Of a stretch of 64,000 nucleotides of DNA, positions 1-64,000 are shown piece after piece. A program made the position numbers and the translations under genes. The stretch comes from Halosimplex rubrum (GTDB lineage Archaea; Halobacteriota; Halobacteria; Halobacteriales; Haloarculaceae). The notes beneath the pieces are model-generated. The model saw nothing but the letters and a program-made list of their open reading frames with translations. It was not told the origin of the DNA and did no database searches. The stretch spans positions 2,170,001 through 2,234,000 of the forward strand of contig NZ_CP058910.1 in the NCBI RefSeq assembly GCF_013415885.1, written 5' to 3'. The stretch's first letter is position 1, and each line of letters opens with the position of its first letter.

Positions 1-1320
1 GACCGACCGCTCGACGGAGAGTTCGGGGTCGAAGTCGAGTTCGATCGACGACTCGGGGTCGTTCTGTCCGTCCCGGTCGCCCAGCGACCCCGGCGCCATC
101 CGCAGGTTCCCGTCGGCGTCGACCATCACGAACGTCTTCTCCGGGCGGTCGACGCCGTCGCCGACCCCCGGCACCTCGCTGGCCCGCAGGAACTTCCCGG
201 TGTCCTCCCGCACCAGCAGCGGCATATCGGTCTGCTCCTTGAGGTGGTCCTCGTCGTGCAGCCCCTCGTCGACGATGGTCCGGGCCATCCCGAGCGCGAG
301 CGCGGTGTCGGTGCCGCCCTGCGGCGAGAGCCACTCGTCGGTGTGGATGGCCGTCTGTGAGTAGTCGGTGAACACGCCGACGCGTTTGGTGCCGTTGTAC
401 CCGGCGTCGAGGAAGAACTTCGCGTCGGGGATGCGCGTGACGTTGATGTTCGACCCCCACGCGATGATGTAGTCGGCGTTGTACCAGTCGGCGCTCTCGG
501 CGTTGTCCGTCTGGGTGCCCCAGGTGATCGGCTGGCCCGGCGGCAGGTCCGAGTACCAGTCGTAGAAGCTGTGGGAGACACCCCCCAAGAGATTGATCAG
601 CCGGCTTCCCGAGGCGAACGAGACGGGGCTCATCGCCGGGATCGGGGTGAACCCGGAGATGGCGTCGTAGCGGCCCGCCTGCACCTCGTCGACGACGTGT
701 TCGGCGATCTCCGTCAGCGCCTCGTCCCAGGAGATGCGCTGCCACTTGCCCTCGCCGCGCTCGCCGGTGCGGCGCATCGGGTACTTGATGCGCTGGTCGG
801 CGTTGACGTAGTCGGTGTAACAGGCCCCCTTCTGACAGCCCCGCGGGTTGGGGTCGGGGAGGCTCTCGTCGAAGTTCGGGTAGTCGCCGGCCTGCTCCTC
901 GCGCCACACCTGGCCGTTCTTGACGTACACCTCCCACGAACAGGAGCCGGTGCAGTTGACCGAGTGCGTCGAGCGGTGTTTCGAGTCCCAGTCCCACTCC
1001 TCGCGGTAGAGGTCCTCCCACTCCCGGTAGGGGTAGTCACCGATCGGGTCGTTGACGACCTGCAGGCGAGTCATCTGGAGGAAGTCCTGGGCGAGACCGG
1101 TCCGGGAGGCCCCCGCGCCGGCGACGCCGGCCGCGCCGACGCCCTTCAGGAAGTCCCGGCGGGAGACGTCCACGTCGGCGCCGCCGTCCGTGGTCGCGGG
1201 GCCCTCCGCTGCGCCGTCGGCAGCGGCTCCCTCGGCGACCCCGTCGGTCCCTTCGCTGTCGGTGCTGTCGGTCGGCGGGTCGTCGGTTCGGTCGTGGTCG
1301 GTCGAGTAGTCGTCGGTCAT
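1..1320 (-). CDS. narG: Respiratory nitrate reductase, molybdopterin catalytic subunit (C-terminus beyond window)
   Basis: Catalytic subunit that reduces nitrate to nitrite with a Mo-bisMGD cofactor. The first 440 residues are visible. A 40-residue acidic leader is followed by a twin-arginine signal (SRRDFLKGVG), which points to export and an active site outside the membrane, as known for haloarchaeal pNar. The motif CTGSCSWEVYVKNG carries the NarG-type FeS ligand region, and GCQKGACYTDYVN and ITWGTQTDNAESADWYNAD are typical NarG stretches. The ATG (1320) overlaps the stop of the preceding small gene in ATGA, so it is the last visible gene of a coupled operon; narH would be expected beyond the edge. 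The family is secure; full length is not visible. Confidence 0.95.
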   Translation of the reverse strand, partial: MTDDYSTDHDRTDDPPTDSTDSEGTDGVAEGAAADGAAEGPATTDGGADVDVSRRDFLKGVGAAGVAGAGASRTGLAQDFLQMTRLQVVNDPIGDYPYREWEDLYREEWDWDSKHRSTHSVNCTGSCSWEVYVKNGQVWREEQAGDYPNFDESLPDPNPRGCQKGACYTDYVNADQRIKYPMRRTGERGEGKWQRISWDEALTEIAEHVVDEVQAGRYDAISGFTPIPAMSPVSFASGSRLINLLGGVSHSFYDWYSDLPPGQPITWGTQTDNAESADWYNADYIIAWGSNINVTRIPDAKFFLDAGYNGTKRVGVFTDYSQTAIHTDEWLSPQGGTDTALALGMARTIVDEGLHDEDHLKEQTDMPLLVREDTGKFLRASEVPGVGDGVDRPEKTFVMVDADGNLRMAPGSLGDRDGQNDPESSIELDFDPELSVERSV

Positions 1321-1496
1321 TGTTTGGCAACGAAGATAGTCGCGAGTCCGCAGGCGACGCCGGTGGCCGCGAGGGCGATCCCCGCCGCGGTGTCGCCGCC
1401 GGTGTCGAGTCCGATCGCGATCAGCGCGACGCCAAGCAGCTTGCTCAGTCGGTCGATCCAGCGATAGGAGCGCTCGGTGACGGTCACGGCGCTCAT
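1317..1496 (-). CDS. Small membrane protein of the nar operon
   Basis: A 59-residue protein with an N-terminal [17 protein letters not shown] segment and one or two hydrophobic stretches ([11 protein letters not shown] and [19 protein letters not shown]). It sits between cytochrome b and narG with ATGA overlaps at both ends (1493-1496 and 1317-1320), which strongly supports translation. Haloarchaeal nar clusters have a small ORF of unknown function at this place. It may help assembly or anchoring of the reductase; that is inference from position only. Confidence 0.75.
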
Positions 1497-3052
1497 TCCT
1501 CGCCCTCCGCGTCGGTCCGGTCGTCGGACGGTTCGTCGTCGGCCTGGTCGGTCGCTTCGGGTTCGTCGTCGCCGTTGCCGCGCAGCAGGCCGTAGGTGAT
1601 AGCCGCACAGAGCGTCGGCCAGCCCAGCAGCGCCCACCAGAGCACGGCGTTGACGGCGCCGGTCCCGGTGTCGAGCGCGTCGGCGGCGATGTTGTTCATC
1701 CCCGCGATGGACGCGACCATGATGAACGTGACGCCGAAGACGCCGACGGCGGTCTGTTTCGGCCGGTCGAGCGGGTTCAGCGAGAAGTGTTCGGGGTCGC
1801 GGTAGTAGTCGACGAAGGGCCAGGCCGCGACGGCCCCGAACACGAGCCCCGGCATGAGGATGCCGCCGACGAACTCGGCGTTGACCTCGCCGACGAGGGG
1901 GACGTGGAACGCGAGCCACGACGGGAGCAGCTTCAGGAACCCGTAGACCCACATCAGGAACCAGTCGGGCATGATGAGCGCGGGCGTGCCCGCCGGGTCG
2001 TTGGGGCCGTACTCGGCGACGTTGTGGACCGGGAGGAACCCGGCCAGCAGCGACAGGGTCGCCAGCGTCAGGAAGAAGACGACGGCGCTCACCGCCGCCT
2101 GGTTCGGGAACGCGGGCAACCCGACGATGACGCTGTCGTCGTCGCGGTCGACCGCGCCGGCCACCTTCGCCCGGACCGTCCCGGCGACGCTACCGCCGTC
2201 GGTGGCGGCCCCGCTACCGGTGGCGGCCCCGTCGGTCGCGACGCCGTCACCGCCGTCGGCCGCTGCGGTTCCGCCGCTGGCGGCCCCGCCTTCGGCCGGC
2301 GGCGCTGGTCCGGGCACGTCGCCATCGCGCTCGGCCTCGGTGTGTTTCTGGCGCATCAGGATCAGCATGTGGACGCCGATCAGCCCCGCGATAGCCAGCG
2401 GTATCACGAGCACGTGCAGGAAGTAGAACCGCGGGATAGTGGCCGACGACGGGAACGACCCGCCGAAGACGAGCTTCGCGAACGCGTCGCCGACCAGCGG
2501 GATCGACTTCGCGAGGTTGTATCCGATCCCCGTCGCGGTGCTGGCGAACTCGTCGAACGGCAGCGCGTAGCCGGTGTAGGCGGCGCCCATCGAGAGGCCG
2601 GCCAGCCCCGTCCCGACGAGCCAGTTGGGCTCGCGGGGGTTGCGGTAGGCGCCGGTGAAGAAGACCCTGAGCATGTGCAGCGCCATCGAGGCGATGAACA
2701 GGTGGGCCGCCCAGTGGTGCATCCGGCGCAGGAGCATCCCGAACGGCACGTCGTAGGTGATGTTCAGGACGCTCGTGAACGCCTCGGGCACCTCCTCGCC
2801 CTGGAAGCGCTCGACGCTGCCCTCGTAGGTCACGTCGCTCGTGCTCGGTTCGAAGAAGAAGCCGAGGAACATCCCCGTCAACACGAGGACGAGGAAACAG
2901 AACAGGGCGACCTCGCCGAGCAGAAAGGAGTCCTCGGCGGGGAACGCCTTGCCGAGCACGTCCCTGTCCGAATCGAGGTCGAGACGGGCGTCGAGCCAGT
3001 CGTAAGCGCGGGCGAGGCGGCCGGTCCCGTCGCCGCCGTCGCTGGTCGCCAT
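1493..3052 (-). CDS. narC: Cytochrome b (bc1/b6-subunit IV fusion type) of the nitrate reductase electron-transfer module
   Basis: A 519-residue membrane protein. The N-terminal half is a b6-type four-helix cytochrome with two His pairs ([11 protein letters not shown]...ALHMLRV and [11 protein letters not shown]...GVHMLIL). The C-terminal half resembles subunit IV, with [13 protein letters not shown] in place of the PEWY quinone-site motif. A Gly/Ala/Asp-rich linker of about 60 residues (roughly 240-300) joins the halves. With the Rieske protein it should oxidise quinol and pass electrons to NarGH, as proposed for Haloferax and Haloarcula NarC. I chose ATG 3052, which shares one base with the Rieske stop (TGATG); GTG 3055 would add one residue. 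Confidence 0.9.
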
Positions 3053-3684
3053 CACTCACCCCCCGGGCCGACGGGCCCTTCGAAGTCCCCGGTCGCGACG
3101 AGGTAGCCGTCGCTCGAGAGCGTCAGTGGGAGCTGTGGGAGCGCCCGCGGCGGCGGGCCGCCGACGACCGAAGCGCCGCTGGTGGGGTCGAACTTCCCGA
3201 AGTGACACGGGCAGACCAGCGTCTCGCCCTCGGTGTCCGAGACCATACAGCCCGCGTGCGTGCAGACCTTCGAGTAGGCGGCGTAGCCGCCGACCGTCGA
3301 CTCCATGCTCGTCTCGCCGCCGTAGGCGTCCTCCGGGTAACGGACCAGCAGCGTCGGCGCGTCCGCGATGCCCGGCCTGGGTTCGGGGAAGACGGTCAGC
3401 TGCTCGCCCTCGGCGAGGGTGTCCTCGGTCACGCGGTCGCCCTCGCCGTCGACCAGCGCGACGCCGTCGGAGTACACCGGTCCGGAGTATCCCCGCTCGA
3501 AGACGCGGGTCAGGCCCATCAGCGGCGCCGCGAGGCTGCCGACGGCGGTCAGCCCGCCGACGGTCGCCAGCACCTTCGCGTAGTCCCGGCGCTCCATCTC
3601 GGCGCGGGCGTCGGTGTAGATGCTCGGCCGGGCCGGTTCCTCGTCGCCGCAACAGCCGTCGCAGGTGTCACAGTCGTCGCTCAT
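3052..3684 (-). CDS. narB: Rieske [2Fe-2S] protein of the nar operon
   Basis: A 210-residue Rieske protein. Cluster ligands are visible in CTHAGC and CPCHFGKFD, and the C-terminal [14 protein letters not shown] is typical. The N-terminus is cysteine rich (CDTCDGCC within residues 5-12), which is unusual and could bind a metal or regulate insertion. It is followed by a twin-arginine-like segment ([18 protein letters not shown]) that would anchor the protein on the outer face of the membrane. A strong Shine-Dalgarno (GGAGGGAG) precedes ATG 3684, which overlaps the stop of a 16-codon ORF (ATGA). It works with the cytochrome b encoded next. Confidence 0.92.
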
Positions 3685-3731
3685 CGGTGGCTCCCTCCGC
3701 GGACGGCGGTGATGTCGGTCGTGCGATACAT
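3681..3731 (-). CDS. Candidate 16-residue coupled peptide inside the nar operon
   Basis: A 16-codon frame ([16 protein letters not shown]) fills the gap between the membrane-protein gene and the Rieske gene exactly. Its ATG shares one base with the upstream TGA (TGATG), its TGA overlaps the Rieske ATG (ATGA), and GGAGGG lies about 10 nt before its ATG. Ribosomes would therefore almost certainly traverse it. It may only be a coupling device; no function for the peptide is known to me. Confidence 0.55.
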   Translation of the reverse strand: MYRTTDITAVRGGSHR

Positions 3732-4384
3732 CAGTGGTCCCTCCGTTCGGCGACTTCGATGTGGGGCATGAACCACGCGTAGTAGGCGACCGTCGAGCCG
3801 GCCAGCGAGAGGAACATCCCGGCGGCGTAGACGCCGAAGTACTGGGTACGCGCCAGCGTCAGGTACTCGCCGGTGAACAGCGCCGCGAAGACGATCGCGA
3901 GGACGGTCAGCCCGCCCATCACGACCAGCCCCTCGATGGCCTCGCTCGCGTCGTGGTACTCGACGACCCAGCGCTCCTCGGTCGAGAGCCACGGGAAACC
4001 GACGGTGCCGCCGTCGGACCGGGCGTCGGCCGGGCGCCCGTCGCTCCCGGTCGCGGCCCGCCCGCCGTCGGCGACGGGCGCCTCGTCGCTCGCGGCCCCG
4101 CGGGCGGCCGCCGGTTCGTCGGGCCTGACGGCGCGGTTCATGAACCGGTGGGCCGCCGAGAGGACGGCGACCAGCGCCAGCAGCGCCACCCAGACGATGA
4201 CGCCCACCTGGCTCGGCGAGAGCTTGTTCGGCGTGTCGAGGAAGCCGTCGAGCGGCCGCAGCTCCGAGACGCTCTGGTCGATGGCGATCTCCTCGCTCGG
4301 CGGCTCGCCGTGCAGCCCGACGTACCACATCGGCAACAGCGTCATCACGACCAGCAGGGCGATCAGGTAGCCGGTGCGCCTCAT
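3731..4384 (-). CDS. Nar operon membrane protein (NarA position)
   Basis: A 217-residue protein with an N-terminal hydrophobic helix (YLIALLVVMTLLPMWYVGL), a second helix near residues 60-80 (VGVIVWVALLALVAVLSAAH), a low-complexity Ala/Gly/Asp linker, and two more helices (residues 150-205, ending MPHIEVAERRD). It is the first full-size gene of the operon, and its position matches the uncharacterised narA of other haloarchaeal nar clusters. A strong Shine-Dalgarno (GGAGGGGG) precedes ATG 4384, which overlaps the stop of a short leader frame. No cofactor motif is visible; it is probably part of the membrane quinol-oxidising complex. Confidence 0.75.
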   Translation of the reverse strand: MRRTGYLIALLVVMTLLPMWYVGLHGEPPSEEIAIDQSVSELRPLDGFLDTPNKLSPSQVGVIVWVALLALVAVLSAAHRFMNRAVRPDEPAAARGAASDEAPVADGGRAATGSDGRPADARSDGGTVGFPWLSTEERWVVEYHDASEAIEGLVVMGGLTVLAIVFAALFTGEYLTLARTQYFGVYAAGMFLSLAGSTVAYYAWFMPHIEVAERRDH

Positions 4385-4491
4385 CGGCGTCCCACCCCCT
4401 CCTGTCGCTCGGGACCCCGAGTTACCGCCTCGCGGACGCCCGAACCCCCCGGACGCCGCGGCCTCCGTCGGTCGGTCGGCAGACGGGACAT
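4381..4491 (-). CDS. Candidate leaderless leader ORF of the nar operon (36 codons)
   Basis: A short Arg/Gly/Pro-rich frame that ends in an ATGA overlap with the first nar gene. ATG 4491 lies 26 nt after a TATA-like element (GCTATCC on the minus strand, 4517-4523), so a leaderless start is plausible. The amino-acid composition (many Arg, few acidic residues) is not that of a halophilic protein, so a coupling role is more likely than a functional product. A longer in-frame extension upstream runs through the tandem repeat and is rejected. Confidence 0.4.
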   Translation of the reverse strand: MSRLPTDRRRPRRPGGSGVREAVTRGPERQEGVGRR

Positions 4492-4495
4492 CACA

Positions 4496-4539
4496 CCGAA
4501 TATGTACCGCCGTCGCGGATAGCAGTGTACCCCGAATAT
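4496..4539 (-). promoter_or_regulatory. Candidate nar promoter/regulator region
   Basis: The octamer CCGAATAT occurs twice as a direct repeat (4496-4503 and 4532-4539), 36 bp apart, on either side of the candidate TATA element at 4517-4523. CGAA half-sites are part of the site known to me for the haloarchaeal regulator NarO (CGAA-N4-TTCG). Only half-sites are present here, so assignment as a NarO target is inference. Confidence 0.3.
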
Positions 4540-4597
4540 TTTGGCCGTACTTGTACTCCGGTCGAAAACCGCCCGACAGCGACGGAACCGACCGGTC

Positions 4598-4657
4598 GGT
4601 CTGCGAGCGCCCGGTCTGCGAGCGCCCGGTCTGCGAGCGCCCGGTCTGCGAGCGCCC
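4598..4657. repeat. Tandem repeat, 15 bp x 4
   Basis: Four perfect copies of GGTCTGCGAGCGCCC lie head to tail, with a partial fifth start. The repeat lies between the end of the NarO/DmsR-like regulator gene and the nar promoter. Perfect copies imply recent expansion or strong conservation. Unit number could vary between strains; any effect on nar transcription is untested. Confidence 0.9.
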
Positions 4658-4694
4658 GGTCGACGGGCGACCGACCGCCCGTCGTCGAGGGCCG

Positions 4695-5348
4695 TCACGC
4701 CGACCCCTCCAGCAGCGAGTCGAGCACCTTCGACTGGGCCGACGCGAGGTGTTCGGCGAACGTGGAGGGGGCGATGTCCAGCCGCTCGGCGACCTCGGTC
4801 GCGTTGGCCGAGCGGGGGCGCTCGAAGTAGCCCATCTCCATGGCCGTCTCCAGCACCTCCTGCTGGCGGTCGGTGAGCCGCCCCCGGTCGACGAGGACCA
4901 TATCGTCGGCCTCGCCGTCGCCGGTGCGGGCCAGCCGGTCGATGCGGACCGACCCGAAGGCGGCGTCGAGGTCGTCGACGGCCGCCCGGACCGTCTCCAC
5001 GTCCGTCGCGTGGAAGCTCAGCCGGAGCGTGCCTCGCGAGGCGCTCACGTCGGTGACGGGCGCGCCCAGGCGCTCGACGGCCTCGCAGATGCAGTCGCCG
5101 CCCTCGCGGGTGAACCGCACCCGTTCCGAGCGGTCGGTCTCGAAGACGACCGATGCCTCGTCGGGGAGGTCCGCCGCCTCGGCGTCGCCCACGAGGTCGA
5201 ACTCCTCGACGACCTCACCCTCCCCGGCCGTGCTCCACGTGGCCGACCGGCCGATCGTGTCACCGCCGGTCGACGCCGCCACCGGGCAGGCCCCGGCCGC
5301 CTCGACCGCCAGCCTGACCTGGATGCCACCTGTCGATTCGACTCCCAT
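4695..5348 (-). CDS. HTH_10 (bacterio-opsin activator type) regulator, NarO/DmsR-like, copy 1
   Basis: A 217-residue transcription regulator. The N-terminal sensor half has a lone Cys (GACPVA) and a CxC motif (CICEAVERLG). The C-terminal HTH_10 domain (LTDRQQEVLETAMEMGYFERP through ATEVAERLDIAPSTFAEHL) binds DNA. NarO and DmsR, which activate anaerobic nitrate and DMSO respiration in Haloferax, carry a CXnCXC-type cysteine motif before the same domain; this protein has part of it. It lies next to the nar operon and beside a paralogue on the same strand, so a role in nar control is likely, though unproven. Confidence 0.75.
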   Translation of the reverse strand: MGVESTGGIQVRLAVEAAGACPVAASTGGDTIGRSATWSTAGEGEVVEEFDLVGDAEAADLPDEASVVFETDRSERVRFTREGGDCICEAVERLGAPVTDVSASRGTLRLSFHATDVETVRAAVDDLDAAFGSVRIDRLARTGDGEADDMVLVDRGRLTDRQQEVLETAMEMGYFERPRSANATEVAERLDIAPSTFAEHLASAQSKVLDSLLEGSA

Positions 5349-5440
5349 GTGCGGCCGGTGGCACGCTCCCCAAAAGAACCCCGTTCGGCGCTCTCAGTGT
5401 CCGGGAACCCCCGACGAACACGTTCGTCTGGCTTATGTTG

Positions 5441-6097
5441 TCACTTCGAATCGAGAACCATCGAGAGGACCGTCCGCTGGGCGGTCGCGAGGTGCTCGCA
5501 GGCCGTCGACAGCGCCACGTCGAGTTCCTCGGCGACCTCGCCGGCGTTGGCGCGCTTGGGCGTCTCGAAGTAGCCCATCTCGAAGGCGGTCTCCAGCACC
5601 TCCCGCTGGCGGTCGGTCAGCTCGGCCCGGTCGACGGCCACCGGGTCGTGGTCGGCCAGGTCGCAGTCCCGTTCGAGGCCGACGACGGCGACGCCCCCGA
5701 ACCGCGAGCGCAGCACCTCGACGACCGCCTCCAGCCGGTCGGCGTCGGGCGTGTAGAACGAGAGTCTGAGCCCGTCGTCCGTGGCGGATATATCGTCGAG
5801 CGGGTAGCCGTACTCCGAGAGGACGCCGCAGACGCAGGGCGACTCGTCGACGCCGCGCTCGCGGTAGCGGACGCCCTCGTCCCACTCGAAGACCACTTCG
5901 AGGTCGTCGTCCGGCGCCGCGCACTCGCGGACCTCCTCGGCGTCCCCCCTGAGGGTGAACTCCTGGACGAGCCGTCCGTCGTCGACGGTGCGCGAGACGG
6001 CGTCGACGCGCGCGCCAGCCGTCCGCGCCGCGCGAGCGGGCGTGCAGTGGCCGGGGTCGGTGACACGCATCTCCACCCGGAGCCCCTCGGTCGACAT
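5441..6097 (-). CDS. HTH_10 regulator, NarO/DmsR-like, copy 2
   Basis: A 218-residue paralogue of the neighbouring regulator. It has an N-terminal Cys (PGHCTPA), a CxC motif (PCVCGVLSEYG) and a C-terminal HTH_10 domain (LTDRQREVLETAFEMGYFETPKRA...AEELDVALSTACEHL). ATG 6097 was chosen because GGAGGAG stands about six nt before it and the family similarity begins there; the in-frame extension to 6388 covers the divergent promoter region. The 92-nt gap to the next regulator gene leaves room for a separate promoter. An oxygen- or redox-responsive function through the cysteines is inferred from NarO/DmsR. Confidence 0.75.
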   Translation of the reverse strand: MSTEGLRVEMRVTDPGHCTPARAARTAGARVDAVSRTVDDGRLVQEFTLRGDAEEVRECAAPDDDLEVVFEWDEGVRYRERGVDESPCVCGVLSEYGYPLDDISATDDGLRLSFYTPDADRLEAVVEVLRSRFGGVAVVGLERDCDLADHDPVAVDRAELTDRQREVLETAFEMGYFETPKRANAGEVAEELDVALSTACEHLATAQRTVLSMVLDSK

Positions 6098-6423
6098 GGG
6101 CCCTCCTCCGAACGCCGACCACAAAAGCGTGTCTTCGGGGAAACATGTTCGGGCACCTTCCCCGGTCGGATAACGGCCACAGTGTCGGGAGCAGCGGGGC
6201 TGAACGCCCGTAGGCGCTGAAACGTGCGCTCGTGTCCGAACGATGTCGACCCCGAAGGACCGGATGCGGTCGGCTATCGGGCCCGGGACTCGGGGGTGAA
6301 CGCTTTTACTGTCTGTTTCACTCCGAACCGAACGGAAACCACTGCTACAACTGGTACACGGACTGCTCGTCTCCATCGCGACCGGCACAGGGCATTTGCG
6401 GCTGGAGAGCGTACCTGACGGCG
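6098..6423. other. Intergenic region between regulator and cupin (326 bp)
   Basis: This is a divergent promoter region. Near the regulator it contains GGGGAAACATGTTCGGG (about 6135-6151), an imperfect palindrome around CATG that is a CGAA-N4-TTTC half-match on the minus strand to the NarO-type site. Towards the cupin gene lies an AT-rich CGCTTTTACTG (6301-6311). No convincing gene is present. Confidence 0.4.
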
Positions 6424-6741
6424 ATGCCGACGAAAGTGAACTACGAGGACGTGGACGCCGTCGGTGGCGGGCTCCACTTCCTCCGCGACGAACTGGACTG
6501 CGAGAACCTCGGCGTCTCCGTGCTGGAGTGCGAGCCGGGCTGGACCGGCAAGCCCCACGACCACGCCGAAGACGGCCAGGAGGAGGTGTACGTCCTCGTC
6601 GAGGGCGGAGCCACCGTCACCGTCGGCGGCGAGGACGTGGCGATGGCGCCCGGCGACGCCCTCCGTATCGACCCCGACGAGCGCCGACGGATCGAGAACG
6701 GCGACGCCGAGAGCACGTTCGTCCTCGCCGGCGCCCCCTGA
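6424..6741 (+). CDS. Cupin-domain protein
   Basis: A 105-residue single-domain cupin. Motif 1 is near GWTGKPHDHAEDGQEEVYVLVEG (His and Glu metal ligands) and motif 2 is near MAPGDALRIDPDERRRIEN. The second motif lacks its usual His, so metal binding may be altered. The start MPTKVNYEDVDAV matches haloarchaeal relatives; the frame stays open to 6232, but that part has an un-halophilic composition. Substrate and pathway are unknown. It stands alone between the nar regulators and an AT-rich gap. Confidence 0.8.
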   Translation: MPTKVNYEDVDAVGGGLHFLRDELDCENLGVSVLECEPGWTGKPHDHAEDGQEEVYVLVEGGATVTVGGEDVAMAPGDALRIDPDERRRIENGDAESTFVLAGAP

Positions 6742-7212
6742 ACACGTCCCGTCGCGGAACACCGACCCGGTTCGAGGATCGTACCGGATTTAGAGGATTA
6801 AAACGCGGAATACTGTAACCGAGCGACTGGTTCGGCAGAAAACCGCTTTCGGACCGAAAATTCCGAGTTGTTCCTCCTCTCGAACTCGAAATAAGATCTA
6901 CGGAGTTGATCGCGGCTGAAACGCCTTCGAGGGCTTTTGAGGGCCTGACACGCGTCTTTGAACGAACTTTATTTTCTGTGAGAATTATATGTTCCCGTAT
7001 GTGATATCGAACCCATCATATTTCAATGATTTCGGCGTCGTGCGTATCGGGGGGCGGAAACCGTCGCGGTAGGCGGGTGTTACCGACGCGGGGGTCGGGT
7101 GGAACGGTCGCAACGGTGGCGGGCCGGTGGCGGGACGGGGCTCCGGGTTTATTGTCGAAACTCGGTTAGAGGCAGGCGCCTCCCCCCTCGTTCACGGGTG
7201 GCGGAACGACAC
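6742..7212. other. AT-rich intergenic region (471 bp)
   Basis: No gene is visible. The stretch 6790-7035 is clearly less GC rich than its surroundings. It holds a perfect inverted repeat TTTCGG-A-CCGAAA (6847-6859) and AT-rich elements at 6793-6801 (GGATTAAAA) and around 6968-6992 (TTTATTTTCTGTGAGAATTA). The second AT-rich run could be a promoter for a short RNA or for the downstream small gene, but no product can be assigned. Confidence 0.4.
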
Positions 7213-7476
7213 ATGAGACGGAACTTTCAGGGCACCGACAGAGGGAAGCGAGTCGTGGCCGACGACGGGACGGCCGTCGGGACGATCGTGCGGACCGACG
7301 GCGACCGGGCGAGCGTCCTCCTGGACCCCGAGCGGTCCGAACCGGGCGACCCGACCGGCGAGACCGGGTCGCGGACGACGGTCGCGATCGACCGCAGGGG
7401 CGTCGCCGAGAGCACGAACGACCGCGTCCGGCTGGTCGAGGGTGCCGACCCGACCGACGCGCGGAGGCGCGCGTGA
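7213..7476 (+). CDS. Small PRC-barrel-like haloarchaeal protein
   Basis: An 87-residue protein beginning MRRNFQGTDRGKRVVADDG, with the beta-rich pattern GTIVRTDGDRASVLLDPE and a C-terminal RRGVAESTNDRVRLVEG. The opening (DRGKRVV..DG..VGT) resembles PRC-barrel-like haloarchaeal proteins that may bind partner proteins or RNA. ATG 7213 gives this core; earlier in-frame starts add an arginine-rich, unlikely extension. Function is unknown. Confidence 0.6.
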   Translation: MRRNFQGTDRGKRVVADDGTAVGTIVRTDGDRASVLLDPERSEPGDPTGETGSRTTVAIDRRGVAESTNDRVRLVEGADPTDARRRA

Positions 7477-7560
7477 CTGACGTGGAGACACACGCGACGG
7501 ACGCGGAAGATGGTACGGGCGACGGCGACTCCGAGCCCGGATCCGGGGAGCGAGCGCCGC

Positions 7561-9720
7561 CTAGATTTCCGTGACGCGGTCGTGGGCCGTCCCGACGGCC
7601 GTCGCGTCGGCTTCGAGCAGTGCGACGACGAGGTACGTCGCGTAGTCGGCGAAGTAGTCGACCAGGTCGGCGATCCGCTCGGCGTCGATGGCCTCCAGCG
7701 AGTCCAGCAGGAGGAACGGGCACCGCTCGTGTACGTCGTGGACGAGGTAGCCGGCGAGCGCCAGGACGAGCCCGACGACCTCCCGCTCGCTCTCGCTGAG
7801 GTTCGCCGGGGAGTCCTCGAAGGCGCCCTCGTCGCCCTCGCGGACGACGCGGAGGTCGAACCGCCCCACGTCGGCGCCCGACCGGTCGGTGCCGGTGGTC
7901 CGCGTCAGGCGCACGCGGGCGACGTTGTCGTAGTCGAGGGCGTCGACCAGCGCGTCGGCGTGTTCGTTGAACGTCGCGACGGCCTCGGCCGCGGTCCGGT
8001 CGAGTCGCGTCCGGCACTCCACGAGGTCGGACTGCAGTTCCTCGCGGCGGGTCTCGAGTCGGTCCCGGTCGTCGAGGCGCTCGTCGAGGGCGTCCAGCTC
8101 CGACTCGACGGCGGCCAGGTCCGACCGCCGCTGTTCGAGCTCGACCTGGCGCTCGTTGGCCCGCCGGTGCAGGTCCAGGAGATCCGCGTAGTCCTCGGTC
8201 CGCAGGTCCTCGACCGTCGCCTCCAGGTTCTGCACGCGCTCGTTCAGCTCCCGACGCCGCCGTTCGAGGTCGCCGATGCGCTCCTCGCGGCGCGCGAGTT
8301 CGGACTCGACGCGGTCGCGCTCGGCCCGCAGGTCCGCCCGCCGCTCGCGCCGTCGCTCCAGCCGCTCGCGACGGGCGGCGAGCCTGTCGATCCGGGCGGT
8401 CAGGTCGCGACGCCGCCCGAGCGTCCGCTCCCTGAGGTCGCGCAACCGGTCGAGCGTCCCCTCGATCGCCGCGCGGTCGACGGTCGACCCGCACGTCCAG
8501 CAGGTGACCCGCTCGGTCCCCGACAGCCGGTCGGTCACGTGACCCTCCCCGTCGCTCGACGCGGATCCCGCGGCGCCGTCACCCGCGAAGCCGTCGTCAC
8601 CGGCCAGATCCGCACCGTCCCGGCGGATCTCGCCGAGTTCGCCGAGGAGGCCCTCCTCGAGCTGGCTCTCGTTGAACCGGACGATCCCCTGGAGGGCGCT
8701 CACGTCGCCGTCGAGTCGACGCTTGCGTTCGCGTAGCGTCGCGATGTCGTCGGCCAGCGCGTCGAGTTCGGCCTCGTCGACGGGCGACACCGCCGTCAGG
8801 TCGCTCTCGATCTCGTCGCGCTCGCGCTCGACCGCCGCGATCGTGTCCCGCTCGGCGTCCAGGTCCTCGATCACCGATTCGAGGTCCGTCCGGGCGTCCC
8901 GAAGCTCGTCGAGCCGCTCCTCCAGGCGCTCGTCGCGCTCGATACCGTCGTCCAGCGAGGCGTCGGCCGCCTCGATCTCCGCCTCCAGGTCGGCGAGGTC
9001 CGATTCGAGCCCCTCGATCTCGCCCTCGAGACGGCGCCGCTCGGCGGACAGGTTCGCCCGCTCGTCGCCGACGCCCTCCAGGTCCGCCAGGTCGTCGTCG
9101 ACCCGTCGCTTCTCGGCGGTCAGCCGCTCGATCTCCGCCTCGATCGCGTCGGTGTCGACCGGTCGCATGACCACGTTGGCGAGGTCGTCGCCCGCCCTGA
9201 CCGCCCGTCGAACGTCGTTGTCCTCGAGCAACACGGCGTAGGTCTCGGCCGGGCCTGGGTCGGCGAGATACGGGTCACCCGTCGCGGCCACCCCGTCACC
9301 GGCCCGCTCGAACCGTCTGGTGTAGGTCTCTCCGTCGACGGTCAGCTCGACGCGGCCCGAGTCGGCGCCGCGCCGCAACGGCCTCGCCTCGCCGCCGAGT
9401 ACCGCCCGGATCGCCCGCAGGAACGACGACCTGTTGGTCGCGTTGCGGCCGGCCAGCACCGTCACGCCCGGGCCGAGATCGACCGCCGTCGCCTCGATGC
9501 CACCGACGTTCCGGACCGAGAGCGACGCGGTTCCCGCTCCGGCGTCGGGCGCCGGCCGCGTCCGGTCGCCGTTCGACCCGTCCGGACCGGGATCGACGGC
9601 GTCGGCGGCGTCGGCGACCTCGGTGGTGTCGGCGATGTCGGAGGTATCGGCGGAATCGCGGTCCGCGCCGTCGGGGGTATCGGCGCTGTCGGGGCCGTCC
9701 GCCCCAGCGTCACCGTCCAT
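7561..9720 (-). CDS. Archaea-specific SMC-related protein (Sph3-like) with zinc hook
   Basis: A 719-residue SMC/Rad50-like ATPase. After a 60-residue Asp/Ala-rich tail comes a degenerate P-loop GRNATNRSS, in which Arg replaces the usual Lys. Long coiled coils flank a single zinc-hook CxxC (CWTCG, near residue 400). The C-terminal half has a signature-like NLSESEREVVGLVLALAG and Walker B FLLLDSLEAID. This set of features marks the archaea-specific SMC-related family. In Haloferax the homologue sph3 lies beside rdfA and ddfA, genes that control rod/disk cell shape; rdfA is the neighbour here too. The 40-nt gap to rdfA suggests one operon, although AT-rich sequence in the gap could be a second promoter. 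Confidence 0.85.
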   Translation of the reverse strand: MDGDAGADGPDSADTPDGADRDSADTSDIADTTEVADAADAVDPGPDGSNGDRTRPAPDAGAGTASLSVRNVGGIEATAVDLGPGVTVLAGRNATNRSSFLRAIRAVLGGEARPLRRGADSGRVELTVDGETYTRRFERAGDGVAATGDPYLADPGPAETYAVLLEDNDVRRAVRAGDDLANVVMRPVDTDAIEAEIERLTAEKRRVDDDLADLEGVGDERANLSAERRRLEGEIEGLESDLADLEAEIEAADASLDDGIERDERLEERLDELRDARTDLESVIEDLDAERDTIAAVERERDEIESDLTAVSPVDEAELDALADDIATLRERKRRLDGDVSALQGIVRFNESQLEEGLLGELGEIRRDGADLAGDDGFAGDGAAGSASSDGEGHVTDRLSGTERVTCWTCGSTVDRAAIEGTLDRLRDLRERTLGRRRDLTARIDRLAARRERLERRRERRADLRAERDRVESELARREERIGDLERRRRELNERVQNLEATVEDLRTEDYADLLDLHRRANERQVELEQRRSDLAAVESELDALDERLDDRDRLETRREELQSDLVECRTRLDRTAAEAVATFNEHADALVDALDYDNVARVRLTRTTGTDRSGADVGRFDLRVVREGDEGAFEDSPANLSESEREVVGLVLALAGYLVHDVHERCPFLLLDSLEAIDAERIADLVDYFADYATYLVVALLEADATAVGTAHDRVTEI

Positions 9721-9760
9721 GCCCGGTCCGGGGAGCGGCGCGCGTAAATGCGTTCATATC

Positions 9761-10393
9761 TCAGCGAGCGCCGTCGTCGTCGGGCTCGCACGCACAGCCG
9801 CCGTTGCGGAGCAGCGCGACGGCGTCGCGGTCGGCGCCGCAGTCGTGACAGAGGACCCGGACGTCGAGGAACACGTCGAACTCCCCGAGGGTCACCCGGT
9901 CGGCGTCGCGGTGTCGGGCGAGCGTCCCCTCGGCGACGGTGGCGGTCCGCCCGAGGAGCCGCTGGAGCGTCCCGATGTCGGTGTCGATCGGGTCCGTCGT
10001 CGACTCCGGTGGCGTGGCGTCCCTGACCTCCGTGAGGTAGGTGTGGACGGCCTGATGGGAGACGAAGTCCCCGACGAGCGCGTCCACATCGACGCCCGCG
10101 CGGGCGAGGTCGTTTCGCATCTCGGCCTTGCGCCCCTCGCTCACGTCGTCGCCGGTCAGCGTCTCGTAGGCGTCGGCGACCGCGTGTTCGGTCGGGTTGC
10201 GGTCGGCGCGGCGCATGGCCGACCGCAGGACGGCCCTGTTGAACTCGTCGGCCAGGTCCCTGAGACTCGTCCGCGACCCGTTCGAGCCCGTCCAGCTGTC
10301 GACGAGTCTGTCACCCATCTCCTCGAGCCCGTACGCCGCGACGAGCCGTTCGACCTTGCTCCGTCTGCCCGCTGGCGCGTCGTCCGACCCCAT
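9761..10393 (-). CDS. rdfA: Rod-determining factor RdfA
   Basis: A 210-residue protein of the RdfA family, needed for the rod shape of Haloferax cells. Recognisable parts are the N-terminal KVERLVAAYGLEEMGDRLVDSWTG, the YETLTGDDVSEGRKAEMRNDL middle, and a C-terminal zinc-ribbon-like CHDCGAD...GGCACE. It has its own promoter: a TATA-like element (plus-strand CGTATACC) ends 25 nt before ATG 10393, so the message is probably leaderless. It is followed by the sph3-like gene, as in Haloferax. No ddfA-like gene is visible next to the pair. Confidence 0.85.
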   Translation of the reverse strand: MGSDDAPAGRRSKVERLVAAYGLEEMGDRLVDSWTGSNGSRTSLRDLADEFNRAVLRSAMRRADRNPTEHAVADAYETLTGDDVSEGRKAEMRNDLARAGVDVDALVGDFVSHQAVHTYLTEVRDATPPESTTDPIDTDIGTLQRLLGRTATVAEGTLARHRDADRVTLGEFDVFLDVRVLCHDCGADRDAVALLRNGGCACEPDDDGAR

Positions 10394-11212
10394 GGGCGGG
10401 GCTCTCGGGGCGCGACCGTATACCTATCGGTGGTCGTGAGAGTCGGTCGGCGAGAAACCGCGGTCGAACCGGACGCGGCGCCGGCCCGTCGGGTCACGGG
10501 CTGGGCGGACCGGCGCCGCGTCCGCGGACCGCTGGTAGACGCAGCCGTCTTCCCGCGTAGCGTCCCGGGCGGGGACGCCACACCGAAGGAGCGGCCGACC
10601 GGTGGGCTGGGAAGCCGACGGGAACGGGAGTCTCGTCGGCGATGCACAGGGGTTCGGGCGTGTCAGGTGGTGCCGGTCGATGGGTCGACGGCGATCGATG
10701 AGAGGGGGGTGAGACGGTTAAACGGAGTCAATCGTTCACGGGAGTACGCACCGCGTAAAGGGCCGAGAACGTCGGAGCGACGGGACCGTCGACCGCGTCG
10801 AACGGGTAGCGGTCGGCTTCCGACCGCCGACGCCCGACGACCGGTTCGTCCGCGCGGAGCGAACGGTACCCGCCCGGCACGTTCGACGCGGCCCGCGGGA
10901 CCACGACCACGGTATCGAGCCCGAAACGGGTCGTACGCGGAGTATAACCAAGTGCGAGCCGTCGCTGGCCTCGGGCGGGGGGTCGGGGGAGGACCCACCG
11001 CCGTCCACACTGACGCCCGCCGCCGCCCGGGCACCGTCCCGGACGACGGCGGGCGCCGCCCTGATGCCCTGTTCCATTCTTTGGCGGTCGACCGACGACA
11101 GCGGTCGCGTTCGGCGTGACCGCGTTCGACGACCGCCCCGCCCGACACCGCGACCGCGCCGGCCGCTTAGTCGACCCATTACTATCCGTATCGGTCCACT
11201 GACGGACGGACG
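10394..11212. other. Gene-poor gap (819 bp)
   Basis: No gene can be supported. Open frames here are arginine rich and lack promoter or ribosome-binding context. The end contains the phnM promoter: TTACTATCC (11179-11187), 26 nt before the phnM ATG. A 60-codon minus frame at 10728-10910 has a less skewed composition but no other support. Confidence 0.4.
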
Positions 11213-12406
11213 ATGAGCGAACGGACCGAACGTCTGGTCGTCGAGGGCGGGACCGTGGTCACCCCCGAAGCCGCGTTCGACGGCGGCCGCGTCGTCGTCG
11301 AAGGCGACCGGATCGTCGCTGTCGAGTCGACCGAACGCACCGACGGGGACGACCGAGCGACGACCGACGGCGAGCGCGACGGCGGGCCGACCGTGCGACA
11401 CCTCGACGCCACCGGCGAGGTCGTCCTCCCGGGGCTGGTCGACCTCCACGGCGACGAGGTGGAGCGCTACCGCTTCCCGCGGTCGGGCGAACGCGTCGAC
11501 GCGGCGACCGCGCTGGCGACGGCCGACCGGCTGGCGCTGGCGGCCGGCGTCACCACCAAGTTCGACGCCATCGCCTTCGAGGACGCCCCGGAGAAAAACA
11601 GGTCGATCGAGGGCGCGACCGAGCTCCTGGAGGCCGTCGCGACGGGGGCGGATCTCGTGGCCGACCACCGCGTCCACGCCCGCTGTGAGGTCACCGACCC
11701 GGCCTCGGTCGCGGTCGTCGGCGACCTGGTCGAGCGGCCGGCCGTCGACATCGCGTCGCTGATGGCGCACGCGCCGGGCCGCGGCCAGTTCGAGGACGAG
11801 ACGGCGTTCGCCAGCCGCTACGCCGACGGCCGCGGCGCCGCCGCCGACGAGGCCGCCCGGGCCGGTGCGGAGCGGCGCGCCGTCCCGGAGACGACCGTCA
11901 GAGAGCGGGTCGCCGACCTGGCCGAGGAGCTGTCGGCGGCGGACGTGCTGGTCGCCTCCCACGACGACGCCGACCCCGCGGCCGTCGAGCACGCGCTCGA
12001 CCACGGCGTCGACCTGTGTGAGTACCCGGTGTCGCTCGCCGCCGCCGGCCGGGCGAGCGAGCGCGGCGCCGCGACCGCGATGGGCGCGCCGAACCTCGTC
12101 CGCGGCGGGAGCCTCTGGGGCAACCTCGACGCGCGCGCGGCGATCGACGCCGGCGTCGTCGATCTGCTGTGTTCCGACTACCGCCCCCAGGCGCTCCTGG
12201 CCTCGGTGTTCGTCGACACCGGCGAGCCCCTCGCCCGCCGCGCGGCCCGGGTCACGAGCGAACCCGCCCGCGTCGCCGGCCTCGACGACCGGGGCGAGCT
12301 CGCGCCGGGCGCGCGCGCCGACCTGGTCGCCGTCGACCCCGACCCGGTGCCGACCGTGACCCGCGCCGTCGTCGCCGGTCGGGAAGTGTATCGCTGCGGG
12401 CGATGA
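11213..12406 (+). CDS. phnM: Alpha-D-ribose 1-methylphosphonate 5-triphosphate diphosphatase PhnM
   Basis: A 397-residue amidohydrolase-fold enzyme of the C-P lyase pathway; it releases diphosphate from ribose-1-methylphosphonate-5-triphosphate. PhnM hallmarks are LPGLVDLHGDEVE (metal-binding HxD-type motif), VHARCEVT, SLMAHAPGRGQF, SHDDA, EYPVS, GAPNLVRGGS and SDYRP. A TATA-like TTACTATCC ends 26 nt before the ATG, so the message is likely leaderless. An acidic insertion is present near residues 40-60. No other phn gene lies in the window, so the rest of the pathway must be elsewhere or the enzyme acts in another role. Confidence 0.9.
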   Translation: MSERTERLVVEGGTVVTPEAAFDGGRVVVEGDRIVAVESTERTDGDDRATTDGERDGGPTVRHLDATGEVVLPGLVDLHGDEVERYRFPRSGERVDAATALATADRLALAAGVTTKFDAIAFEDAPEKNRSIEGATELLEAVATGADLVADHRVHARCEVTDPASVAVVGDLVERPAVDIASLMAHAPGRGQFEDETAFASRYADGRGAAADEAARAGAERRAVPETTVRERVADLAEELSAADVLVASHDDADPAAVEHALDHGVDLCEYPVSLAAAGRASERGAATAMGAPNLVRGGSLWGNLDARAAIDAGVVDLLCSDYRPQALLASVFVDTGEPLARRAARVTSEPARVAGLDDRGELAPGARADLVAVDPDPVPTVTRAVVAGREVYRCGR

Positions 12407-12531
12407 CCGGCGGGCGGCGACCGCCGGAGGGCGGAGCCGTCATCGAACGTGACAGTTTCGACAGTTTTCCCAATTCAGCCGTTTTAACTGCCCTATACGC
12501 GAAATTATCGCGCTGTAGACGACCAATTACA

Positions 12532-12555
12532 ATGAGTCGACGGCACCTCCGGTGA
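12532..12555 (+). CDS. Candidate leaderless mini-ORF (7 codons) before the DUF7511 gene
   Basis: ATG 12532 opens a 7-codon frame (MSRRHLR, stop TGA 12553-12555) that ends three nt before the DUF7511 ATG. An AT-rich element AAATTATC (12502-12509) lies 23 nt before it, fitting leaderless initiation. GGTGAGG between stop and ATG can serve re-initiation. Confidence 0.35.
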   Translation: MSRRHLR

Positions 12556-12558
12556 GGT

Positions 12559-12756
12559 ATGTCGACGGACACGACGCGGCAGACCGGGGGCGAACGCGAG
12601 GCGCCGACGTGGGAGTTGCGAGCGGTCGTCGAACGCTACGACGACGCACCCGACGAGTGTACGATCTACCCCGCGGGGGTCGACGAGCACAAGCGGATGG
12701 CGACCTGGATCTCGGCGACGGAGCCGTCGTTCGTCGAACTCGGCGCGGTCCGCTGA
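12559..12756 (+). CDS. DUF7511-like small haloarchaeal protein
   Basis: A 65-residue acidic protein ending ATWISATEPSFVELGAVR with a central YDDAPDECTIYPAG, the pattern I associate with the haloarchaeal DUF7511 family. The function is unknown. It has its own AT-rich promoter (12470-12510) after phnM and a 7-codon frame just upstream. Confidence 0.7.
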   Translation: MSTDTTRQTGGEREAPTWELRAVVERYDDAPDECTIYPAGVDEHKRMATWISATEPSFVELGAVR

Positions 12757-12861
12757 GTCGCGACGCGGCCTCGGTCTTCTGACTCACGCTTCGACGGCCG
12801 ACTGCCGAACCCGATAGCCGTCGCTGACCGACTGAGAAAGAACGGAGAGAAGACGGAGACG

Positions 12862-13485
12862 CTACTCGTCGTCGCGGTCGTCGAGGGTCTGGGCGGCGGA
12901 GACGCCGACGAGGCCGACGAGCACGACCGTCGCGACGACGGTCGGCGTCAGGCCGACGGCGGCGGCGCCGAGCTGGCTCGCGAGCAGTCCGAGGACGCCG
13001 GCGCCCGTGAGCGACCCGTAGTAGAGCGGCCACGGTCGGTCGACGCCGTCGGACTCCTCGAGATACTCGTAGAGCTGGACCGCGTTCGGGCCCAGCGAGA
13101 TCCGCCCGCGGTTCTGGTTGAACTCGACGATGTCCATGTCGTCCATCTTCGGCAGGTGACACTGGTAGAGTCCGACGTAGACGCACTTGCGCTCGTTGGA
13201 CGTCACCTGCGCGACGGTCGTTCCGTTCTCGACGGCGGCGACGTGCTCCGCGAGTTCCCCCAGCGAGACCGTTCCCCCGTGGTCCTGCAGGTAGTGGAGC
13301 ACCGTGCGGCGCCGTTCGTTCTTGAGGATCTCGAAGACGTGGTCGAGCGGCAGGTCGGCGGCCTGCTCCGAGTCGGCCTCCTCCTCCGGGACGGATTCGG
13401 TCTCCGCGACCTCCTCCGGCTCGGACTCGTCGGCCTCCTCGGCGAGGATGTCGGTATCGCTCGCGCGCTGAGATGTCGACGACAT
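12862..13485 (-). CDS. DUF7344 winged-helix protein with membrane anchor, copy 1
   Basis: A 207-residue protein. Residues 1-45 are a Glu/Asp-rich tail. Residues 46-150 form a DUF7344 winged helix (VFEILKNERRRTVLHYLQDHGG...GELAEHVAAVENG...VYVGLYQCHLPKMDDMDIVEFNQNRGRISL). Residues 160-200 hold two hydrophobic helices. Such proteins are taken to be membrane-tethered transcription regulators; the target is unknown. Two more copies lie at 17.3 and 20.2 kb around glycan genes. ATG 13485 shares one base with the stop of a short upstream frame, and GGAGGTGA stands before it. Confidence 0.8.
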   Translation of the reverse strand: MSSTSQRASDTDILAEEADESEPEEVAETESVPEEEADSEQAADLPLDHVFEILKNERRRTVLHYLQDHGGTVSLGELAEHVAAVENGTTVAQVTSNERKCVYVGLYQCHLPKMDDMDIVEFNQNRGRISLGPNAVQLYEYLEESDGVDRPWPLYYGSLTGAGVLGLLASQLGAAAVGLTPTVVATVVLVGLVGVSAAQTLDDRDDE

Positions 13486-13565
13486 CAGGCCGTCACCTCC
13501 CGATAGTTGCAGCTCCGATCTCCGGGCACGCTTCGGGCGAAACGCGCTCGCGAGCGGTCACTCAT
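13485..13565 (-). CDS. Candidate leaderless mini-ORF (26 codons) before DUF7344 copy 1
   Basis: ATG 13565 lies 28 nt after the AT-rich element CTAACTG (minus strand, 13593-13599). The frame (begins MSDRSRARFARS, ends NYREVTA) stops in TGATG, sharing a base with the DUF7344 ATG. The Shine-Dalgarno GGAGGTGA for the main gene lies inside the end of this frame, the usual layout for coupled re-initiation. Confidence 0.45.
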   Translation of the reverse strand: MSDRSRARFARSVPGDRSCNYREVTA

Positions 13566-14166
13566 GAGTCGCCCGCCGGAACGTGTCCGTGACAGTTAGC
13601 GTTCGATTCGCGGTCGGTTCGTGGGATGTGTCGGCATTCATGTGTCCGTACCCCCGGCGCTGGAGACCCCTCCACAGAGTGTATCGCGCCGTCTGTCCGT
13701 GATGGCGCATTACCACTTAATCTTTCTTGATTGAACAATCAGCAACGGGAGCATAACGCGGAGGTTACCCTCCCCCATCTCCTGGGTTCGCGAGTAAGGA
13801 CGTCGTTACCGACGAGCCGACTGCGGTATGGGCCCCGTTCGCATCGTAATGGAGAGGTTTCTCGCCGCGTCGGCCGGCGAGCCGTCCCAGGCGGATCCGC
13901 GCTTCGGATCGGCACGCGGGCCGCACCGTCGGTCCCGGCGGCGCCGGCCGCGGCGGTCGCGGTCCCGCAATCTCGCCTTACCGCCGACGGGCCCACCCCC
14001 TCCGCGATCGTATTCGATAACCGAGTTGTTTTCCGCCGGTGGGCGCGGGATCCGGTCGGGACGGTCGAAGTCGTGCGGCCGAACGCGCCGGTCGGCGGCC
14101 GGCGGCCGACACGTCGTGATCCCGAAGGTTCTTTGTGAGTGGGTCGGATGCGTGTGTTGTACTAGA
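13566..14166. other. Intergenic gap (601 bp) before the HalOD1 gene
   Basis: No gene can be supported. The region includes a short AT-rich stretch ACTTAATCTTTCTTGATTGAA (first 20 bases 13716-13735) that could be a promoter, and a small hairpin GATCCG-CGCTT-CGGATC (about 13895-13911). The open frames across 13.8-14.2 kb are arginine rich and look like non-coding GC-rich sequence. Confidence 0.35.
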
Positions 14167-14208
14167 ATGGTGTCAGAGACGATCACTGGAGCACACTGGG
14201 TGGAGTGA
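14167..14208 (+). CDS. Candidate mini-ORF (13 codons) before the HalOD1 gene
   Basis: ATG 14167 opens MVSETITGAHWVE and stops at TGA 14206-14208, two nt before the HalOD1 ATG. GGTGGAGTGA near its end could act as Shine-Dalgarno for the main gene. The upstream element CTTTGTGA (14131-14138), 29 nt away, is a weak TATA match. Confidence 0.35.
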   Translation: MVSETITGAHWVE

Positions 14209-14210
14209 CG

Positions 14211-14537
14211 ATGGCGGAACGAACGACGAACGGTGACGACCGCGCGACGGTTCGGGAGGGCGGACCGCGCGTGGTCCACTCGTCGGCGGCCGACCGGGAG
14301 GAGGGGGCGGACCTGAGCATCGCCGTGGTCGAAGCGATCGCCGAGGCGAAGGGGGTCGAACCGACGGAGATGGGGTCGACGCTGTACGACGCCGTCGACC
14401 CGGACGCGCTCGACCGGCTGTTCCCCGGTCAGGAGTCCGACGGCGTCACCGGGCGCGTCGTGTTCGAACTCGGCGCCCACGAGGTCACGGTGCAGTCCAA
14501 CGGCGACGTACTGGTCCGACAGACCGACCCGCGCTAG
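14211..14537 (+). CDS. HalOD1 output-domain protein
   Basis: A 108-residue protein with the halobacterial output domain 1 pattern: LSIAVVEAIAEAKGVEPTEMGSTLYDAVDPDALDRLF, then GRVVFELGAHEVTVQSNGDVLV. Stand-alone HalOD1 proteins are common in haloarchaea and are thought to be output or adaptor domains of signalling systems; the role is unknown. ATG 14211 is preferred over GTG 14205. The gene converges on the dehydrogenase gene; both stop codons share the tetranucleotide CTAG (14534-14537). Confidence 0.8.
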   Translation: MAERTTNGDDRATVREGGPRVVHSSAADREEGADLSIAVVEAIAEAKGVEPTEMGSTLYDAVDPDALDRLFPGQESDGVTGRVVFELGAHEVTVQSNGDVLVRQTDPR

Positions 14538-15904
14538 TTCTCTCCCGACCCGTCACCGAGCCGAACCAGCGGATGTCCGACGGCGTCGCCGTCGAACTGG
14601 CGGCGCCCGTCGAGGACGACCACGTCGTCGAACGCTTTCCAGGGGATCGACTCGAACGCCTCGTGCGCCGTCGTGACCACGGCCAGGTCCAGCTCGCGGG
14701 CCTCGATGTCGTCCAGCGAGACGCGCTCGACACCCGCCGGCGGCGAGTCCGTGGTGACGGGGTCGACCGCGTACACCGTCTCGGCGCGGTCGGCGAGCAG
14801 TTCGGCGACGTCGACGCCGGGCGAGGCGCGCGTCTCGTCGACGCCGGGCCGGTAGGCGAGTCCGAACACCGCCGCGGTGACCTCGGCCAGGTCGCGACCC
14901 CGGTCGGCGAGCGCCTCGGTCGCCCGCTCGACCGTGTACTCGGGCATGTACTCGTTGACGTGGCGCGCCGTCTCCAGCAGCGGCGTCGCGCCCTCGAACT
15001 CCGAGATGACGAAGTAGGGGTAGTAGGGGATGCAGTGGCCCCCGACGCCCGGCCCGGGGTCGTGGATGTCGCAGAACGGCTGGGTGTTGGCCACTTCGAT
15101 GGCCTCGGGCACGTCGACGCCGAACTCCCCGGCCAGCGTCGCCAGCTCGTTGGCCAGCGCGATGTTCACGTCGCGGTACAGCCCCTCGAACACCTTCACG
15201 CACTCGGCGGTCGTGGGGTCGCTGACCGCGTAGACCTCCGCGTCGGTGATCCCCCCGTAGATCAGCTCCGCGACCCGCGTGCTCTCGTCGTCGGCGCCGC
15301 CGACGACCTTCGGATGGGCACCGCGGATGTCCTCCAGCGCCCGCCCGCTCATCGTCCGTTCGGGACAGAAGGCGAGCCCGAACTCGCCGAGTCCGAGGCC
15401 GCTCTCGGCTTCGAGCCACGGGGCCACGCGGTCGCGACAGGTCCGCGGCGGGACCGTCGACTCGATTATCACGGTGTCGCCGGCGTCGAGTCCCTCGCCG
15501 ACCGAGCGGACCGCGGCCTCGAGCGCCGACAGGTCCGGACGGTCGTCGGAGACGAGCGTCGGGACGATGACGACGTGGACGCTCGCCTCGCTCGCGGCGT
15601 CGACCGCGTCGGTCGTCGCCGACAGCGACCCGTCGGCGGCCAGCCGCTCGACCGCCTCGGGGAGGCCGGGCTCGCCCTCGACGGGGCACTCGCCGGCGTC
15701 GACGGCCTCGGCCACGTCGGGATCGATGTCGACGCCGGTGACCGCCCCGGACGCCTCGGCGTAGACGGCGGCCAGCGGCAGCCCCATCTTCCCGAGGCCG
15801 TACACCGCGACCGGGACGGCGCCGCCGGCGAACGCGCGTCGCTGGGCAGGTTCGTCGGCGTCGGCGCCGTAGAGCCCCGTCGGTTCCGAACGCTGGCTGC
15901 TCAT
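14534..15904 (-). CDS. UDP-sugar 6-dehydrogenase (WbpA/WecC type)
   Basis: A 456-residue nucleotide-sugar dehydrogenase that oxidises C6 of a UDP-HexNAc to the uronic acid with NAD. A Rossmann motif VYGLGKMGLPLA opens the domain, ESTVPPRTC and FCPERTMSGRAL follow, and the catalytic Cys is in GGHCIPYYPYF. The C-terminal UDP-binding part has FGLAYRPGVDETRASP. ATG 15904 overlaps the stop of the oxidoreductase (ATGA), so the two are translated together. With the oxidoreductase, aminotransferase and acetyltransferase genes it fits the UDP-GlcNAc(3NAc)A route (WbpA step); a plain UDP-ManNAcA role is the alternative. Confidence 0.88.
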   Translation of the reverse strand: MSSQRSEPTGLYGADADEPAQRRAFAGGAVPVAVYGLGKMGLPLAAVYAEASGAVTGVDIDPDVAEAVDAGECPVEGEPGLPEAVERLAADGSLSATTDAVDAASEASVHVVIVPTLVSDDRPDLSALEAAVRSVGEGLDAGDTVIIESTVPPRTCRDRVAPWLEAESGLGLGEFGLAFCPERTMSGRALEDIRGAHPKVVGGADDESTRVAELIYGGITDAEVYAVSDPTTAECVKVFEGLYRDVNIALANELATLAGEFGVDVPEAIEVANTQPFCDIHDPGPGVGGHCIPYYPYFVISEFEGATPLLETARHVNEYMPEYTVERATEALADRGRDLAEVTAAVFGLAYRPGVDETRASPGVDVAELLADRAETVYAVDPVTTDSPPAGVERVSLDDIEARELDLAVVTTAHEAFESIPWKAFDDVVVLDGRRQFDGDAVGHPLVRLGDGSGEN

Positions 15905-16884
15905 GGGCGAGGTACCTCCGCGGGCGTCACGTCGGTGTCGCGCTCGGCCGCGGCCTCGATCCGCTCGGCGAGTTCGACCGCTCGGATGCCGTCCTCGCCG
16001 GTCGTCTCGGGTTCGACCCGCTCGCGGACCGACTCGGCGAACGACGAGAGCTCGTTTTTCAGCGGCTCGCCGGTCTCGACGGTCGGTCGCTCGATGACGC
16101 TCTCGTGGCGGTAGCGCACGTCGCCGTCGGTGGCGACGTACTCCGGCAGCGAGTGGCGGTGGATCTCGACGGACTGGTCCACGTAGTCGACCTCGACGTG
16201 GCAGTCCTCGGCGGTCACCGCGAGGTCGCGGACCCGCTCCTGGGTGACGCGGCTGGCGGTCAGCGACGCGACGCGACCGTCCGCGAACTCGAGCTGGGCG
16301 ACGACGTGACCCCCGCTCGCCGCGCCGACGGCGGACACGTCCGTGACGGGCTCGTCGGTCAGCGAGCAGATGACGTCGATGTCGTGGATCATGAGGTCGA
16401 AGACGACGCTGTCGACGGTGTCGCGGTCGACCGGCGGACCCTGGCGGCGCGCGGCGAAGGCGATCGGGTCGGCGTCGACCATCACGTCCCCCAGAGCGCG
16501 GACCGCGGGGTTGTACCGCTCGATGTGGCCGACCTGGACGAGACAGTCCGCCCCGCGGGCGGCCGCGAGGAGGTCCCGCCCCACCGCTGGGTCGGCGACG
16601 AACGGTTTCTCGACGAGGATATCCGTCCCGGCGTCGATGGCCGCCCGCGCGACCGCCTCGTGGAACCGCGTCGGCACGACCACGGAGACGGCGTCCGCCC
16701 GGGCGAGGAGCTCGTCGCGGTCGCGGGCGGTCGTGTCGAACTCCGCGGCGACCTCGACTGCGCGGCCGGCGTCGGCGTCGGCGACGCCGACCAGGTCGAC
16801 CTCGGGGAGTTCGCTGTAGACGCGAGCGTGGTGGCGACCCATGTTCCCGACGCCGACGACGCCGGTACTGACCTGGTCGCTCAC
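15901..16884 (-). CDS. Gfo/Idh/MocA oxidoreductase, WbpB-like
   Basis: A 327-residue NAD(P)-dependent oxidoreductase. It shows VGVGNMGRHHARVY (dinucleotide fold), VEKPF (active-site Lys) and GHIERYNPAV, all typical of Gfo/Idh/MocA sugar dehydrogenases. WbpB-type enzymes oxidise C3 of UDP-GlcNAcA so that a 3-amino group can be added. GTG 16884 is chosen because GGAGGCGG stands about 10 nt before it and because it overlaps the stop of a short upstream frame (GTGA). A GTG at 17040 in the same frame would add a 52-residue Arg-rich tail; I consider that less likely. It is coupled to the dehydrogenase gene. Confidence 0.82.
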   Translation of the reverse strand: MSDQVSTGVVGVGNMGRHHARVYSELPEVDLVGVADADAGRAVEVAAEFDTTARDRDELLARADAVSVVVPTRFHEAVARAAIDAGTDILVEKPFVADPAVGRDLLAAARGADCLVQVGHIERYNPAVRALGDVMVDADPIAFAARRQGPPVDRDTVDSVVFDLMIHDIDVICSLTDEPVTDVSAVGAASGGHVVAQLEFADGRVASLTASRVTQERVRDLAVTAEDCHVEVDYVDQSVEIHRHSLPEYVATDGDVRYRHESVIERPTVETGEPLKNELSSFAESVRERVEPETTGEDGIRAVELAERIEAAAERDTDVTPAEVPRP

Positions 16885-17033
16885 GACTGTCCGCCTCCGG
16901 TGCCACCGCGGCGACGGCGCGCGCTGACCGACCTGACCCATCGTTCGACCCGTCCGAGTGCGCCGTTCGAGGCGTTCCGGGCGCAGTTCCGCAACGGGAA
17001 CGTGACCGCCGGTGTCGACCGTCCGTGCTTCAT
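16881..17033 (-). CDS. Candidate leaderless leader ORF (50 codons) before the wbpB-like gene
   Basis: ATG 17033 starts 33 nt after a CATAACAA element (minus strand, 17066-17073). The frame (begins MKHGRSTPAVTFPLRN) runs without interruption and stops in GTGA, overlapping the GTG start of the oxidoreductase by four nt. The peptide is basic and Gly/Arg rich, unlike a halophilic protein, so a coupling role is more likely than a folded product. Confidence 0.4.
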   Translation of the reverse strand: MKHGRSTPAVTFPLRNCARNASNGALGRVERWVRSVSARRRRGGTGGGQS

Positions 17034-17065
17034 GAATCACCCGGGGGTAGCGCCGAGCGTCGGCT

Positions 17066-17073
17066 TTGTTATG
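17066..17073 (-). promoter_or_regulatory. CATAACAA promoter element (wbpB/wbpA-like operon)
   Basis: An exact CATAACAA on the minus strand, positioned like a TATA box for the transcript of the oxidoreductase-dehydrogenase pair. The same octamer precedes several other genes between 17 and 31 kb. Confidence 0.45.
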
Positions 17074-17211
17074 CGTTTCCTTTGACTGGTAGCCGGTCGA
17101 TACGGCCCCTTCCGGCCAGCGCGGGGGTCCCGGCCTCAGTGGATAGGACGCCAGAGCGTCCATCTCGGACGATCCGTGGCACCCGGGCGATCGGGGTCAG
17201 GGTAACCGGTT

Positions 17212-17219
17212 CGTAACAA
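17212..17219 (+). promoter_or_regulatory. CGTAACAA promoter element (DUF7344 copy 2)
   Basis: A one-mismatch variant of CATAACAA, followed by GTG 17246 exactly 27 nt after its last base. It diverges from the element at 17066-17073. Confidence 0.4.
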
Positions 17220-17245
17220 AGTGAGACCCACTAAACTCCCTGGTT

Positions 17246-17314
17246 GTGTCGAGATACGACAATGGGGTGGCTGCCAGTAGTGACAGTCCACCGACAGACC
17301 GACGCGAGGGCTGA
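17246..17314 (+). CDS. Candidate leaderless mini-ORF (22 codons) before DUF7344 copy 2
   Basis: GTG 17246 opens a 22-codon frame (begins MSRYDNGVAASSDSPP) that stops at TGA 17312-17314, six nt before the DUF7344 ATG. The peptide has a balanced composition, unlike most chance frames here. It lies exactly 27 nt after a CGTAACAA element. An overlapping ATG frame from 17262 runs into the main gene in another frame and is not favoured. Confidence 0.4.
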   Translation: MSRYDNGVAASSDSPPTDRREG

Positions 17315-17320
17315 TAGGGG

Positions 17321-17866
17321 ATGTCGACAGACGAGGAGACGCTCACGCAGGACGTCGTCTTCGACATCCTCAGTAGCGCCAGACGACGCTACGTGCTCTA
17401 TCTGCTCCGCACCGAGGACGCGCCGGTCGAACTGACGGAGCTCGCCGAGGACGTGGCGGCCTGGGAGAACGACACGACTGTCGAAGATCTGACGAAACAA
17501 CAGCGCAAACGCGTCTACGTCTCGCTGTATCAGACGCACGTCCCCAAACTCGAGGACGCCGGGCTGGTCCGGTACGACCAAGACACCGGCGAGGTCGAGC
17601 TGACGCAGGCGGCCAACGACGTTGACCAGTACCTGAACCCGGGCGAGCGGGAGGTGCCCTGGCAGTACCTGTATCTCCCGCTCGCGCTCCTCGGGGTCGC
17701 CCTGGTCGCCCTGTCGAACCTGAACGTGTGGATCTTCGCGGACATGACCGAGGTCACGCTCGGCGTCATCATCTTCTCCGGCTTCCTCCTCACGGTCGGC
17801 GCACACATCGTCGTGTGGACCATGAACCGCCGTCAGGTCCCCGACGACCTCCGCCGACACTCCTGA
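17321..17866 (+). CDS. DUF7344 winged-helix protein with membrane anchor, copy 2
   Basis: A 181-residue protein. The DUF7344 winged helix covers about residues 10-110 (VVFDILSSARRRYVLYLLRTEDAPVEL...RVYVSLYQTHVPKLEDAGLVRYDQDTGEVEL). Two transmembrane helices follow (YLYLPLALLGVALVALSNL and VTLGVIIFSGFLLTVGAHIVV). It is probably a membrane-anchored DNA-binding regulator. It lies divergently from the wbpB/wbpA-like operon and could control it; that is inference from position. Confidence 0.82.
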   Translation: MSTDEETLTQDVVFDILSSARRRYVLYLLRTEDAPVELTELAEDVAAWENDTTVEDLTKQQRKRVYVSLYQTHVPKLEDAGLVRYDQDTGEVELTQAANDVDQYLNPGEREVPWQYLYLPLALLGVALVALSNLNVWIFADMTEVTLGVIIFSGFLLTVGAHIVVWTMNRRQVPDDLRRHS

Positions 17867-18166
17867 CCGTCTCGTCCCGGGAGCCGCCTCGTCGAGGCGC
17901 TCTCGAACCGTCAGTACCCTCCTGAAGTCTTCCGAGACGAGCCGGCCGTTCGTCGCGACCGGCCCCGTCGGGTCGCGCCTCGATCGCTCTCGGTCGCGCG
18001 AGCGCACGCGCTCGCGACAGGGCGACGACGGCGCGTGTCAGCGGCGATGTCGGCCCGTGTGGACAGACGGCGCCGACCGGCGACGGCGCTGGTCGAACGG
18101 AGCGAGGCCGCCAGAACGCGGCGGCAGACCGAGAGTGACAGGAACCCGGGTCGGCGGTGCCGGCGG
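17867..18166. other. Intergenic gap (300 bp)
   Basis: GC-rich sequence between two converging genes. No gene, repeat or clear terminator is visible. Confidence 0.35.
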
Positions 18167-18280
18167 CTACTCCTCTTCGACGTCTTCCGGTAGCAGCTGC
18201 TCGGGTTCGCGCTCGTAGGCCGGCGTGTCGACGAACTGGGCGATCCGCTCCAGGTCGCTGTCGGAGATGTGTTCCGTCAT
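18167..18280 (-). CDS. Small acidic haloarchaeal protein (37 residues)
   Basis: A 37-residue acidic peptide (MTEHISDSDLERIAQFVDTP... ending PEDVEEE) with the composition of a genuine halophilic protein. A TATA-like GATTACTATC on the minus strand lies about 26 nt upstream of ATG 18280, so leaderless expression is likely. No function is known to me; small conserved proteins of this kind are frequent in haloarchaea. Confidence 0.65.
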   Translation of the reverse strand: MTEHISDSDLERIAQFVDTPAYEREPEQLLPEDVEEE

Positions 18281-18854
18281 CGGCTGTGATCCCGTCCCGT
18301 CGACCGATAGTAATCCGGCCCCTAAAGCCGCTTCGCGCCGCGAGACCGTCAGGTAGCGTCTCGGCACGCGACCCGCAGGTACTCGCTAGCCACCGGGTCG
18401 GAACGAGGAGACGCCGCGGAACCGAGCCGCAGCGTGGCCGCCCCCAACCCGCAGGGACTCGACACGCGGCGCGACGCGCCCGCGCTCGACGCCACCGATC
18501 CGCCGGTCGACCGCTCTCCCGAGAGCCGCGAACCGACGACGCGTCGGTGCGTGATGTCGGGAATAGCCGGCATTCCGGACCGGGGTGCCCGGTAATGCCG
18601 ACCTTACTCGTCGGGTACCCATTACAAACCTATGTCTGTAAAGTTAGCCGCGGCTCGGTGGACGAGCGGACGCGAGAAACGACGGGTCGGCGCGGACGGC
18701 CGCGGAGTAAGGGAACCGTACTCGGTCGTCGAACGGGCGGACCCGGTCGTCACGGGGGGTTCGGGGAGGTCGGGTCGTGGCGGGGCGTGGCGGGGCGTCG
18801 ACGACCGGCAGCTGCGCCGGGCGCCGCGAGCGGTCGAGGACGCCGCGGGGTCGC
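18281..18854. other. Intergenic gap (574 bp)
   Basis: It holds the promoter of the 37-residue protein at its left end and an imperfect inverted repeat GGAATAGCCGGCATTCC (about 18559-18575). A short AT-richer stretch at 18620-18650 (CATTACAAACCTATGTCTGT) could be a promoter, but the frames after it are not convincing. Confidence 0.35.
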
Positions 18855-19130
18855 TCACACCATGTTCTCGGCTTCGATCTTGTCCCACACGTCCCGGCCC
18901 TGTTCCGTGAGGCCGTAGACGCGGCCTTTCTTGCGGTCGTCGGAGACGAGGAGGTCCACGAGCGACCGTTCCCGGAGGCGCTGGAGCGCCCGCGAGACGT
19001 GCGCGATGCCCACGTCCTCGTCGGAAGCGATCTGCGACGGCGTCGAGGGGCCGTCTGCGAGTCGCTTGAGAACTGCGACGCGATACCGCGAACTGATGAC
19101 GAAGCTGACGTCGTCCCAATCTGTGCTCAT
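18855..19130 (-). CDS. Winged-helix transcription regulator (MarR/ArsR-like)
   Basis: A 91-residue stand-alone winged helix: VSFVISSRYRVAVLKRLADGPSTPSQIASDEDVGIAHVSRALQRLRERSLVDLL then a wing SDDRKKGRVYGLTEQGRDVWDKI. It is of the haloarchaeal PadR/MarR-like type and would bind DNA as a dimer. No ligand site is visible. ATG 19130 overlaps the stop of a 10-codon frame (ATGA). Its target is unknown; the divergent neighbour is a membrane hydrolase gene. Confidence 0.85.
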   Translation of the reverse strand: MSTDWDDVSFVISSRYRVAVLKRLADGPSTPSQIASDEDVGIAHVSRALQRLRERSLVDLLVSDDRKKGRVYGLTEQGRDVWDKIEAENMV

Positions 19131-19159
19131 TGTTGCGATGTAGTGTCGGACGGGTGCAT
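19127..19159 (-). CDS. Candidate mini-ORF (10 codons) before the winged-helix regulator
   Basis: ATG 19159 opens MHPSDTTSQQ, which ends in an ATGA overlap with the regulator start. The nearest AT-rich element is GAATTC (19182-19187), 23 nt away, a poor TATA match. There is little Shine-Dalgarno before the regulator ATG, so coupling would be the way to start it. Confidence 0.35.
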   Translation of the reverse strand: MHPSDTTSQQ

Positions 19160-19356
19160 CCTGCTACCGGTCGGTGACCGGGAATTCACGCGGACATTGT
19201 CGTCGGGACCCGCTTGCGTCCCACTTTCCGCTGTACTCACACCGAGTCGGCTACCACGTAAAGAGGTTTCGACGCTCCAGAAATTTCGCTCCGCGTACCG
19301 CGATTACGACGGTCTGAACCGCCGCCCCGAACCGGCCGCCGAGCGCGTAGCCTCGA

Positions 19357-19364
19357 CATAACAA
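19357..19364 (+). promoter_or_regulatory. CATAACAA promoter element (hydrolase)
   Basis: An exact CATAACAA, 27 nt before ATG 19391 of a 50-codon frame and about 180 nt before the hydrolase ATG. The long distance to the hydrolase supports transcription through the short frame. Confidence 0.45.
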
Positions 19365-19390
19365 TCCCCCTGGCTCGCGCGGAGCCGCGC

Positions 19391-19543
19391 ATGGACGTAG
19401 CGGCCCTCCGCGACGGACTCGCCCCCCGCGACGGACTCGCCCCCCACGACGGACTCGCCGACCGTCGTCCGCCGGCGGACCGCACGGGACCCGACCGACG
19501 CCCGCCCGACGACCGCACTCGACCGACAGGCGGGCGGCCGTAG
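19391..19543 (+). CDS. Candidate leaderless leader ORF (50 codons) before the membrane hydrolase
   Basis: The frame starts 27 nt after a CATAACAA element and ends with TAG 19541-19543, one nt before the ATG of the hydrolase. Its first half is built from an 18-bp tandem repeat (RDGLAP units) and the rest is Arg/Asp/Pro rich. It is either a coupling leader or a fast-evolving peptide. Confidence 0.4.
   Translation: MDVAALRDGLAPRDGLAPHDGLADRRPPADRTGPDRRPPDDRTRPTGGRP
19411..19464. repeat. Tandem repeat, 18 bp x 3
   Basis: CGACGGACTCGCCCCC recurs with a period of 18 bp at 19411, 19429 and 19447 (third copy diverged at its end). It lies inside the candidate 50-codon leader frame and keeps its reading phase. 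Confidence 0.8.
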
Positions 19544-19544
19544 C

Positions 19545-20123
19545 ATGTGGCCGTGGGAACACCTCGCCGTCGGCTACCTCGCCTACGCCGTCGTCGGCCG
19601 GCTCGTCTGGCGCGAACCGCCGACGGGGACGACCGCCGCCGCCGTCGCCGTGGGGACGCAGTTCCCCGACCTCGTCGACAAGCCGCTGGGCTGGTGGCTC
19701 GGCGTGCTCCCCGGCGGGACGACGCTGGCCCACTCGCTGCTGACCGCGGTCCCGCTGAGCCTCGCCGTCCTGGCCCTCGGCGCCGCGGCCGGTCGCGAGC
19801 GCCCCGCCCTCGCGTTCGTCGTCGGCTACCTGAGTCACCTCCCCGGGGACGTGCTCTACCCGGTCGTCCTCGGGGGCGACGCGAAGCTGTGGTTCCTCCT
19901 GTGGCCGCTCCGGGCCGCTCCCGGGGACGGCCCCGACCACACGATCACGCACGTGCTGGCGCTGGCCGAGCAGTTCCTCGGGTTTCTCGCCACCCCCCTC
20001 GGCGCCGCCTACCTGACGGCCGAACTGCTCCTGCTGGCGCTGGCCGGCTGGGTCTGGACGCTCGACGGCCGCCCGGGGCTCGCCTGGGTGCTCCCGCGGC
20101 CGGACCGCGCCGAGAACTTCTGA
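19545..20123 (+). CDS. Membrane-bound metal-dependent hydrolase (YdjM/DUF457-like)
   Basis: A 192-residue membrane protein with the family pattern: WEHLAVGYLAYAVVGRLV, GTQFPDLVDKPLGWW (FPDLxDK), TTLAHSLLTAVPL (metal-binding His), and GYLSHLPGDVLYPVV (SHLxxD). Four or five hydrophobic helices are present. These proteins are annotated as metal-dependent hydrolases of unknown substrate. ATG 19545 follows the stop of the 50-codon leader by one nt. Confidence 0.85.
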   Translation: MWPWEHLAVGYLAYAVVGRLVWREPPTGTTAAAVAVGTQFPDLVDKPLGWWLGVLPGGTTLAHSLLTAVPLSLAVLALGAAAGRERPALAFVVGYLSHLPGDVLYPVVLGGDAKLWFLLWPLRAAPGDGPDHTITHVLALAEQFLGFLATPLGAAYLTAELLLLALAGWVWTLDGRPGLAWVLPRPDRAENF

Positions 20124-20184
20124 TCGGGACGGGCGGTTCCGGGGCGCCCGGGACCGCCCGCGGCTCGTGAACACGAGGCGAGCA

Positions 20185-20192
20185 TATATAAC
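20185..20192 (+). promoter_or_regulatory. TATA box of DUF7344 copy 3
   Basis: CATATATAAC (20183-20192) is a strong archaeal TATA box, about 25-30 nt before ATG 20214, so the transcript is probably leaderless. Confidence 0.6.
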
Positions 20193-20213
20193 AGTCGAGT
20201 GAGAAGTGGGGGT

Positions 20214-20699
20214 ATGGGGTCAGAGCAGCCACCGGAGAGCCGGTCGAGTGACGACGACCGGCGACGAGCCGGGGATCCGCACGGAGCCCGAGGGGAGAGC
20301 GACGCGTCCGCCGAGGACGCGACGAGCACGTCGACCACCGAACGGGGGAGTCGCGACGCCGCCAGCGAGCGGCCGGTGTCGGTCGACGACCTCTTCGAGT
20401 TGCTGGCTCGCCCCGGCAACAGGTTCACGCTGGCGTACCTGAGCCGGGCGGACGGGCCGGTCCCCTACGAGGACCTCGTCGAGAACGTCGTCGACGGGGC
20501 GGAGACCCCCGGCGACCTCTCGAGGGACGACTTCCGCGACCAGGTCGCGACCAGACTCGTCCACTCGAACCTCCCGAAGCTCGACGACGCCGGGCTCGTC
20601 GAGTACGACCGCGAGCGGCGGACCGTCCGGGCGACCGAGGCGACCGCGGTCGCGGTCCCGTACCTCGAACTCGCGATGGACCAGTTCCCCGCGGAGTGA
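20214..20699 (+). CDS. DUF7344 winged-helix protein, copy 3 (soluble)
   Basis: A 161-residue protein. An acidic Ser/Glu/Asp-rich N-terminal 55 residues precede a DUF7344 winged helix (VDDLFELLARPGNRFTLAYLSRADG...TRLVHSNLPKLDDAGLVEYDRERRTVRAT). Unlike the two other copies it has no transmembrane helices and ends at MDQFPAE. It stands directly upstream of the wbpD/wbpE-like operon on the same strand, and may regulate it. Confidence 0.8.
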   Translation: MGSEQPPESRSSDDDRRRAGDPHGARGESDASAEDATSTSTTERGSRDAASERPVSVDDLFELLARPGNRFTLAYLSRADGPVPYEDLVENVVDGAETPGDLSRDDFRDQVATRLVHSNLPKLDDAGLVEYDRERRTVRATEATAVAVPYLELAMDQFPAE

Positions 20700-20792
20700 C
20701 GCCCTCGCGGCGGACCGGTCGCCCGCGGCGCGAGCGGCCGGCGACGCGCGTCGACCGGCGCCGTGTCGCGACGGCGGGGCCCGCAAGCGCTC

Positions 20793-20800
20793 CATAACAA
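20793..20800 (+). promoter_or_regulatory. CATAACAA promoter element (acetyltransferase/aminotransferase operon)
   Basis: An exact CATAACAA, 32 nt before ATG 20832. The transcript would have a leader of only a few nt and carry both glycan genes. Confidence 0.5.
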
Positions 20801-20831
20801 AGGTCGACCCGTGCCGAGCGTCGACCGTCAC

Positions 20832-21428
20832 ATGAGCGAGCACGACCTCTCGACCGTCCGGACCGGCGACGGCTGCGACATCGCCGAGACGGCGGTCGTC
20901 GGCGAGCCCGGGGGCTCGGGCGACGCGTACACCCGAATCGGCGACGACGCCACCGTCCGCGGCGGCACCATCGTCTACACCGACGTCGAGATCGGCGACG
21001 GCTTCTCGACGGGGCACCACGCGCTGGTCCGGAGCGGTACCACCGTCGGCGACGACGTCCTCGTCGGGAGCCAGGCGGTCCTCGACGGCGACGTGACCCT
21101 CGGGTCGCGCGTCAGCTGCCAGACCGGCGTCTACCTCCCGCCGAAGACGACCGTCGGCGACGACGTGTTCCTCGGTCCCCACGCCGTCGTCACGAACGAC
21201 CCGTACCCGGTGCGGGCGCGGAGCGAACTCGTCGGCGCCACCCTCGAATCGAACGTCTCCGTGGGCGCGAACGCGACGATCCTCCCCGACGTGACCGTCG
21301 GCGAGGGGTCGTTCGTCGCCGCGGGCTCGGTCGTCACCGAGGACGTGCCGCCCGGGACGCTGGCGATGGGCAACCCGGCGCGCCACGAACCGCTGCCCGA
21401 CGAGCTCGACGGGGGGAACGAGCTGTGA
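20832..21428 (+). CDS. Left-handed beta-helix N-acetyltransferase, WbpD-like
   Basis: A 198-residue hexapeptide-repeat acyltransferase. Repeats run from about residue 35 to 185 (GDDATVRGGTIVYTDVEIGDG...VGDDVFLGPHAVVTND...VGEGSFVAAGSVVTEDVPPG) and end with MGNPAR. WbpD-type enzymes acetylate the 3-amino group of UDP-GlcNAc(3NH2)A using acetyl-CoA. The gene overlaps the aminotransferase gene by four nt (GTGA), and the two consecutive reactions of the pathway are thus coupled. The exact sugar is inferred from the neighbours. Confidence 0.82.
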   Translation: MSEHDLSTVRTGDGCDIAETAVVGEPGGSGDAYTRIGDDATVRGGTIVYTDVEIGDGFSTGHHALVRSGTTVGDDVLVGSQAVLDGDVTLGSRVSCQTGVYLPPKTTVGDDVFLGPHAVVTNDPYPVRARSELVGATLESNVSVGANATILPDVTVGEGSFVAAGSVVTEDVPPGTLAMGNPARHEPLPDELDGGNEL

Positions 21429-22528
21429 GCCTCGAAGACCACCGACAGATCCCCGTCGCCGAGCCCGCCCTGGGCAGCGAGGAGCGCGAGCGCGTCCGGG
21501 AAGTGCTCGACAGCGGGATGATAGCCGACGGCGAGGAGGTCCGCGCCTTCGAGCGGGAGTTCGCCACCACCTGCCACGTCGACCGCGGCGTCGCCACCTC
21601 CAACGGGACGACGGCGCTGCACACCGCCCTGCGAGCCTGCGGGATCGGCGAGGGCGACACCGTCGTCACGACGCCGTTTTCCTTCGTCGCGACCGCCAAC
21701 GCCGTCCGCTTCTGCGGCGCCGAACCCGTCTTCGCCGACATCGACCCCGACACCTACAACCTCGACCCGACCGCGGTCCGCGAGGCCATCGAGATCCGCG
21801 GCGGCGACGTGGACGCGGTCCTCCCGGTCCACCTCTACGGGCTGCCCGCGCCGATGGACGAGATCGCCGCGATCGCCGAGGAGTACGACGCCGCCGTCGT
21901 CGAGGACGCGGCCCAGGCCCACGGCGCCCGCTACCGCGACGAGCCGGTGGGGTCGCTGGGCGACGCCGCCGCCTTCTCCTTTTACCCGACGAAGAACATG
22001 ACCACCGGCGAGGGCGGGATGGTCGTCACCGACGACGAGGCGGTCGCCGACCGCGCCGAGCGGTTCGTCAACCACGGCCGGAACGAGCGGTACGACCACG
22101 TCGAACTCGGGCACAACTTCCGGATGACGAACATCGCCGCCGCCATCGGTCGCGTCCAGCTCAAGCGGCTCTCGCGGTTCGTCCGCGCGCGCCGGGACAA
22201 CGCCGCCGCGCTCACCGAGGCGCTCGCCGAGGCGCCCGTCGACCCGCCGACGGTCCCCGACGGCGTCGACCACGCCTTCCACCAGTACACCGTCCGGGCG
22301 CCCGACCGCGAGCGGCTGGTCGCCCACCTCGACGACCACGGGATCGACACCGGCGTCTACTACCCCACGCCGATCCACGAGCAGCCGGCCTACGAGGGCG
22401 TCGACGAGCGGTTCCCCGTCGCCGAGCGGGCCGCGGCGGAAGTCGTCTCGCTGCCGGTCCACCCCGGCGTCTCGGAGGGGGACCGCGGAGCGATCGCCGA
22501 CGCGCTCGCGCTGTACCAGCCGCAGTAG
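21425..22528 (+). CDS. DegT/DnrJ/EryC1/StrS aminotransferase, WbpE-like
   Basis: A 367-residue PLP-dependent sugar aminotransferase. Landmarks are ATSNGTTALHTALRACGI (phosphate-binding region), VVEDAAQAHGARY (Asp contacting the PLP ring), FYPTKNMTTGEGGMV (Schiff-base Lys) and NHGRNERYDHVELGHNFRMTNIAAAIG. WbpE transfers the amino group of glutamate to the 3-keto UDP sugar produced by a WbpB-type enzyme; the candidate WbpB is at 15.9 kb. The start is GTG 21425, overlapping the acetyltransferase stop. Confidence 0.9.
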   Translation: MSLEDHRQIPVAEPALGSEERERVREVLDSGMIADGEEVRAFEREFATTCHVDRGVATSNGTTALHTALRACGIGEGDTVVTTPFSFVATANAVRFCGAEPVFADIDPDTYNLDPTAVREAIEIRGGDVDAVLPVHLYGLPAPMDEIAAIAEEYDAAVVEDAAQAHGARYRDEPVGSLGDAAAFSFYPTKNMTTGEGGMVVTDDEAVADRAERFVNHGRNERYDHVELGHNFRMTNIAAAIGRVQLKRLSRFVRARRDNAAALTEALAEAPVDPPTVPDGVDHAFHQYTVRAPDRERLVAHLDDHGIDTGVYYPTPIHEQPAYEGVDERFPVAERAAAEVVSLPVHPGVSEGDRGAIADALALYQPQ

Positions 22529-22552
22529 GAAAGAGTCGCAGTCGGTTTCCTC

Positions 22553-24322
22553 TCAGACTTCGACCGCGGACCGCCCGCGAGCCGCGGCGCCGTCGTCCAG
22601 GTGTCGACGCGCCCAGAGCTCCAGCCCCGTCAGCGCCGCGACCGGCGCGAACGTCGACAGCTCGCCCTCGGCGAGGCGGTCCCGCAGTGCCGACACGGCG
22701 TCGGCGTCGAGGGGATCGCGCCGGGCGACGCCGTCGAGGAGGTCGTCGACGAACCGCCGGAAGCGGTCGTCGGTCGCGTACCGGCGGGCGTAGGCGTCGC
22801 CGCCCGCCGCTCCGCGCTCGCCGTCCGGCTCCTCGTCCCGAGACGCGGTCGGGTCGCCGGCCGGTCCCGTCGGGATCCCCGCCAGGTCGGAGCCGAGCCG
22901 GTCGGCAATCGCCCGGCGGATCGGTGGGGAACCCGCGCCGACCGGCGCCGAGATGGGCCGCGTCCCGGTCCGGTAGGCGGCGGGCATGCGGGCGGCGGTG
23001 TCTAGGAGCGGCCCGCTCGCGAGCGTCCTGGTACCGACCTGCCGGCGCTGGACCGCGCGACTCCGCAACTCGGTGGCGGCGCGCACCTGCCCGGCCGCGT
23101 CGACGGCCGTCCGCTCGGTCGGTCCGTCGACGCCGGCCGCGACGACCGCGTCGACCGAGTCCAGCGGGTCCGCGTCGACCGCGAGCAGGTCCCGGACCGA
23201 CTCCGCGGGGAGGACGCGCTCGTGTTCGTAGAGCGCGCTCGCCGCCGAATCGTCCGCGCCGATGGCGCCCGCCCACGTCGCCGCGTCGAGGGCGGCGTCG
23301 CCGTGGACGAGCACGTCCGCGTCTTCGTGGAGCCCGTCGGTCACGTAGGGGAGCGCGTCGACGGCCGACCACGCCACCATCGCGTCGGTCGCCGCCACGG
23401 CGTCGGCGACGGCGTCGACGAGGTGGTGGTCCGGGTCTCCGTGGGCCTGCGTGTTCGGTCCCCCGAGGTGGGCGGCGACCCGCGCCGCCGTCTCCCTGTC
23501 ACCGCCTCCCGGGCGTCCGCACGTGAGCGTCCGGACCGGGGGCGACTGGTCGGCGAGCACCGCCGCGGCGATCCGGCTGTCGGCGTCAGCCGGGAACCAG
23601 AGCGTCCAGTCGCCCGCCGTCGTCGCCACGTCCGCGAGCGCGCGCCGGTAGTCGGCGAGCCACCGGTCGGGGTACCCCGACGGCGCCAGCCCCTCGGCGG
23701 CCGGCTCCCAGTAGCGTTCGGTCGACACCTCGCCGTCGACGGTCAGTCGCGTCGCCGGCGGGAGGCTCCCGACCGCCTCGACGAGCGTCCGGTCGCCGAC
23801 GACGCCACCGAACAGCAGCAGGTCACCCACCGCCCGGGCGTCGAGAGTCGGGTCGTCGCGCTCGGCGACCAGCGGACCGAGTTCCGACGCGAAGGCGACG
23901 TCGTCGATCCCGTCGTCTCCCGCCGCGCCGGCGTCGGCCGTCGCGTAGTAGAGCGGGCGACTCCCCGCCTTGTCGGTCACCAGGTGGACCGCGCCCGCGC
24001 GGGTGTCGACGCAGGCCAGCGCGAACGGCCCGTCGAGCCGCGCCAGCGTGTCCCGCGAGTCGTCGGCGACCCCCCGGAAGAGGTCGCCCCACGACAGCGC
24101 CAGCCGGTCGCGGTTCGAGACGACGCCGTAGACGACGCCGAGGAGGCCGTCGCCCCGCCAGACGACGTTCGCGTCCGGGTCGCGCGTCCCGTGTTCGAGC
24201 ACGCCAACGGCGGCCGCCCCGTCGCTCGCGCTCTCCAGTTCGTACCAGTCCTCGTCGACCATCGCCCCGGCCATCTCGTCCAGCCGCCCGCCGCCCGCAG
24301 ATCGTCCGATCAGTCCCGTCAT
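22553..24322 (-). CDS. Asparagine-synthase-like protein with both active sites degenerate
   Basis: A 589-residue protein with the architecture of AsnB: an N-terminal Ntn glutaminase-like domain (LDGPFALACVDTRAGAVHLVTDKAG, RPLYY) and a C-terminal synthetase-like domain. The glutaminase nucleophile Cys2 is absent (MTGLIG instead of MCGI). The PP-loop SGGxDS is replaced by PADADS in WFPADADSRIAAAV. Neither glutaminase nor AMP-forming activity is expected. ATG 24322 lies 27 nt after a TATAACAA element, so it is probably leaderless. It lies among surface-glycan genes, where active AsnB-like amidotransferases occur; this copy may have become structural or regulatory. Confidence 0.75.
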   Translation of the reverse strand: MTGLIGRSAGGGRLDEMAGAMVDEDWYELESASDGAAAVGVLEHGTRDPDANVVWRGDGLLGVVYGVVSNRDRLALSWGDLFRGVADDSRDTLARLDGPFALACVDTRAGAVHLVTDKAGSRPLYYATADAGAAGDDGIDDVAFASELGPLVAERDDPTLDARAVGDLLLFGGVVGDRTLVEAVGSLPPATRLTVDGEVSTERYWEPAAEGLAPSGYPDRWLADYRRALADVATTAGDWTLWFPADADSRIAAAVLADQSPPVRTLTCGRPGGGDRETAARVAAHLGGPNTQAHGDPDHHLVDAVADAVAATDAMVAWSAVDALPYVTDGLHEDADVLVHGDAALDAATWAGAIGADDSAASALYEHERVLPAESVRDLLAVDADPLDSVDAVVAAGVDGPTERTAVDAAGQVRAATELRSRAVQRRQVGTRTLASGPLLDTAARMPAAYRTGTRPISAPVGAGSPPIRRAIADRLGSDLAGIPTGPAGDPTASRDEEPDGERGAAGGDAYARRYATDDRFRRFVDDLLDGVARRDPLDADAVSALRDRLAEGELSTFAPVAALTGLELWARRHLDDGAAARGRSAVEV

Positions 24323-24348
24323 GGCCCGGACGTGACTGCAGCCGGGTA

Positions 24349-24356
24349 TTGTTATA
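24349..24356 (-). promoter_or_regulatory. TATAACAA promoter element (AsnB-like gene)
   Basis: The octamer on the minus strand ends exactly 27 nt before ATG 24322, implying a leaderless transcript. It differs from CATAACAA at the first base only. Confidence 0.5.
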
Positions 24357-24842
24357 GGGACCCTGCGGCGGCCCGTCCGCGATATCGATCCCGATACCGC
24401 CGCCTCGCTCCGCTCCACGCAGCCTCCCGGTTCGCCGTCCGCCGATATCTACTGCCGAAATCGAATAACAGTATCAAAACTATACATCCGAAACAGCAGT
24501 TATCGATCATATCTGGCCGATCGATACCTAAATCGCCTATCGAGCCACCCTTATCTGTCTAGAGCGACGTTCGATCGTACAGCAGTCGTCTGATTCGGTT
24601 ACGGTGAACCACCCCGTCCATCAGACAGTCGCAGATCGATATCTCGATATCTCGTTTATGAGCGCGGATGCCCGGGATACTGTCACGGGAGAACTTCGTC
24701 TCCCACACCACCCTCTCGATTTTCATAAATATTCATAGATAACATTAGAAGTGGTAGTACTGTGCAGTCTATATTTCCCAAGTCGTCCGACCCCGGCTGT
24801 AGGCGCCGTGACGGCCGAGGAGGCGAGGACGGGTAGTCGCGC

Positions 24843-24850
24843 CATAACAA
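24843..24850 (+). promoter_or_regulatory. CATAACAA promoter element (deacetylase)
   Basis: An exact CATAACAA, 27 nt before ATG 24877. GTG 24858, the upstream limit of the deacetylase frame, would be inside the promoter and is therefore rejected as a start. Confidence 0.5.
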
Positions 24851-24876
24851 TCCGTGCGTGCGGCCTGGACTACCCC

Positions 24877-24909
24877 ATGACGAGGTATCGAGACGCGTGG
24901 GATCGGTAG
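24877..24909 (+). CDS. Candidate leaderless mini-ORF (10 codons) overlapping the deacetylase start
   Basis: ATG 24877 opens MTRYRDAWDR with TAG 24907-24909, in another frame than the deacetylase. It lies 27 nt after CATAACAA and overlaps the proposed GTG start (24897) by 13 nt. A frameshift error in the sequence could also explain it, but the same layout is seen at other genes here. Confidence 0.35.
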   Translation: MTRYRDAWDR

Positions 24910-25820
24910 TCCTCTCCGTCGACGCGGAGCTGGCCTGGGGGTTCGTCGATCACGGCGAGCCGCCGAGCGACCGGGTCGAAAGCGGTCGCGAGGGGTGGCG
25001 ACGGCTCCGGCGGCTCTGCGAGGCGTACGACGTGCCGGCGACCTGGGCGGTCGTCGCCCATCTGCTACACGACGAGTGCGACGGTCGCCACGACGACCAC
25101 CCGATCGGCCCCGGGTGGTTCGCGCGCGAGCGAGGGGAGTGGGCCGAGCGGCCCGACCTGACGCGGGGCCCCGAACTCGTCGAAGAGCTGCGAGCGTCGC
25201 CCGTCGCCCACGATATCGGCTGTCACACGTACAGCCACGTCGAGTTCGGCGCGCCGGGGACGACCCGGGCGATGGCGGCCGCCGAGCTGGAGCGCAGTCG
25301 GGCGCTCATGGACGAGTGGGGGATCGACGGCCGATCGTTCGTCTTCCCCCGCAACAACGTGGGGCACGTCGACCTGCTGGCCGACTACGGCTTCGAGGTG
25401 TACCGCGGGCGCCGCCCCGTCGAACGGCGGTCGCTCCCGGAGAAACTCCGGACCGTCGCAGTCGGTGACGGCCGTCCTCCGCTCGTCCGCCCGACGGTCG
25501 ACGACGACGGCCTCGTGAACCTGCCGGCGTCGCTGTTCCTCTACAGCTACGAGGGGCTGCCGTTGCGGGCGACGAAGCCGTTCGTCGGCGACCCCGTCGT
25601 CGAACTCGTCGAGCGCGGGCTGGACGCAGCGGCCGAGGGCGAGGGCGTCCTCCACCTCTGGCTGCACCCGAACAACCTGGTCGACGACGCCGCGGTCGAA
25701 CGGATCGAGGCGGTCCTCCGGGCCGTCGACGAGCGCCGCGACGCGGTCCCCGTCGAGACGATGGCGGAGGTCGCGGCCCGGCGGCGCCCCCAGCGGGTGC
25801 GGTCGGAGACTCGCGACTGA
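24897..25820 (+). CDS. Polysaccharide deacetylase (NodB-homology family)
   Basis: A 307-residue carbohydrate esterase 4-like protein. SVDAELAWGF supplies the Asp motif, HDIGCHTYSHVEFG the metal-binding H-x3-H, and FVFPRNNVGHVDLLADYGFEVYRG the Arg motif; LHLWLHPNNLVDD near the C-terminus gives the last His. All key residues are present, so it is probably active on an acetylated sugar polymer or lipid-linked glycan. GTG 24897 begins right at the family core (GSVVLSVDAE). It leads a plus-strand series with the epimerase and glycosyltransferase. Confidence 0.85.
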   Translation: MGSVVLSVDAELAWGFVDHGEPPSDRVESGREGWRRLRRLCEAYDVPATWAVVAHLLHDECDGRHDDHPIGPGWFARERGEWAERPDLTRGPELVEELRASPVAHDIGCHTYSHVEFGAPGTTRAMAAAELERSRALMDEWGIDGRSFVFPRNNVGHVDLLADYGFEVYRGRRPVERRSLPEKLRTVAVGDGRPPLVRPTVDDDGLVNLPASLFLYSYEGLPLRATKPFVGDPVVELVERGLDAAAEGEGVLHLWLHPNNLVDDAAVERIEAVLRAVDERRDAVPVETMAEVAARRRPQRVRSETRD

Positions 25821-25897
25821 AGCGAGCGCGCCCTCGAACCCCCCGTTTCAACGATCGATTCTCGCAAAACCGGGAGCCGCGCGGCTCTCAGGCGACG

Positions 25898-25905
25898 TAT
25901 AACTA
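25898..25905 (+). promoter_or_regulatory. TATAACTA promoter element (epimerase)
   Basis: A TATAACTA element, 28 nt before ATG 25933 of a 40-codon frame and 140 nt before the epimerase start. Confidence 0.4.
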
Positions 25906-25932
25906 TCAGTACGGTGTCCCAACTCGGGGGCA

Positions 25933-26055
25933 ATGCGTGTCGACCAGCGAACGGACGAATCGCGCGTCCCCGCCAGTGATCGCGGCGAGCGGCGCCGAAC
26001 CGGCGTATCGACCGAGCGGACGGCTCCCGTGGGGGTGAGCCGTCGTGACGAGTGA
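25933..26055 (+). CDS. Candidate leaderless leader ORF (40 codons) before the epimerase
   Basis: ATG 25933 (first codons MRVDQRTDESRVPAS) runs to TGA 26053-26055 and overlaps the GTG start of the epimerase by 11 nt. GGGGGTGAG in its last part is a good Shine-Dalgarno for that start. A TATAACTA element is 28 nt upstream. Confidence 0.4.
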   Translation: MRVDQRTDESRVPASDRGERRRTGVSTERTAPVGVSRRDE

Positions 26056-26995
26056 CCCGGCGAGCGGGCTCGACGGGGAGTCGGTCCTCGTGACCGGCGG
26101 GGCGGGCTTCGTCGGGAGCCACCTCGCGGCCGCGCTGGCCGACCGCTGCGAGGTCACCGTGCTGGACGACTGTTCGACGGGCGACCCCGCGAACGTCCCC
26201 GACGGTGCGACCCTGGTGAGGGGCGACGTGCGCGACCCGACCGACCTCGGGCCAGCGATGCGGGGGGTCGACGTCGTCTTCCACCAGGCGGCGCTGGCCG
26301 ACGTGCGCGCCTCGATCCGGTCGCCGGTCGAGGGGCACCGTCGGACCGCGTCGGGGACGGTGAAGGTCCTCGACGCGGCCCGCCGGGAAGACGCCCGGGT
26401 CGTCACCGCCTCCAGCGCCGCGGTCTACGGCCAACCGGACACGCTCCCGATCCGCGAGTCCGACCGGAAGACGCCCCTCACTCCCTACGGGATCGACAAG
26501 CTCGCGGCCGACCAGTACACGCGGCGGTTCGCCGATCGCTACGGCATGGAGACGGTCGCGTTGCGGTACTTCAACGTGTACGGTCCGGGGGAGCGGAGCG
26601 ACCGGACCGGCACCGACGACGTGGTCGGCGCCTTCCTCGACCGAGCGCGCTCCGACAGCGTGCTCCCGATCGACGGCGACGGGACCCAGACCCGCGATTT
26701 CGTCCACGTCGACGACGTGGTGCAGGCGAACCTCCGCGCGGCGACGACCGACGCGACCGGGCGGGCCTACAACGTCGGCAGCGGCACCGGCGTCTCCGTG
26801 CGGGAGGTCGCCGAGCGAGTCACTCGGCTGGTCGGTTCGGACAGCGAGGTCGTCCACGGGAACCCCCGCGAAGGGGACATCAAACACAGTCGGGCGGCGC
26901 TCGGACGCGCGCGCAGTCGGCTCGGGTACGAGCCGACCTACGACTTCGAGGAGGGGCTGGCGACGCTGGTCGACCGGGCGACCGTTCCGAGCTGA
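26045..26995 (+). CDS. NAD-dependent nucleotide-sugar epimerase/dehydratase
   Basis: A 316-residue extended short-chain dehydrogenase of the GalE/WbpP type. VLVTGGAGFVGSHLA binds NAD, SSAAVYG gives the Ser, and YGIDK the catalytic Tyr and Lys. ALRYFNVYGPGE and GDGTQTRDFVHVDDVV are typical of UDP-sugar 4-epimerases. It would supply an epimerised UDP-hexose or UDP-HexNAc for glycan assembly. The start is GTG 26045. Confidence 0.88.
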   Translation: MTSDPASGLDGESVLVTGGAGFVGSHLAAALADRCEVTVLDDCSTGDPANVPDGATLVRGDVRDPTDLGPAMRGVDVVFHQAALADVRASIRSPVEGHRRTASGTVKVLDAARREDARVVTASSAAVYGQPDTLPIRESDRKTPLTPYGIDKLAADQYTRRFADRYGMETVALRYFNVYGPGERSDRTGTDDVVGAFLDRARSDSVLPIDGDGTQTRDFVHVDDVVQANLRAATTDATGRAYNVGSGTGVSVREVAERVTRLVGSDSEVVHGNPREGDIKHSRAALGRARSRLGYEPTYDFEEGLATLVDRATVPS

Positions 26996-27034
26996 AGCGC
27001 CGTTCGGAACCGGCCTACACCGCCGTATGAGATC

Positions 27035-27042
27035 CATAACAA
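27035..27042 (+). promoter_or_regulatory. CATAACAA promoter element (glycosyltransferase)
   Basis: An exact CATAACAA, 43 nt before ATG 27085. The first ATG after the element is that of the glycosyltransferase, so the transcript has a short leader of about 15-20 nt. Confidence 0.45.
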
Positions 27043-27084
27043 AACCCGCGCTTCGCCTAGGACCGACCGGCGACCACAACGCAC

Positions 27085-28068
27085 ATGTATCAGGACACGA
27101 CAATCGGCGTCGTCGTGCCGGCGTACAACGAAGCGGGCTTCGTCGGCGACGTCATCGACTCGATCCCGGCGTTCGTCGACCGTATCTACCCCGTCGACGA
27201 CGCCTCCACGGACGGCACCTGGGACGAGATCCGCGAGCACGCACAGCGACAGAACACGCCGACACCGGAACTCGTCGGCGACGGCGGGACCCAGCGGCGG
27301 GTCGTCCCGATCCAGCACAGCGAGAACAGGGGCGTCGGCGGCGCCATCAAGACCGGCTACCAGCGCGCGGTGGCCGACGGCGTCGAGGTCGTCACCGTCA
27401 TGGGCGGCGACGGCCAGATGGACCCCGACATCATCGAGCGCATCATCGACCCGGTCGTCGACGGCCGGGCCGACTACGCCAAGGGCAACCGCCTCCTCCT
27501 GGGCGACCACTACGACTCGATGCCCCGCTTTCGCTACGTCGGTAACGTCACGCTCACCTACCTCACACGCATCGCGAGCGGCTACTGGGAGATCGGCGAC
27601 CCCCAGAACGGCTACACCGCCATCTCCGCCGAGGCCATCGAGGCCGCGGACCTCGACGAGATGTACGAGTTCTACGGCTACTGCAACGATCTGCTCGTCC
27701 GACTGAACGTCGCCAACATGCGCGTCGTCGACGTGCCGACCCCCGCCGTCTACGGCGACGAGGAGAGCCACATCGACTACTCGACGTACATCCCCCGAGT
27801 CTCCGGCATGCTGCTCGGGAACTTCCTGTGGCGCCTCCGCGCCAAGTACGTCGCCGACCACCCCCACCCGGTCGCCCTGTGTTACCTGCTCGGCGCCGGC
27901 GGGTTCGCGACCGGGCTCGCCGGCGTCCTGCTCGCCCTCCTGAACGGGACGGCCGGCCCCGCCCTGGCCGCCGTCGGGTTCGGGCTGTGCTTTCTCCTCC
28001 TGGCAATGGTTCTGGACAAGCGATCGAACGACCACCTCACGACTGTCGCCTCGGCGACACCGACCTGA
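27085..28068 (+). CDS. Family 2 glycosyltransferase with two C-terminal membrane helices
   Basis: A 327-residue DPM-like glycosyltransferase. GVVVPAYNEAGFVGDVI starts the GT-A fold, PVDDASTDGTWDEI holds the first Asp motif, GGAIKTGYQRAV is typical, and VMGGDGQMDPDIIE is the metal-binding DxD-like site. About 50 C-terminal residues form two helices (ALCYLLGAGGFATGLAGVLLALL, ALAAVGFGLCFLLLAMV). Such enzymes load sugars on dolichol phosphate at the inner membrane face. It resembles AglJ/AglD-type proteins in layout but cannot be assigned to one step. Confidence 0.88.
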   Translation: MYQDTTIGVVVPAYNEAGFVGDVIDSIPAFVDRIYPVDDASTDGTWDEIREHAQRQNTPTPELVGDGGTQRRVVPIQHSENRGVGGAIKTGYQRAVADGVEVVTVMGGDGQMDPDIIERIIDPVVDGRADYAKGNRLLLGDHYDSMPRFRYVGNVTLTYLTRIASGYWEIGDPQNGYTAISAEAIEAADLDEMYEFYGYCNDLLVRLNVANMRVVDVPTPAVYGDEESHIDYSTYIPRVSGMLLGNFLWRLRAKYVADHPHPVALCYLLGAGGFATGLAGVLLALLNGTAGPALAAVGFGLCFLLLAMVLDKRSNDHLTTVASATPT

Positions 28069-28358
28069 ACTCGACCCGAGTTCCCGCCCGGGTAAGCGGT
28101 TCCTACGCCGCGTACAACGCGGTCTGAGCGCACCTGGCTCTCTCGATATCGGCAGCGACCGGTCGTTCGAACGGCCTGTGCTACCGGTTCCCACTGCAAG
28201 TACCCGGATAGTATCCCGATACCGTCCCGCAACCGTCTATCGGACAAGTCATTTCATACGGACAGTAGCGTTATACGAGTAGGTGGGCATTACCGGAAAC
28301 GTGACCCCCGAGTCGTGGCGGGCCGCGGCCGCCACGCGGGACGAGCCACGGAGTAAGC

Positions 28359-28631
28359 ATGACCGAAGACAACGAGAACGCCGACGTGTGGACGGATAGA
28401 CAGACGAAGTCGCGGGGAGCGCAGGCCCTCCCGACGGACTGGCGCGACCAGCCCGTCGACCCCGACTTAGAAGAGAACCTCGGCTACGAGCTGATCGCGT
28501 GGGAGAAGATCAACGTCGTCGACGACCCGGACCAGGTCATCTTCCTGCCGGACTCCGAAGAGCAGCTGCGGGACGACGCCTTCATCGTCTCCTCCGAGAG
28601 CGCGGTGTGTGACCTGACGGACAAGCGATGA
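28359..28631 (+). CDS. Conserved-looking haloarchaeal protein of unknown function (90 residues)
   Basis: A 90-residue acidic protein: an N-terminal polar part (DVWTDRQTKSRGAQALPTDW), then DLEENLGYELIAWEKINVV and DQVIFLPDSEEQLRDDAFIV. Composition and codon use are those of a real halophilic gene. No domain is recognised. A TTATACG element (28271-28277) and a second AT-rich spot upstream could be its promoter. Confidence 0.65.
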   Translation: MTEDNENADVWTDRQTKSRGAQALPTDWRDQPVDPDLEENLGYELIAWEKINVVDDPDQVIFLPDSEEQLRDDAFIVSSESAVCDLTDKR

Positions 28632-28688
28632 GCCGCCGGGCGAGGACGGCTCGCGGCTTCGGTCACGGACGCGACGAGTAGCGACGGG

Positions 28689-30497
28689 TCACTCCACCGT
28701 GACGCTCTTGGCCAGGTTGCGCGGTTTGTCGACGGGTCGGTCCAGCAACGTCGCGGTGTGATAGGACAGCAGCTGGAGCTGGACGTTCGCCAGGACGCCG
28801 ACGAGCTCGGGATGGCTTTCTGGCACCCACAGCACGTCGTCGGCGACCTCGGCCACTTCTCTCTCCGAGCGCGGGGCGACCGCCACGACCGGCGCCCCCC
28901 GCGCGCTCACTTCCTCGATGCTCCCGACGAGCTTCTCGGTGTGCTGACCCGTGCAGATGGCGAACACCGGGGTCGAGGGGGTCACGAGCGCCAGCGGTCC
29001 GTGTTTGAGCTCGCCGGCGGGGAACCCCTCGGCGTGCTCGTAGGAGATCTCCTTGAGCTTCAGCGCCCCCTCCAGCGCGACGGGGTGACCCGTCCCGCGG
29101 CCGATGAAGAAGTACGCGTCGCTGTCGTCGTAGCGGGTCGCCAGCGCGCTCGCCGAGGAGTCGGCCAGGATGGTCTCGACGGCGTCGGGCACGTCGTCGA
29201 GCGCGGCCGGCAGTCCCTCGGTCGCCGAGCCCGTACCGCCCGCCTCGCGGGCGATCCGCTCGGCGAGCAGGCCGAGCGTCGCCACCTGCGAGGAGAACGT
29301 CTTCGTCGCGGCGACGCCGATCTCCGGCCCGGCCCGGATCAGGACGGTGTCGTCGCACTCGCGGGCGGCCGTCGATCCGACGACGTTCGTCACCGCCAGC
29401 GTCCGCAGCCCCTCGGAGGCGCCCCGTCGGAGCGCCGCGAGCGTGTCGGCGGTCTCGCCGCTCTGGGTGACCCCCACGAGGACGGTCCCGTCCTCCGTCG
29501 GCGGGGCCGTCACCGCGTACTCGCTGGCGAGGTACGCGCGGGCCGGGACGCCCCGTTCGCGCAGCAGTTGCGCCCCGTACAGCGCGGCGTGATAGGAGGT
29601 GCCACAGGCGACGAAGTGGACGCGGTCCGCGTCGGCGAAGGCGCCGGCCGACAGCGACTCGAAGGCGACCCCGTCGCCGTCGGCCCGACCGCGCACGGCC
29701 TGAGCGATCGCCGTCGGCTGTTCGTCGATCTCCTTGCGCATGTAGTGGTCGAAGGCCCCTTTCTCCACGTCCTCGGAGGTCCAGTCGACCGTCTCGACGC
29801 TCCGGTCGACGGGCGCGCCACCGGTGTCGGTGATGTCGTAGCCTCCGGGCGTGACCCGGACCACGTCGCCGTCTTCGAGGTAGACCACGTCGTCGGTGAA
29901 CTCCAGGAACGCCGGCACGTCGCTGGCGAGGTAGTACGAGTCGTCGCTGACGCCGAAGACGAGCGGCGACCCCTGGCGGGCGGCGTAGACGACCTCCTCG
30001 TCCTCGTGGACCATGGCGATCGCGTAGCTGCCCGACAGGTCGTCGACCGCGCGCCGGAAGGCGGCCTCGACGCCCGCGCCCTCGTCGACGTAGGCCTCGA
30101 CGAGATGCGGGACGACTTCGGTGTCCGTGTCGCTGGAGAAGGTGTGTCCCATCTCGGAGAGCCGCTCGCGGAGTTCGCCGTGGTTCTCGATGATCCCGTT
30201 GTGGACGACGGCCAGGTCACCGTAGCAGTCCGTGTGCGGGTGGGCGTTCGCGTTCGTCGGCGGGCCGTGCGTGCTCCAGCGGGTGTGACCGAGCCCGACG
30301 CGACCGGCCATCGAGCTCCGCGAGAGCAGGTCGGCGAGCTCGTCGACCTTCCCCTCGCGCTTGACGACCTCGACGCCGCTGCCGTCGACGACGGCGACCC
30401 CCGCCGAGTCGTAGCCGCGGTACTCGAGGTTCTGGAGTCCGGTCAGCAGCGTCGACACCGCGTCGTCGTCGCCGACCGCGGCGGTGATGCCGCACAT
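28689..30497 (-). CDS. glmS: Glutamine-fructose-6-phosphate aminotransferase (isomerizing)
   Basis: A 602-residue enzyme that makes glucosamine-6-phosphate from fructose-6-phosphate and glutamine, the entry to UDP-GlcNAc. It starts at ATG 30497 so that Cys2 of MCGITAAVG is the glutaminase nucleophile; GHTRWSTHGPPTNANAHPH and HNGIIENHGELR are typical. Two SIS isomerase domains follow (CGTSYHAALYGAQLL, GVTQSGETADTLAALR, YFFIGRGTGHPVALEGALKLKE), and it ends KPRNLAKSVTVE as expected. GGAGGT lies six nt before the ATG. It feeds the nucleotide-sugar pathways of this region. Confidence 0.96.
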   Translation of the reverse strand: MCGITAAVGDDDAVSTLLTGLQNLEYRGYDSAGVAVVDGSGVEVVKREGKVDELADLLSRSSMAGRVGLGHTRWSTHGPPTNANAHPHTDCYGDLAVVHNGIIENHGELRERLSEMGHTFSSDTDTEVVPHLVEAYVDEGAGVEAAFRRAVDDLSGSYAIAMVHEDEEVVYAARQGSPLVFGVSDDSYYLASDVPAFLEFTDDVVYLEDGDVVRVTPGGYDITDTGGAPVDRSVETVDWTSEDVEKGAFDHYMRKEIDEQPTAIAQAVRGRADGDGVAFESLSAGAFADADRVHFVACGTSYHAALYGAQLLRERGVPARAYLASEYAVTAPPTEDGTVLVGVTQSGETADTLAALRRGASEGLRTLAVTNVVGSTAARECDDTVLIRAGPEIGVAATKTFSSQVATLGLLAERIAREAGGTGSATEGLPAALDDVPDAVETILADSSASALATRYDDSDAYFFIGRGTGHPVALEGALKLKEISYEHAEGFPAGELKHGPLALVTPSTPVFAICTGQHTEKLVGSIEEVSARGAPVVAVAPRSEREVAEVADDVLWVPESHPELVGVLANVQLQLLSYHTATLLDRPVDKPRNLAKSVTVE

Positions 30498-30574
30498 CAC
30501 CGCCACCTCCGGGCGGCCGGCGCTGCTCCGTCGGTTTCGGTCCGGTCGGTTCGGTCGACAGGCGACTCTGTCAT
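30497..30574 (-). CDS. Candidate leaderless mini-ORF (25 codons) before glmS
   Basis: ATG 30574 lies exactly 27 nt after a CATAACAA element (minus strand, 30601-30608). The frame begins MTESPVDRTDRTETDG and stops in TGATG, sharing one base with the glmS start. The glmS Shine-Dalgarno GGAGGT is inside its last codons. This is the clearest case of the leaderless, coupled layout. Confidence 0.5.
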   Translation of the reverse strand: MTESPVDRTDRTETDGAAPAARRWR

Positions 30575-30600
30575 GCTTCCGCGTAACCGAGAACGTGACA

Positions 30601-30608
30601 TTGTTATG
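30601..30608 (-). promoter_or_regulatory. CATAACAA promoter element (glmS)
   Basis: An exact CATAACAA on the minus strand, 27 nt before ATG 30574 and 104 nt before the glmS ATG. Confidence 0.5.
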
Positions 30609-30677
30609 TATCGACTTGCCCGGACGAGCGCGGGGTAGGCGGTCGGTACGTTCGACGGCCGGTCGCGCCGAACCCGG

Positions 30678-31250
30678 CTACGGCTCGACGACGAGCCGCC
30701 GCTCGGCGCAGAAGTGCTCGAGCGCGTCCGCGAAGTCCGCGACCGCGTACTCGCGTCCGCCGATCCGGCAGGGGAACACGCCGGCGAGCGCGTCGTCGCA
30801 GTAGAGCGCGGCGGTCACGCGCGGCGGGACGAGCGCCCGGGCGGTCTCCTCGGCCATCGCGGAGTCGAGTTCCCGCCGCTCGAAGAACGGGCTCGCGGTG
30901 GCGTCGTGGTCCTCGCCCCACTCGTCGAGTTCGGCGATACGGTCGAGGAGCGACCGTTCGGCGTCGGTTCCAGCGCAGGTCTCGCACAGACAGAGCCGGT
31001 TCCCGGTGACCGTCACGGAGACGCCGTCGATCGACGACCCCGCCGCCAGCTCGTCGAGTCGCGCGATCAGCGCCTCCTGGCTCGACTTGGCGCCCAGCGG
31101 CGGCAGCATCGAGCGGACGAACACGTCGACGCGTCGTTCGTCGGCCGACTCGAAGCGGTCGGCGGTCGCGTCCATCCACGCCCGAAACCCGGGGTCGGCG
31201 GTCGGCTCCGAGTGCGAGATATCCGTCGAATCCGAGCGGTCTCGTGTCAC
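30678..31250 (-). CDS. Haloarchaeal HTH-domain-type protein
   Basis: A protein of about 190 residues. The core (RRVDVFVRSMLPPLGAKSSQEALIARLDELAAG, VTVTGNRLCLCETCAGT, FFERRELDSAMAEETARALVPPRVTAALYCDDALAGVFPC) matches a haloarchaeal family that databases name HTH domain protein; the biochemical role is unknown. A CxCxxC motif (CLCETC) could bind a metal. The start is uncertain: GTG 31250 is used here, ATG 31175 is an alternative, and the frame is open further up but Arg/Ser rich there. It converges on no partner and lies behind glmS. Confidence 0.6.
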   Translation of the reverse strand: MTRDRSDSTDISHSEPTADPGFRAWMDATADRFESADERRVDVFVRSMLPPLGAKSSQEALIARLDELAAGSSIDGVSVTVTGNRLCLCETCAGTDAERSLLDRIAELDEWGEDHDATASPFFERRELDSAMAEETARALVPPRVTAALYCDDALAGVFPCRIGGREYAVADFADALEHFCAERRLVVEP

Positions 31251-31636
31251 GGTTGGGTCGGACAAGCTCCGGGACGCTCTTGAATCGCCCGACCGTTTAC
31301 CGCGAGAGCGCCGAGTAGGGCGCTCGAACACAGCGGTAACGCGCTTCGGACGGTTGGTAACGCCCTCCGGAACTGCCGGCGGCCGCTCCGTTTCGGTCGT
31401 CCGGACCGTCCCGCGTCGGCCCGATCCCGTTCGGACCAACCGCGCCGATCCGGTCGGACGGACCGGCTCCCGCTCGGAACCCACCGATCCCCGGCCAGAA
31501 CCCACCGTCCCCAGTTAGAACCCGTCGATCGCCACCGGTCTCGGCCGCGCATTCGCCGGTACCGATCACGTACTCGCCGGTAGCCGGGTCCTTCCGGTGG
31601 CCCCACCTTTTTGCTCGCCGCGGCCGACACGAACGC
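31251..31636. other. Intergenic gap (386 bp) with imperfect repeats
   Basis: No gene is visible. Three imperfect tandem copies of a unit starting GAACCC(A/G)(C/T)CG lie at 31477-31497, 31498-31517 and 31518-31538. The right end has the promoter element CTTTTTGC (about 31607-31614), 24 nt before ATG 31637. Confidence 0.5.
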
Positions 31637-32302
31637 ATGCCACTGACCAGCCGACTCAAGGAGAGTTTCGTGGCCGGGCTCATCCTCGTCGCGCCGCTGG
31701 CGATCACGCTCTATATCTTCCGGATACTGGTCTCGTTCTCGCTGCAGTTCATCAATCCGATGGTCGACAGGTTCGGTCTGGTCGAGACGGCCGCCAGCGG
31801 CGAACTCGCGGCGCAGGTGCTCGCGGTCGTCCTGATCGTCTCGGTGATAACCGTCCTCGGGCTGGTCGCCCAGTGGTCGATCGGGCGACACCTGTTTGGC
31901 AACCTCGGGCGGACGGTCAACATCGTCCCGCTCGTCAGCACGATCTACGGCGGCGTCCGGCAGGTGGCGACCTCGCTGGTCGACACCGGGTCGCAGTTCG
32001 AGCGGACGGTCCTGATCGAGTACCCCCGCGAGGACGTCTACTCGATCGGCTTCGTCACCGGCGAGGGGACGGCCAGCTTCGACGAGGCCACCGGCGACCG
32101 GGCCCACTCCGTGTTCCTCCCCAACAGCCCCAACCCGACCGCCGGCCGCCTCGTGATGGTGTCCGAGTCCGAGATCCACGAGACGGACATGAGCGTCCGC
32201 GAGGGGATGCGCATGATCGTCACCACCGGTATCGGCAGCGAGGCCGACGAGCTCGACGCCTACGACGACTACGCCGTGCCCGAGCCCGAACGAGCCGACT
32301 GA
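31637..32302 (+). CDS. DUF502 family membrane protein
   Basis: A 221-residue protein of the DUF502 family. An N-terminal LKESFVAGLILVAPLAITLYIF helix and a second helix (LAAQVLAVVLIVSVITVLGLVAQW) are followed by GRTVNIVPLVSTIYGGVRQVATSL and a soluble C-terminal domain with VFLPNSPNPTAGRLVMVSESEI. The function is unknown; related plant and bacterial proteins are also membrane bound. A CTTTTTGC element 24 nt upstream suggests a leaderless transcript. Confidence 0.9.
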   Translation: MPLTSRLKESFVAGLILVAPLAITLYIFRILVSFSLQFINPMVDRFGLVETAASGELAAQVLAVVLIVSVITVLGLVAQWSIGRHLFGNLGRTVNIVPLVSTIYGGVRQVATSLVDTGSQFERTVLIEYPREDVYSIGFVTGEGTASFDEATGDRAHSVFLPNSPNPTAGRLVMVSESEIHETDMSVREGMRMIVTTGIGSEADELDAYDDYAVPEPERAD

Positions 32303-32331
32303 CTCGGGCCAACCGGCCGTCCTGTCGCCCG

Positions 32332-32901
32332 CTACTCCGGTAGCACGTCCCCCAGCGACGCGCCGACGCCCATCACGACCGCGGTCACGAGACACTGCGC
32401 CGCGGCGACCTCCGGCTGGCTCCAGTCGACCCGCCGCCACAGCGTCATGAGCCCGACGGCCATCCCCCCGGAGACGGCGAGGATACCGATCAGCCGCCGC
32501 GGGACGACGCCGGCGAGCAGGTCCGCCTCGACCGCCTCGAACCGGGCGGCGTGGAGGATCCCGAGGACGAAGACCAGCCCGATCGCGCCGGTCAGCGCGA
32601 CGGCCACCGGCGAACCCGCGATGGCCAGCCCGATCTCCGTGGTGCCGCCCTCGACCACCATCGGGATCCCGAAGAGGAAGGCGCCGACGGCCGCTTCGCC
32701 CGCGTCCCGCAGGTCGAAGGCGTCGCGGATGCGCCCGACGACCCGCCGTCTGTCGGCCCGCCGGGCCGTCTGCATCGCCTCGCGGACCCGCTCGCGTTCC
32801 TCGGGCCGGTCGACCAGCTCTTCCAGCGCCTCCAGGTCCTCGATCACGTCGTCGATGTCCGGCTCCGGTTCGGCGCCCGCGCGCCCGTCCCGCTCGGTCA
32901 T
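32332..32901 (-). CDS. DUF2391-like membrane protein
   Basis: A 189-residue protein. The N-terminal 80 residues are acidic and helical (IDDVIEDLEALEELVDRPEERERV), followed by about four hydrophobic helices (AVGAFLFGIPMVVEGG, VAVALTGAIGLVFVLGILHA, LIGILAVSGGMAVGLMTLW, CLVTAVVMGVGASLGDVL). It resembles archaeal DUF2391 proteins of unknown role. ATG 32901 lies about 24 nt after GTTTTTGC (minus strand), fitting leaderless expression. It converges on the DUF502 gene. Confidence 0.75.
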   Translation of the reverse strand: MTERDGRAGAEPEPDIDDVIEDLEALEELVDRPEERERVREAMQTARRADRRRVVGRIRDAFDLRDAGEAAVGAFLFGIPMVVEGGTTEIGLAIAGSPVAVALTGAIGLVFVLGILHAARFEAVEADLLAGVVPRRLIGILAVSGGMAVGLMTLWRRVDWSQPEVAAAQCLVTAVVMGVGASLGDVLPE

Positions 32902-32986
32902 GTCACCGCCATCGGCGGACCGCGGCAAAAACGTGTGGCCGCCGCTGGCGGTCGCGGCGACGACGAGAGGAACGACCCGTCCGCGG

Positions 32987-33271
32987 TTACGCGGCGGCTT
33001 CGAAGGCGTCGGTGAAGTCGTTGGACTTCTCGACGACCCGCTCTGCGCCGGCCTCCAGCGCGTCGAGCGCGTCGGTCCGCTCGTCGGTCTTGATCGTCAG
33101 CACGGGGTCGGTCTGGCCCCCGGACTGCTCGGGGTTCACGTCGTAGGTCGCCGCCGTGATCCCCTCCGTCTCCAGTAGCGCGCCCTTCAGCACGTTCATG
33201 AACGTGTGACTCTCGCCGGCGATCTCGATAGAGATCATCGTCGGCTCTTTCTCGATGACCCGCAGTTCCAT
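32987..33271 (-). CDS. rpoL: DNA-directed RNA polymerase subunit L (Rpo11)
   Basis: A 94-residue Rpo11 subunit that pairs with Rpo3 in the assembly platform of archaeal RNA polymerase. [34 protein letters not shown] and the [10 protein letters not shown]...VLTIKTD stretch are characteristic. It stands alone, with an AT-rich GTTTCATG element about 25 nt before its ATG. Confidence 0.93.
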
Positions 33272-33354
33272 ACGGGTACACTACCCCTTCGCGCGCATGA
33301 AACTTACGTTCCGGGCGTCCGAGCGTCCCGTTCGCCCCGCCGTGGTCCGAGCGG

Positions 33355-33699
33355 TCAGACCACCGCGTACACCATCAGCAACCCGAAGTACAGCAGCACC
33401 AGCGCCGCCAACGCCTTCAGTCGGAACCGCTGTAACTGGCCGGACTCGGCCTCGTAGGTCTCCTCGTAGGCCGTCCGCTCGCCCTCGGTGATCGCCGAGC
33501 CGTGAGCGCGCCCGCGGTGGAGCGCGAGCAGCCCCGCCGACTCGAAGGGCCGCGCGCAGTACTCGCACTCGGAGACCGGCGCGTCGGGCGGCACGTCGTA
33601 GGCGGTGTCGTCGGCGACGGACGGGCCGTCACCGGCCGCGCTCGGCTCGGCGGGCGCCTCGCTCTCGTCGGACGGGTCGGTGGGTGGTGGCTCGGTCAT
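33355..33699 (-). CDS. C2H2-type zinc-finger protein with C-terminal membrane helix
   Basis: A 114-residue protein. After an acidic, Pro-rich N-terminus comes a C2H2 finger (CEYCARPFESAGLLALHRGRAH), an amphipathic part, and one C-terminal helix (ALAALVLLYFGLLMVYAVV). ATG 33699 overlaps the stop of the membrane-protein gene before it (ATGA), so the two form an operon. The haloarchaeal family (DUF7410-like by memory) is of unknown function; position next to cytochrome oxidase genes hints at a role in respiratory-complex assembly. Confidence 0.75.
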   Translation of the reverse strand: MTEPPPTDPSDESEAPAEPSAAGDGPSVADDTAYDVPPDAPVSECEYCARPFESAGLLALHRGRAHGSAITEGERTAYEETYEAESGQLQRFRLKALAALVLLYFGLLMVYAVV

Positions 33700-35093
33700 T
33701 GGAGGTAGGGGAGGGGCACGTCCGGTCTGGTGACGATCCAGAGGCTCGCCATCGTGTAGAAGACCATGACGGCGATGAAGGGGTACTGGCTGCGGATGGC
33801 CTGCAGTCGTCCCGGGAACATGTCGAAGGCGGTGACGTGGGCGGCGAAGATGGCCAGGAGGTGCCCGCCGAGCACGCCGGCGATGGCGACGCCGCCGAAC
33901 CAGCCCGGGACGACGATCAGCCCCGGGTTCACCGTCGCCAGCGGCGCGGTCACCGCCGCCACGAGCGCCGGGACGAGCGAGAGGAAGTAGCCCAGGAAGT
34001 GTGCGACGTGGTAGCCGGCCGCGATAGCCAGGAGCGGCGGGGCGAACCGCCGTGCGAGCGTCTCGCTCGCGACGTAGGTCGGCGCCGTCCGGCGGGCGAG
34101 CCGGGACGCCAGCAGGTAGACGCCGAGGAAGAGCGCGAAGCCGACGACCATCGCGCCGGGGTACAGCAGTGCGATCGGATACCCCAGGTTCACCAGCGAG
34201 CGGGCGAGCCACTGCCATGCCGGCGTCGCGACGAACCCGTCGAAGGTGGTCACCCAGAGGATCGCGACGACGAACGCCGCCTCGTCGACGCCGTCCAGGC
34301 GGTCGCTCGTGAGCGCCGCGCCCGGGAACCGCAGGGAGAGCGACCCGTCGTCGTCGCGGCCGACCGGCGCGACCGCGCCGTAGTAGCGGAACACCCGCGA
34401 GACGGGGTCGGCCTCGCGGAACCACGTCTCGGTGCCGTAGACGACCGCGCCGGCCAGCGTCACGACGGAGTAGGCGACGACCGTGACCGCGAGGACCCGC
34501 GGGTCGTCGGCCAGCGGACTGACCACCTCGATCCAGACGAGCGCGAGCAGGCCGGCGACGCTCGGCCAGGCGCCGAGCGTCCAGCGGTACTCCCGGCCGA
34601 GGTCCGGCAGCGCCTCGGCGATCGCCCGCCAGGGGTTGACGGCCGGCCACGAGTTCCCGACGAGGTACGTGCTCATCGCGAACCCGGCCCACCAGCCCGC
34701 CCAGACGATCACGACCGCGGGATTCGAGAGCGGGTCCGTCGGCCCGACGAACCCGGTGACGACGATGCCGACGAGCGCAGCCACGCCGAGAGCGCCCGCG
34801 GCCCACCGGAGCGCGGTCGGTGCCGGGGGCGCGAGCCGCCTCCGGGAGTCGACCAGCCAGTCCAGCGCCGACCGGTCGGTCGCGAACGTCGCCAGCAGGA
34901 ACGAGGCGCCGACGACGGCGCCGCCGGTCGCCAGCATCAGCCACGTCGGCACGCTCAGCGACTCGCGGGCCGACCCGCCCAGCGACCCGCCGTGGGCGAG
35001 CACGGGCCGCGCGGCGACGGCGGCGGCGAGCGCGACTGCGGCCGCCGTCACCCCGCGGGCGGCCGCGACCGTCGGAGTCCGTCGTCGGTCCAT
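33696..35093 (-). CDS. Polytopic membrane protein next to cytochrome oxidase
   Basis: A 465-residue protein with a signal-like N-terminus (VAAARGVTAAAVALAAAVAARPVLAHGG) and about ten hydrophobic helices. Notable conserved-looking parts are GWWAGFAMSTYLVGNSWPAVNPWRAI, RFYYG-like FRYYGAVAPVG, and HVAHFLGYFLSLVPAL. I recognise no enzyme family. It is transcribed divergently from oxidase subunit III and coupled to a zinc-finger protein, so a role in oxidase biogenesis or in heme or copper handling is possible. Confidence 0.7.
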   Translation of the reverse strand: MDRRRTPTVAAARGVTAAAVALAAAVAARPVLAHGGSLGGSARESLSVPTWLMLATGGAVVGASFLLATFATDRSALDWLVDSRRRLAPPAPTALRWAAGALGVAALVGIVVTGFVGPTDPLSNPAVVIVWAGWWAGFAMSTYLVGNSWPAVNPWRAIAEALPDLGREYRWTLGAWPSVAGLLALVWIEVVSPLADDPRVLAVTVVAYSVVTLAGAVVYGTETWFREADPVSRVFRYYGAVAPVGRDDDGSLSLRFPGAALTSDRLDGVDEAAFVVAILWVTTFDGFVATPAWQWLARSLVNLGYPIALLYPGAMVVGFALFLGVYLLASRLARRTAPTYVASETLARRFAPPLLAIAAGYHVAHFLGYFLSLVPALVAAVTAPLATVNPGLIVVPGWFGGVAIAGVLGGHLLAIFAAHVTAFDMFPGRLQAIRSQYPFIAVMVFYTMASLWIVTRPDVPLPYLQ

Positions 35094-35289
35094 CTGTCGG
35101 CGTTTGGACTCCCCCCCCGATCAAAGTATCGAAGCCCGACCGGACGGCGGCCCCCGTCTCCGACGGCCGGCGACCCCAGCCGCGACGGCCGGCGAACGCG
35201 TTCGGAGAACCGCGGGAGTGGTCGGCCGCCGACGCCCGGGCGCGGACGGTTTGGGAGGCTTTTTAGTGTTGCTGGCGCAAGTCCGGGGT

Positions 35290-36159
35290 ATGAGTCTCGC
35301 GGACGATACGTCAGAGGACCACGGGGACCACGGTGGTCACCACCTGCCGGCGGTCGAGGACTGGCCGCGCGGGTTCGGCGAGGCCAGCTGGTGGCCGTTC
35401 ATCACCGCCGTCGGCGCGGCGGGCATCTACGTCGCCGCCGCGCTGTTCGTGCTCGGCCGTGGTCAGGAACCGCTCGTCGACCCGATGTACGGCCCGGCCG
35501 CGACCGTCGCCAGCGTCGGCCTGTTCCTCGCCGGCCTCTACGGCTGGCTGTACCACGCGTTCGTCGTCAACTTCTGGGAAGGGGGCACGGACGAACACGG
35601 CAGCGGTACCCTCCGGCTGGCGATGATACTGTTCCTCGGCTCCGAGATCGCCACCTTCGGCGCCGGGTTCGTCTACTACTTCTTCATCCGCGCGGGTACC
35701 TGGCCCCCCGGCGAGCTCCCGCACCTGCTGAGCAGTCTCGTCCTCATCAACACCGGTATCCTGGTCGTCAGCAGTTTCACGCTGCACTTCGCACACACCG
35801 CACTCCGGAAGAACAACCGGACTCGATTTCTCCAGTTGCTCGGGTTCACGCTCCTGCTCGGGGTCGTCTTCATCGGCGGCCAGGTGTACGAGTACTACGT
35901 GTTCATCGTCGAGGAGGGGTTCACCCTCACCGGCGGCGCCTTCGCGTCGGGCTTCTACGGCCTGACCGGCCTCCACGGCCTCCACGTCAGCCTCGGCGCC
36001 GTGCTCCTCGGGATCGTGTTCGTCCGGGCCCTCAAAGGGCAGTACTCCGCCGAGAAACACACCTCCGTCAGCACGGCCTCGATGTACTGGCACTTCGTCG
36101 ACGTCGTCTGGGTGTTCCTCGTCGTCGTCCTCTACGTCGGCGCCGAAGCGAACATCTGA
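35290..36159 (+). CDS. coxC: Cytochrome c oxidase subunit III
   Basis: A 289-residue subunit III of a heme-copper terminal oxidase. A His-rich N-terminus (DHGDHGGHH) is followed by seven helices, with the family motifs FLGSEIATFGAGFVYYFFIRAG, TLHFAHTALRKNN, GQVYEYYVFI, FYGLTGLHGLHVSLG and YWHFVDVVWVFLVVVLY. A CTTTTTAG element ends 24 nt before ATG 35290, so the message is likely leaderless. Subunits I and II are not in the window. It is followed by a small zinc protein gene with its own promoter. Confidence 0.93.
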   Translation: MSLADDTSEDHGDHGGHHLPAVEDWPRGFGEASWWPFITAVGAAGIYVAAALFVLGRGQEPLVDPMYGPAATVASVGLFLAGLYGWLYHAFVVNFWEGGTDEHGSGTLRLAMILFLGSEIATFGAGFVYYFFIRAGTWPPGELPHLLSSLVLINTGILVVSSFTLHFAHTALRKNNRTRFLQLLGFTLLLGVVFIGGQVYEYYVFIVEEGFTLTGGAFASGFYGLTGLHGLHVSLGAVLLGIVFVRALKGQYSAEKHTSVSTASMYWHFVDVVWVFLVVVLYVGAEANI

Positions 36160-36197
36160 GCGGGAGTTTCAAGACGACGTCTCCCCGTTCTGGGGGT

Positions 36198-36440
36198 ATG
36201 CAACCGCTCGACGTCGAGGGCTCGTTCGACGTACACGAGTACCGCCACGGCCTGAAACTGATGAGTCAGGACCGGGCGACGATGCACCTCGAAAACAGGA
36301 ACGACTTCGCCTGCCCGGCCTGCGGCGACGCGTTCGACGATCTGTTCGTCTCGGAGAAACGCGAGAACACCTTCGGGAACCCCGGCGGTCCCTTCTGCGT
36401 CGTCCGCACCGACGACCAAGTGCTCCTGCTCACCCACTGA
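36198..36440 (+). CDS. DUF7385-like small zinc-binding protein
   Basis: An 80-residue protein: SFDVHEYRHGLKLMSQDRATMHLENRNDFACPACGDAFDDLF followed by EKRENTFGNPGGPFCVVRTDDQVLLLTH. The CPAC pair and a later Cys suggest a zinc site. The pattern is that of a haloarchaeal family once labelled flagella cluster protein (DUF7385). The function is unknown. GTTTCAAG ends about 25 nt before the ATG. Confidence 0.75.
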   Translation: MQPLDVEGSFDVHEYRHGLKLMSQDRATMHLENRNDFACPACGDAFDDLFVSEKRENTFGNPGGPFCVVRTDDQVLLLTH

Positions 36441-36484
36441 CGGCGGTCCGTCCGGCTTCTCGGTCACTCCGCGTTGCGCTTCCG

Positions 36485-36838
36485 TCACTCGGAGGTCCCA
36501 CCCCAGACGCCCGCGAGCAGCAGCGCGAGCAAGACGAAGTACGTCGCCAGGCCCCAGCAGGCAGCCGCGACGACCCACGGACCGAGGGCCCACGTCGCGA
36601 GACCGGCGCCCGCGAGGAGCGCGGCCGCACTCCCGACCTGCACGCTCGGCCGCACCCACAGCTCCGCGACCGGGGTGTCCGCGACGAACAGCGCCTCGAC
36701 GGCCAGCGCCGCGCCGACGCCCGCCACGGCGACCGCGGGCCGACCGAGCGGCGACAGCGACTCCGTGACCGCGAGAACCGCGAGCAGCGCACCGCCGCTC
36801 ACGGTCGCGAGCAGCGCGTCGCGAGTCGTCGACTGCAC
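36485..36838 (-). CDS. Small polytopic membrane protein
   Basis: A 117-residue protein with four hydrophobic helices (LLATVSGGALLAVLAVT, PAVAVAGVGAALAVEALFVA, GSAAALLAGAGLATWAL, ACWGLATYFVLLALLLAGVW). GTG 36838 is chosen because TATTTTCG lies about 25 nt upstream on the minus strand, fitting a leaderless start; a longer frame to 36925 would run through this promoter. The function is unknown. Confidence 0.6.
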   Translation of the reverse strand: MQSTTRDALLATVSGGALLAVLAVTESLSPLGRPAVAVAGVGAALAVEALFVADTPVAELWVRPSVQVGSAAALLAGAGLATWALGPWVVAAACWGLATYFVLLALLLAGVWGGTSE

Positions 36839-36879
36839 GGGGAGATAGCGGAGGGCAGCGAAAATAGGGGTTCCGACGC

Positions 36880-37056
36880 TCAGGTCGTGAACCCGGACTC
36901 GGCCTCGTGTTCTTCGAGCACCCACTCCAGTTCCTCGATGGCCCGGAGGATCGCGACCTCCGCCTCGTCCTCCAGCTCCGAGGTCGGCGGGTCCGTTCTG
37001 TCGTACGCGTCCTCGAGTTCGGCGATCCGTTCCCGGATGTCGTCCTCTGACCGCAT
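36880..37056 (-). CDS. Small acidic coiled-coil-like protein (58 residues)
   Basis: MRSEDDIRERIAELEDAYDRT... ELEDEAEVAILRAIEELEWVLEEHEAES: a 58-residue, almost entirely helical and acidic protein of the type conserved among haloarchaea without known function. ATG 37056 is chosen over 37119 because the core starts there. Confidence 0.65.
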   Translation of the reverse strand: MRSEDDIRERIAELEDAYDRTDPPTSELEDEAEVAILRAIEELEWVLEEHEAESGFTT

Positions 37057-37139
37057 ACGCGTACCGACCGTCCCTACCTGCTTGATGCTACCGGTCGCGA
37101 GGACAGAGACGCCGCTCACGGGTCGGGAGTCACAAAGAG

Positions 37140-37213
37140 AGCCGGTGAAGGGATTTGAACCCTTGGCCTAATCCTTACGAAGGATTCGCTCTACCAGTCT
37201 GAGCTACACCGGC
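37140..37213 (-). tRNA. tRNA-Thr (anticodon CGT)
   Basis: A complete cloverleaf on the minus strand. The acceptor stem GCCGGTG pairs with CACCGGC, the D-loop has AGCTCAGACTGGTAGAGC, the anticodon stem AATCC/GGATT encloses TTCGTAA (anticodon CGT, codon ACG), and the T arm is AGGGTTCAAATCCCT. The discriminator base is U73, usual for archaeal tRNA-Thr; no CCA is encoded. No intron is present. TTATCG-type AT-rich sequence lies about 35 nt upstream. Confidence 0.95.
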
Positions 37214-37379
37214 GCGCCACGTCGCTCCGTTTCATCCTACCGCCGATAACCACAATAAGGATTGCGAATCGGACTTCGCCTGTGGCGGTTTGCCGTGGAA
37301 CACGGCGGCTCCGCGCGGTCGGGCTCCATCACGCTATCGCAAGCCCGCCCCACAAGCGCGTCCCCTCCTAACTCGCGCT

Positions 37380-38012
37380 GTGAAACGACGCACGTATCTC
37401 GCCACCGTCGGATCGACAGTCGCTGCCCTCCCGGTCGCACTCGCCGGCTGTAGCGGGGCCCCCGGTGCCGGCGCGGACGACGAGACCCCGACCGACGAGG
37501 ACGATGTCTCAGGAAAGACAACCGAGACAGACGACGGCGGAGCCACCGACGACGAAGACGGGGACTCCGAGAACGGCAGTGGGACGGTCACGGCCGGGCC
37601 CAGCGAGGTAGACATGGTGACCGATGGCGACCAGTACTACTTCGACCCCATCGGGCTGTTCGTCGAGCCCGGCACGACCGCCACGTGGGTCAACGTCTCG
37701 GGCGCACACTCGACCGTCGCCTACGCCGAGTCCAACGACCAGGCTGAGACCACCCGAATCCCCTCCGACGCCGAGCCGTGGAGCAGCGAGGTCCTGAGCG
37801 AAGCGGACGCGACCTTCGAGCACACGCTCGAGACGACAGGCACGTACGACTACTTCTGTGGCCCGCACAAGTCCCTCGGGATGATCGGGCGACTCGTCGT
37901 CGGCGAGCCCGGCGGGCCGGCCACCGAGGGCCAGCCCCCGGACGGCGAGCTCCCCGATAGCCAGACCATCGTCGACCAGGGCGCCGTCAGCTACGGCGAC
38001 TTCGCCGGGTGA
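37380..38012 (+). CDS. Halocyanin-type blue copper lipoprotein
   Basis: A 210-residue extracytoplasmic protein. The Tat-type signal KRRTYLATVGST ends in the lipobox LAGC (Cys about residue 22), then an Asp/Glu/Gly-rich linker to about residue 75, then a plastocyanin fold. Type I copper ligands are the His in SGAHSTVAY and Cys, His and Met in FCGPHKSLGM. Halocyanins carry electrons at the outer membrane face, here perhaps to the oxidase encoded 1 kb away. GTG 37380 starts directly at the Tat signal. The gene converges with trm5 with no gap. Confidence 0.9.
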   Translation: MKRRTYLATVGSTVAALPVALAGCSGAPGAGADDETPTDEDDVSGKTTETDDGGATDDEDGDSENGSGTVTAGPSEVDMVTDGDQYYFDPIGLFVEPGTTATWVNVSGAHSTVAYAESNDQAETTRIPSDAEPWSSEVLSEADATFEHTLETTGTYDYFCGPHKSLGMIGRLVVGEPGGPATEGQPPDGELPDSQTIVDQGAVSYGDFAG

Positions 38013-38018
38013 TCACCC
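38007..38018. other. Palindrome holding both convergent stop codons
   Basis: GGGTGATCACCC is a perfect 12-bp palindrome. It contains the TGA of the halocyanin gene (38010-38012) and the TGA of trm5 on the other strand (38015-38013), back to back. Confidence 0.8.
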
Positions 38019-38999
38019 CGCCCGCGTCAGCCGCACGTCGAGACAGACGTTCAACTCGTGGGGCGCGTACGACCGCACGGTGTGGCGCCGCTCGACGGAC
38101 ACGTCGTACTCCGGTTCGGCCGCCGCGCGGATCGCCCGCTCGCCCGGACCGTAGGGGTCGTCCTCGTGCTGGATGTCGTAGTAGTGGACGACGCAGTCGT
38201 CGCCGGCCAGCGCGACGGCGGTGTCGAGGAACTCGTCGGCGCTGTGGGGGAGGTTCATCACGAGTCGGTCGGCCCACCCCTCGTACTCCGCGGCGACCTC
38301 GCGCACGTCGCCGGTGATCGCCGTCACGCGCTCCTCGACGCCGTTGCGGCGGGCGTTCTCCCGCAGGTACTCGATCGCGTCCTCGTTGATGTCGACGCCC
38401 ACTGCGGTCGCACCGCGTTTCGCGAAGGGGACGACGAAGGGGCCGACGCCCGCGAACATGTCGAACGCGTGCTCGCCGGACGCGACCTGTTCGGCGACGC
38501 GGTGGCGCTCGGTGGCCAGCCGCGGCGAGAAGTACACCGTCGCCAGGTCGAGGGCGAACTCGCAGCCGTACTCGCGGTGGACCGCCTCCGTGCTCTCGCC
38601 GGCCAGGACCTCCCAGTCGCGCACTCGCTCGGTCCCCTTGACCTTCGACGCGCGGTTCACGACCGTCTTCACGGGCAGCGCGGACTCGACGATGGCGTCG
38701 GCCAGCGCCCGCGCGCGGTCGGGGTCGTCCTCGTCGACGATGACCACGTCGCCCAGTCGCTCGTACGACGGGTCGAACTCGACGAGGTCCGCCGGCATCG
38801 TCTGGGTCTCCCGCGCGTCAGCGTCCCGGACGACGACGTCGAACTCCTCGGGGACGGCCGACGGGTCCGTGACCGGCACGTAGAGGGAGCCGTCGGCGAC
38901 CGCGATCTCGTAGTCCTCGTCGACCAGGTCGGCGTCGGCCAGCCGGCGACGCGTCGCCTCCCCGTCCTCGCGGGGCACCCGAACGCAGGAGACCTCCAT
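38013..38999 (-). CDS. trm5: tRNA (guanine(37)-N1)-methyltransferase Trm5
   Basis: A 328-residue class I methyltransferase that methylates G37 next to the anticodon and so prevents frameshifts. The N-terminal substrate domain runs to about residue 150 (NRASKVKGTERVRDWEVLAGE, EYGCEFALDLATVYFSPRL). The SAM fold has FDMFAGVGPFVVPFAKRG and the catalytic-site motif MNLPHSADEFLD; HELNVCLDVRL ends the domain. A GGCTTACC element lies 29 nt upstream, so the message is near leaderless. Confidence 0.92.
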   Translation of the reverse strand: MEVSCVRVPREDGEATRRRLADADLVDEDYEIAVADGSLYVPVTDPSAVPEEFDVVVRDADARETQTMPADLVEFDPSYERLGDVVIVDEDDPDRARALADAIVESALPVKTVVNRASKVKGTERVRDWEVLAGESTEAVHREYGCEFALDLATVYFSPRLATERHRVAEQVASGEHAFDMFAGVGPFVVPFAKRGATAVGVDINEDAIEYLRENARRNGVEERVTAITGDVREVAAEYEGWADRLVMNLPHSADEFLDTAVALAGDDCVVHYYDIQHEDDPYGPGERAIRAAAEPEYDVSVERRHTVRSYAPHELNVCLDVRLTRAG

Positions 39000-39123
39000 A
39001 GCACCGATAGGTCGCCGTCGCGCGGTAAGCCTGACGCTTCGCTGGCGATCGCGCGGCCGCCGCTCCCCACTCGGCTCGCGGGCGCTTCGCGGGGCTTAAT
39101 CCGTTCGGCGACGGAGTCGGCGT

Positions 39124-39903
39124 ATGCTCACCTTCGTCGGACTCGGCCTCTACGACGAGCGCTCGGTCACCGTCGCGGGCCGCGACGCCATCCGCGCCGC
39201 CGACCGCGTCGTCGCCGAGTTCTACACGAGCAAGCTCGCCGGCGCGACGCTCGCCGACCTCGAATCGTACCACGACACCGAGATCGAAGTCCGCGACCGC
39301 GCCGGCGTCGAGCAGTCGCCCGACGACGTCCTCGACGACGCCGCCGACGCCGAGGTGGTCTTCTGCACGGCCGGCGACACGATGATCTCGACGACCCACA
39401 CCGACCTGCGACTGCGCGCTCACGACCGGGGTATCGAGACCCGCGTCGTCCACGGGACGACCGCACAGGCCGCCGCGAGTTCGCTCACCGGCCTCCAGAA
39501 CTACCGCTTCGGCAAGGCGACGACGCTGCCCTTCGAGCGTTCCCACGCTGGCGACACCCTCCCCGAGAGCGTCGTCGACACCGTCGACGCGAACCGGGAA
39601 CGGGGTCTCCACACGCTCGTCTTCCTCGACATCGACGCCGAACACGACGACTACATGCGCGCCGACCGGGCGGCCGCGCGCCTCGCCGACGCCTACGAGG
39701 ACGCGCTCGGCGTCGTCGTCGCCCGCGCGGGCAGCCCCGATCCGACCGTCCGCGCGGATCGACTCTCGGCGCTCGCCGAGGCGTCGTTCGGTGAACCGCT
39801 GCATCTGCTCGTTATCCCCGGCGACCTCCACCTCATGGAACGGGACGCGCTCGCCGCCCTCGGCGACGCCCCGACCGACCTCCTCGAGGAGCTAGTCGTC
39901 TGA
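39124..39903 (+). CDS. dphB: Diphthine synthase
   Basis: A 259-residue SAM-dependent methyltransferase of the diphthamide pathway, which modifies a His of elongation factor 2. MLTFVGLGLYDERSVTVAGRDAI and VFCTAGDTMISTTHTDLRLRA are typical, as is THTDLRLRAHDRG; GLQNYRFGKATTLPF follows. CTTAAT ends 24 nt before the ATG (leaderless). The last 12 nt overlap the end of artA on the other strand. Confidence 0.95.
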   Translation: MLTFVGLGLYDERSVTVAGRDAIRAADRVVAEFYTSKLAGATLADLESYHDTEIEVRDRAGVEQSPDDVLDDAADAEVVFCTAGDTMISTTHTDLRLRAHDRGIETRVVHGTTAQAAASSLTGLQNYRFGKATTLPFERSHAGDTLPESVVDTVDANRERGLHTLVFLDIDAEHDDYMRADRAAARLADAYEDALGVVVARAGSPDPTVRADRLSALAEASFGEPLHLLVIPGDLHLMERDALAALGDAPTDLLEELVV

Positions 39904-40941
39904 GCGGGTGCTCGCGCCCTCGCTCGCCTCCGTCCCCACTTCCGGATCCCCGTCGACAGCCGCCGAAGGCACGTCCAGCGCGGCTCGCAGGTCGTACTCC
40001 GTCCCCGTCACGACGAACAGTAGGTCCTCGACGATGGTCAACACCTCCGGGAGTTCCCGGACGACGAGGTACGTGATCCCGACGAGCGCGACCACCGAGA
40101 GGCTCTGGGCGACGATCCGGTCGATGACGATGTAGGAGACCTGCCGCGGGTCCGACAGCCCGAACACCGACGTGATCAGCCCCGGGAACAGGTGGAAGCG
40201 CTGTTCGCCGAACCCGACGGCGATCATGACGTTCCGCCCCAGGTTCAGGGCGTAGATGACCGGGATCGACACCGCGAGCGCGCGGAGTTTCCGGCGGAGC
40301 GGCGCTTCGACGGCCGCGATAAGCCCGGCGAAGATTGCCATGCTCCCGATCCCCGTACAGGCGATGATGATCGTGTAGAAGATCGGGCTCTCCCCGTCCG
40401 CGAACACGAACGTGTTGTGGTAGAGGTGTTCCTTCTCGCCGACGATGTAGCCGTCGTATGCGACGACCGACTGTCCGTCGACGACCGCCTCGTACCCCGT
40501 GACGAGTTGGGGGTCCGAACCGACCAGGGAGATCAACAGCGCGGTCTGATCCGTCACCGTCTCGACCAGGAACTGCCGCAACGCGGGAACGGATTCGAAC
40601 GGGAAGAACACGACGCCCATCAGGAGAACGGCCCGCGAGAGGACGAACAGCGAGTCTCGACCCGACCACAGCAGGTAGCCGACGTAGAACGAGGCGGGCA
40701 CGGCGACCAGCGTCCCGGCGCCCTCGATGACGCTCTTCTGGACGAAGGCGAAGTGATAGATGAGGGTGAACCAGAAGACGCCGAACAGCCCCCACGCTGC
40801 GACGCCCGCCTTGCGGGCCCGTTCGCGTCGGTCGGTCAGCTCCAGCGCCGTCGTCGCGAGAAACGCCGCGAGGACGAGCCACGCGAGCGGGTCCGAGAAC
40901 CGAGTGGCCCAGTCGAGCCCGGCGAGAACGGTGTCGAGCAT
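39892..40941 (-). CDS. artA: Archaeosortase A
   Basis: A 349-residue polytopic membrane transpeptidase-like enzyme that processes PGF-CTERM proteins and allows their lipid anchoring. Catalytic-type residues are visible in IIACTGIGSMAIF (Cys), NLGRNVMIAVGF (Arg) and LSDPRQVSYIVIDRI (Arg). About eight helices precede an acidic tail. ATG 40941 is about 30 nt after GCATATAC on the minus strand. The gene lies directly downstream of the S-layer glycoprotein gene, whose product ends with the substrate tail of this enzyme. Confidence 0.93.
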   Translation of the reverse strand: MLDTVLAGLDWATRFSDPLAWLVLAAFLATTALELTDRRERARKAGVAAWGLFGVFWFTLIYHFAFVQKSVIEGAGTLVAVPASFYVGYLLWSGRDSLFVLSRAVLLMGVVFFPFESVPALRQFLVETVTDQTALLISLVGSDPQLVTGYEAVVDGQSVVAYDGYIVGEKEHLYHNTFVFADGESPIFYTIIIACTGIGSMAIFAGLIAAVEAPLRRKLRALAVSIPVIYALNLGRNVMIAVGFGEQRFHLFPGLITSVFGLSDPRQVSYIVIDRIVAQSLSVVALVGITYLVVRELPEVLTIVEDLLFVVTGTEYDLRAALDVPSAAVDGDPEVGTEASEGASTRSDD

Positions 40942-41060
40942 CGGTACTGCCTCAACGTAACGGGATCGGGAGTATATGCTTTGTCGTTGCGTGCCTGGCG
41001 CGCGCACGAACGGCCGGAGTACGGAAACGACACACAGCAGCCGCTGTCCGGGTAGCGTCG

Positions 41061-41100
41061 AAAAAATGTCGAGCGGTTAGGGATCGGGCGTCAGCCCGAT
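41061..41100 (-). terminator. Transcription terminator of the S-layer gene
   Basis: On the minus strand just after the S-layer stop, a hairpin with a 7-bp stem (ATCGGGC/GCCCGAT, loop of four, 41083-41100) is followed by a run of six T (41061-41066). This suits strong termination after a highly expressed gene and separates it from artA. Confidence 0.6.
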
Positions 41101-41109
41101 TCTGCTACC

Positions 41110-44100
41110 TTAGTCGCGACGGCGCGCCGTGAGGAGCGCAGCCGCGAGCAGGGCGATGAGGGAGACAGCGACACCGAAGCCAGGACCGTCGCCGGTCGTG
41201 GTCGGGGACGGCGTCGTGTCGCCACCGTCGTCACCGTCGGACGGTGCCTCGGTCGGCGTCGCGGTCGGCGTCGCGGTCGGCGTCGGCGTCGGCGACGGGG
41301 TTGCCGTCGCGGTCGGCGTCGGCGTCGCGGTCGGCGTCGCGGTCGGCGTCGGCGTCGGCGACGGGGTTGCCGTCGCGCTGTCCAGCGAGACGGACGCGCT
41401 GGCGGTCACTGCGCTACCGTCGGCAGTGTACGGCGCGTCAGCCTCGGGGAAGTCGTACAGGTTGTTGGAGTTGTCGTCGAGGTGCGGCATGGCGACCAGC
41501 GTGGTGGTCCCGTTGACCGGAGTGTCGAGGTCGACACGCACGTTCTGGTGCGTGCCAGCCCCGAGGAAGCGGCTGGTGCCGATGACGTCGCCGCTGGCAC
41601 TACCCTCGTGGATGGCGACGAAGCCACCGTCGGAGAGCGTGGCGGAGTCGACGACGACTTCCTGGTTGCTCTCGGAGACTGCCTGGTCACTGAACGTGAC
41701 AGTGGCAGTCGCCTCGGCCAGGATCTGGCCGTTGTAGGTACCGTCGCTGATACGCTCGCCACCGCGACGGACCGCAACGGTGAAGTTGATACCTGCACCG
41801 CGCTGGCTGAAGTCACCGGTCGCCGCGAACGTGCGGTCCTCGGTGACGTGGGTGTTCAGCGTGGTCAGGAACGGACTCGTGTCCGACTGACTGTTGATGC
41901 GGAGGCCGAGCTTCGTACCCGGAGCGACGTTGGTGTCGCCGCGGATAGTCTGGCCTTCCTGGTTGCGGATGATGACTTCGTCCTCCGAGTTCGTGTCCAG
42001 GGACGCGTCCGCGTCGTAGTAAGTCCACAGCGAGTTGATGGTGCCGCCACCGTCACCGCCGAGGACCGGGCCGATCGAATCGTACTCGGCGAACTGGAAG
42101 CTCGCGTTCCAGGTGTCGCCGTCGACCAGCTTGTCTTCGTCAACGCCGCCGAGCTTCACGGCCACGTAGTAGGTGTCATTCTCGTAGTCCGGAATGACAA
42201 CCGTGTTCGTCGTGTCGAGGTCGAACTGTCGGGCGTCGCGGTTCGGCCCGACGTCTTCCTCGGTGAACGAGGCGTTGAACGCAGCGAAGTCGCTGCCGCC
42301 GAAGTCAGTGTCCTCCGCGAGGAACGCGGCCGTATCGTTGGCGCCCGCGTCCGTGCGGTTGCGGAGGATACCTTCGAGACCAGAGGCGGAGATCTGGTGA
42401 ACGACGAGCTCACCGTTGGTCGCCTGGTCGGACTGCGTGAGGTTCCCGTCGATCGGGTCCTCGTTGTTGTCGGTGTTCTCGTCGATGAACTCGAAGTCGA
42501 CGTCACCAGTCTTGTCGGACGGAACGACCCACACGTCGCTGCTCTCGGTCGAGCGCGAGTTGATGGAGACCGCACCGACGCCCTCTGCGTCGACACCGGT
42601 CAGGTTGAACTGGTAGTCAACGAGGTTGTCGTCCTCGTCGTTGGCGACAACTGCGAGGTCGTAGGAGGCCGGGTCGATCGTCGCGACCTCGGCGTAGTTG
42701 ATGTTCTGGCTGGCGGAGAGGTTGGATGCAGTGTAGTAGGACTGATCTGCATCGTTGTCGTATCCGCCCTCATTCGGCTGGTAAAGGTCCCAGTTGTCGG
42801 TGTCGACATCGTTCGGGATCTCACCAACTTCCGCGAAGCCGTCGCCGTCTCCACCGTTGTCGGGGTTGTCGAACCGACCGAGGTAGCTCCGGCGGAGGTC
42901 GGTGACGAAGTCACCGGACTCGCCACCGAACGAGGAGATGTTGTCCGCACCCTGAGCCGTGAAGATACGGTCAGAGATGTTCGTACCGGACATGTACGTG
43001 TTCCACTCGAGGACGACCTCGCCGTCGCCGTCCTCGTCAGCGACCGTCACGTTCGTGACGTAGTTGGTCTCGCTGAGGCTACCGATGGAGACCGTCGCCA
43101 GAGCGCCCTCCGAGCTGTCGCTCAGCTCGATGGGGATCTCGACGACGTCACCGCGTTCCTCCTCGAAGACGCCGCCACCGAAGGAGGCGGAGTCAGCGGT
43201 CGGGAACCCGTCAACGGTGAACTCGCCGGCGGTGACGTCGATGCCGGTCTGAACGTCCGTGACCGTCACCGTGTAGTCGTCCGCGTTGAGTTCGCCGGGG
43301 TCGTAGGTGTAGTCGGCGTCGACGATTTCGCCGCCGTTGTCGAGGCTGGCGGACTCGTACTGCGTCGAGTTGCCGTCGACGGTGACGGCCAGTCGCGAGT
43401 TACCGCGGATGGCGTCACCGCTGATGTCGAGGTTGACCTCTTCGTTGTGCTCGAAGAGATCTCCGTCCTGGTCGAGCGAGGCCGAGAGCTCGAGCGAGTC
43501 GACCGTGATGTACGCGACCTCACGGGCGCCCGTCGTGGGGACGTTCTGTGCCTGGCTCGCCGGGTTGAAGACCAGACGGTAGGTCGTGCCGGAGGACAGG
43601 CGGTCCGTGTTGAACACGTACCGCGCGGAGTCCTCGCCGGTCGACCCTTCCAGGAGCGTCTGGTTGGTGTCGGCGTTCTGGAAGAGGAACGGCGTGTTGT
43701 CGGCGTAGTGCGACGCGTCGATCGAGATCGGCGTACCGGCGTAGACACGCTGCGCCGTGTCGATGTCGTCGTCCTGGCCGTCCGCCGCTACGACAGCAGC
43801 GGAGACGTCGACCGTGACGTTACCGGTGTTGTACTCGCCGTTCGGGTTGTTCTGACTGGTGAGGTTCTGGAAGCGGACCTTCACCTCGTCAGCCGGGCTG
43901 AGGTCGTTCCACGCGTTCGCGGCGCCGAGAGTGACTTCGGTGGTCGGGCCAGCGTCGTCGTACTGGACGTTGCCCAAGCCGAAGTCAGCGGACGCGTTCG
44001 TGCTGTAGTTGACGAACTCGCCGCTGTCTGCGGCGCGGACGAAGACCTCGATGTCTTCATCCCGAATGTCGTTGGCCTGTGCGACCGATTCAACTCCACT

Positions 44101-44271
44101 ACGGTTGAATTCAACCGTTATGTCGTCATCGGACTCTGTGGCATCTGCGATGCCGGGGTCCGTGTTAGCCGCAGCAGCTGCACCCGAGAATGCGACGGTC
44201 CCTCCGAAGACGGAGACGACCATCAGCACCGTCAGGAACAAGCTACGCAGCTTGTCGTTGGTTCCTGTCAT
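41110..44271 (-). CDS. csg: S-layer glycoprotein with PGF-CTERM anchor
   Basis: A 1053-residue surface protein, the probable main cell-wall component. The N-terminus is a Sec-type signal (LFLTVLMVVSVFGGTVAFSGAAAAAN). The mature part is very acidic, rich in Asn-x-Ser/Thr sites (for example NRS, NYS, NAS, NVT, NLT) for N-glycosylation, and beta-rich. Near residues 980-1020 a Thr/Pro/Ala repeat region suits O-glycosylation. The tail GPGFGVAV, a hydrophobic helix and ARRRD form the PGF-CTERM signal for ArtA, encoded downstream. It lies behind a long leader with two promoter copies. Length and layout match haloarchaeal S-layer glycoproteins. Confidence 0.93.
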   Translation of the reverse strand: MTGTNDKLRSLFLTVLMVVSVFGGTVAFSGAAAAANTDPGIADATESDDDITVEFNRSGVESVAQANDIRDEDIEVFVRAADSGEFVNYSTNASADFGLGNVQYDDAGPTTEVTLGAANAWNDLSPADEVKVRFQNLTSQNNPNGEYNTGNVTVDVSAAVVAADGQDDDIDTAQRVYAGTPISIDASHYADNTPFLFQNADTNQTLLEGSTGEDSARYVFNTDRLSSGTTYRLVFNPASQAQNVPTTGAREVAYITVDSLELSASLDQDGDLFEHNEEVNLDISGDAIRGNSRLAVTVDGNSTQYESASLDNGGEIVDADYTYDPGELNADDYTVTVTDVQTGIDVTAGEFTVDGFPTADSASFGGGVFEEERGDVVEIPIELSDSSEGALATVSIGSLSETNYVTNVTVADEDGDGEVVLEWNTYMSGTNISDRIFTAQGADNISSFGGESGDFVTDLRRSYLGRFDNPDNGGDGDGFAEVGEIPNDVDTDNWDLYQPNEGGYDNDADQSYYTASNLSASQNINYAEVATIDPASYDLAVVANDEDDNLVDYQFNLTGVDAEGVGAVSINSRSTESSDVWVVPSDKTGDVDFEFIDENTDNNEDPIDGNLTQSDQATNGELVVHQISASGLEGILRNRTDAGANDTAAFLAEDTDFGGSDFAAFNASFTEEDVGPNRDARQFDLDTTNTVVIPDYENDTYYVAVKLGGVDEDKLVDGDTWNASFQFAEYDSIGPVLGGDGGGTINSLWTYYDADASLDTNSEDEVIIRNQEGQTIRGDTNVAPGTKLGLRINSQSDTSPFLTTLNTHVTEDRTFAATGDFSQRGAGINFTVAVRRGGERISDGTYNGQILAEATATVTFSDQAVSESNQEVVVDSATLSDGGFVAIHEGSASGDVIGTSRFLGAGTHQNVRVDLDTPVNGTTTLVAMPHLDDNSNNLYDFPEADAPYTADGSAVTASASVSLDSATATPSPTPTPTATPTATPTPTATATPSPTPTPTATPTATPTEAPSDGDDGGDTTPSPTTTGDGPGFGVAVSLIALLAAALLTARRRD
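41251..41376. repeat. Repeat array in the S-layer stalk region (66-bp duplication)
   Basis: The codons for the Thr/Pro/Ala stalk form an internal array of GTCGGCGTC-type units, with a tandem duplication of about 66 bp (the marker GACGGGGTTGCC recurs at 41294 and 41360). It encodes two copies of a 22-residue T/P/A/S block. Slippage here would change stalk length. Confidence 0.8.
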
Positions 44272-44381
44272 AGTTTGTTGGATCTTCTATCAGCGGCCAC
44301 AGCAGCTTTCCGACCACGCGGACACGCGACCGTTAGACGGCCGCGCCGAACCGACAGTGGTGTACTCAATACTGCAGCCAT
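44268..44381 (-). CDS. Candidate leaderless leader ORF (37 codons) before the S-layer gene
   Basis: ATG 44381 lies 33 nt after the proximal promoter element. The frame begins MAAVLSTPLSVRRGRLTV and its TGA overlaps the S-layer ATG in ATGA. There is no good Shine-Dalgarno before that ATG, so coupling would explain how it is started. A longer GTG frame (44526 to 44290) from the distal promoter ends 18 nt before the S-layer start. Confidence 0.4.
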   Translation of the reverse strand: MAAVLSTPLSVRRGRLTVACPRGRKAAVAADRRSNKL

Positions 44382-44409
44382 GGGTAGGGGTACGGTACGA
44401 TCCACCAGC

Positions 44410-44422
44410 GGATGTAATAAAT
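44410..44422 (-). promoter_or_regulatory. Proximal S-layer promoter element
   Basis: ATTTATTACATCC on the minus strand contains a TATA-like TTTATTAC, about 140 nt before the S-layer ATG. A near copy lies exactly 140 bp further upstream. Confidence 0.55.
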
Positions 44423-44549
44423 GCTTTGTGGTCATACCCGAGGGATGAACGGCCACCTTCCGGCACAGATCGGCCCACAGAACCCGTTTGTGAGTGTTTC
44501 ACGCACTCGCGATACGTGTCAGACACCTGTCCCACAGACCGCTGACGGG

Positions 44550-44562
44550 GGATGTATTAAAT
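44550..44562 (-). promoter_or_regulatory. Distal S-layer promoter element
   Basis: ATTTAATACATCC on the minus strand, identical to the proximal element in 12 of 13 positions. It suggests a duplicated promoter giving transcripts with leaders of about 120 and 260 nt. Confidence 0.5.
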
Positions 44563-44658
44563 ACCGGAGATCGCGAGTATGCGACGCCTACCACGGCGCA
44601 GAACGAACGTTCTCGACTGCGGCGTGGTACATCGACATCGCGGGCGGACAGCCGCCGT

Positions 44659-44720
44659 TTACGACGTGACGACTTCGACTTCGTGGCCGTCCGGGTCCTC
44701 CCCGACCACCTTTTTCCGCG
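44659..44720 (-). pseudogene. Remnant of a VOC (glyoxalase-like) gene 3' end
   Basis: The minus strand reads EDPDGHEVEVVTS and a stop, almost the same as the end of the intact VOC gene 160 bp away (KDPDGHEIEVVTS). At the DNA level about 43 bp (44659-44701) match with few differences. No start or upstream domain remains. It looks like a partial duplication or the scar of a lost tandem copy. Confidence 0.5.
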
Positions 44721-44821
44721 TCGGGTATCCTCGGGCCTCCGGCCCTGCGGGTACCGCTCGCGCAAAAAGATGGGGCAAAAAGCGGCCGCTCGCTTCGCTC
44801 GCGTCCGAACACAAACCTCGA

Positions 44822-45574
44822 TTACGACGTAACGACTTCGATTTCGTGACCGTCCGGATCCTTCGTGAACGCGTAGTTGTCGTCGCAGCTCTCGGGGTCG
44901 CGGTAGTCCTCGGCCTCGCGAGTCATCAACTGGTCCCAGCCCTCGTCGAGGTCGTCGACGCGGACGGCGAGGTGGCCCCAGGCGTCGCCCAGTTCGTAGC
45001 TGCGGCCGTCGTAGTTGTAGGTCAGCTCGACCGACATCGCCTCCTCGGCGGCGCCCTCGGGCTTGAGGAAGTAGTTGGCGAAGCCGTCGGCCTCCCAGCG
45101 ACCGGTGTGTTCGTACTCGAACTTGCGGGTCCACCAGCCGAGGTGTTCGTCCGCGTCCTCGACGCGGACCATCGTGTGGTCGATGCTCCAGCGGGCGCCG
45201 TGGTCGCGTTCGACGATCTCGATCTCGTGGCCGTCCGGGTCCTTGACGAAGGCGTAGCCGGGGTTGTCCTCCGGACGGCGGTAGTCCTCGACGCCCTCGT
45301 CCATCAGCTCGTAGTAGGCGTCGTTCACGTCCTCGACGCGGACGGCGATGTGGCCCCAGCCGTCGCCCATCGTGTACGAGCGGCCGTCGTGGTTGTAGGT
45401 GAGTTCCAGCAGCGCGCCCTCGTCGTGAACGTCCTCCGGGCCGAGGAAGACGTTGGTGAAGGTGTCGGCCTCCCAGCGACCCTTCTCCTCGTAGTCGAGG
45501 TGTGTGGTGTACCAGTCGAGCGACTCGTCGAGGTCCTCGACGCGCATCATCACGTGATCGAGCGTGGCGTCCAT
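44822..45574 (-). CDS. Two-domain VOC / glyoxalase-like metalloenzyme
   Basis: A 250-residue protein made of two similar glyoxalase I-type halves (residues 1-122 and 128-250). Each has LDHVMMRVEDLDESLDWYTTHLDYE-like and IDHTMVRVEDADEHLGWWTRKFEYE-like openings, GWGHIAVRVEDV / AWGHLAVRVDDL, and ends KDPDGHEIE. Metal ligands (His near the start and Glu at the end of each half) are kept. It may be a lactoylglutathione-lyase-like or extradiol-type enzyme; the substrate is unknown. CTTTTC lies 25 nt before the ATG, so the message is likely leaderless. Confidence 0.85.
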   Translation of the reverse strand: MDATLDHVMMRVEDLDESLDWYTTHLDYEEKGRWEADTFTNVFLGPEDVHDEGALLELTYNHDGRSYTMGDGWGHIAVRVEDVNDAYYELMDEGVEDYRRPEDNPGYAFVKDPDGHEIEIVERDHGARWSIDHTMVRVEDADEHLGWWTRKFEYEHTGRWEADGFANYFLKPEGAAEEAMSVELTYNYDGRSYELGDAWGHLAVRVDDLDEGWDQLMTREAEDYRDPESCDDNYAFTKDPDGHEIEVVTS

Positions 45575-45622
45575 ACGCGATCGGAGGGTAGCCAGTTCGA
45601 AAAGGATACCGAACGCGGAACG

Positions 45623-46075
45623 TCAGGGACGGCTCGTCCACGCCGCGAGGGCGAGGAAGACGGCACCGAGCGGGTAGGCGATGGTGCCCGCTCGGAACGA
45701 CGAGAATCCGAGGACGGCGTAGCACACGTCGAACGCCGCCAGCGCGAACAGTCCGGCGGTGACGCGGCGGTCCTCGCGGTCGACCCGCGAGAGCGCGGCG
45801 CTCGCGACCCCTGCGCCGTACAGCAGTGTCGCCGTCGGCCACGCCAGCAGCTCGGTCGGCAGCCCGCGCGTGTACACGAAGACGTAATCGTAGACCGAAG
45901 TGAGCGCGAGCGTCTCCGTGTTCGCGAGTGCCACCGAGAAGACCAGCCCGACGGCGTCCTCGTAGGGGATGACGAGCCACGGGACGAGCCCGGCGGCCAG
46001 GACCGCGAGGGCACGTCGACGGCGGGAGAACGCCCCAGTGGAGAGCGACCCGGCGGCCGTCTCGCGGTCGGTCAT
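45623..46075 (-). CDS. Haloarchaeal membrane protein (TIGR04206-like)
   Basis: A 150-residue protein with four hydrophobic helices (ALAVLAAGLVPWLVI, AVGLVFSVALANTETLALTSVYDYVFVY, LLAWPTATLLYGAGVASAALS, LGAVFLALAAW). It resembles the haloarchaeal family TIGR04206 by memory; the function is unknown. ATG 46075 overlaps the stop of the DRG gene (ATGA), so it is co-translated with it. Confidence 0.7.
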   Translation of the reverse strand: MTDRETAAGSLSTGAFSRRRRALAVLAAGLVPWLVIPYEDAVGLVFSVALANTETLALTSVYDYVFVYTRGLPTELLAWPTATLLYGAGVASAALSRVDREDRRVTAGLFALAAFDVCYAVLGFSSFRAGTIAYPLGAVFLALAAWTSRP

Positions 46076-47181
46076 CGCGTCGTCAGGATGCGGAGCACGT
46101 CCTCGTCGGCGAGTTGGTGGTCCATGCCGACCTGCTGTTCGTCGTGTTTGGCGCTCGGACCGGAGACGCGGGCGAAGCGGAACCGCTCCTCGAACTCGCC
46201 GCCGAGCTTCTCGCAGGCGTCCTCGATGGTGTCGCCCTCCCGCAGGACCAGCGGCTCGTCGTAGTCGACGCCGCGGCCGGGTTTGTCCATGTAGACCCGG
46301 ATGAGCCCGAGCTCCTCCCAGATGGCCTGCTTGAGGGCGTCGAGTCCTTTCTCCTCCACGGCGCTGATGAAGATGGTCTCGTCGGGGTCGATGTCGTGGT
46401 CGCGCAGCTGCTCGTGGACGGTGTCGAGGTAGTCGGGCTCGATGAGGTCGGCCTTGTTGACCGAGACCAGCGAGGGGAGGTACTCGCGGTTGTCCAGCAC
46501 GCCGTCGAGGAGGCGGTCGATGTCGACCTGTTCGCCGATGTTCACGTTGGCGTTGACGTACCCGCGCTCGCGCAGGACGCTCTTGATGGTCTGCTCGTCG
46601 AGCTCCAGGTCGACGCTGGAGGTGACGCTGATGCCGTCTTTGTGTTTCTTCCGGATGGAGACGTTGGGGGGTTCGGTGTCGAGGCGAACCTTGTTGTTGT
46701 ACAGTTCGTCGTAGAGGCGCCGGTACTGGTCGATCTCGAACACCGAGAGGACGAACACGACCAGATCGGCGGTCCGGACGACCGAGAGAACGGCCTGGCC
46801 GCCGCCGCGGCCCTCGGCGGCGCCCTCGATGAGCCCGGGCACGTCGAGGATCTGGATGTTGGCGTCGTTGTATTTGAGCATGCCGGGGTTCACGTCGAGC
46901 GTGGTGAACTCGTAGGACCCGACTTCGCTCTCGGCGTTAGTGAGGGCGTTCAGCAGCGTCGACTTGCCGACGCTGGGGAAGCCGACCAGGGCGACGGTGG
47001 CGTCGCCGGTCTTCTCGACGGCGTAGCCCCCGCCGCCGCCGGCCGAGGACTGGTTCTCCAGCTTCTCCTTCTTGTCCGCGAGTTTGGCCTTCAGCCGACC
47101 GATGTGCTCCTCGGTCGACTTGTTGTAGGGCGTCTCGGCGATCTCCTCTTCGATCTCGCGGATCTCCTCTTCGAGCCCCAT
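46072..47181 (-). CDS. drg: DRG-family GTPase (Obg superfamily, TGS domain)
   Basis: A 369-residue GTPase. An N-terminal helix (EEEIREIEEEIAETPYNKSTEEHIGRLKAKL) precedes the G domain with GFPSVGKSTLL (G1), DVPGLIEGAAEGRGGG (G3) and NKAD (G4); a C-terminal TGS domain begins near IRVYMDKPGRGVDYDEPLVL. DRG proteins act on ribosomes in archaea and eukaryotes. CTTTTTCG on the minus strand ends 25 nt before the ATG, so the message is likely leaderless. Confidence 0.95.
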   Translation of the reverse strand: MGLEEEIREIEEEIAETPYNKSTEEHIGRLKAKLADKKEKLENQSSAGGGGGYAVEKTGDATVALVGFPSVGKSTLLNALTNAESEVGSYEFTTLDVNPGMLKYNDANIQILDVPGLIEGAAEGRGGGQAVLSVVRTADLVVFVLSVFEIDQYRRLYDELYNNKVRLDTEPPNVSIRKKHKDGISVTSSVDLELDEQTIKSVLRERGYVNANVNIGEQVDIDRLLDGVLDNREYLPSLVSVNKADLIEPDYLDTVHEQLRDHDIDPDETIFISAVEEKGLDALKQAIWEELGLIRVYMDKPGRGVDYDEPLVLREGDTIEDACEKLGGEFEERFRFARVSGPSAKHDEQQVGMDHQLADEDVLRILTTR

Positions 47182-47365
47182 TACGATGGAGTCGGCAACC
47201 GGTACCGAAAAAGGTGTTCCTCCGCCCCGGTCGCGACCGCGGCGGTGGACCCCTCGGTCGCCGCCCGACGCGATCGCGATCTATCGTGCCACGCGTAAAT
47301 GTTCTCTCCTCGAAATGAATCGCGTTCCGACACACTAATACGACGAGCGCCGATGAGGATCGATC

Positions 47366-47566
47366 ATGTCCGATCCGGCCCGCCTCCGTGACAGCACGGA
47401 GATCCTCCTGCCAGCGGACGCCATCGAGGGGCTGCGCGAGGACCTCGAACGGCGGTTCACGCTCACGATCCGCCGGGAGGACTGTCGGGTGCGGATCATC
47501 GGCAGTCCCGTCGAGATAAAGAGCGCGAGCGACTTCCTCGCGCGCAACGGCATCTCCGTCGCCTGA
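47366..47566 (+). CDS. VNG_1110C-like small haloarchaeal protein
   Basis: A 66-residue protein (SDPARLRDSTEILLPADAI, LRVRIIGSPVEIK-like CRVRIIGSPVEIK, SDFLARNGISVA). The pattern fits a widely conserved haloarchaeal family known as VNG_1110C; the function is unknown. CTAATA ends 26 nt before ATG 47366, so the message is likely leaderless. Confidence 0.8.
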   Translation: MSDPARLRDSTEILLPADAIEGLREDLERRFTLTIRREDCRVRIIGSPVEIKSASDFLARNGISVA

Positions 47567-47600
47567 TTCGGGGTCGGGGACCCCGGTCGATTCTCGAGCG

Positions 47601-48437
47601 TTACGCCGGCCCGTGAGCGGGGGATCCGGAGCGGATCGCCTCGGCGAGCAGCGGTCGCATCAACCCGACGAGCGGCGCGCGCTCGTCGTCGGTCCAGACG
47701 GCGCTGTGACGGTCGATCCCGGGCAGATCCGTCTCCAGGTCGGAACTGACGATCAGCTCGCGGCCGTCGGCCATGAGGATAGCGCTGATCTCGCCGGCCC
47801 GGATGGGGTGGGACTCCCACCACGTCCAGGTCTCGACGACCGACGCGGCGGGGACAGTCTCCGCGACGGCCTCGCGGATAGCGGGGCTCGGCGACGCGAC
47901 GGTTATCTCGACGCCGCGTTCGTCGGCGGCCGCGAGCGCGTCGCGGACCTCGTCGGTCAGCAGGCTCTCGACGGCGAGGACGACGAGCAGTTCGTCGCCG
48001 GCGTCGTCGGCCAGCGCGGCCAGGCGGTCGCTGACGGCGTCGTCGCCCTCGACGACCCAGACGCCGGCCCGCTCCTCGCGGGGTTCGGGCGACTGGAGCC
48101 GGGGGAGCAGCCCCTCGAGCCGGTCGAGGCGCTCGCCGTACTCGCGGCGGACGGTCTCGACGGCGTCCCGGGGTTCGGGGGCGCGAAAGCGCCGGGGCTG
48201 TGCGTCCTGCACGTCGGCGAGTCCGCGGTCGGCGAGCGACTCGACGCTGTCGTAGACGCGCGGGCGGGGCACGTCGGCGACTTCCGCGATCTCGCGGGCG
48301 GTGCCGTGGCCGATGCGGGTCAGTGCGACGAAACACTTCGCCTCGTAGCTCGTCAGTCCGAAGGTCTCCAGCAGCGACGCGGTCTCGGCGACCAGATCGT
48401 CGTCGTCGGGACCGACGGCTGACTCGTCGTGTGACAT
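47601..48437 (-). CDS. TrmB-family transcription regulator
   Basis: A 278-residue regulator. The N-terminal winged helix (ETFGLTSYEAKCFVALTRIGHGTAREIAEVADVPRPRVYDSVESL) is the TrmB DNA-binding domain; the C-terminal half (VWVVEGDDAVSDRLAALADDAG...) is the TrmB effector-type domain. In Halobacterium TrmB controls sugar metabolism. Here it lies near, not next to, a sugar transport island. ATG 48437 is chosen because the TATA-like GTTATA (48473-48478) would place the RNA start after ATG 48458. Confidence 0.85.
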   Translation of the reverse strand: MSHDESAVGPDDDDLVAETASLLETFGLTSYEAKCFVALTRIGHGTAREIAEVADVPRPRVYDSVESLADRGLADVQDAQPRRFRAPEPRDAVETVRREYGERLDRLEGLLPRLQSPEPREERAGVWVVEGDDAVSDRLAALADDAGDELLVVLAVESLLTDEVRDALAAADERGVEITVASPSPAIREAVAETVPAASVVETWTWWESHPIRAGEISAILMADGRELIVSSDLETDLPGIDRHSAVWTDDERAPLVGLMRPLLAEAIRSGSPAHGPA

Positions 48438-48577
48438 GCGGGTTCTCTCAGAGGACATTGCACGGTCGGCGGTATAACGGTGGTCGTTCGCGACACCGGG
48501 AGCGAGCGGCGCGGTCGCGGGGTCTGCGACGGCGCCGGACGGCGTCGACGCGGGCGCCTGTCGGCACGCTCGTCACC

Positions 48578-49567
48578 TCAGGCGGCCCGGTCGTCGGCGT
48601 CGAGCAGTTCGGTGTAGCGGTCGCGGATAGTCACGGCGGACACGTCGGCGGCGTCGGCGACCTCGTGCTGGGTCACCTCGACGTTAGTGAGTCGACCGGC
48701 CGCGTAGATGGCCGCCGCGGCGAGCCCGACCGGGTTCTTCCCGGAGTGGACCGCCTCGCGCTTGCCCGCTTCCAGCAGCTCGACCGCCCGCTGTTTGGTC
48801 TCCTCGGGCAGGTCCAGGTCCGAGACCAGCCGCGGGACGTACTGGGCGGGGTCGGTGGGCTCCATCGCGAGTTCGAGTTCGCGGGCGATGTACCTGTACG
48901 CGCGCGCGAACTCCTTGCGGTCGACGCGGCTCACGGTTTCGAGTTCGTCGAGCGTGCGCGGGACGCCCGCCTGGCGGGCGCCGGCGTACAGCGACCCGGT
49001 GGCCATCGCCTCGATGGACCGGCCGGGGATGAGTTCCTCGTCGAGCGCGCGGCGGTAGATGACGCTGGCCGTCTCGCGGGCGTCCTTCGGGATACCCAGC
49101 GCGCTCGCCATGCGGTCGATCTCCCCCAGCGCCTGCTTGAGGTTTCTGTCCTGTGCGCTCTGGGAACGGAACCGCTCGTCCCAGGTGCGCAGCCGGGACA
49201 TCTGTTCGCGCTTCTTCGCCGAGAGCGTCTGGCCGTTGGCGTCCTTGTTCTGCCAGTCGATGACCGACGACAGCCCCTTGTCGTGGAGCATCTCGGTCGT
49301 CGGCGACCCGACGCGGCTCTTCTGGGCCTTGTCGCGGGCGTCGAACGACCGCCACTCGGGACCGCGGTCGACCACGTCCTCCTCCAGCACGACGCCGCAC
49401 TCCCGGCAGACCGTCTCGCCGCGCTTCTCGTCGGTGATCCCAGCCGCACCGCACTCCGGGCACTCGTCGCGCTCGCGCTCCGACTTGGACTCCCGGTCGG
49501 TCTCCTCGTCCGTGTGTTCGATGGGCTGGACGTGACGGCCCGTCACTCGCTGGTTCGTGCTTGTCAT
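48578..49567 (-). CDS. tfb: Transcription initiation factor TFB
   Basis: A 329-residue TFB. The zinc ribbon is CPECGAAGITDEKRGETVCREC. B-reader/linker sequence (GPEWRSFDARDKAQKSRVGSP) and two cyclin repeats follow (LGEIDRMASALGIPKDARETASVIYRRA and LVSDLDLPEETKQRAVELLEAGKREAVHSGKNPVGLAAAAIY). It recruits RNA polymerase to TBP-bound promoters; haloarchaea have several TFBs. ATG 49567 is preferred over GTG 49597 and overlaps the stop of a 16-codon frame. The promoter region holds two copies of a direct repeat. Confidence 0.95.
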   Translation of the reverse strand: MTSTNQRVTGRHVQPIEHTDEETDRESKSERERDECPECGAAGITDEKRGETVCRECGVVLEEDVVDRGPEWRSFDARDKAQKSRVGSPTTEMLHDKGLSSVIDWQNKDANGQTLSAKKREQMSRLRTWDERFRSQSAQDRNLKQALGEIDRMASALGIPKDARETASVIYRRALDEELIPGRSIEAMATGSLYAGARQAGVPRTLDELETVSRVDRKEFARAYRYIARELELAMEPTDPAQYVPRLVSDLDLPEETKQRAVELLEAGKREAVHSGKNPVGLAAAAIYAAGRLTNVEVTQHEVADAADVSAVTIRDRYTELLDADDRAA

Positions 49568-49614
49568 TGTGTGTCCGGCCCGGCGGCGTGTCGCCACCGG
49601 CCCGTTGTTCGCAC
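49564..49614 (-). CDS. Candidate mini-ORF (16 codons) before tfb
   Basis: GTG 49614 opens MRTTGRWRHAAGPDTQ and ends in ATGA overlapping the tfb start. CTATTTAC (49636-49643, minus) lies 22 nt upstream. There is no strong Shine-Dalgarno before the tfb ATG. Confidence 0.35.
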   Translation of the reverse strand: MRTTGRWRHAAGPDTQ

Positions 49615-49635
49615 TCGATAGTATGTCCTACTCAC

Positions 49636-49676
49636 GTAAATAGTTACTGTAGAGTTGTTATGGTAGTAGTTACAGT
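49636..49676 (-). promoter_or_regulatory. tfb promoter with direct repeat
   Basis: TAGTTACTGT (49641-49650) and TAGTTACAGT (49667-49676) on the plus strand are near-identical direct repeats 26 bp apart. Between them lies a CATAACAA on the minus strand (49655-49662). CTATTTAC (49636-49643) is the likely TATA box. The repeats could bind a regulator, possibly a TFB in an autoregulatory loop. Confidence 0.4.
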
Positions 49677-49859
49677 ACAATCAGCGCCGCTAACGGTCGA
49701 TACGGAACGGGGCGGTCGACGGTCGCCGAGCGGTTCCGGCTGGTCACCGAATCGGTCTTGCGGGGCAGTGGTATTGATTGTCGTACCCAACATGTGTCCT
49801 TCTCCGGGCGTCGTCCGCGAAAAGCAATTCTTAAACCCGCCCCGCCGGTTTCGTCGTGT

Positions 49860-50348
49860 ATGGCTGGAACTATCGAAGTGCTCGTCCCGGGCGGGCAGGC
49901 CAATCCGGGCCCGCCGCTTGGGCCGGAACTCGGTCCGACGCCCGTGGACGTGCAGGCAGTCGTCCAGGATATCAACGACCAGACCGAAGCGTTCGACGGC
50001 ACCGAGGTCCCCGTCACCGTCGAGTACGACGACGACGGGAGCTTCGAGATCGAGGTCGGCGTCCCGCCGACGGCCGAACTCATCAAGGACGAGGCCGGCT
50101 TCGACACGGGCAGCGGCGAACCCCAGGAGACCTTCGTCGCCGACCTCTCGGTCGACCAGGTCACACAGATCGCCGAGCAGAAACAGACGGACCTGCTCGC
50201 CTACGACACGAAAAACGCCGCGAAAGAAGTCGTCGGGACCTGCACCTCGCTGGGCGTGACCATCGAGGGCAACGACCCCCGCGAGTTCAAAGAGCGCATC
50301 GACGACGGCGAGTACGACGACCACTTCGCCGACGAAGCGGCCGCGTAG
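49860..50348 (+). CDS. rpl11: 50S ribosomal protein L11
   Basis: A 162-residue L11 of the ribosomal GTPase centre. MAGTIEVLVPGGQANPGPPLGPELGPTPVDV is the conserved N-terminus; the C-terminal rRNA-binding part has DTKNAAKEVVGTCTSLGVTIEG. CTTAAAC ends 24 nt before the ATG (leaderless). Unlike the usual arrangement the rpl1-rpl10-rpl12 genes follow only 5.8 kb later, after a sugar-utilisation island. Confidence 0.96.
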   Translation: MAGTIEVLVPGGQANPGPPLGPELGPTPVDVQAVVQDINDQTEAFDGTEVPVTVEYDDDGSFEIEVGVPPTAELIKDEAGFDTGSGEPQETFVADLSVDQVTQIAEQKQTDLLAYDTKNAAKEVVGTCTSLGVTIEGNDPREFKERIDDGEYDDHFADEAAA

Positions 50349-50504
50349 ACGGTTCCGACGGACCGTCGACGGATCCGCGCGTTTTCCGGGATTCCGACCC
50401 CGCAGCCCCGCGTGCGCGCCTCCGATCGGGTCGGAACTCCGCAGACGACCCGCCGGCCACAACGTTATACGCCCCACAGCCGTCTCTTCGGTCGGTGCTA
50501 ACTC

Positions 50505-51185
50505 ATGACACGAACGCCCGAGGAGGTCGCGGGGCGAATCCAGCACACGGAGGTGGGCCCCACGGCCGACCAGAACCGCATCGAGGAGCTGTGCGAGGAG
50601 TGTATCGAGTACGGCTTCGACGGGGCGATGGTGCAGGCGTGCTGGGCCCCGCTGGCGAGTGACAGACTCGCGGACACCGACGTGACGGTGTGCAGCGCCG
50701 TCGGCTTCCCGATGGGGGGCGACCGACCCGTCTCGAAGGCGGCGGCCATCCGGGACGCCGTCGCCGCCGGCGCCGAGGAGGTCGACGTGATGCCCAACGT
50801 CGGATTCGTCAAGTCCGGCCGCTTCGAGGACGTTCGCCGCGAGATGGAGCTGGTCGTCGACGCCAGCGGCGACGCGACGGTCAAGGCGATGCTCGAGCTG
50901 GGCGCGCTCGACGACGACGAGGCCGAGCGGATCGTCGACCTGGCCGTCGACGCGGGTTTCGATTACGTGAAAAACTCCAGCGGCTGGGGCGAGGGCGGGA
51001 CGGCGACCGTCGAACGGGTCGAGTTCCTCCGCGAGCGCGCGCCCGAGGACGTGAAGGTGAAAGCCAGCGGCGGGATCAAGACCCTGGCGGGCGCCGACGA
51101 ACTGCTCGACGCGGGCGCGGACCTGCTCGGGGCGTCCAGCGGCGTCGAGATCGTCACCGGGGCCGTCGGCGATGGCGAGTACTGA
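50505..51185 (+). CDS. deoC: Deoxyribose-phosphate aldolase
   Basis: A 226-residue DERA that splits 2-deoxyribose-5-phosphate into glyceraldehyde-3-phosphate and acetaldehyde. CSAVGFPMGG, DVMPNVGF, the Schiff-base Lys in DYVKNSSGW and KASGGIKTLAGA are present, so the active site is intact. GTTATAC (50464-50470) is the likely promoter with a short leader. The rbsK-like gene overlaps its last 14 nt, so the two are co-expressed. Confidence 0.95.
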   Translation: MTRTPEEVAGRIQHTEVGPTADQNRIEELCEECIEYGFDGAMVQACWAPLASDRLADTDVTVCSAVGFPMGGDRPVSKAAAIRDAVAAGAEEVDVMPNVGFVKSGRFEDVRREMELVVDASGDATVKAMLELGALDDDEAERIVDLAVDAGFDYVKNSSGWGEGGTATVERVEFLRERAPEDVKVKASGGIKTLAGADELLDAGADLLGASSGVEIVTGAVGDGEY

Positions 51186-52149
51186 CCCCGTCGTCGCCGT
51201 CGTCGGCAGCTACAACGTCGGCCTGACGATGCAGGTGCCGGCGTTCCCGACGCCCGGCGAGACGGTCGTCGGCCGCGGGTTCGCGGAGGGGCCCGGCGGC
51301 AAGGGGTCGAACCAGGCTATCGCCGCCGCCAGGCTCGGCGCCGAGTCGCGCTTCGTCGGCCGCGTCGGCGCGGACCGTTACGGCGACGACGCGGTCGCGC
51401 TCTGGGAGCGAGAGGGCGTCGACGCCGACGCGGTGACCCGGGACGGCGCGGCCCACACCGGCGTCGGCTTCGTCGTCGTCGACGAGGACGGCGAAAACGA
51501 GATAACCGTCGCGCCCGGGGCCAACGACCGCCTCTCGGCGGCCGCCGTGCGCGACGAGGCCCCGGCTATCGAGACCGCCGACACGCTGCTCGTCCAGCTG
51601 GAGATCGGCGACGAGCCGGTCCGGGCGGCGGTCGAGACGGCCGCCGAGGCCGACACGACGGTCGTCTGCAACCCCGCGCCCGCCCGTGAACTCCCGTCTG
51701 AGGTGCTGGAACGCGTCGACTACCTCACGCCGAACGAGCACGAAGCCCGGACGCTGGCCGGCGGCGGCGACGGTAGCGCGGGAGCGGGCGGTGAAGGTGG
51801 AGGCGGAGGCGAGGGCGAAAGCGAGATCACCGACGAAGCGGTCGCCCGCGAGCTGCTCGACCTCGGCGTCGGGACCGTCGTGCTGACGCGCGGCGACGCG
51901 GGCGCGCTGCTGGTCTCCGGGGACGGCGTCGAGCGCGTCGCAGCACCGTCCGTCGACGCGGTCGACACGACCGGCGCCGGCGACGCGTTCAACGGCGCGC
52001 TGGCCGTCGCGCTCGCGGAAGGGCTGGACGACCGAGCAGCCGTGCGGTTCGGCTGTGGGGCCGGCGCGCTCGCGGTGACCGCGTCGGAGGTGATCCCCGG
52101 TCTCCCCGAGCGGGGCGCCGTCGACGACCTGCTCGCCGAGCCGTGGTGA
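51172..52149 (+). CDS. rbsK: Ribokinase-like PfkB sugar kinase
   Basis: A 325-residue PfkB kinase. VVGSYNVGLTMQVPAFPTPGETVVGRGFAEGPGGKGSNQAIAAARLG is the ribokinase N-terminus in parts, and DTTGAGDAFNGALAVAL holds the catalytic Asp and anion hole. A Gly-rich acidic insertion (about residues 197-222, GGGDGSAGAGGEGGGGG) interrupts the usual fold between the two halves. Coupled to deoC, it may phosphorylate deoxyribose as well as ribose; ribokinase is the family assignment. Confidence 0.88.
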   Translation: MASTDPVVAVVGSYNVGLTMQVPAFPTPGETVVGRGFAEGPGGKGSNQAIAAARLGAESRFVGRVGADRYGDDAVALWEREGVDADAVTRDGAAHTGVGFVVVDEDGENEITVAPGANDRLSAAAVRDEAPAIETADTLLVQLEIGDEPVRAAVETAAEADTTVVCNPAPARELPSEVLERVDYLTPNEHEARTLAGGGDGSAGAGGEGGGGGEGESEITDEAVARELLDLGVGTVVLTRGDAGALLVSGDGVERVAAPSVDAVDTTGAGDAFNGALAVALAEGLDDRAAVRFGCGAGALAVTASEVIPGLPERGAVDDLLAEPW

Positions 52150-52197
52150 GCGGTGGAGTCGCGGGCGATCGGGCGGGCCGGCCGGGTCGTCGCCGTC

Positions 52198-52686
52198 TCA
52201 GGGCGACTCGCCGTACATCTCCTCGTAGCGCTCGCGGTAGGCCTCGGGCATCGTGACGTTCTCGCCGTCGAACCAGGGTTTCGGGTCGGTGCCGCACTGG
52301 ATCACGACGTTGCCCCAGGGCAGGAACTCGCCCGTCCGGACGATCGCCTTCGCCTCCGTGCCCTGGTCGAGGACCGCCTCGTGGGGGACGGTCTCGAGTT
52401 CGGCGCCCGACCCGTCGTAGAGTTCCCGCAGGAACGCGTCGAAGTCGGGGTTCATCTCCGGCACGTCCTCGGCGTACAGTACTCGCTCGGGGATCAGTTC
52501 GTCGTGGACCGCTTCGAGAACCGTGGAAACCTCGGGGACGCCGCGGGTCAGGGCGAGGTCGATCCGCCGGGCGTCCGCGGGGATCGGGAACCCCGCGTCG
52601 ACGACCATGAGGCGGTCGGTGTGGCCCGCGTCCGCGACGGCGCGGCTCAGTTCGGCGTTGAGGATGCTGTCGGGGTCGCGCTTCAT
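52198..52686 (-). CDS. rbsD: RbsD/FucU-family sugar mutarotase
   Basis: A 162-residue protein of the RbsD/FucU family, which speeds the pyranose-furanose or anomer exchange of ribose or fucose. LNAELSRAVADAGHTDRLMVVDAGFPIP, RRIDLALTRGVPE and IVRTGEFLPWGNVVIQCG are typical (catalytic His in AGHTD). ATG 52686 starts at the family core; the frame above it runs into the gap after the permease gene. It ends the rbsB-A-C-D minus-strand operon and faces rbsK. Confidence 0.85.
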   Translation of the reverse strand: MKRDPDSILNAELSRAVADAGHTDRLMVVDAGFPIPADARRIDLALTRGVPEVSTVLEAVHDELIPERVLYAEDVPEMNPDFDAFLRELYDGSGAELETVPHEAVLDQGTEAKAIVRTGEFLPWGNVVIQCGTDPKPWFDGENVTMPEAYRERYEEMYGESP

Positions 52687-52752
52687 GTTCACGAGTACCA
52701 CACCCGGGAGCAAAAAGGGGCGGTCACGAGCGGGGAAGCGAACGAACGGCAG

Positions 52753-53802
52753 TCACCGGCGGATGACGATGTCGAGGAGGACGGCGACGATGATGACGAC
52801 GCCGGTGAGGAACTCCTGTAGCTCGACGGGCATCCCGTTCAGCACGAGCAGGACGGGGATGACGCCGATGACCAGCGAGCCGAGGAACATGCCGAGCAGG
52901 GTCCCCTCGCCGCCGAAGAGGTTGGTCCCGCCGATGACGACCGCGGCGATGACGAGCAGTTCGAAGCCGATGCCGGCCGAGCCGAACATCGACCCGAAGT
53001 AGGAGATGGCGACGACGCCGGCAAAGGACGCCAGCACCGCCGTCAGCACGAAGTTGAGTATCTTGACGCGGTCGGTGTCGATACCGGCCATCTCGGCGGC
53101 GTCCTGGTCGTCGCCGGTGGCGTAGACGTGGTAGCCAAAGCGGGTCTTCTGGAGCAGGAACCCGAAGACGACCGTCAGCCCAATCGCCCAGAAGATCTGG
53201 TTCTGGATCTCCAGGCCGGCGACCGTGATGCTCCCGCCGAAGACGTCGATCAGCCCCAGGTCCGGCGTCTGTCTGGACCCGGCGGGCGTGAAGTAGTAGG
53301 CGATCCCGCGGAGGACGCTCATCATGCCGATGGTCGTGATCAGCGAGGGGACGCCGGCCTTCGTGACGATGACGCCGTTGGTCAGCCCGACGACGCCGCC
53401 GACCACGAGCACCGCGGCCAGCGCGGCGAGGACGGTGAGGTTGAAATCGTTCAGCAGCATCGCGAAGGTGATGCCGCCGACGGCGTACATCGACCCGACC
53501 GACAGGTCGAACTCCCCGCCGATGATGAGGTAGGTCATCCCGATGCCGATGATGATGTAGGGCGCGACCGACCGGAACAGCCGCGAGGTGATACCGGACA
53601 TCGAGCCCCAGTTGAAGAAGATGTCCGGTCGCGTGACCCCTATCAACCCGAAGAGGACCAGAAACCCGAAGAACACGCCGACCTCGCGGCGAGATATCAG
53701 GCGTTGGAGCAGCGAGTCACCGGACCGGCTCACCGCTCGGGCGTCGCCGGTGTCGGCGGTCCCGCCGTCGGTGCGGAGCGGCGGGTCGTCCGCGTCGCTC
53801 AT
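52753..53802 (-). CDS. rbsC: Sugar ABC transporter permease (CUT2/RbsC type)
   Basis: A 349-residue permease with about ten helices. GGEFDLSVGSMYAVGG and FGYHVYATGDDQDAAEMAGIDTDRVKI (EAA-like loop) are typical of RbsC. An Asp/Ser-rich N-terminal 35 residues precede the first helix. The start (53802) overlaps the end of the ATPase gene by four nt. It forms the membrane channel of a ribose-type importer with the neighbouring ATPase and binding protein. Confidence 0.92.
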   Translation of the reverse strand: MSDADDPPLRTDGGTADTGDARAVSRSGDSLLQRLISRREVGVFFGFLVLFGLIGVTRPDIFFNWGSMSGITSRLFRSVAPYIIIGIGMTYLIIGGEFDLSVGSMYAVGGITFAMLLNDFNLTVLAALAAVLVVGGVVGLTNGVIVTKAGVPSLITTIGMMSVLRGIAYYFTPAGSRQTPDLGLIDVFGGSITVAGLEIQNQIFWAIGLTVVFGFLLQKTRFGYHVYATGDDQDAAEMAGIDTDRVKILNFVLTAVLASFAGVVAISYFGSMFGSAGIGFELLVIAAVVIGGTNLFGGEGTLLGMFLGSLVIGVIPVLLVLNGMPVELQEFLTGVVIIVAVLLDIVIRR

Positions 53803-54614
53803 GCGGAGGTCTCCTCCGACTCGGCGGTCCGCGAGAGGTCGAACTCCTCGAACTCGGACTCGTCCTCGGCGCCCATCATCAGCGCGATGACCTCGTTCCG
53901 GGTGACCTCGTCGGCCTCGCGGACGCCCATCAGTCGACCCTGCGCCAGGACCGAGACCCGGTCGGCGATGCCGAGGACGTGGCGGATGTTGTGGCTGATG
54001 AGGACGATCGTCAGTCCCTGGTCGCGCAGGTCGTCGATCACCCGGAGGACGTTGCGCGCCCCCTCGATCGACAGCGCGCTCGTCGGCTCGTCCATGATGA
54101 GGATGTCGGGGTTCGACTGGAGCGCGCGGGCGATGGCGACGGCCTGCTGCTGGCCGCCGGAGGTGTTTTTGACCTTCGCTTCGGGGTCGACGGGGATCTT
54201 CACCCGGTCGAGGTTCGTCTTCGCCTCCTCGACCATCCGCTCCTCGTCGACGAGGTTGAGCAGGCTGCCGAGCCGTCCCATCCTGGTCGGCTCGTGGCCG
54301 AGGAAGACGTTCGCGGCGACGGTCTGGTTGGGCGCCAGCGCCAGCTCCTGGTAGACGGTCTCGATGCCCTTCGCGCGGGCGTCGTTGTAGTCGTCGAACG
54401 ACACCTCCTCTCCCTGGACGAAGATGTTCCCGCTGGTCGGCTCGTGGACGCCACAGAGCATCTTGATGAGCGTGGACTTGCCGGCGCCGTTGTCGCCGAC
54501 CAGCGCCATGACCTCGCCGTCCCGGACCTCGAAGTCCACGTCCTCGACGGCGTGGATGTTCCCGAACCGTTTCGTGAGCCGTTCCGTGTAGAGTATCGGA
54601 TCCTGTTGGGACAT
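53799..54614 (-). CDS. Sugar ABC transporter ATP-binding protein, single domain
   Basis: A 271-residue ATPase with one nucleotide-binding domain: GDNGAGKST (Walker A), NTSGGQQQAVAIARAL (signature), ILIMDEPTSALS (Walker B) and SHNIRHV (H-loop). RbsA proteins usually carry two such domains in about 500 residues; this half-size form resembles FrcA and would act as a homodimer. It lies between the genes for the binding protein and permease. Confidence 0.92.
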   Translation of the reverse strand: MSQQDPILYTERLTKRFGNIHAVEDVDFEVRDGEVMALVGDNGAGKSTLIKMLCGVHEPTSGNIFVQGEEVSFDDYNDARAKGIETVYQELALAPNQTVAANVFLGHEPTRMGRLGSLLNLVDEERMVEEAKTNLDRVKIPVDPEAKVKNTSGGQQQAVAIARALQSNPDILIMDEPTSALSIEGARNVLRVIDDLRDQGLTIVLISHNIRHVLGIADRVSVLAQGRLMGVREADEVTRNEVIALMMGAEDESEFEEFDLSRTAESEETSA

Positions 54615-54650
54615 AGCTGAAAAATGCCGTGTTCGGCCGGCAGCCGGCGG

Positions 54651-55844
54651 TCAGGCGCCGTGGTACTCGCGGAGCTGGCCCCAGCCGCCCGAGCGGGTCT
54701 GGGCGAACTCGATGTTCGACTGGTCGATGACCTCCGCGCCGGTCGGGTAGTCCTTGGGGGGCATCCCACGGTCCATGTAGGCGAACATCTGCATCGTCGG
54801 GAAGTACCCCTGGCTGTAGGGGTCCTGCCCGGTGGTGTACTTGAGGTTGCCGCTGTTGATGTGTTCGAGCGTCTCGCCGGTCAGGTCGAACCCGCCGCCG
54901 ACGACGGAGTCGGCCATATCCTGGTTCGCGATGGCGTTGCCGATGAACCAGGTGAACGCGTCGGCGCCCATGATGCCGTCCAGGTCGGGGTTCGCGGTGA
55001 GGTGGTTCTCGATCCGCGAAACGCCCTCGTTGGAGTCGCCGGTGTAGTTGAGCCGGTCGGTCACCTCGATGTCGGAGTTCTGCCGGACGGCCATCTCCAT
55101 CCCCTCCGCGCGAGCCGACAGCGCGCTGTGGCCGGGGTCCGAGAGGCCGGGCGTCACCGTCGACGCGTCGTCCGGGAGCTTCTCGAGCATGGACAGTCCG
55201 CAGACGTAGCCCGCGGCGACCTGGTCCTGGCCGGTGTAGGCCAGCGCCCGGCCGTACTTCTCGCGCATCTGCTCGCGGTCGAGCGCCAGCGTGTTGTAGG
55301 TCACCACCGGGATGTCGTTCTCCAGCGCCCGGTTGATCACGTCGTCGTAGGCCGCCGGGTCGGCGATCGTCGTCGCGATGACGTCCGGGCCGGAGTCGAC
55401 GACGGAGTCGAGGATGTTGACCTGCTCCTGAACGCTGAACCCGCTGGAGGGGCCGGTGAACGTGGCCTCCCACCCGAGCTGGCTCGCCGCGTCGTGGAGT
55501 CCGCCGATCGTCGGGTCGAAGAAGGACGTGCTGGCGTCGTGAGTCACCATCGTGATCTGGCGCGCCCCGGGCTCCGACGAGAAGTCCAGCGACGTCGGCG
55601 GCGGATTCAGTTCGACGAGCTGGTAGTCGGGCGCACCGCCGGACCCCCCGCCGTCGCCCCCGTCGTCCGTTCCGGTGCTCCCACCACCCCCCGGCGTGTC
55701 CGTGGAATCGTCGCCCTGGGTACACCCGGCGAGCCCGCCGAGCCCGCCGACCGCAGCGACCGCACCGAGCTGCTTCATGACCTGGCGACGCGATACACCC
55801 TTGCCCACTCGGATCTCAGTGACATCCGTGTTATCACGGGGCAT
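54651..55844 (-). CDS. rbsB: Sugar-binding lipoprotein of the ABC importer (RbsB-like)
   Basis: A 397-residue periplasmic-binding-protein-like lipoprotein. The Tat signal SRRQVMKQLGAVAAV leads to the lipobox LAGC (about residue 40); a Gly/Asp/Thr linker follows to about residue 75. The type I fold covers the rest (QITMVTHDASTSFFDPTIGGLHDAAS, DVIATTIADPAAYDDVINRALENDIPVVTYN, IMGADAFTWFIGNAI, TTGQDPYSQGYFPTMQMFAYMDRG). The ligand is probably ribose, deoxyribose or a nucleoside. TATTTAG-type sequence lies about 21 nt before the ATG. Confidence 0.9.
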   Translation of the reverse strand: MPRDNTDVTEIRVGKGVSRRQVMKQLGAVAAVGGLGGLAGCTQGDDSTDTPGGGGSTGTDDGGDGGGSGGAPDYQLVELNPPPTSLDFSSEPGARQITMVTHDASTSFFDPTIGGLHDAASQLGWEATFTGPSSGFSVQEQVNILDSVVDSGPDVIATTIADPAAYDDVINRALENDIPVVTYNTLALDREQMREKYGRALAYTGQDQVAAGYVCGLSMLEKLPDDASTVTPGLSDPGHSALSARAEGMEMAVRQNSDIEVTDRLNYTGDSNEGVSRIENHLTANPDLDGIMGADAFTWFIGNAIANQDMADSVVGGGFDLTGETLEHINSGNLKYTTGQDPYSQGYFPTMQMFAYMDRGMPPKDYPTGAEVIDQSNIEFAQTRSGGWGQLREYHGA

Positions 55845-56091
55845 GAATCACGTTACCCCGCACCGATATTTAGACCTATCGATCGTTATATTTTCGGACA
55901 GTAGGTATCCGACAAACGTCTCGTTTCGATTTGATAACTATATCTTAATATAAAAGTTCGGACGATATTCGTCGGCGGGGTCGGCGCGAACGCGGTTCGG
56001 GCACGCCACCATGCAGACGAAGCAGGTCGACGGCCTCGACGCCGGCGCGGGCGAGTGGCAACGCGTGACGCTGCAGGGCGCGTTCGACGGC

Positions 56092-56097
56092 TTTAAG
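56092..56097 (+). promoter_or_regulatory. rpl1-rpl10-rpl12 promoter
   Basis: TTTAAG within CGGCTTTAAGTG is a good TATA box; it would start RNA near 56120, giving a leader of about 64 nt before the L1 gene. Confidence 0.6.
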
Positions 56098-56120
56098 TGT
56101 CGCATCGGCGTTCGCCGAAA

Positions 56121-56180
56121 CGAGACAGGCTTCGCCTGTTTCACTGACCCGTAGGAGCCGCTGGCGTACTACGGAGGTGA
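56121..56180 (+). promoter_or_regulatory. Structured rpl1 mRNA leader (candidate L1 autoregulatory site)
   Basis: The leader can fold into two hairpins. The first, GAGACAGG-CTTCG-CCTGTTTC (56122-56142), has an 8-bp stem with one G-U pair. The second, CCGTAG (56149-56154) with CTACGG (56169-56174) and a 14-nt loop, touches the Shine-Dalgarno GGAGGTGA (56173-56180). L1 is known to repress its own operon in archaea, and Halobacterium has such a leader; the second hairpin is in the right place, but identity with an L1 site is inference. Confidence 0.5.
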
Positions 56181-56183
56181 ACA

Positions 56184-56822
56184 ATGGCAGATCAGGAAAT
56201 AGAGAACGCAGTTTCTCGCGCACTCGAGGACAGTCCGCCCCGGAACTTCCGGGAGACGGTCGACCTCGCGATCAACTTGCGCGACATCGATCTAGACGAT
56301 CCGTCGAACCGCGTCGACCAGGACGTGGTCCTCCCGTCCGGTACCGGACAGGAGACCCAGATCGTCGTGTTCGCGGAGGGCGAGACCGCCCTGCGCGCCG
56401 AGGACGCAGCAGAGGAAGTCCTCAGTAGCGACGATCTCGCCGACCTGGGAGACAACGACAACGAGGCCAAGGACCTGGCCGACGACACCGACTTCTTCCT
56501 CGCCGAAGAGTCGCTGATGCAGGACATCGGTCGCTATCTCGGGACCGTCCTCGGTCCGCGAGGGAAGATGCCCGACCCCATCGCGCCGGACGACGACGTG
56601 GTGGAGATGGTCGAGCGACTGAAAAACTCCGTCACCATCCGGAGCGGCGACCGACGCACCTTCCACACCCGCGTCGGTGCCGAGGACATGGACGCCGAGG
56701 ATATCGGCGACAACATCGACGTCATCCTCCGCCGCCTGCACGCAGACCTCGAGAAGGGGCCGCTCAACATCGACACCATCTACGTGAAGACGACGATGGG
56801 TCCGGCCGTGGAGGTCGCCTGA
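56184..56822 (+). CDS. rpl1: 50S ribosomal protein L1
   Basis: A 212-residue L1 protein of the ribosomal stalk at the E site. [33 protein letters not shown], then [22 protein letters not shown] and the C-terminal [15 protein letters not shown] are typical. It is also the likely repressor of this operon by binding the mRNA leader. First gene of rpl1-rpl10-rpl12, separated from rpl10 by one nt. Confidence 0.97.
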
Positions 56823-56823
56823 T

Positions 56824-57867
56824 ATGAGCGCCGAACGCAAGACCGAGACCATCCCGCAGTGGAAGCAGGAGGAGGTCGCCGACGTCGTCGAGATGATCGA
56901 ATCGTACGACAGCGTCGGCATCGTCGACATCACCGGCATCCCCTCCCGACAGCTCCAGGACATGCGCCGGGACCTGTACGGGACCGCCGAACTCCGCGTC
57001 TCGCGCAACACGCTCATGGAGCGCGCGCTGGAGGAGGTCGACGACGGCCTCGAAGACCTGACCGGCTACGTGTCGGGACAGGTCGGCCTCATCGGCACCG
57101 ACGAGAACCCCTTCGGGCTCTACCAGCAGCTGGAAGCCTCGAAGACGCCGGCCCCGATCAACGCCGGCGAGATCGCCCCCAACGACATCGTCATCCCGGA
57201 GGGCGACACGGGTATCGACCCCGGACCGTTCGTCGGCGACCTCCAGCAGGTCGGCGCGGACGCCCGCATCCAGGAAGGGTCGATCCAGGTGCTCTCGGAC
57301 TCGACGGTGCTCGACACCGGCGAGGAGGTCTCGAACGACCTCGCGAACGTCCTGAACGAACTCGGCATCGAGCCCAAGGAAGTCGGGCTGGACCTGCGCG
57401 CCGTCTACGCGGACGGCGTGCTGTTCGAGCCCGCGGAACTCGAACTGGACGTCGAGGAGTACCGGGCGGACATCGAGGCGGCGGCCGCGCGCGGTCGCAA
57501 CCTCTCCGTCAACGCCGTGTTCCCGACGGACCGCACCGCCGCGACGCTGCTGCAGAAGGCCCGCGGCGACGCCAAGAGCCTCGCCCTGCAGGGCGCCATC
57601 GAGAGTCCCGGGGTCATGGACGACCTCGTCTCGAAGGCCGACGGACAGGTGCGAGCGCTGGCGGCGCAGGTCGACGACCCCGAGGCCCTGCCGGAGGAGC
57701 TTCAGGACGTCGACGAGCCCGCCGCGACCGAATCGACTGACGACCAGACCGACGCCGACGACGGCGCCGACGAGTCCGACGACGACACCGAAGCCGAGGC
57801 CGAGGAGGCCGAGGACGACGATGACGACGACGAGGACGTCGGCGACGCCATGGGAGCCATGTTCTAA
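56824..57867 (+). CDS. rpl10: 50S ribosomal protein L10 (acidic stalk P0)
   Basis: A 347-residue L10/P0. The globular rRNA-binding domain ([33 protein letters not shown] in parts) is followed by the L12-binding helices and an Asp/Glu-rich tail ending [10 protein letters not shown]. It carries the L12 dimers at the GTPase centre. It follows rpl1 by one nt and precedes rpl12 by five. Confidence 0.97.
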
Positions 57868-57872
57868 CAACA

Positions 57873-58223
57873 ATGGAATACGTTTACGCAGCACTCATCC
57901 TGAACGAGACGGGCGAAGAGATCAACGAATCCAACCTGACCGACGTGCTCGAGGCCGCGGGCGTCGACGTGGAGGAGTCCCGCGTCAAGGCGCTCGTCGC
58001 GGCGCTCGAAGACGTCGACATCGACGACGCCGTCGAGCAGGCCGCCGCAGTCCCCGCCGCGACCGGCGGGTCCGCGGGCGGCGCCGGCGGCGACGACGAG
58101 GCCGCCGACGAGGGCGGCGACGACGACGAGGCCGAGGAAGCCGAGGCCGACGAAGGCGGCGACGACGACGACGACGAGGACGACGAGGCCAGCGGCGAGG
58201 GCCTCGGCGAGCTGTTCGGCTAA
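57873..58223 (+). CDS. rpl12: 50S ribosomal protein L12 (acidic stalk P1)
   Basis: A 116-residue archaeal L12. [22 protein letters not shown] and [21 protein letters not shown] form the dimer helices; a Gly/Ala hinge and a very acidic tail ending GLGELFG bind elongation factors. Last gene of the stalk operon; T-rich sequence after it (58250-58266) may serve as terminator. Confidence 0.97.
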
Positions 58224-58335
58224 CTTCGGACTCCCGAACCGCCGACACACCTTCCTTCGATTTATTCCGCCGGCGAGCCGCGGTGCCCGTGTTCGTGTGA
58301 ACGAGGGAAACCGGGAGGGCGTCGACGGGGACCGC

Positions 58336-60011
58336 TCAGGGCCGCCGGCGACCGAGGACCGCGACGGCCAGACAGCCGACCGCGAGCGCGGCGTAGGCGG
58401 CCGTCCGCGCGGGCGCGGCGGAGGTGGCGCCGACGAAGTCCAGCGGCGCGACGGCCTGAAGCGGGCCGAGGTACCACGCCAGCAGGTAGGCGGTGTCGAA
58501 CGCGCGTGCGCTGCCGAGCCACGCCCCGGCGGCCAGGGCCAACGCGGGTGCGGCCGCGAGCCCGGCGAGGAGCGCACCGAGCGCAGCGGTCTCGCCGGCG
58601 ATCCCGAGCCGGGCGACGTAGCCGGCGACGGCGAGGAGGCCGACGGCGACGCCGCCCAGCCAGACGGCGACGGTCTGGCCCGCCGGCCGTGGCGCGGTGA
58701 ACACGAGCGCCTCGGTGCGGTGGCGTCGTTCGCGGACACCGAGCCCGGACCAGATGGCGAGCGGGAGCAGCAGGGCCAGCGGGGCGACCAGCCCGCGGAC
58801 GGTACCCAACGGCGCGGCGATCTGGGCACCGAGAGCGGCGACGACGGCGACGTACCACAGTCTGCGGTGACCGCGGAGGCCGAGTCGGAGTTCCGCGAGG
58901 ACGACCCGCGGGTCGAGGAGCCGTGGCGTCCCGGGGTCGAGTCGGTCGAGTCGGTCGACCGTCGTCGTGGCCGGGTCGTCGGCGCCGTCCGGTCGGTCGG
59001 TAGCGACGGCGTCGGTGGCTTCGGTCGGAGCGTCGTCGCGGTCGCGAGCGAGCGGGTTCGGGACTCGACTCACCGGTCCCGACAGCCCGGGGGCGGCGCC
59101 CAGGCGGTCGAACGCGAGCGTCGCGACGCCGAGCGAGAGCGCCGCCGCGGCGAGGATCGGGAGTCGCGACCCGAGTTCGACGACCCCCCAGTCGATGCCG
59201 TGGTAGGTGAACCGGGCGGCCTCCGTCGGGGGTGCGATCCGGAAGGTGAGTCGGTCCAGCCCGGACACGTCGACGGGGAGGTCGGCGAGCATGCTGTCGC
59301 GGACGACCGCGATCCCCAGGAGGTCGAAGACGGGGACCGGCGCGACCGAGACGAGCGAGACGACCAGCAGCGCGCCGAAGACGTAGACCGCGGTGCCGAG
59401 CGTCCGCGCGAGCGGCGCGACCGCCTCGAAGCAGACGGCGACGGCCGCCACGAGCGCCATCGTCGGCAGGGTGAGCAGCGCGAACGGGCCGACCAGGTCC
59501 CAGAGGGAGAGCGGCCCCGTCCCGTGGAGGGCGAATCCCGCGACGGTCGCGAGCGCCAGCGCGGCGGTGACGGCCGCGAGGACGGCAACGTAGCCGAGCC
59601 AGCGGCCGACGAGGTAGGTCGCGTCGCCGACGGGCGAGGTGGCGACGAGCGGTGCGATCCCCTCCGCGCGGTCGCGGGCGAGCGGCCCGCGGACGAGCGA
59701 GAAGCCGCCGAGGACCAGCAGCGTCGTCGCGACGACGGCCGCGAAGCCGCCGAACCACTCGGCGGTCGGGACGCCCGTGTAGTCGCCGGCGACGAACAGC
59801 TGCACGTCCCCCGCCGTGACGCTCTGGGCGAGGTAGGCCACGAGCAGCGCGACGGCGAGGTACTTCGGCGAGCGCGACCGCTGGCGCAGGTCCGACAGGG
59901 CGATGGCGACGACCGCGTCGAGTCGGGAGCCGTCGGCCGCGACCCGTGCGGTCGCGTCGGCGGTCGAACCGGCGCTCGAGCGCCGAGGGTCGGTTTCGGC
60001 GGGTCGCTCGC

Positions 60012-60015
<4 letters not shown>
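58336..60015 (-). CDS. ABC-2 type exporter membrane protein
   Basis: A 559-residue permease-like protein with about twelve hydrophobic helices in two halves. The first half has SDLRQRSRSPKYLAVALLVAYL, RGPLARDRAEGIAPLVATSPVGDATYLVGRW (ABC-2 style regulated-segment); the second starts after a Asp/Thr linker at LLDPRVVLAELRLGLRGHRRLW. GTG 60015 overlaps the stop of the ATPase gene (GTGA). With the ATPase it forms a two-gene exporter of unknown substrate. It converges on rpl12. Confidence 0.8.
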
Positions 60016-61148
<1,133 letters not shown>

Positions 61149-61337
61149 CGGTATCTCGACCGACGGCCCGCGCTCAAAAGGCCACCCGCCCAGGTGTGCC
61201 CGGCCGGAAACTCGCCGAAAGGCATTAGTATCGGTTCGACGACCGGCCGGAACCGACCGCCGGACGCTGCTCAACGGCGGCCCACAGCCGGGCGCTCGCC
61301 GAGGGTTTATGCGCCATCGCGGGACCACTCCGGCGCG

Positions 61338-62606
61338 ATGGAACCACTGGGCCTCGGGCTGGCCGTCGACCCGTCGGCGACGCTGCTGTTCTGCGGGTTC
61401 GTCGCCGGCGGCGTCGCGCTCGGGACCGTCAGCGGGCTGACGCCGGGGATCCACGCCAACACGTTCGCGCTGCTGCTGGCCGGCGTCGCGCCCGCGATCC
61501 CGGGGCCGGTCCGGTACGTCGGCGCGGCGATGCTGGCCGCCGGGGTCGTCCACACCTTCCTCGACGTGGTGCCGGCGCTCGCGCTGGGCGTGCCCGACCC
61601 GGCGATGGCCAGCTCGGCGTTGCCCGGGCATCGACTGGTCCTGGCCGGCCGGGGGCGCGAGGCGCTTCGGCTGTCGGCGCTGGGGAGCGCCGGCGCCGTG
61701 GTGTTGGCGGTGCCGCTCGCGGTCCCGATGACCCGGGCGATGACGGCCGTCTATCCGACGTTGCGGGCGCATCTGCCGCTCCTGCTGGGCGGCGTCGTCG
61801 TCGTCCTCGTCGCCACGGAGTCGACGAACGCGGGGCGGGTTGGTGCCGTGCTGTCGGTCGCGGCCAGCGGCGGCCTGGGCGCGGTCGCGCTGGACCTCCC
61901 ACCGGGCGGACTCGTCGACTCGGGGGGGATGCTCGCGCCCATCTTCACCGGGCTGTTCGGCGCGCCGGTCCTGCTGGACGCGCTGACCGGCGAGGGCGTG
62001 CCGCCGCAGGACGACGCGAGCGTGACGACCCCCCGGCGCACCGTCGCGGGGTTCGCGCTCGCGGGGACGCTCTCGGGCGCGGTCGTGGGGTACGTCCCCG
62101 GCGTGTCGAGCGCCATCGCCGCGACGGTCGCGTTGCTCGCCGTCCCGGGCGGCGGCGGAGCCGGCGCCGAACGCGAGCCCGACGGCGCCCGCGGATTCGT
62201 CGTCACGACCAGCGGCGTGAACACCGCCAACACGATCTTCGCCCTCCTGGCGTTGATCGCGCTCGGGACGCCTCGGACCGGCGTAATGGTCGCGATGGAC
62301 GACGCCGGCGTGCCGCTCGACCTCCCGCTGTTGCTCGGGAGCGTCCTCGTCGCCGCGGCCTGCGGGTTCGTGCTCGTGGTGTCCCTCGGCGACGGCTACC
62401 TGCGGCTGGTGGGGCAGGCCGACTACACGCGGCTGTCCGTCGGCGTGCTGTGTCTCGTCGTCGTCGTGATCGCCGCGTTGACCGGCGCGCTGGGCGTCGG
62501 CGTGTTCGCTGTCTCGACCGTCGTCGGGCTCGTGCCCGTGACGTTCGGCGCTCGTCGAGCGTCGTTGATGGGCGTGTTGCTCGTTCCGCTGATCCTCGGT
62601 CTGTGA
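61338..62606 (+). CDS. TctA-like membrane protein (tripartite tricarboxylate transporter permease family)
   Basis: A 422-residue protein with about eleven helices. ALGTVSGLTPGIHANTFALLLAG contains the family's first glycine-proline signature and TLSGAVVGYVPGVSSAIAATVALL the second. Haloarchaeal members stand alone, without the TctB and TctC partners of bacteria, and their substrate is unknown. ATG 61338 was chosen because the hydrophobic core starts there; the frame is open far upstream opposite the ABC genes. Confidence 0.85.
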   Translation: MEPLGLGLAVDPSATLLFCGFVAGGVALGTVSGLTPGIHANTFALLLAGVAPAIPGPVRYVGAAMLAAGVVHTFLDVVPALALGVPDPAMASSALPGHRLVLAGRGREALRLSALGSAGAVVLAVPLAVPMTRAMTAVYPTLRAHLPLLLGGVVVVLVATESTNAGRVGAVLSVAASGGLGAVALDLPPGGLVDSGGMLAPIFTGLFGAPVLLDALTGEGVPPQDDASVTTPRRTVAGFALAGTLSGAVVGYVPGVSSAIAATVALLAVPGGGGAGAEREPDGARGFVVTTSGVNTANTIFALLALIALGTPRTGVMVAMDDAGVPLDLPLLLGSVLVAAACGFVLVVSLGDGYLRLVGQADYTRLSVGVLCLVVVVIAALTGALGVGVFAVSTVVGLVPVTFGARRASLMGVLLVPLILGL

Positions 62607-62653
62607 CCGTCGTACGCGAGCGTGTCGGCGAAGGCGGGTCGCTCGATCCCGGG

Positions 62654-64000
62654 CTACCGTTCTCGCGGGGCCGCCTCGATCGGCTGCTGTGGCTGGAGGG
62701 TGATCTGCATCGAGAGGTCGAGCGGCGGTTCGGTGACCGGGTCGAACGCGAACCGCGCGGCCAGCGTCGCGAGCACGAGCTTCGCCTCCATGAGCGCGAA
62801 GCGCATGCCGATACAGTGGCGCGGGCCGCCCCCGAACGGGAAGTACGCGTAGTCGGGTAGCGACTCGCGGAACTCGTCGGTCCAGCGCTCCGGGCGGAAG
62901 GTGTCGGGGTCGTCGTACCACCGGTCGTCGCGGTGGACGACCCACTGGGGCATCGAGACGGTCGACCCCGCCGGGATCCGGTAGCCGCCGAGTTCCACGT
63001 CGCGCGTGGGCTCGCGGAAGACGGTGTAGGCGGGCGGGTATAGCCGCAGCGCCTCGTCGACGACCCTGTCCAGATAGTCGAGTTCGAACAGGTCGGTCGC
63101 GCCCGGTCGCTCGGCGTCGGCGGCACTGCCCTCGCTCCCGTCGCCCAGCACCGAATCGAGTTCGTCGTGGAGGCGAGCCTGTCGCTCGGGGTCGTTCGCG
63201 AGGAGCATCACGGCGTACGAGAGCGTGAGCGCCGTCGTTTCGTGGCCGGCGAACAGGAACGTAAAGAGGTGGTCGCGGATCTGCCGCTCGGAGAGCCCGC
63301 CGCCCTCGCCGGACTCGCCGGTCCCGTCGTCCGGTTCGATGGACAGCAGGATCGACAGCAGGTCGTCGAACGCCTCGTCGCTGGCGCGGCGCTCGGCGAC
63401 GATGTCGGCGATGGCGTCGTCGAACTGCGCGACGGCGCGGCGACAGCGGCGATTGGCAGGAGTGGGGACCCACAGCGGGAGGAGCGCGGAGAGCGACCCG
63501 GCGTCGAACCGGTCGGAGATGACCGCGGCGGCGTCGCGGATGGCCGACTCCCGGCCGCGGATGTCCACGTCGAGCAGCGTCTTCGCCAGGATCTCCAGCG
63601 TGAGCGTGCGCATCTCCTCGCTGACGGCGAGCGGACCGGCGTCCGCGTCGCGGTCGGCCCACTCGGCGGCGCGCTCGTCGGCGAAGCGGGCCATCATGTC
63701 GGCGTAGGTCCCGACGCGGTCACGGTAGAAGGAGGGCTGGAGTGCCGTGCGGTGGGCGCTCCAGGCCTCGCCCTCCAGCAGGAACAGGCCGCCGTCGGCG
63801 ATCTGGCCGAGGGCGTTGCGGATGATCGAGGCGCGGCGGTAGTCGGCGTCGTCGGTGACGAGTACCTGCTCGATATCCGCGGGGTGTGTGAGCATGACGC
63901 CGTCGCTGGTGGCGACGCGGTAGGTGACCACGTCGTCGTCGTAGGCGGCGCAACGGGCGTAGAAGGCGACGGGGTCCCGCACGAACTGGAGCGTGTTGCC
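62654..64000 (-). CDS. Cytochrome P450 (5' end beyond window)
   Basis: At least 448 residues; the frame is open to the window edge (last codons read GNTLQFVRDP, a typical P450 N-terminal motif), so the start lies outside. FAGHETTALTLSYAV is the oxygen-binding I-helix, EALRLYPPAYTVFREP the ExxR region, and FPFGGGPRHCIGMRFALMEAKL holds the heme-thiolate Cys. It is most like bacterial CYP102/CYP4-type hydroxylases; the substrate (fatty acid or terpenoid) is unknown. It converges on the TctA-like gene. Confidence 0.93.
   Translation of the reverse strand, partial: GNTLQFVRDPVAFYARCAAYDDDVVTYRVATSDGVMLTHPADIEQVLVTDDADYRRASIIRNALGQIADGGLFLLEGEAWSAHRTALQPSFYRDRVGTYADMMARFADERAAEWADRDADAGPLAVSEEMRTLTLEILAKTLLDVDIRGRESAIRDAAAVISDRFDAGSLSALLPLWVPTPANRRCRRAVAQFDDAIADIVAERRASDEAFDDLLSILLSIEPDDGTGESGEGGGLSERQIRDHLFTFLFAGHETTALTLSYAVMLLANDPERQARLHDELDSVLGDGSEGSAADAERPGATDLFELDYLDRVVDEALRLYPPAYTVFREPTRDVELGGYRIPAGSTVSMPQWVVHRDDRWYDDPDTFRPERWTDEFRESLPDYAYFPFGGGPRHCIGMRFALMEAKLVLATLAARFAFDPVTEPPLDLSMQITLQPQQPIEAAPRER

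Follow-up and report, generated by a model that had tools for sequence, protein, structure and literature searches.

The window analysed here, a stretch of 64,000 nucleotides from Halosimplex rubrum, contains on its minus strand an open reading frame (22553..24322; 589 aa plus stop) whose product has the fold of asparagine synthetase B (AsnB) and has lost the residues of both AsnB catalytic sites. For convenience, it is termed the dead protein below. The gene is located between two blocks of genes. On one side are those for a YdjM-like membrane protein (19545..20120, plus strand; assigned by Pfam and synteny), a DUF7344 protein, a NeuD-like hexapeptide acyltransferase (20763..21425, plus strand) and a DegT/DnrJ/EryC1 sugar aminotransferase (21425..22525, plus strand). 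On the other are those for a polysaccharide deacetylase-like protein (24858..25817, plus strand), the true start of which is probably GTG 24897 as judged from its promoter and micro-ORF, an NAD-dependent sugar epimerase/dehydratase (26045..26992, plus strand) and a family 2 glycosyltransferase with a weak likeness to AglJ (27085..28065, plus strand). Beyond these lies GlmS (28692..30497, minus strand; TIGR01135, 728.5 bits), which retains Cys2 and an MCG start at 30497. A Gfo/Idh/MocA oxidoreductase recognized by Pfam (15904..17163, minus strand) is found on the other side of the locus from GlmS; it is present in five of six compared loci, and the 14-kb stretch covered for the other one lacks it. 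These six Halosimplex loci share one gene order, and the sugar-related families surrounding the dead gene agree with the original prediction that it lies within glycan genes. By gene family only, the locus resembles a Wbp-type pathway for making acetylated amino sugars or uronic acids. A second GlmS-like protein, 58-60% identical to the locus GlmS, is encoded elsewhere in the genome (G000:C1:1113744-1115603). Two DUF7344 genes in total (17321-17863 and 20199-20696, plus strand) and one for an HVO_A0261-type winged-helix protein (18858-19130, minus strand) also lie in the locus; they are conserved in most or all of the compared loci and are candidate regulators of the shared promoter.

This promoter is represented ahead of the dead gene by the box ATAACAAT (24348..24355, minus strand), separated from the start codon by exactly 25 nt. 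The same spacing is observed in all seven Halosimplex orthologues, the start codon being ATG except in H. aquaticum, where it is GTG, which supports the good leaderless promoter predicted for the gene. The window contains four promoters with this box, where shuffled sequence would give 0.02, and only five ATAACAAT-N22-28-ATG sites occur in the whole 4.48-Mb genome, four of which belong to the dead-gene locus, each with a 25-nt gap. The promoter type is therefore shared with the glycan genes, as had been proposed, and its presence ahead of GlmS suggests that the locus GlmS is a dedicated hexosamine supply. At the other three ATAACAAT-N25-ATG promoters of the window, the ATG opens a micro-ORF and not the main gene directly. 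The first of these, with 50 codons (19358-19543, plus strand), stops a single base short of the YdjM start codon; the second, with 10 codons (24844-24909, plus strand), runs slightly beyond the probable GTG at which the deacetylase gene begins; the third, with 25 codons (30497-30607, minus strand), overlaps the GlmS start (TGATG). All three are found again at other Halosimplex loci, though not without exceptions: in genome G394 the deacetylase micro-ORF has a GTG start, H. aquaticum lacks it in this form, and some loci do not show all of the sites, partly as the fetched stretches end too early. Such leaderless-looking micro-ORFs possibly reflect translational coupling or leader-peptide control. 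Among relatives outside the dead clade, the box lies within 60 nt upstream of the start in 14 of 61 (L006, L007, L008, L009, L011, L014, L019, L020, L021, L023, L026, L029, L030, and L070), and 33 similar sites precede other neighbourhood genes in 787 kb of fetched loci. The sites, which are distributed across haloarchaeal genera, are a candidate glycan-locus promoter class. Further upstream of the dead gene, a 20-nt element CGGTATCGGGATCGATATCG (24380..24399, minus strand) is largely conserved in the upstream alignment of the seven orthologues and has its only exact match in the genome here; it represents a possible operator. The upstream element CGGTATCGNNATCGATATCG was rejected as a shared operator, having no second site in the window and no clear site set in the genome.

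The open reading frame starts at 24322 with MTGLIG and stops at 22553, and both domains originally claimed for its product are recognizable. Matches to Pfam GATase_7 (E = 2.8e-7, 31 bits against a cut-off of 25) and Asn_synthase (E = 1.7e-5, 25.1 bits against 21; residues 248-344) were obtained above the thresholds, while the curated AsnB score was missed (TIGR01536 of NCBIfam, 51.4 bits against 267.1). An AlphaFold model built from 67 family sequences has a mean pLDDT of 85.7 and a pTM of 0.89, and superimposes over residues 2-577 on E. coli AsnB (1ct9) with Z = 27.5 and an rmsd of 3.6 for 444 aligned residues. The score against beta-lactam synthetase (1m1z) is a tie at Z = 27.2, followed by carbapenam synthetase at Z = 22.2. 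The top Foldseek match of the model was TsnB9 (7ylz), the solved structure that the sequence profile of the live family also matched best (1.8e-25). A single dead-protein sequence compared with solved structures returned nothing meaningful, whereas the family profile did find matches. As modelled, then, the dead protein retains the two-domain AsnB architecture along its full length, with an Ntn/GATase-like N-domain (approximately residues 1-205; 23708..24322, minus strand), delimited by aligning the family and by reference to the E. coli enzyme and a canonical haloarchaeal AsnB, and a synthetase-like domain (approximately residues 217-455; 22958..23674, minus strand), delimited by the Pfam match and the secondary structure of the model.

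In the N-domain, codon 2 (24317..24319, minus strand) encodes Thr where AsnB carries the nucleophile Cys, exactly as first noted, and alignment with E. coli AsnB and the canonical haloarchaeal AsnB shows that the NGE-type residues are missing as well. An alternative start restoring MCG was considered and rejected, since the in-frame upstream extension to GTG 24418 contains no M-C-G. This loss does not set the Halosimplex protein apart. None of 65 family relatives carries Cys2, position 2 being Thr in 37, Pro in 13, Val in 8, Ser in 5, Arg in 1 and a gap in 1, and the NGE-type AsnB residues are also missing in the glycan-locus family members compared. Consequently, glutaminase loss is ancestral and occurred long before Halosimplex. 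As it is common to relatives with an intact PP-loop, it is by itself no mark of a new role, and the idea of Cys2 loss as a distinguishing feature was rejected.

The synthetase half displays a different pattern. The PP-loop, WLSGGLDSR in relatives, is replaced by WFPADADSR at residues 242-250 (23573..23599, minus strand), and in the alignments PADADS falls exactly on SGGLDS, which confirms the predicted substitution and rejects a PP-loop located elsewhere in the protein. The seven Halosimplex orthologues all read WFP[GA]D[AGP][DG]SR, with WFP.D..SR as the common part and SGG absent; a sequencing error or chance was rejected as the cause, since the loss is shared by all seven. Outside the genus, a PP-loop of SGG/SSG type is kept in 63 of 65 relatives (SGGLDSR in 60, a close variant in 3), so that the search for the same substitutions in other haloarchaeal clusters, called for with the original prediction, found them throughout Halosimplex and not among these relatives, and the synthetase loss is specific to the Halosimplex lineage. 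The two relatives lacking an intact loop are L039, which reads SGDLDDR, and L068, which is broken. In addition to the loop, the columns lost in Halosimplex include L243, S244, G246, L247, Y268, E340, G346, K469, Y485, R487, H495, and W514, among others, most relatives keeping the Lys, Tyr and lid residues that the Halosimplex clade lacks. The lid loop (residues 487-507; 22802..22864, minus strand) has lost the family PYERT...P..H motif, with columns 485, 487, and 495 lost from each of the six aligned orthologues. Its modelled pLDDT is under 50, whereas the model of L005, a live relative, contains no segment that low. By comparison with E. coli AsnB in MAFFT, Cys2, NGE, SGGLDS and the K-containing loop are all missing, a view that is suggestive only for the C-terminal third including the catalytic Lys, where the global HMM alignment is unreliable. 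Columns at least 90% conserved outside Halosimplex were kept in all six orthologues or lost in all six in proportions of 24 to 3 for the N-domain and 12 to 16 for the synthetase half (Fisher p = 0.0005, for columns that are not independent). Eleven columns are invariant across live and dead forms in 67 rows: G66, G98, F100, D117, T179, Y204, R250, R432, R535, E568, and W570.

The family counts derive from 74 searched loci; the alignment has 73 rows, as L002 duplicates L073 and was excluded. The 65-row Cys2 and PP-loop count dropped six Halosimplex orthologues, L073, and L074; the 61-row outside set for the lost-column and kept/lost counts dropped the same six together with L061, L068, L071, L072, L073, and L074; and the 67-row alignment and 71-row tree both omit L054, L061, L068, and L071, which align partially. 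The seventh orthologue (G394, L097) entered the loop comparison, the tree, the upstream and frame alignment and the promoter and micro-ORF comparison, and stands outside the six-row column counts and six-genome dN/dS rates. Homology extends over the full length, residues 1-576 of the dead protein aligning to most haloarchaeal glycan-locus relatives, with an identity to members outside Halosimplex of 22-37% in the 67-row alignment. The tree of 71 rows places all seven Halosimplex proteins in a single clade (support 100/100, stem 0.92) with the site-intact L005 and L064 as sister (support 100/99), although the long stem and the unusual composition flagged by the tree tool for the dead rows make the exact sister less sure than the single origin. 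The synthetase was thus lost in one event, on the Halosimplex stem. Matches at 1e-10 or better were found in 77 of 392 drawn genomes of the order, part of them only to distant AsnB-like proteins, and matches at 1e-30 in 19 of 146 genomes of the taxonomic family, where all matches outside the dead clade are at most 38% identical. Outside Halosimplex, genome G147 encodes the damaged L039 (6128-7900) together with the near-intact L009 (SSGLDSR), and the broken gene L068 in G114 (approximately 6124-7099) indicates that family members there can be lost.

The dead gene is present in seven of eight Halosimplex genomes, the exception being a 71%-complete assembly. The seven carriers are at least 99% complete, and their copies are full-length down to a protein identity of 65-66%, with the frame intact in all seven, no frameshift, and gaps that are all whole-codon. 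Nucleotide differences are concentrated at third codon positions. The dN/dS ratio lies between 0.33 and 0.44, with a median of 0.37 (15 pairs, 6 genomes), and below 0.5 in every pair, by the NG86 method, which tends to misjudge dS on high-GC genes. It is nevertheless the highest of eight block genes tested, the medians of the others ranging from 0.08 to 0.31, and it exceeds both the 0.12-0.24 of live relatives (8 pairs) and the 0.177 of the live paralogue in the two genomes having both. The dead gene is retained by selection under a constraint looser than that of its neighbours or live relatives, and part of the protein may be drifting. These rates bear most directly on the first of the two main rivals of a non-catalytic role, slow decay, according to which the function was lost on the Halosimplex stem or became nearly dispensable and degeneration is merely lagging. 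The elevated dN/dS, the variability of the replaced loop, held invariant or nearly so in live clades as a PP-loop, and the low-confidence lid region would all fit such a process. Set against them are the full-length copies in every near-complete genome at such divergence, the whole-gene ratio that never reaches 0.5, the conserved promoter box and upstream element, and the N-domain, which kept most of its family residues while the synthetase half lost its own. On balance, slow decay appears unlikely, albeit credible enough to be weighed seriously.

The second main rival is a neofunctionalised enzyme, in which PP-loop chemistry would have been abandoned and the reshaped pocket W-F-P-G/A-D-x-x-S-R would serve another reaction or another nucleotide. 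The motif common to all seven orthologues, the retention of S249 and R250 at the loop end, and the invariance of R250, R432, R535, E568, and W570 in live and dead forms are what such an enzyme might be expected to display. However, the six aligned orthologues differ from one another at three of the nine loop positions, including D248 to G in H. aquaticum, and G, K, and Y residues that never vary in live relatives have been lost. Moreover, Pro and Asp in a phosphate-binding turn would be hard to square with pyrophosphate binding. A new enzymatic activity accordingly seems improbable. Least of all is it to be expected that the dead protein serves a live paralogue of the AsnB family as a regulatory or scaffold subunit, a very improbable arrangement since, although G277 and G396 hold both members and G147 pairs a damaged copy with a near-intact one, no full-length live family paralogue was found in the other five of seven dead-protein genomes, the window's included (only distant AsnB-like proteins or none), and the live locus of G277 (L035) shares no core neighbour cluster with the dead-gene locus. 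Regulation of a live family paralogue is thus unlikely in general; other amidotransferase partners, either a distant AsnB-like paralogue or the locus GlmS, are possible.

The reading we favour, with about even confidence, is that the dead protein is a pseudoenzyme fixed throughout the genus, which serves an amino-sugar glycan pathway without catalysis, by binding, as a scaffold or in regulation. The original prediction took the double loss to suggest a new, non-catalytic role, such as that of a scaffold or a regulator of an active amidotransferase. Of this, the synthetase loss holds as a lineage-specific event while the ancestral Cys2 loss carries no such meaning, and a non-catalytic role continues to be the best reading of a retained protein with two dead sites, the live paralogue as regulated partner being restricted to two of seven genomes. 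The process may be described in stages. The ancestors would belong to the haloarchaeal glycan-locus AsnB-fold family, with the glutaminase already lost and an ATP-using synthetase half kept. From the analogy of WbpS-type sugar amidotransferases, this half presumably coupled a sugar carboxylate with ammonia or an amine; catalysis by the live relatives is suggested only by their conserved residues. On the Halosimplex stem, the synthetase would then also have been lost, with the PP-loop, the conserved Tyr, Glu, Gly, and Lys, and the lid motif. The fold and the N-domain stayed, as did several family-invariant residues, R250, R432, R535, E568, and W570. If expressed from its predicted promoter, the dead protein would most likely bind a sugar intermediate or a partner enzyme, acting as a scaffold or regulatory subunit. 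A more specific version, in which the AsnB fold, dead in two steps, became a dedicated subunit sensing a sugar intermediate and controlling or assembling enzymes that are co-regulated with it, perhaps GlmS of the locus among them, is decidedly doubtful; the locus GlmS has the same promoter type and a GATase domain. If true, it would represent a pseudo-amidotransferase governing hexosamine supply to the surface glycan.

Pseudoenzymes are a kind already well known and are common, but it is rare to find one that has many site-intact relatives, a second loss assigned to a single branch and a known set of promoters. The same genus holds dead and site-intact members, H. carlsbadense having both, so that the effect of synthetase loss is directly testable in culturable organisms. 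Furthermore, the present analysis flags a haloarchaeal glutaminase-less AsnB-like family in glycan loci that may amidate archaeal surface sugars.

In comparison with known systems, the closest likeness is to the haloarchaeal "asparagine synthase-related protein" family, found in plasmid records of Haladaptatus, Halorussus, Haloferax, and others. Full-length homology, the absence of Cys2, the N-domain residues and the glycan-gene surroundings are common to both, and the promoter box in part; that family, however, keeps the synthetase site, and the Halosimplex clade is a relative by descent and not a working member. With E. coli AsnB (1ct9), the two-domain fold is shared but not Cys2, NGE, SGGLDS or the K-containing loop. 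Beta-lactam and carbapenam synthetases share the AsnB fold and have no working glutaminase, but their synthetase site is intact and they use ATP. The dead glutaminase of the beta-lactam synthetase type is shared by the Halosimplex protein, the kept PP-loop is not. The likeness to the hydroxyamidotransferase TsnB9 (7ylz) is a profile and fold match only, implying no common function, and the dead protein lacks the PP-loop. No paper on a dead or pseudo AsnB-type protein was found in literature searches of open-licence papers; in the parts available, a Haloferax transposon paper (PMC5198076) mentions only an Lrp/AsnC regulator, with no bearing on the AsnB-like protein, and PMC13060819 offers background on AsnB-type chemistry only. 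The WbpS/WbqG sugar amidotransferases provide, as here, an AsnB-like gene in an amino-sugar and uronic-acid setting, and in P. gingivalis the AsnB-like WbpS is reported to be required for the uronamide form of a sugar of amino-sugar/uronic-acid type (PMC7468200). The dead protein misses the curated WbpS score (TIGR03108, 37.7 bits against 816.9) and, with no catalytic residues, cannot be a working WbpS. For its site-intact relatives, by analogy, WbpS is the best guide to a possible role.
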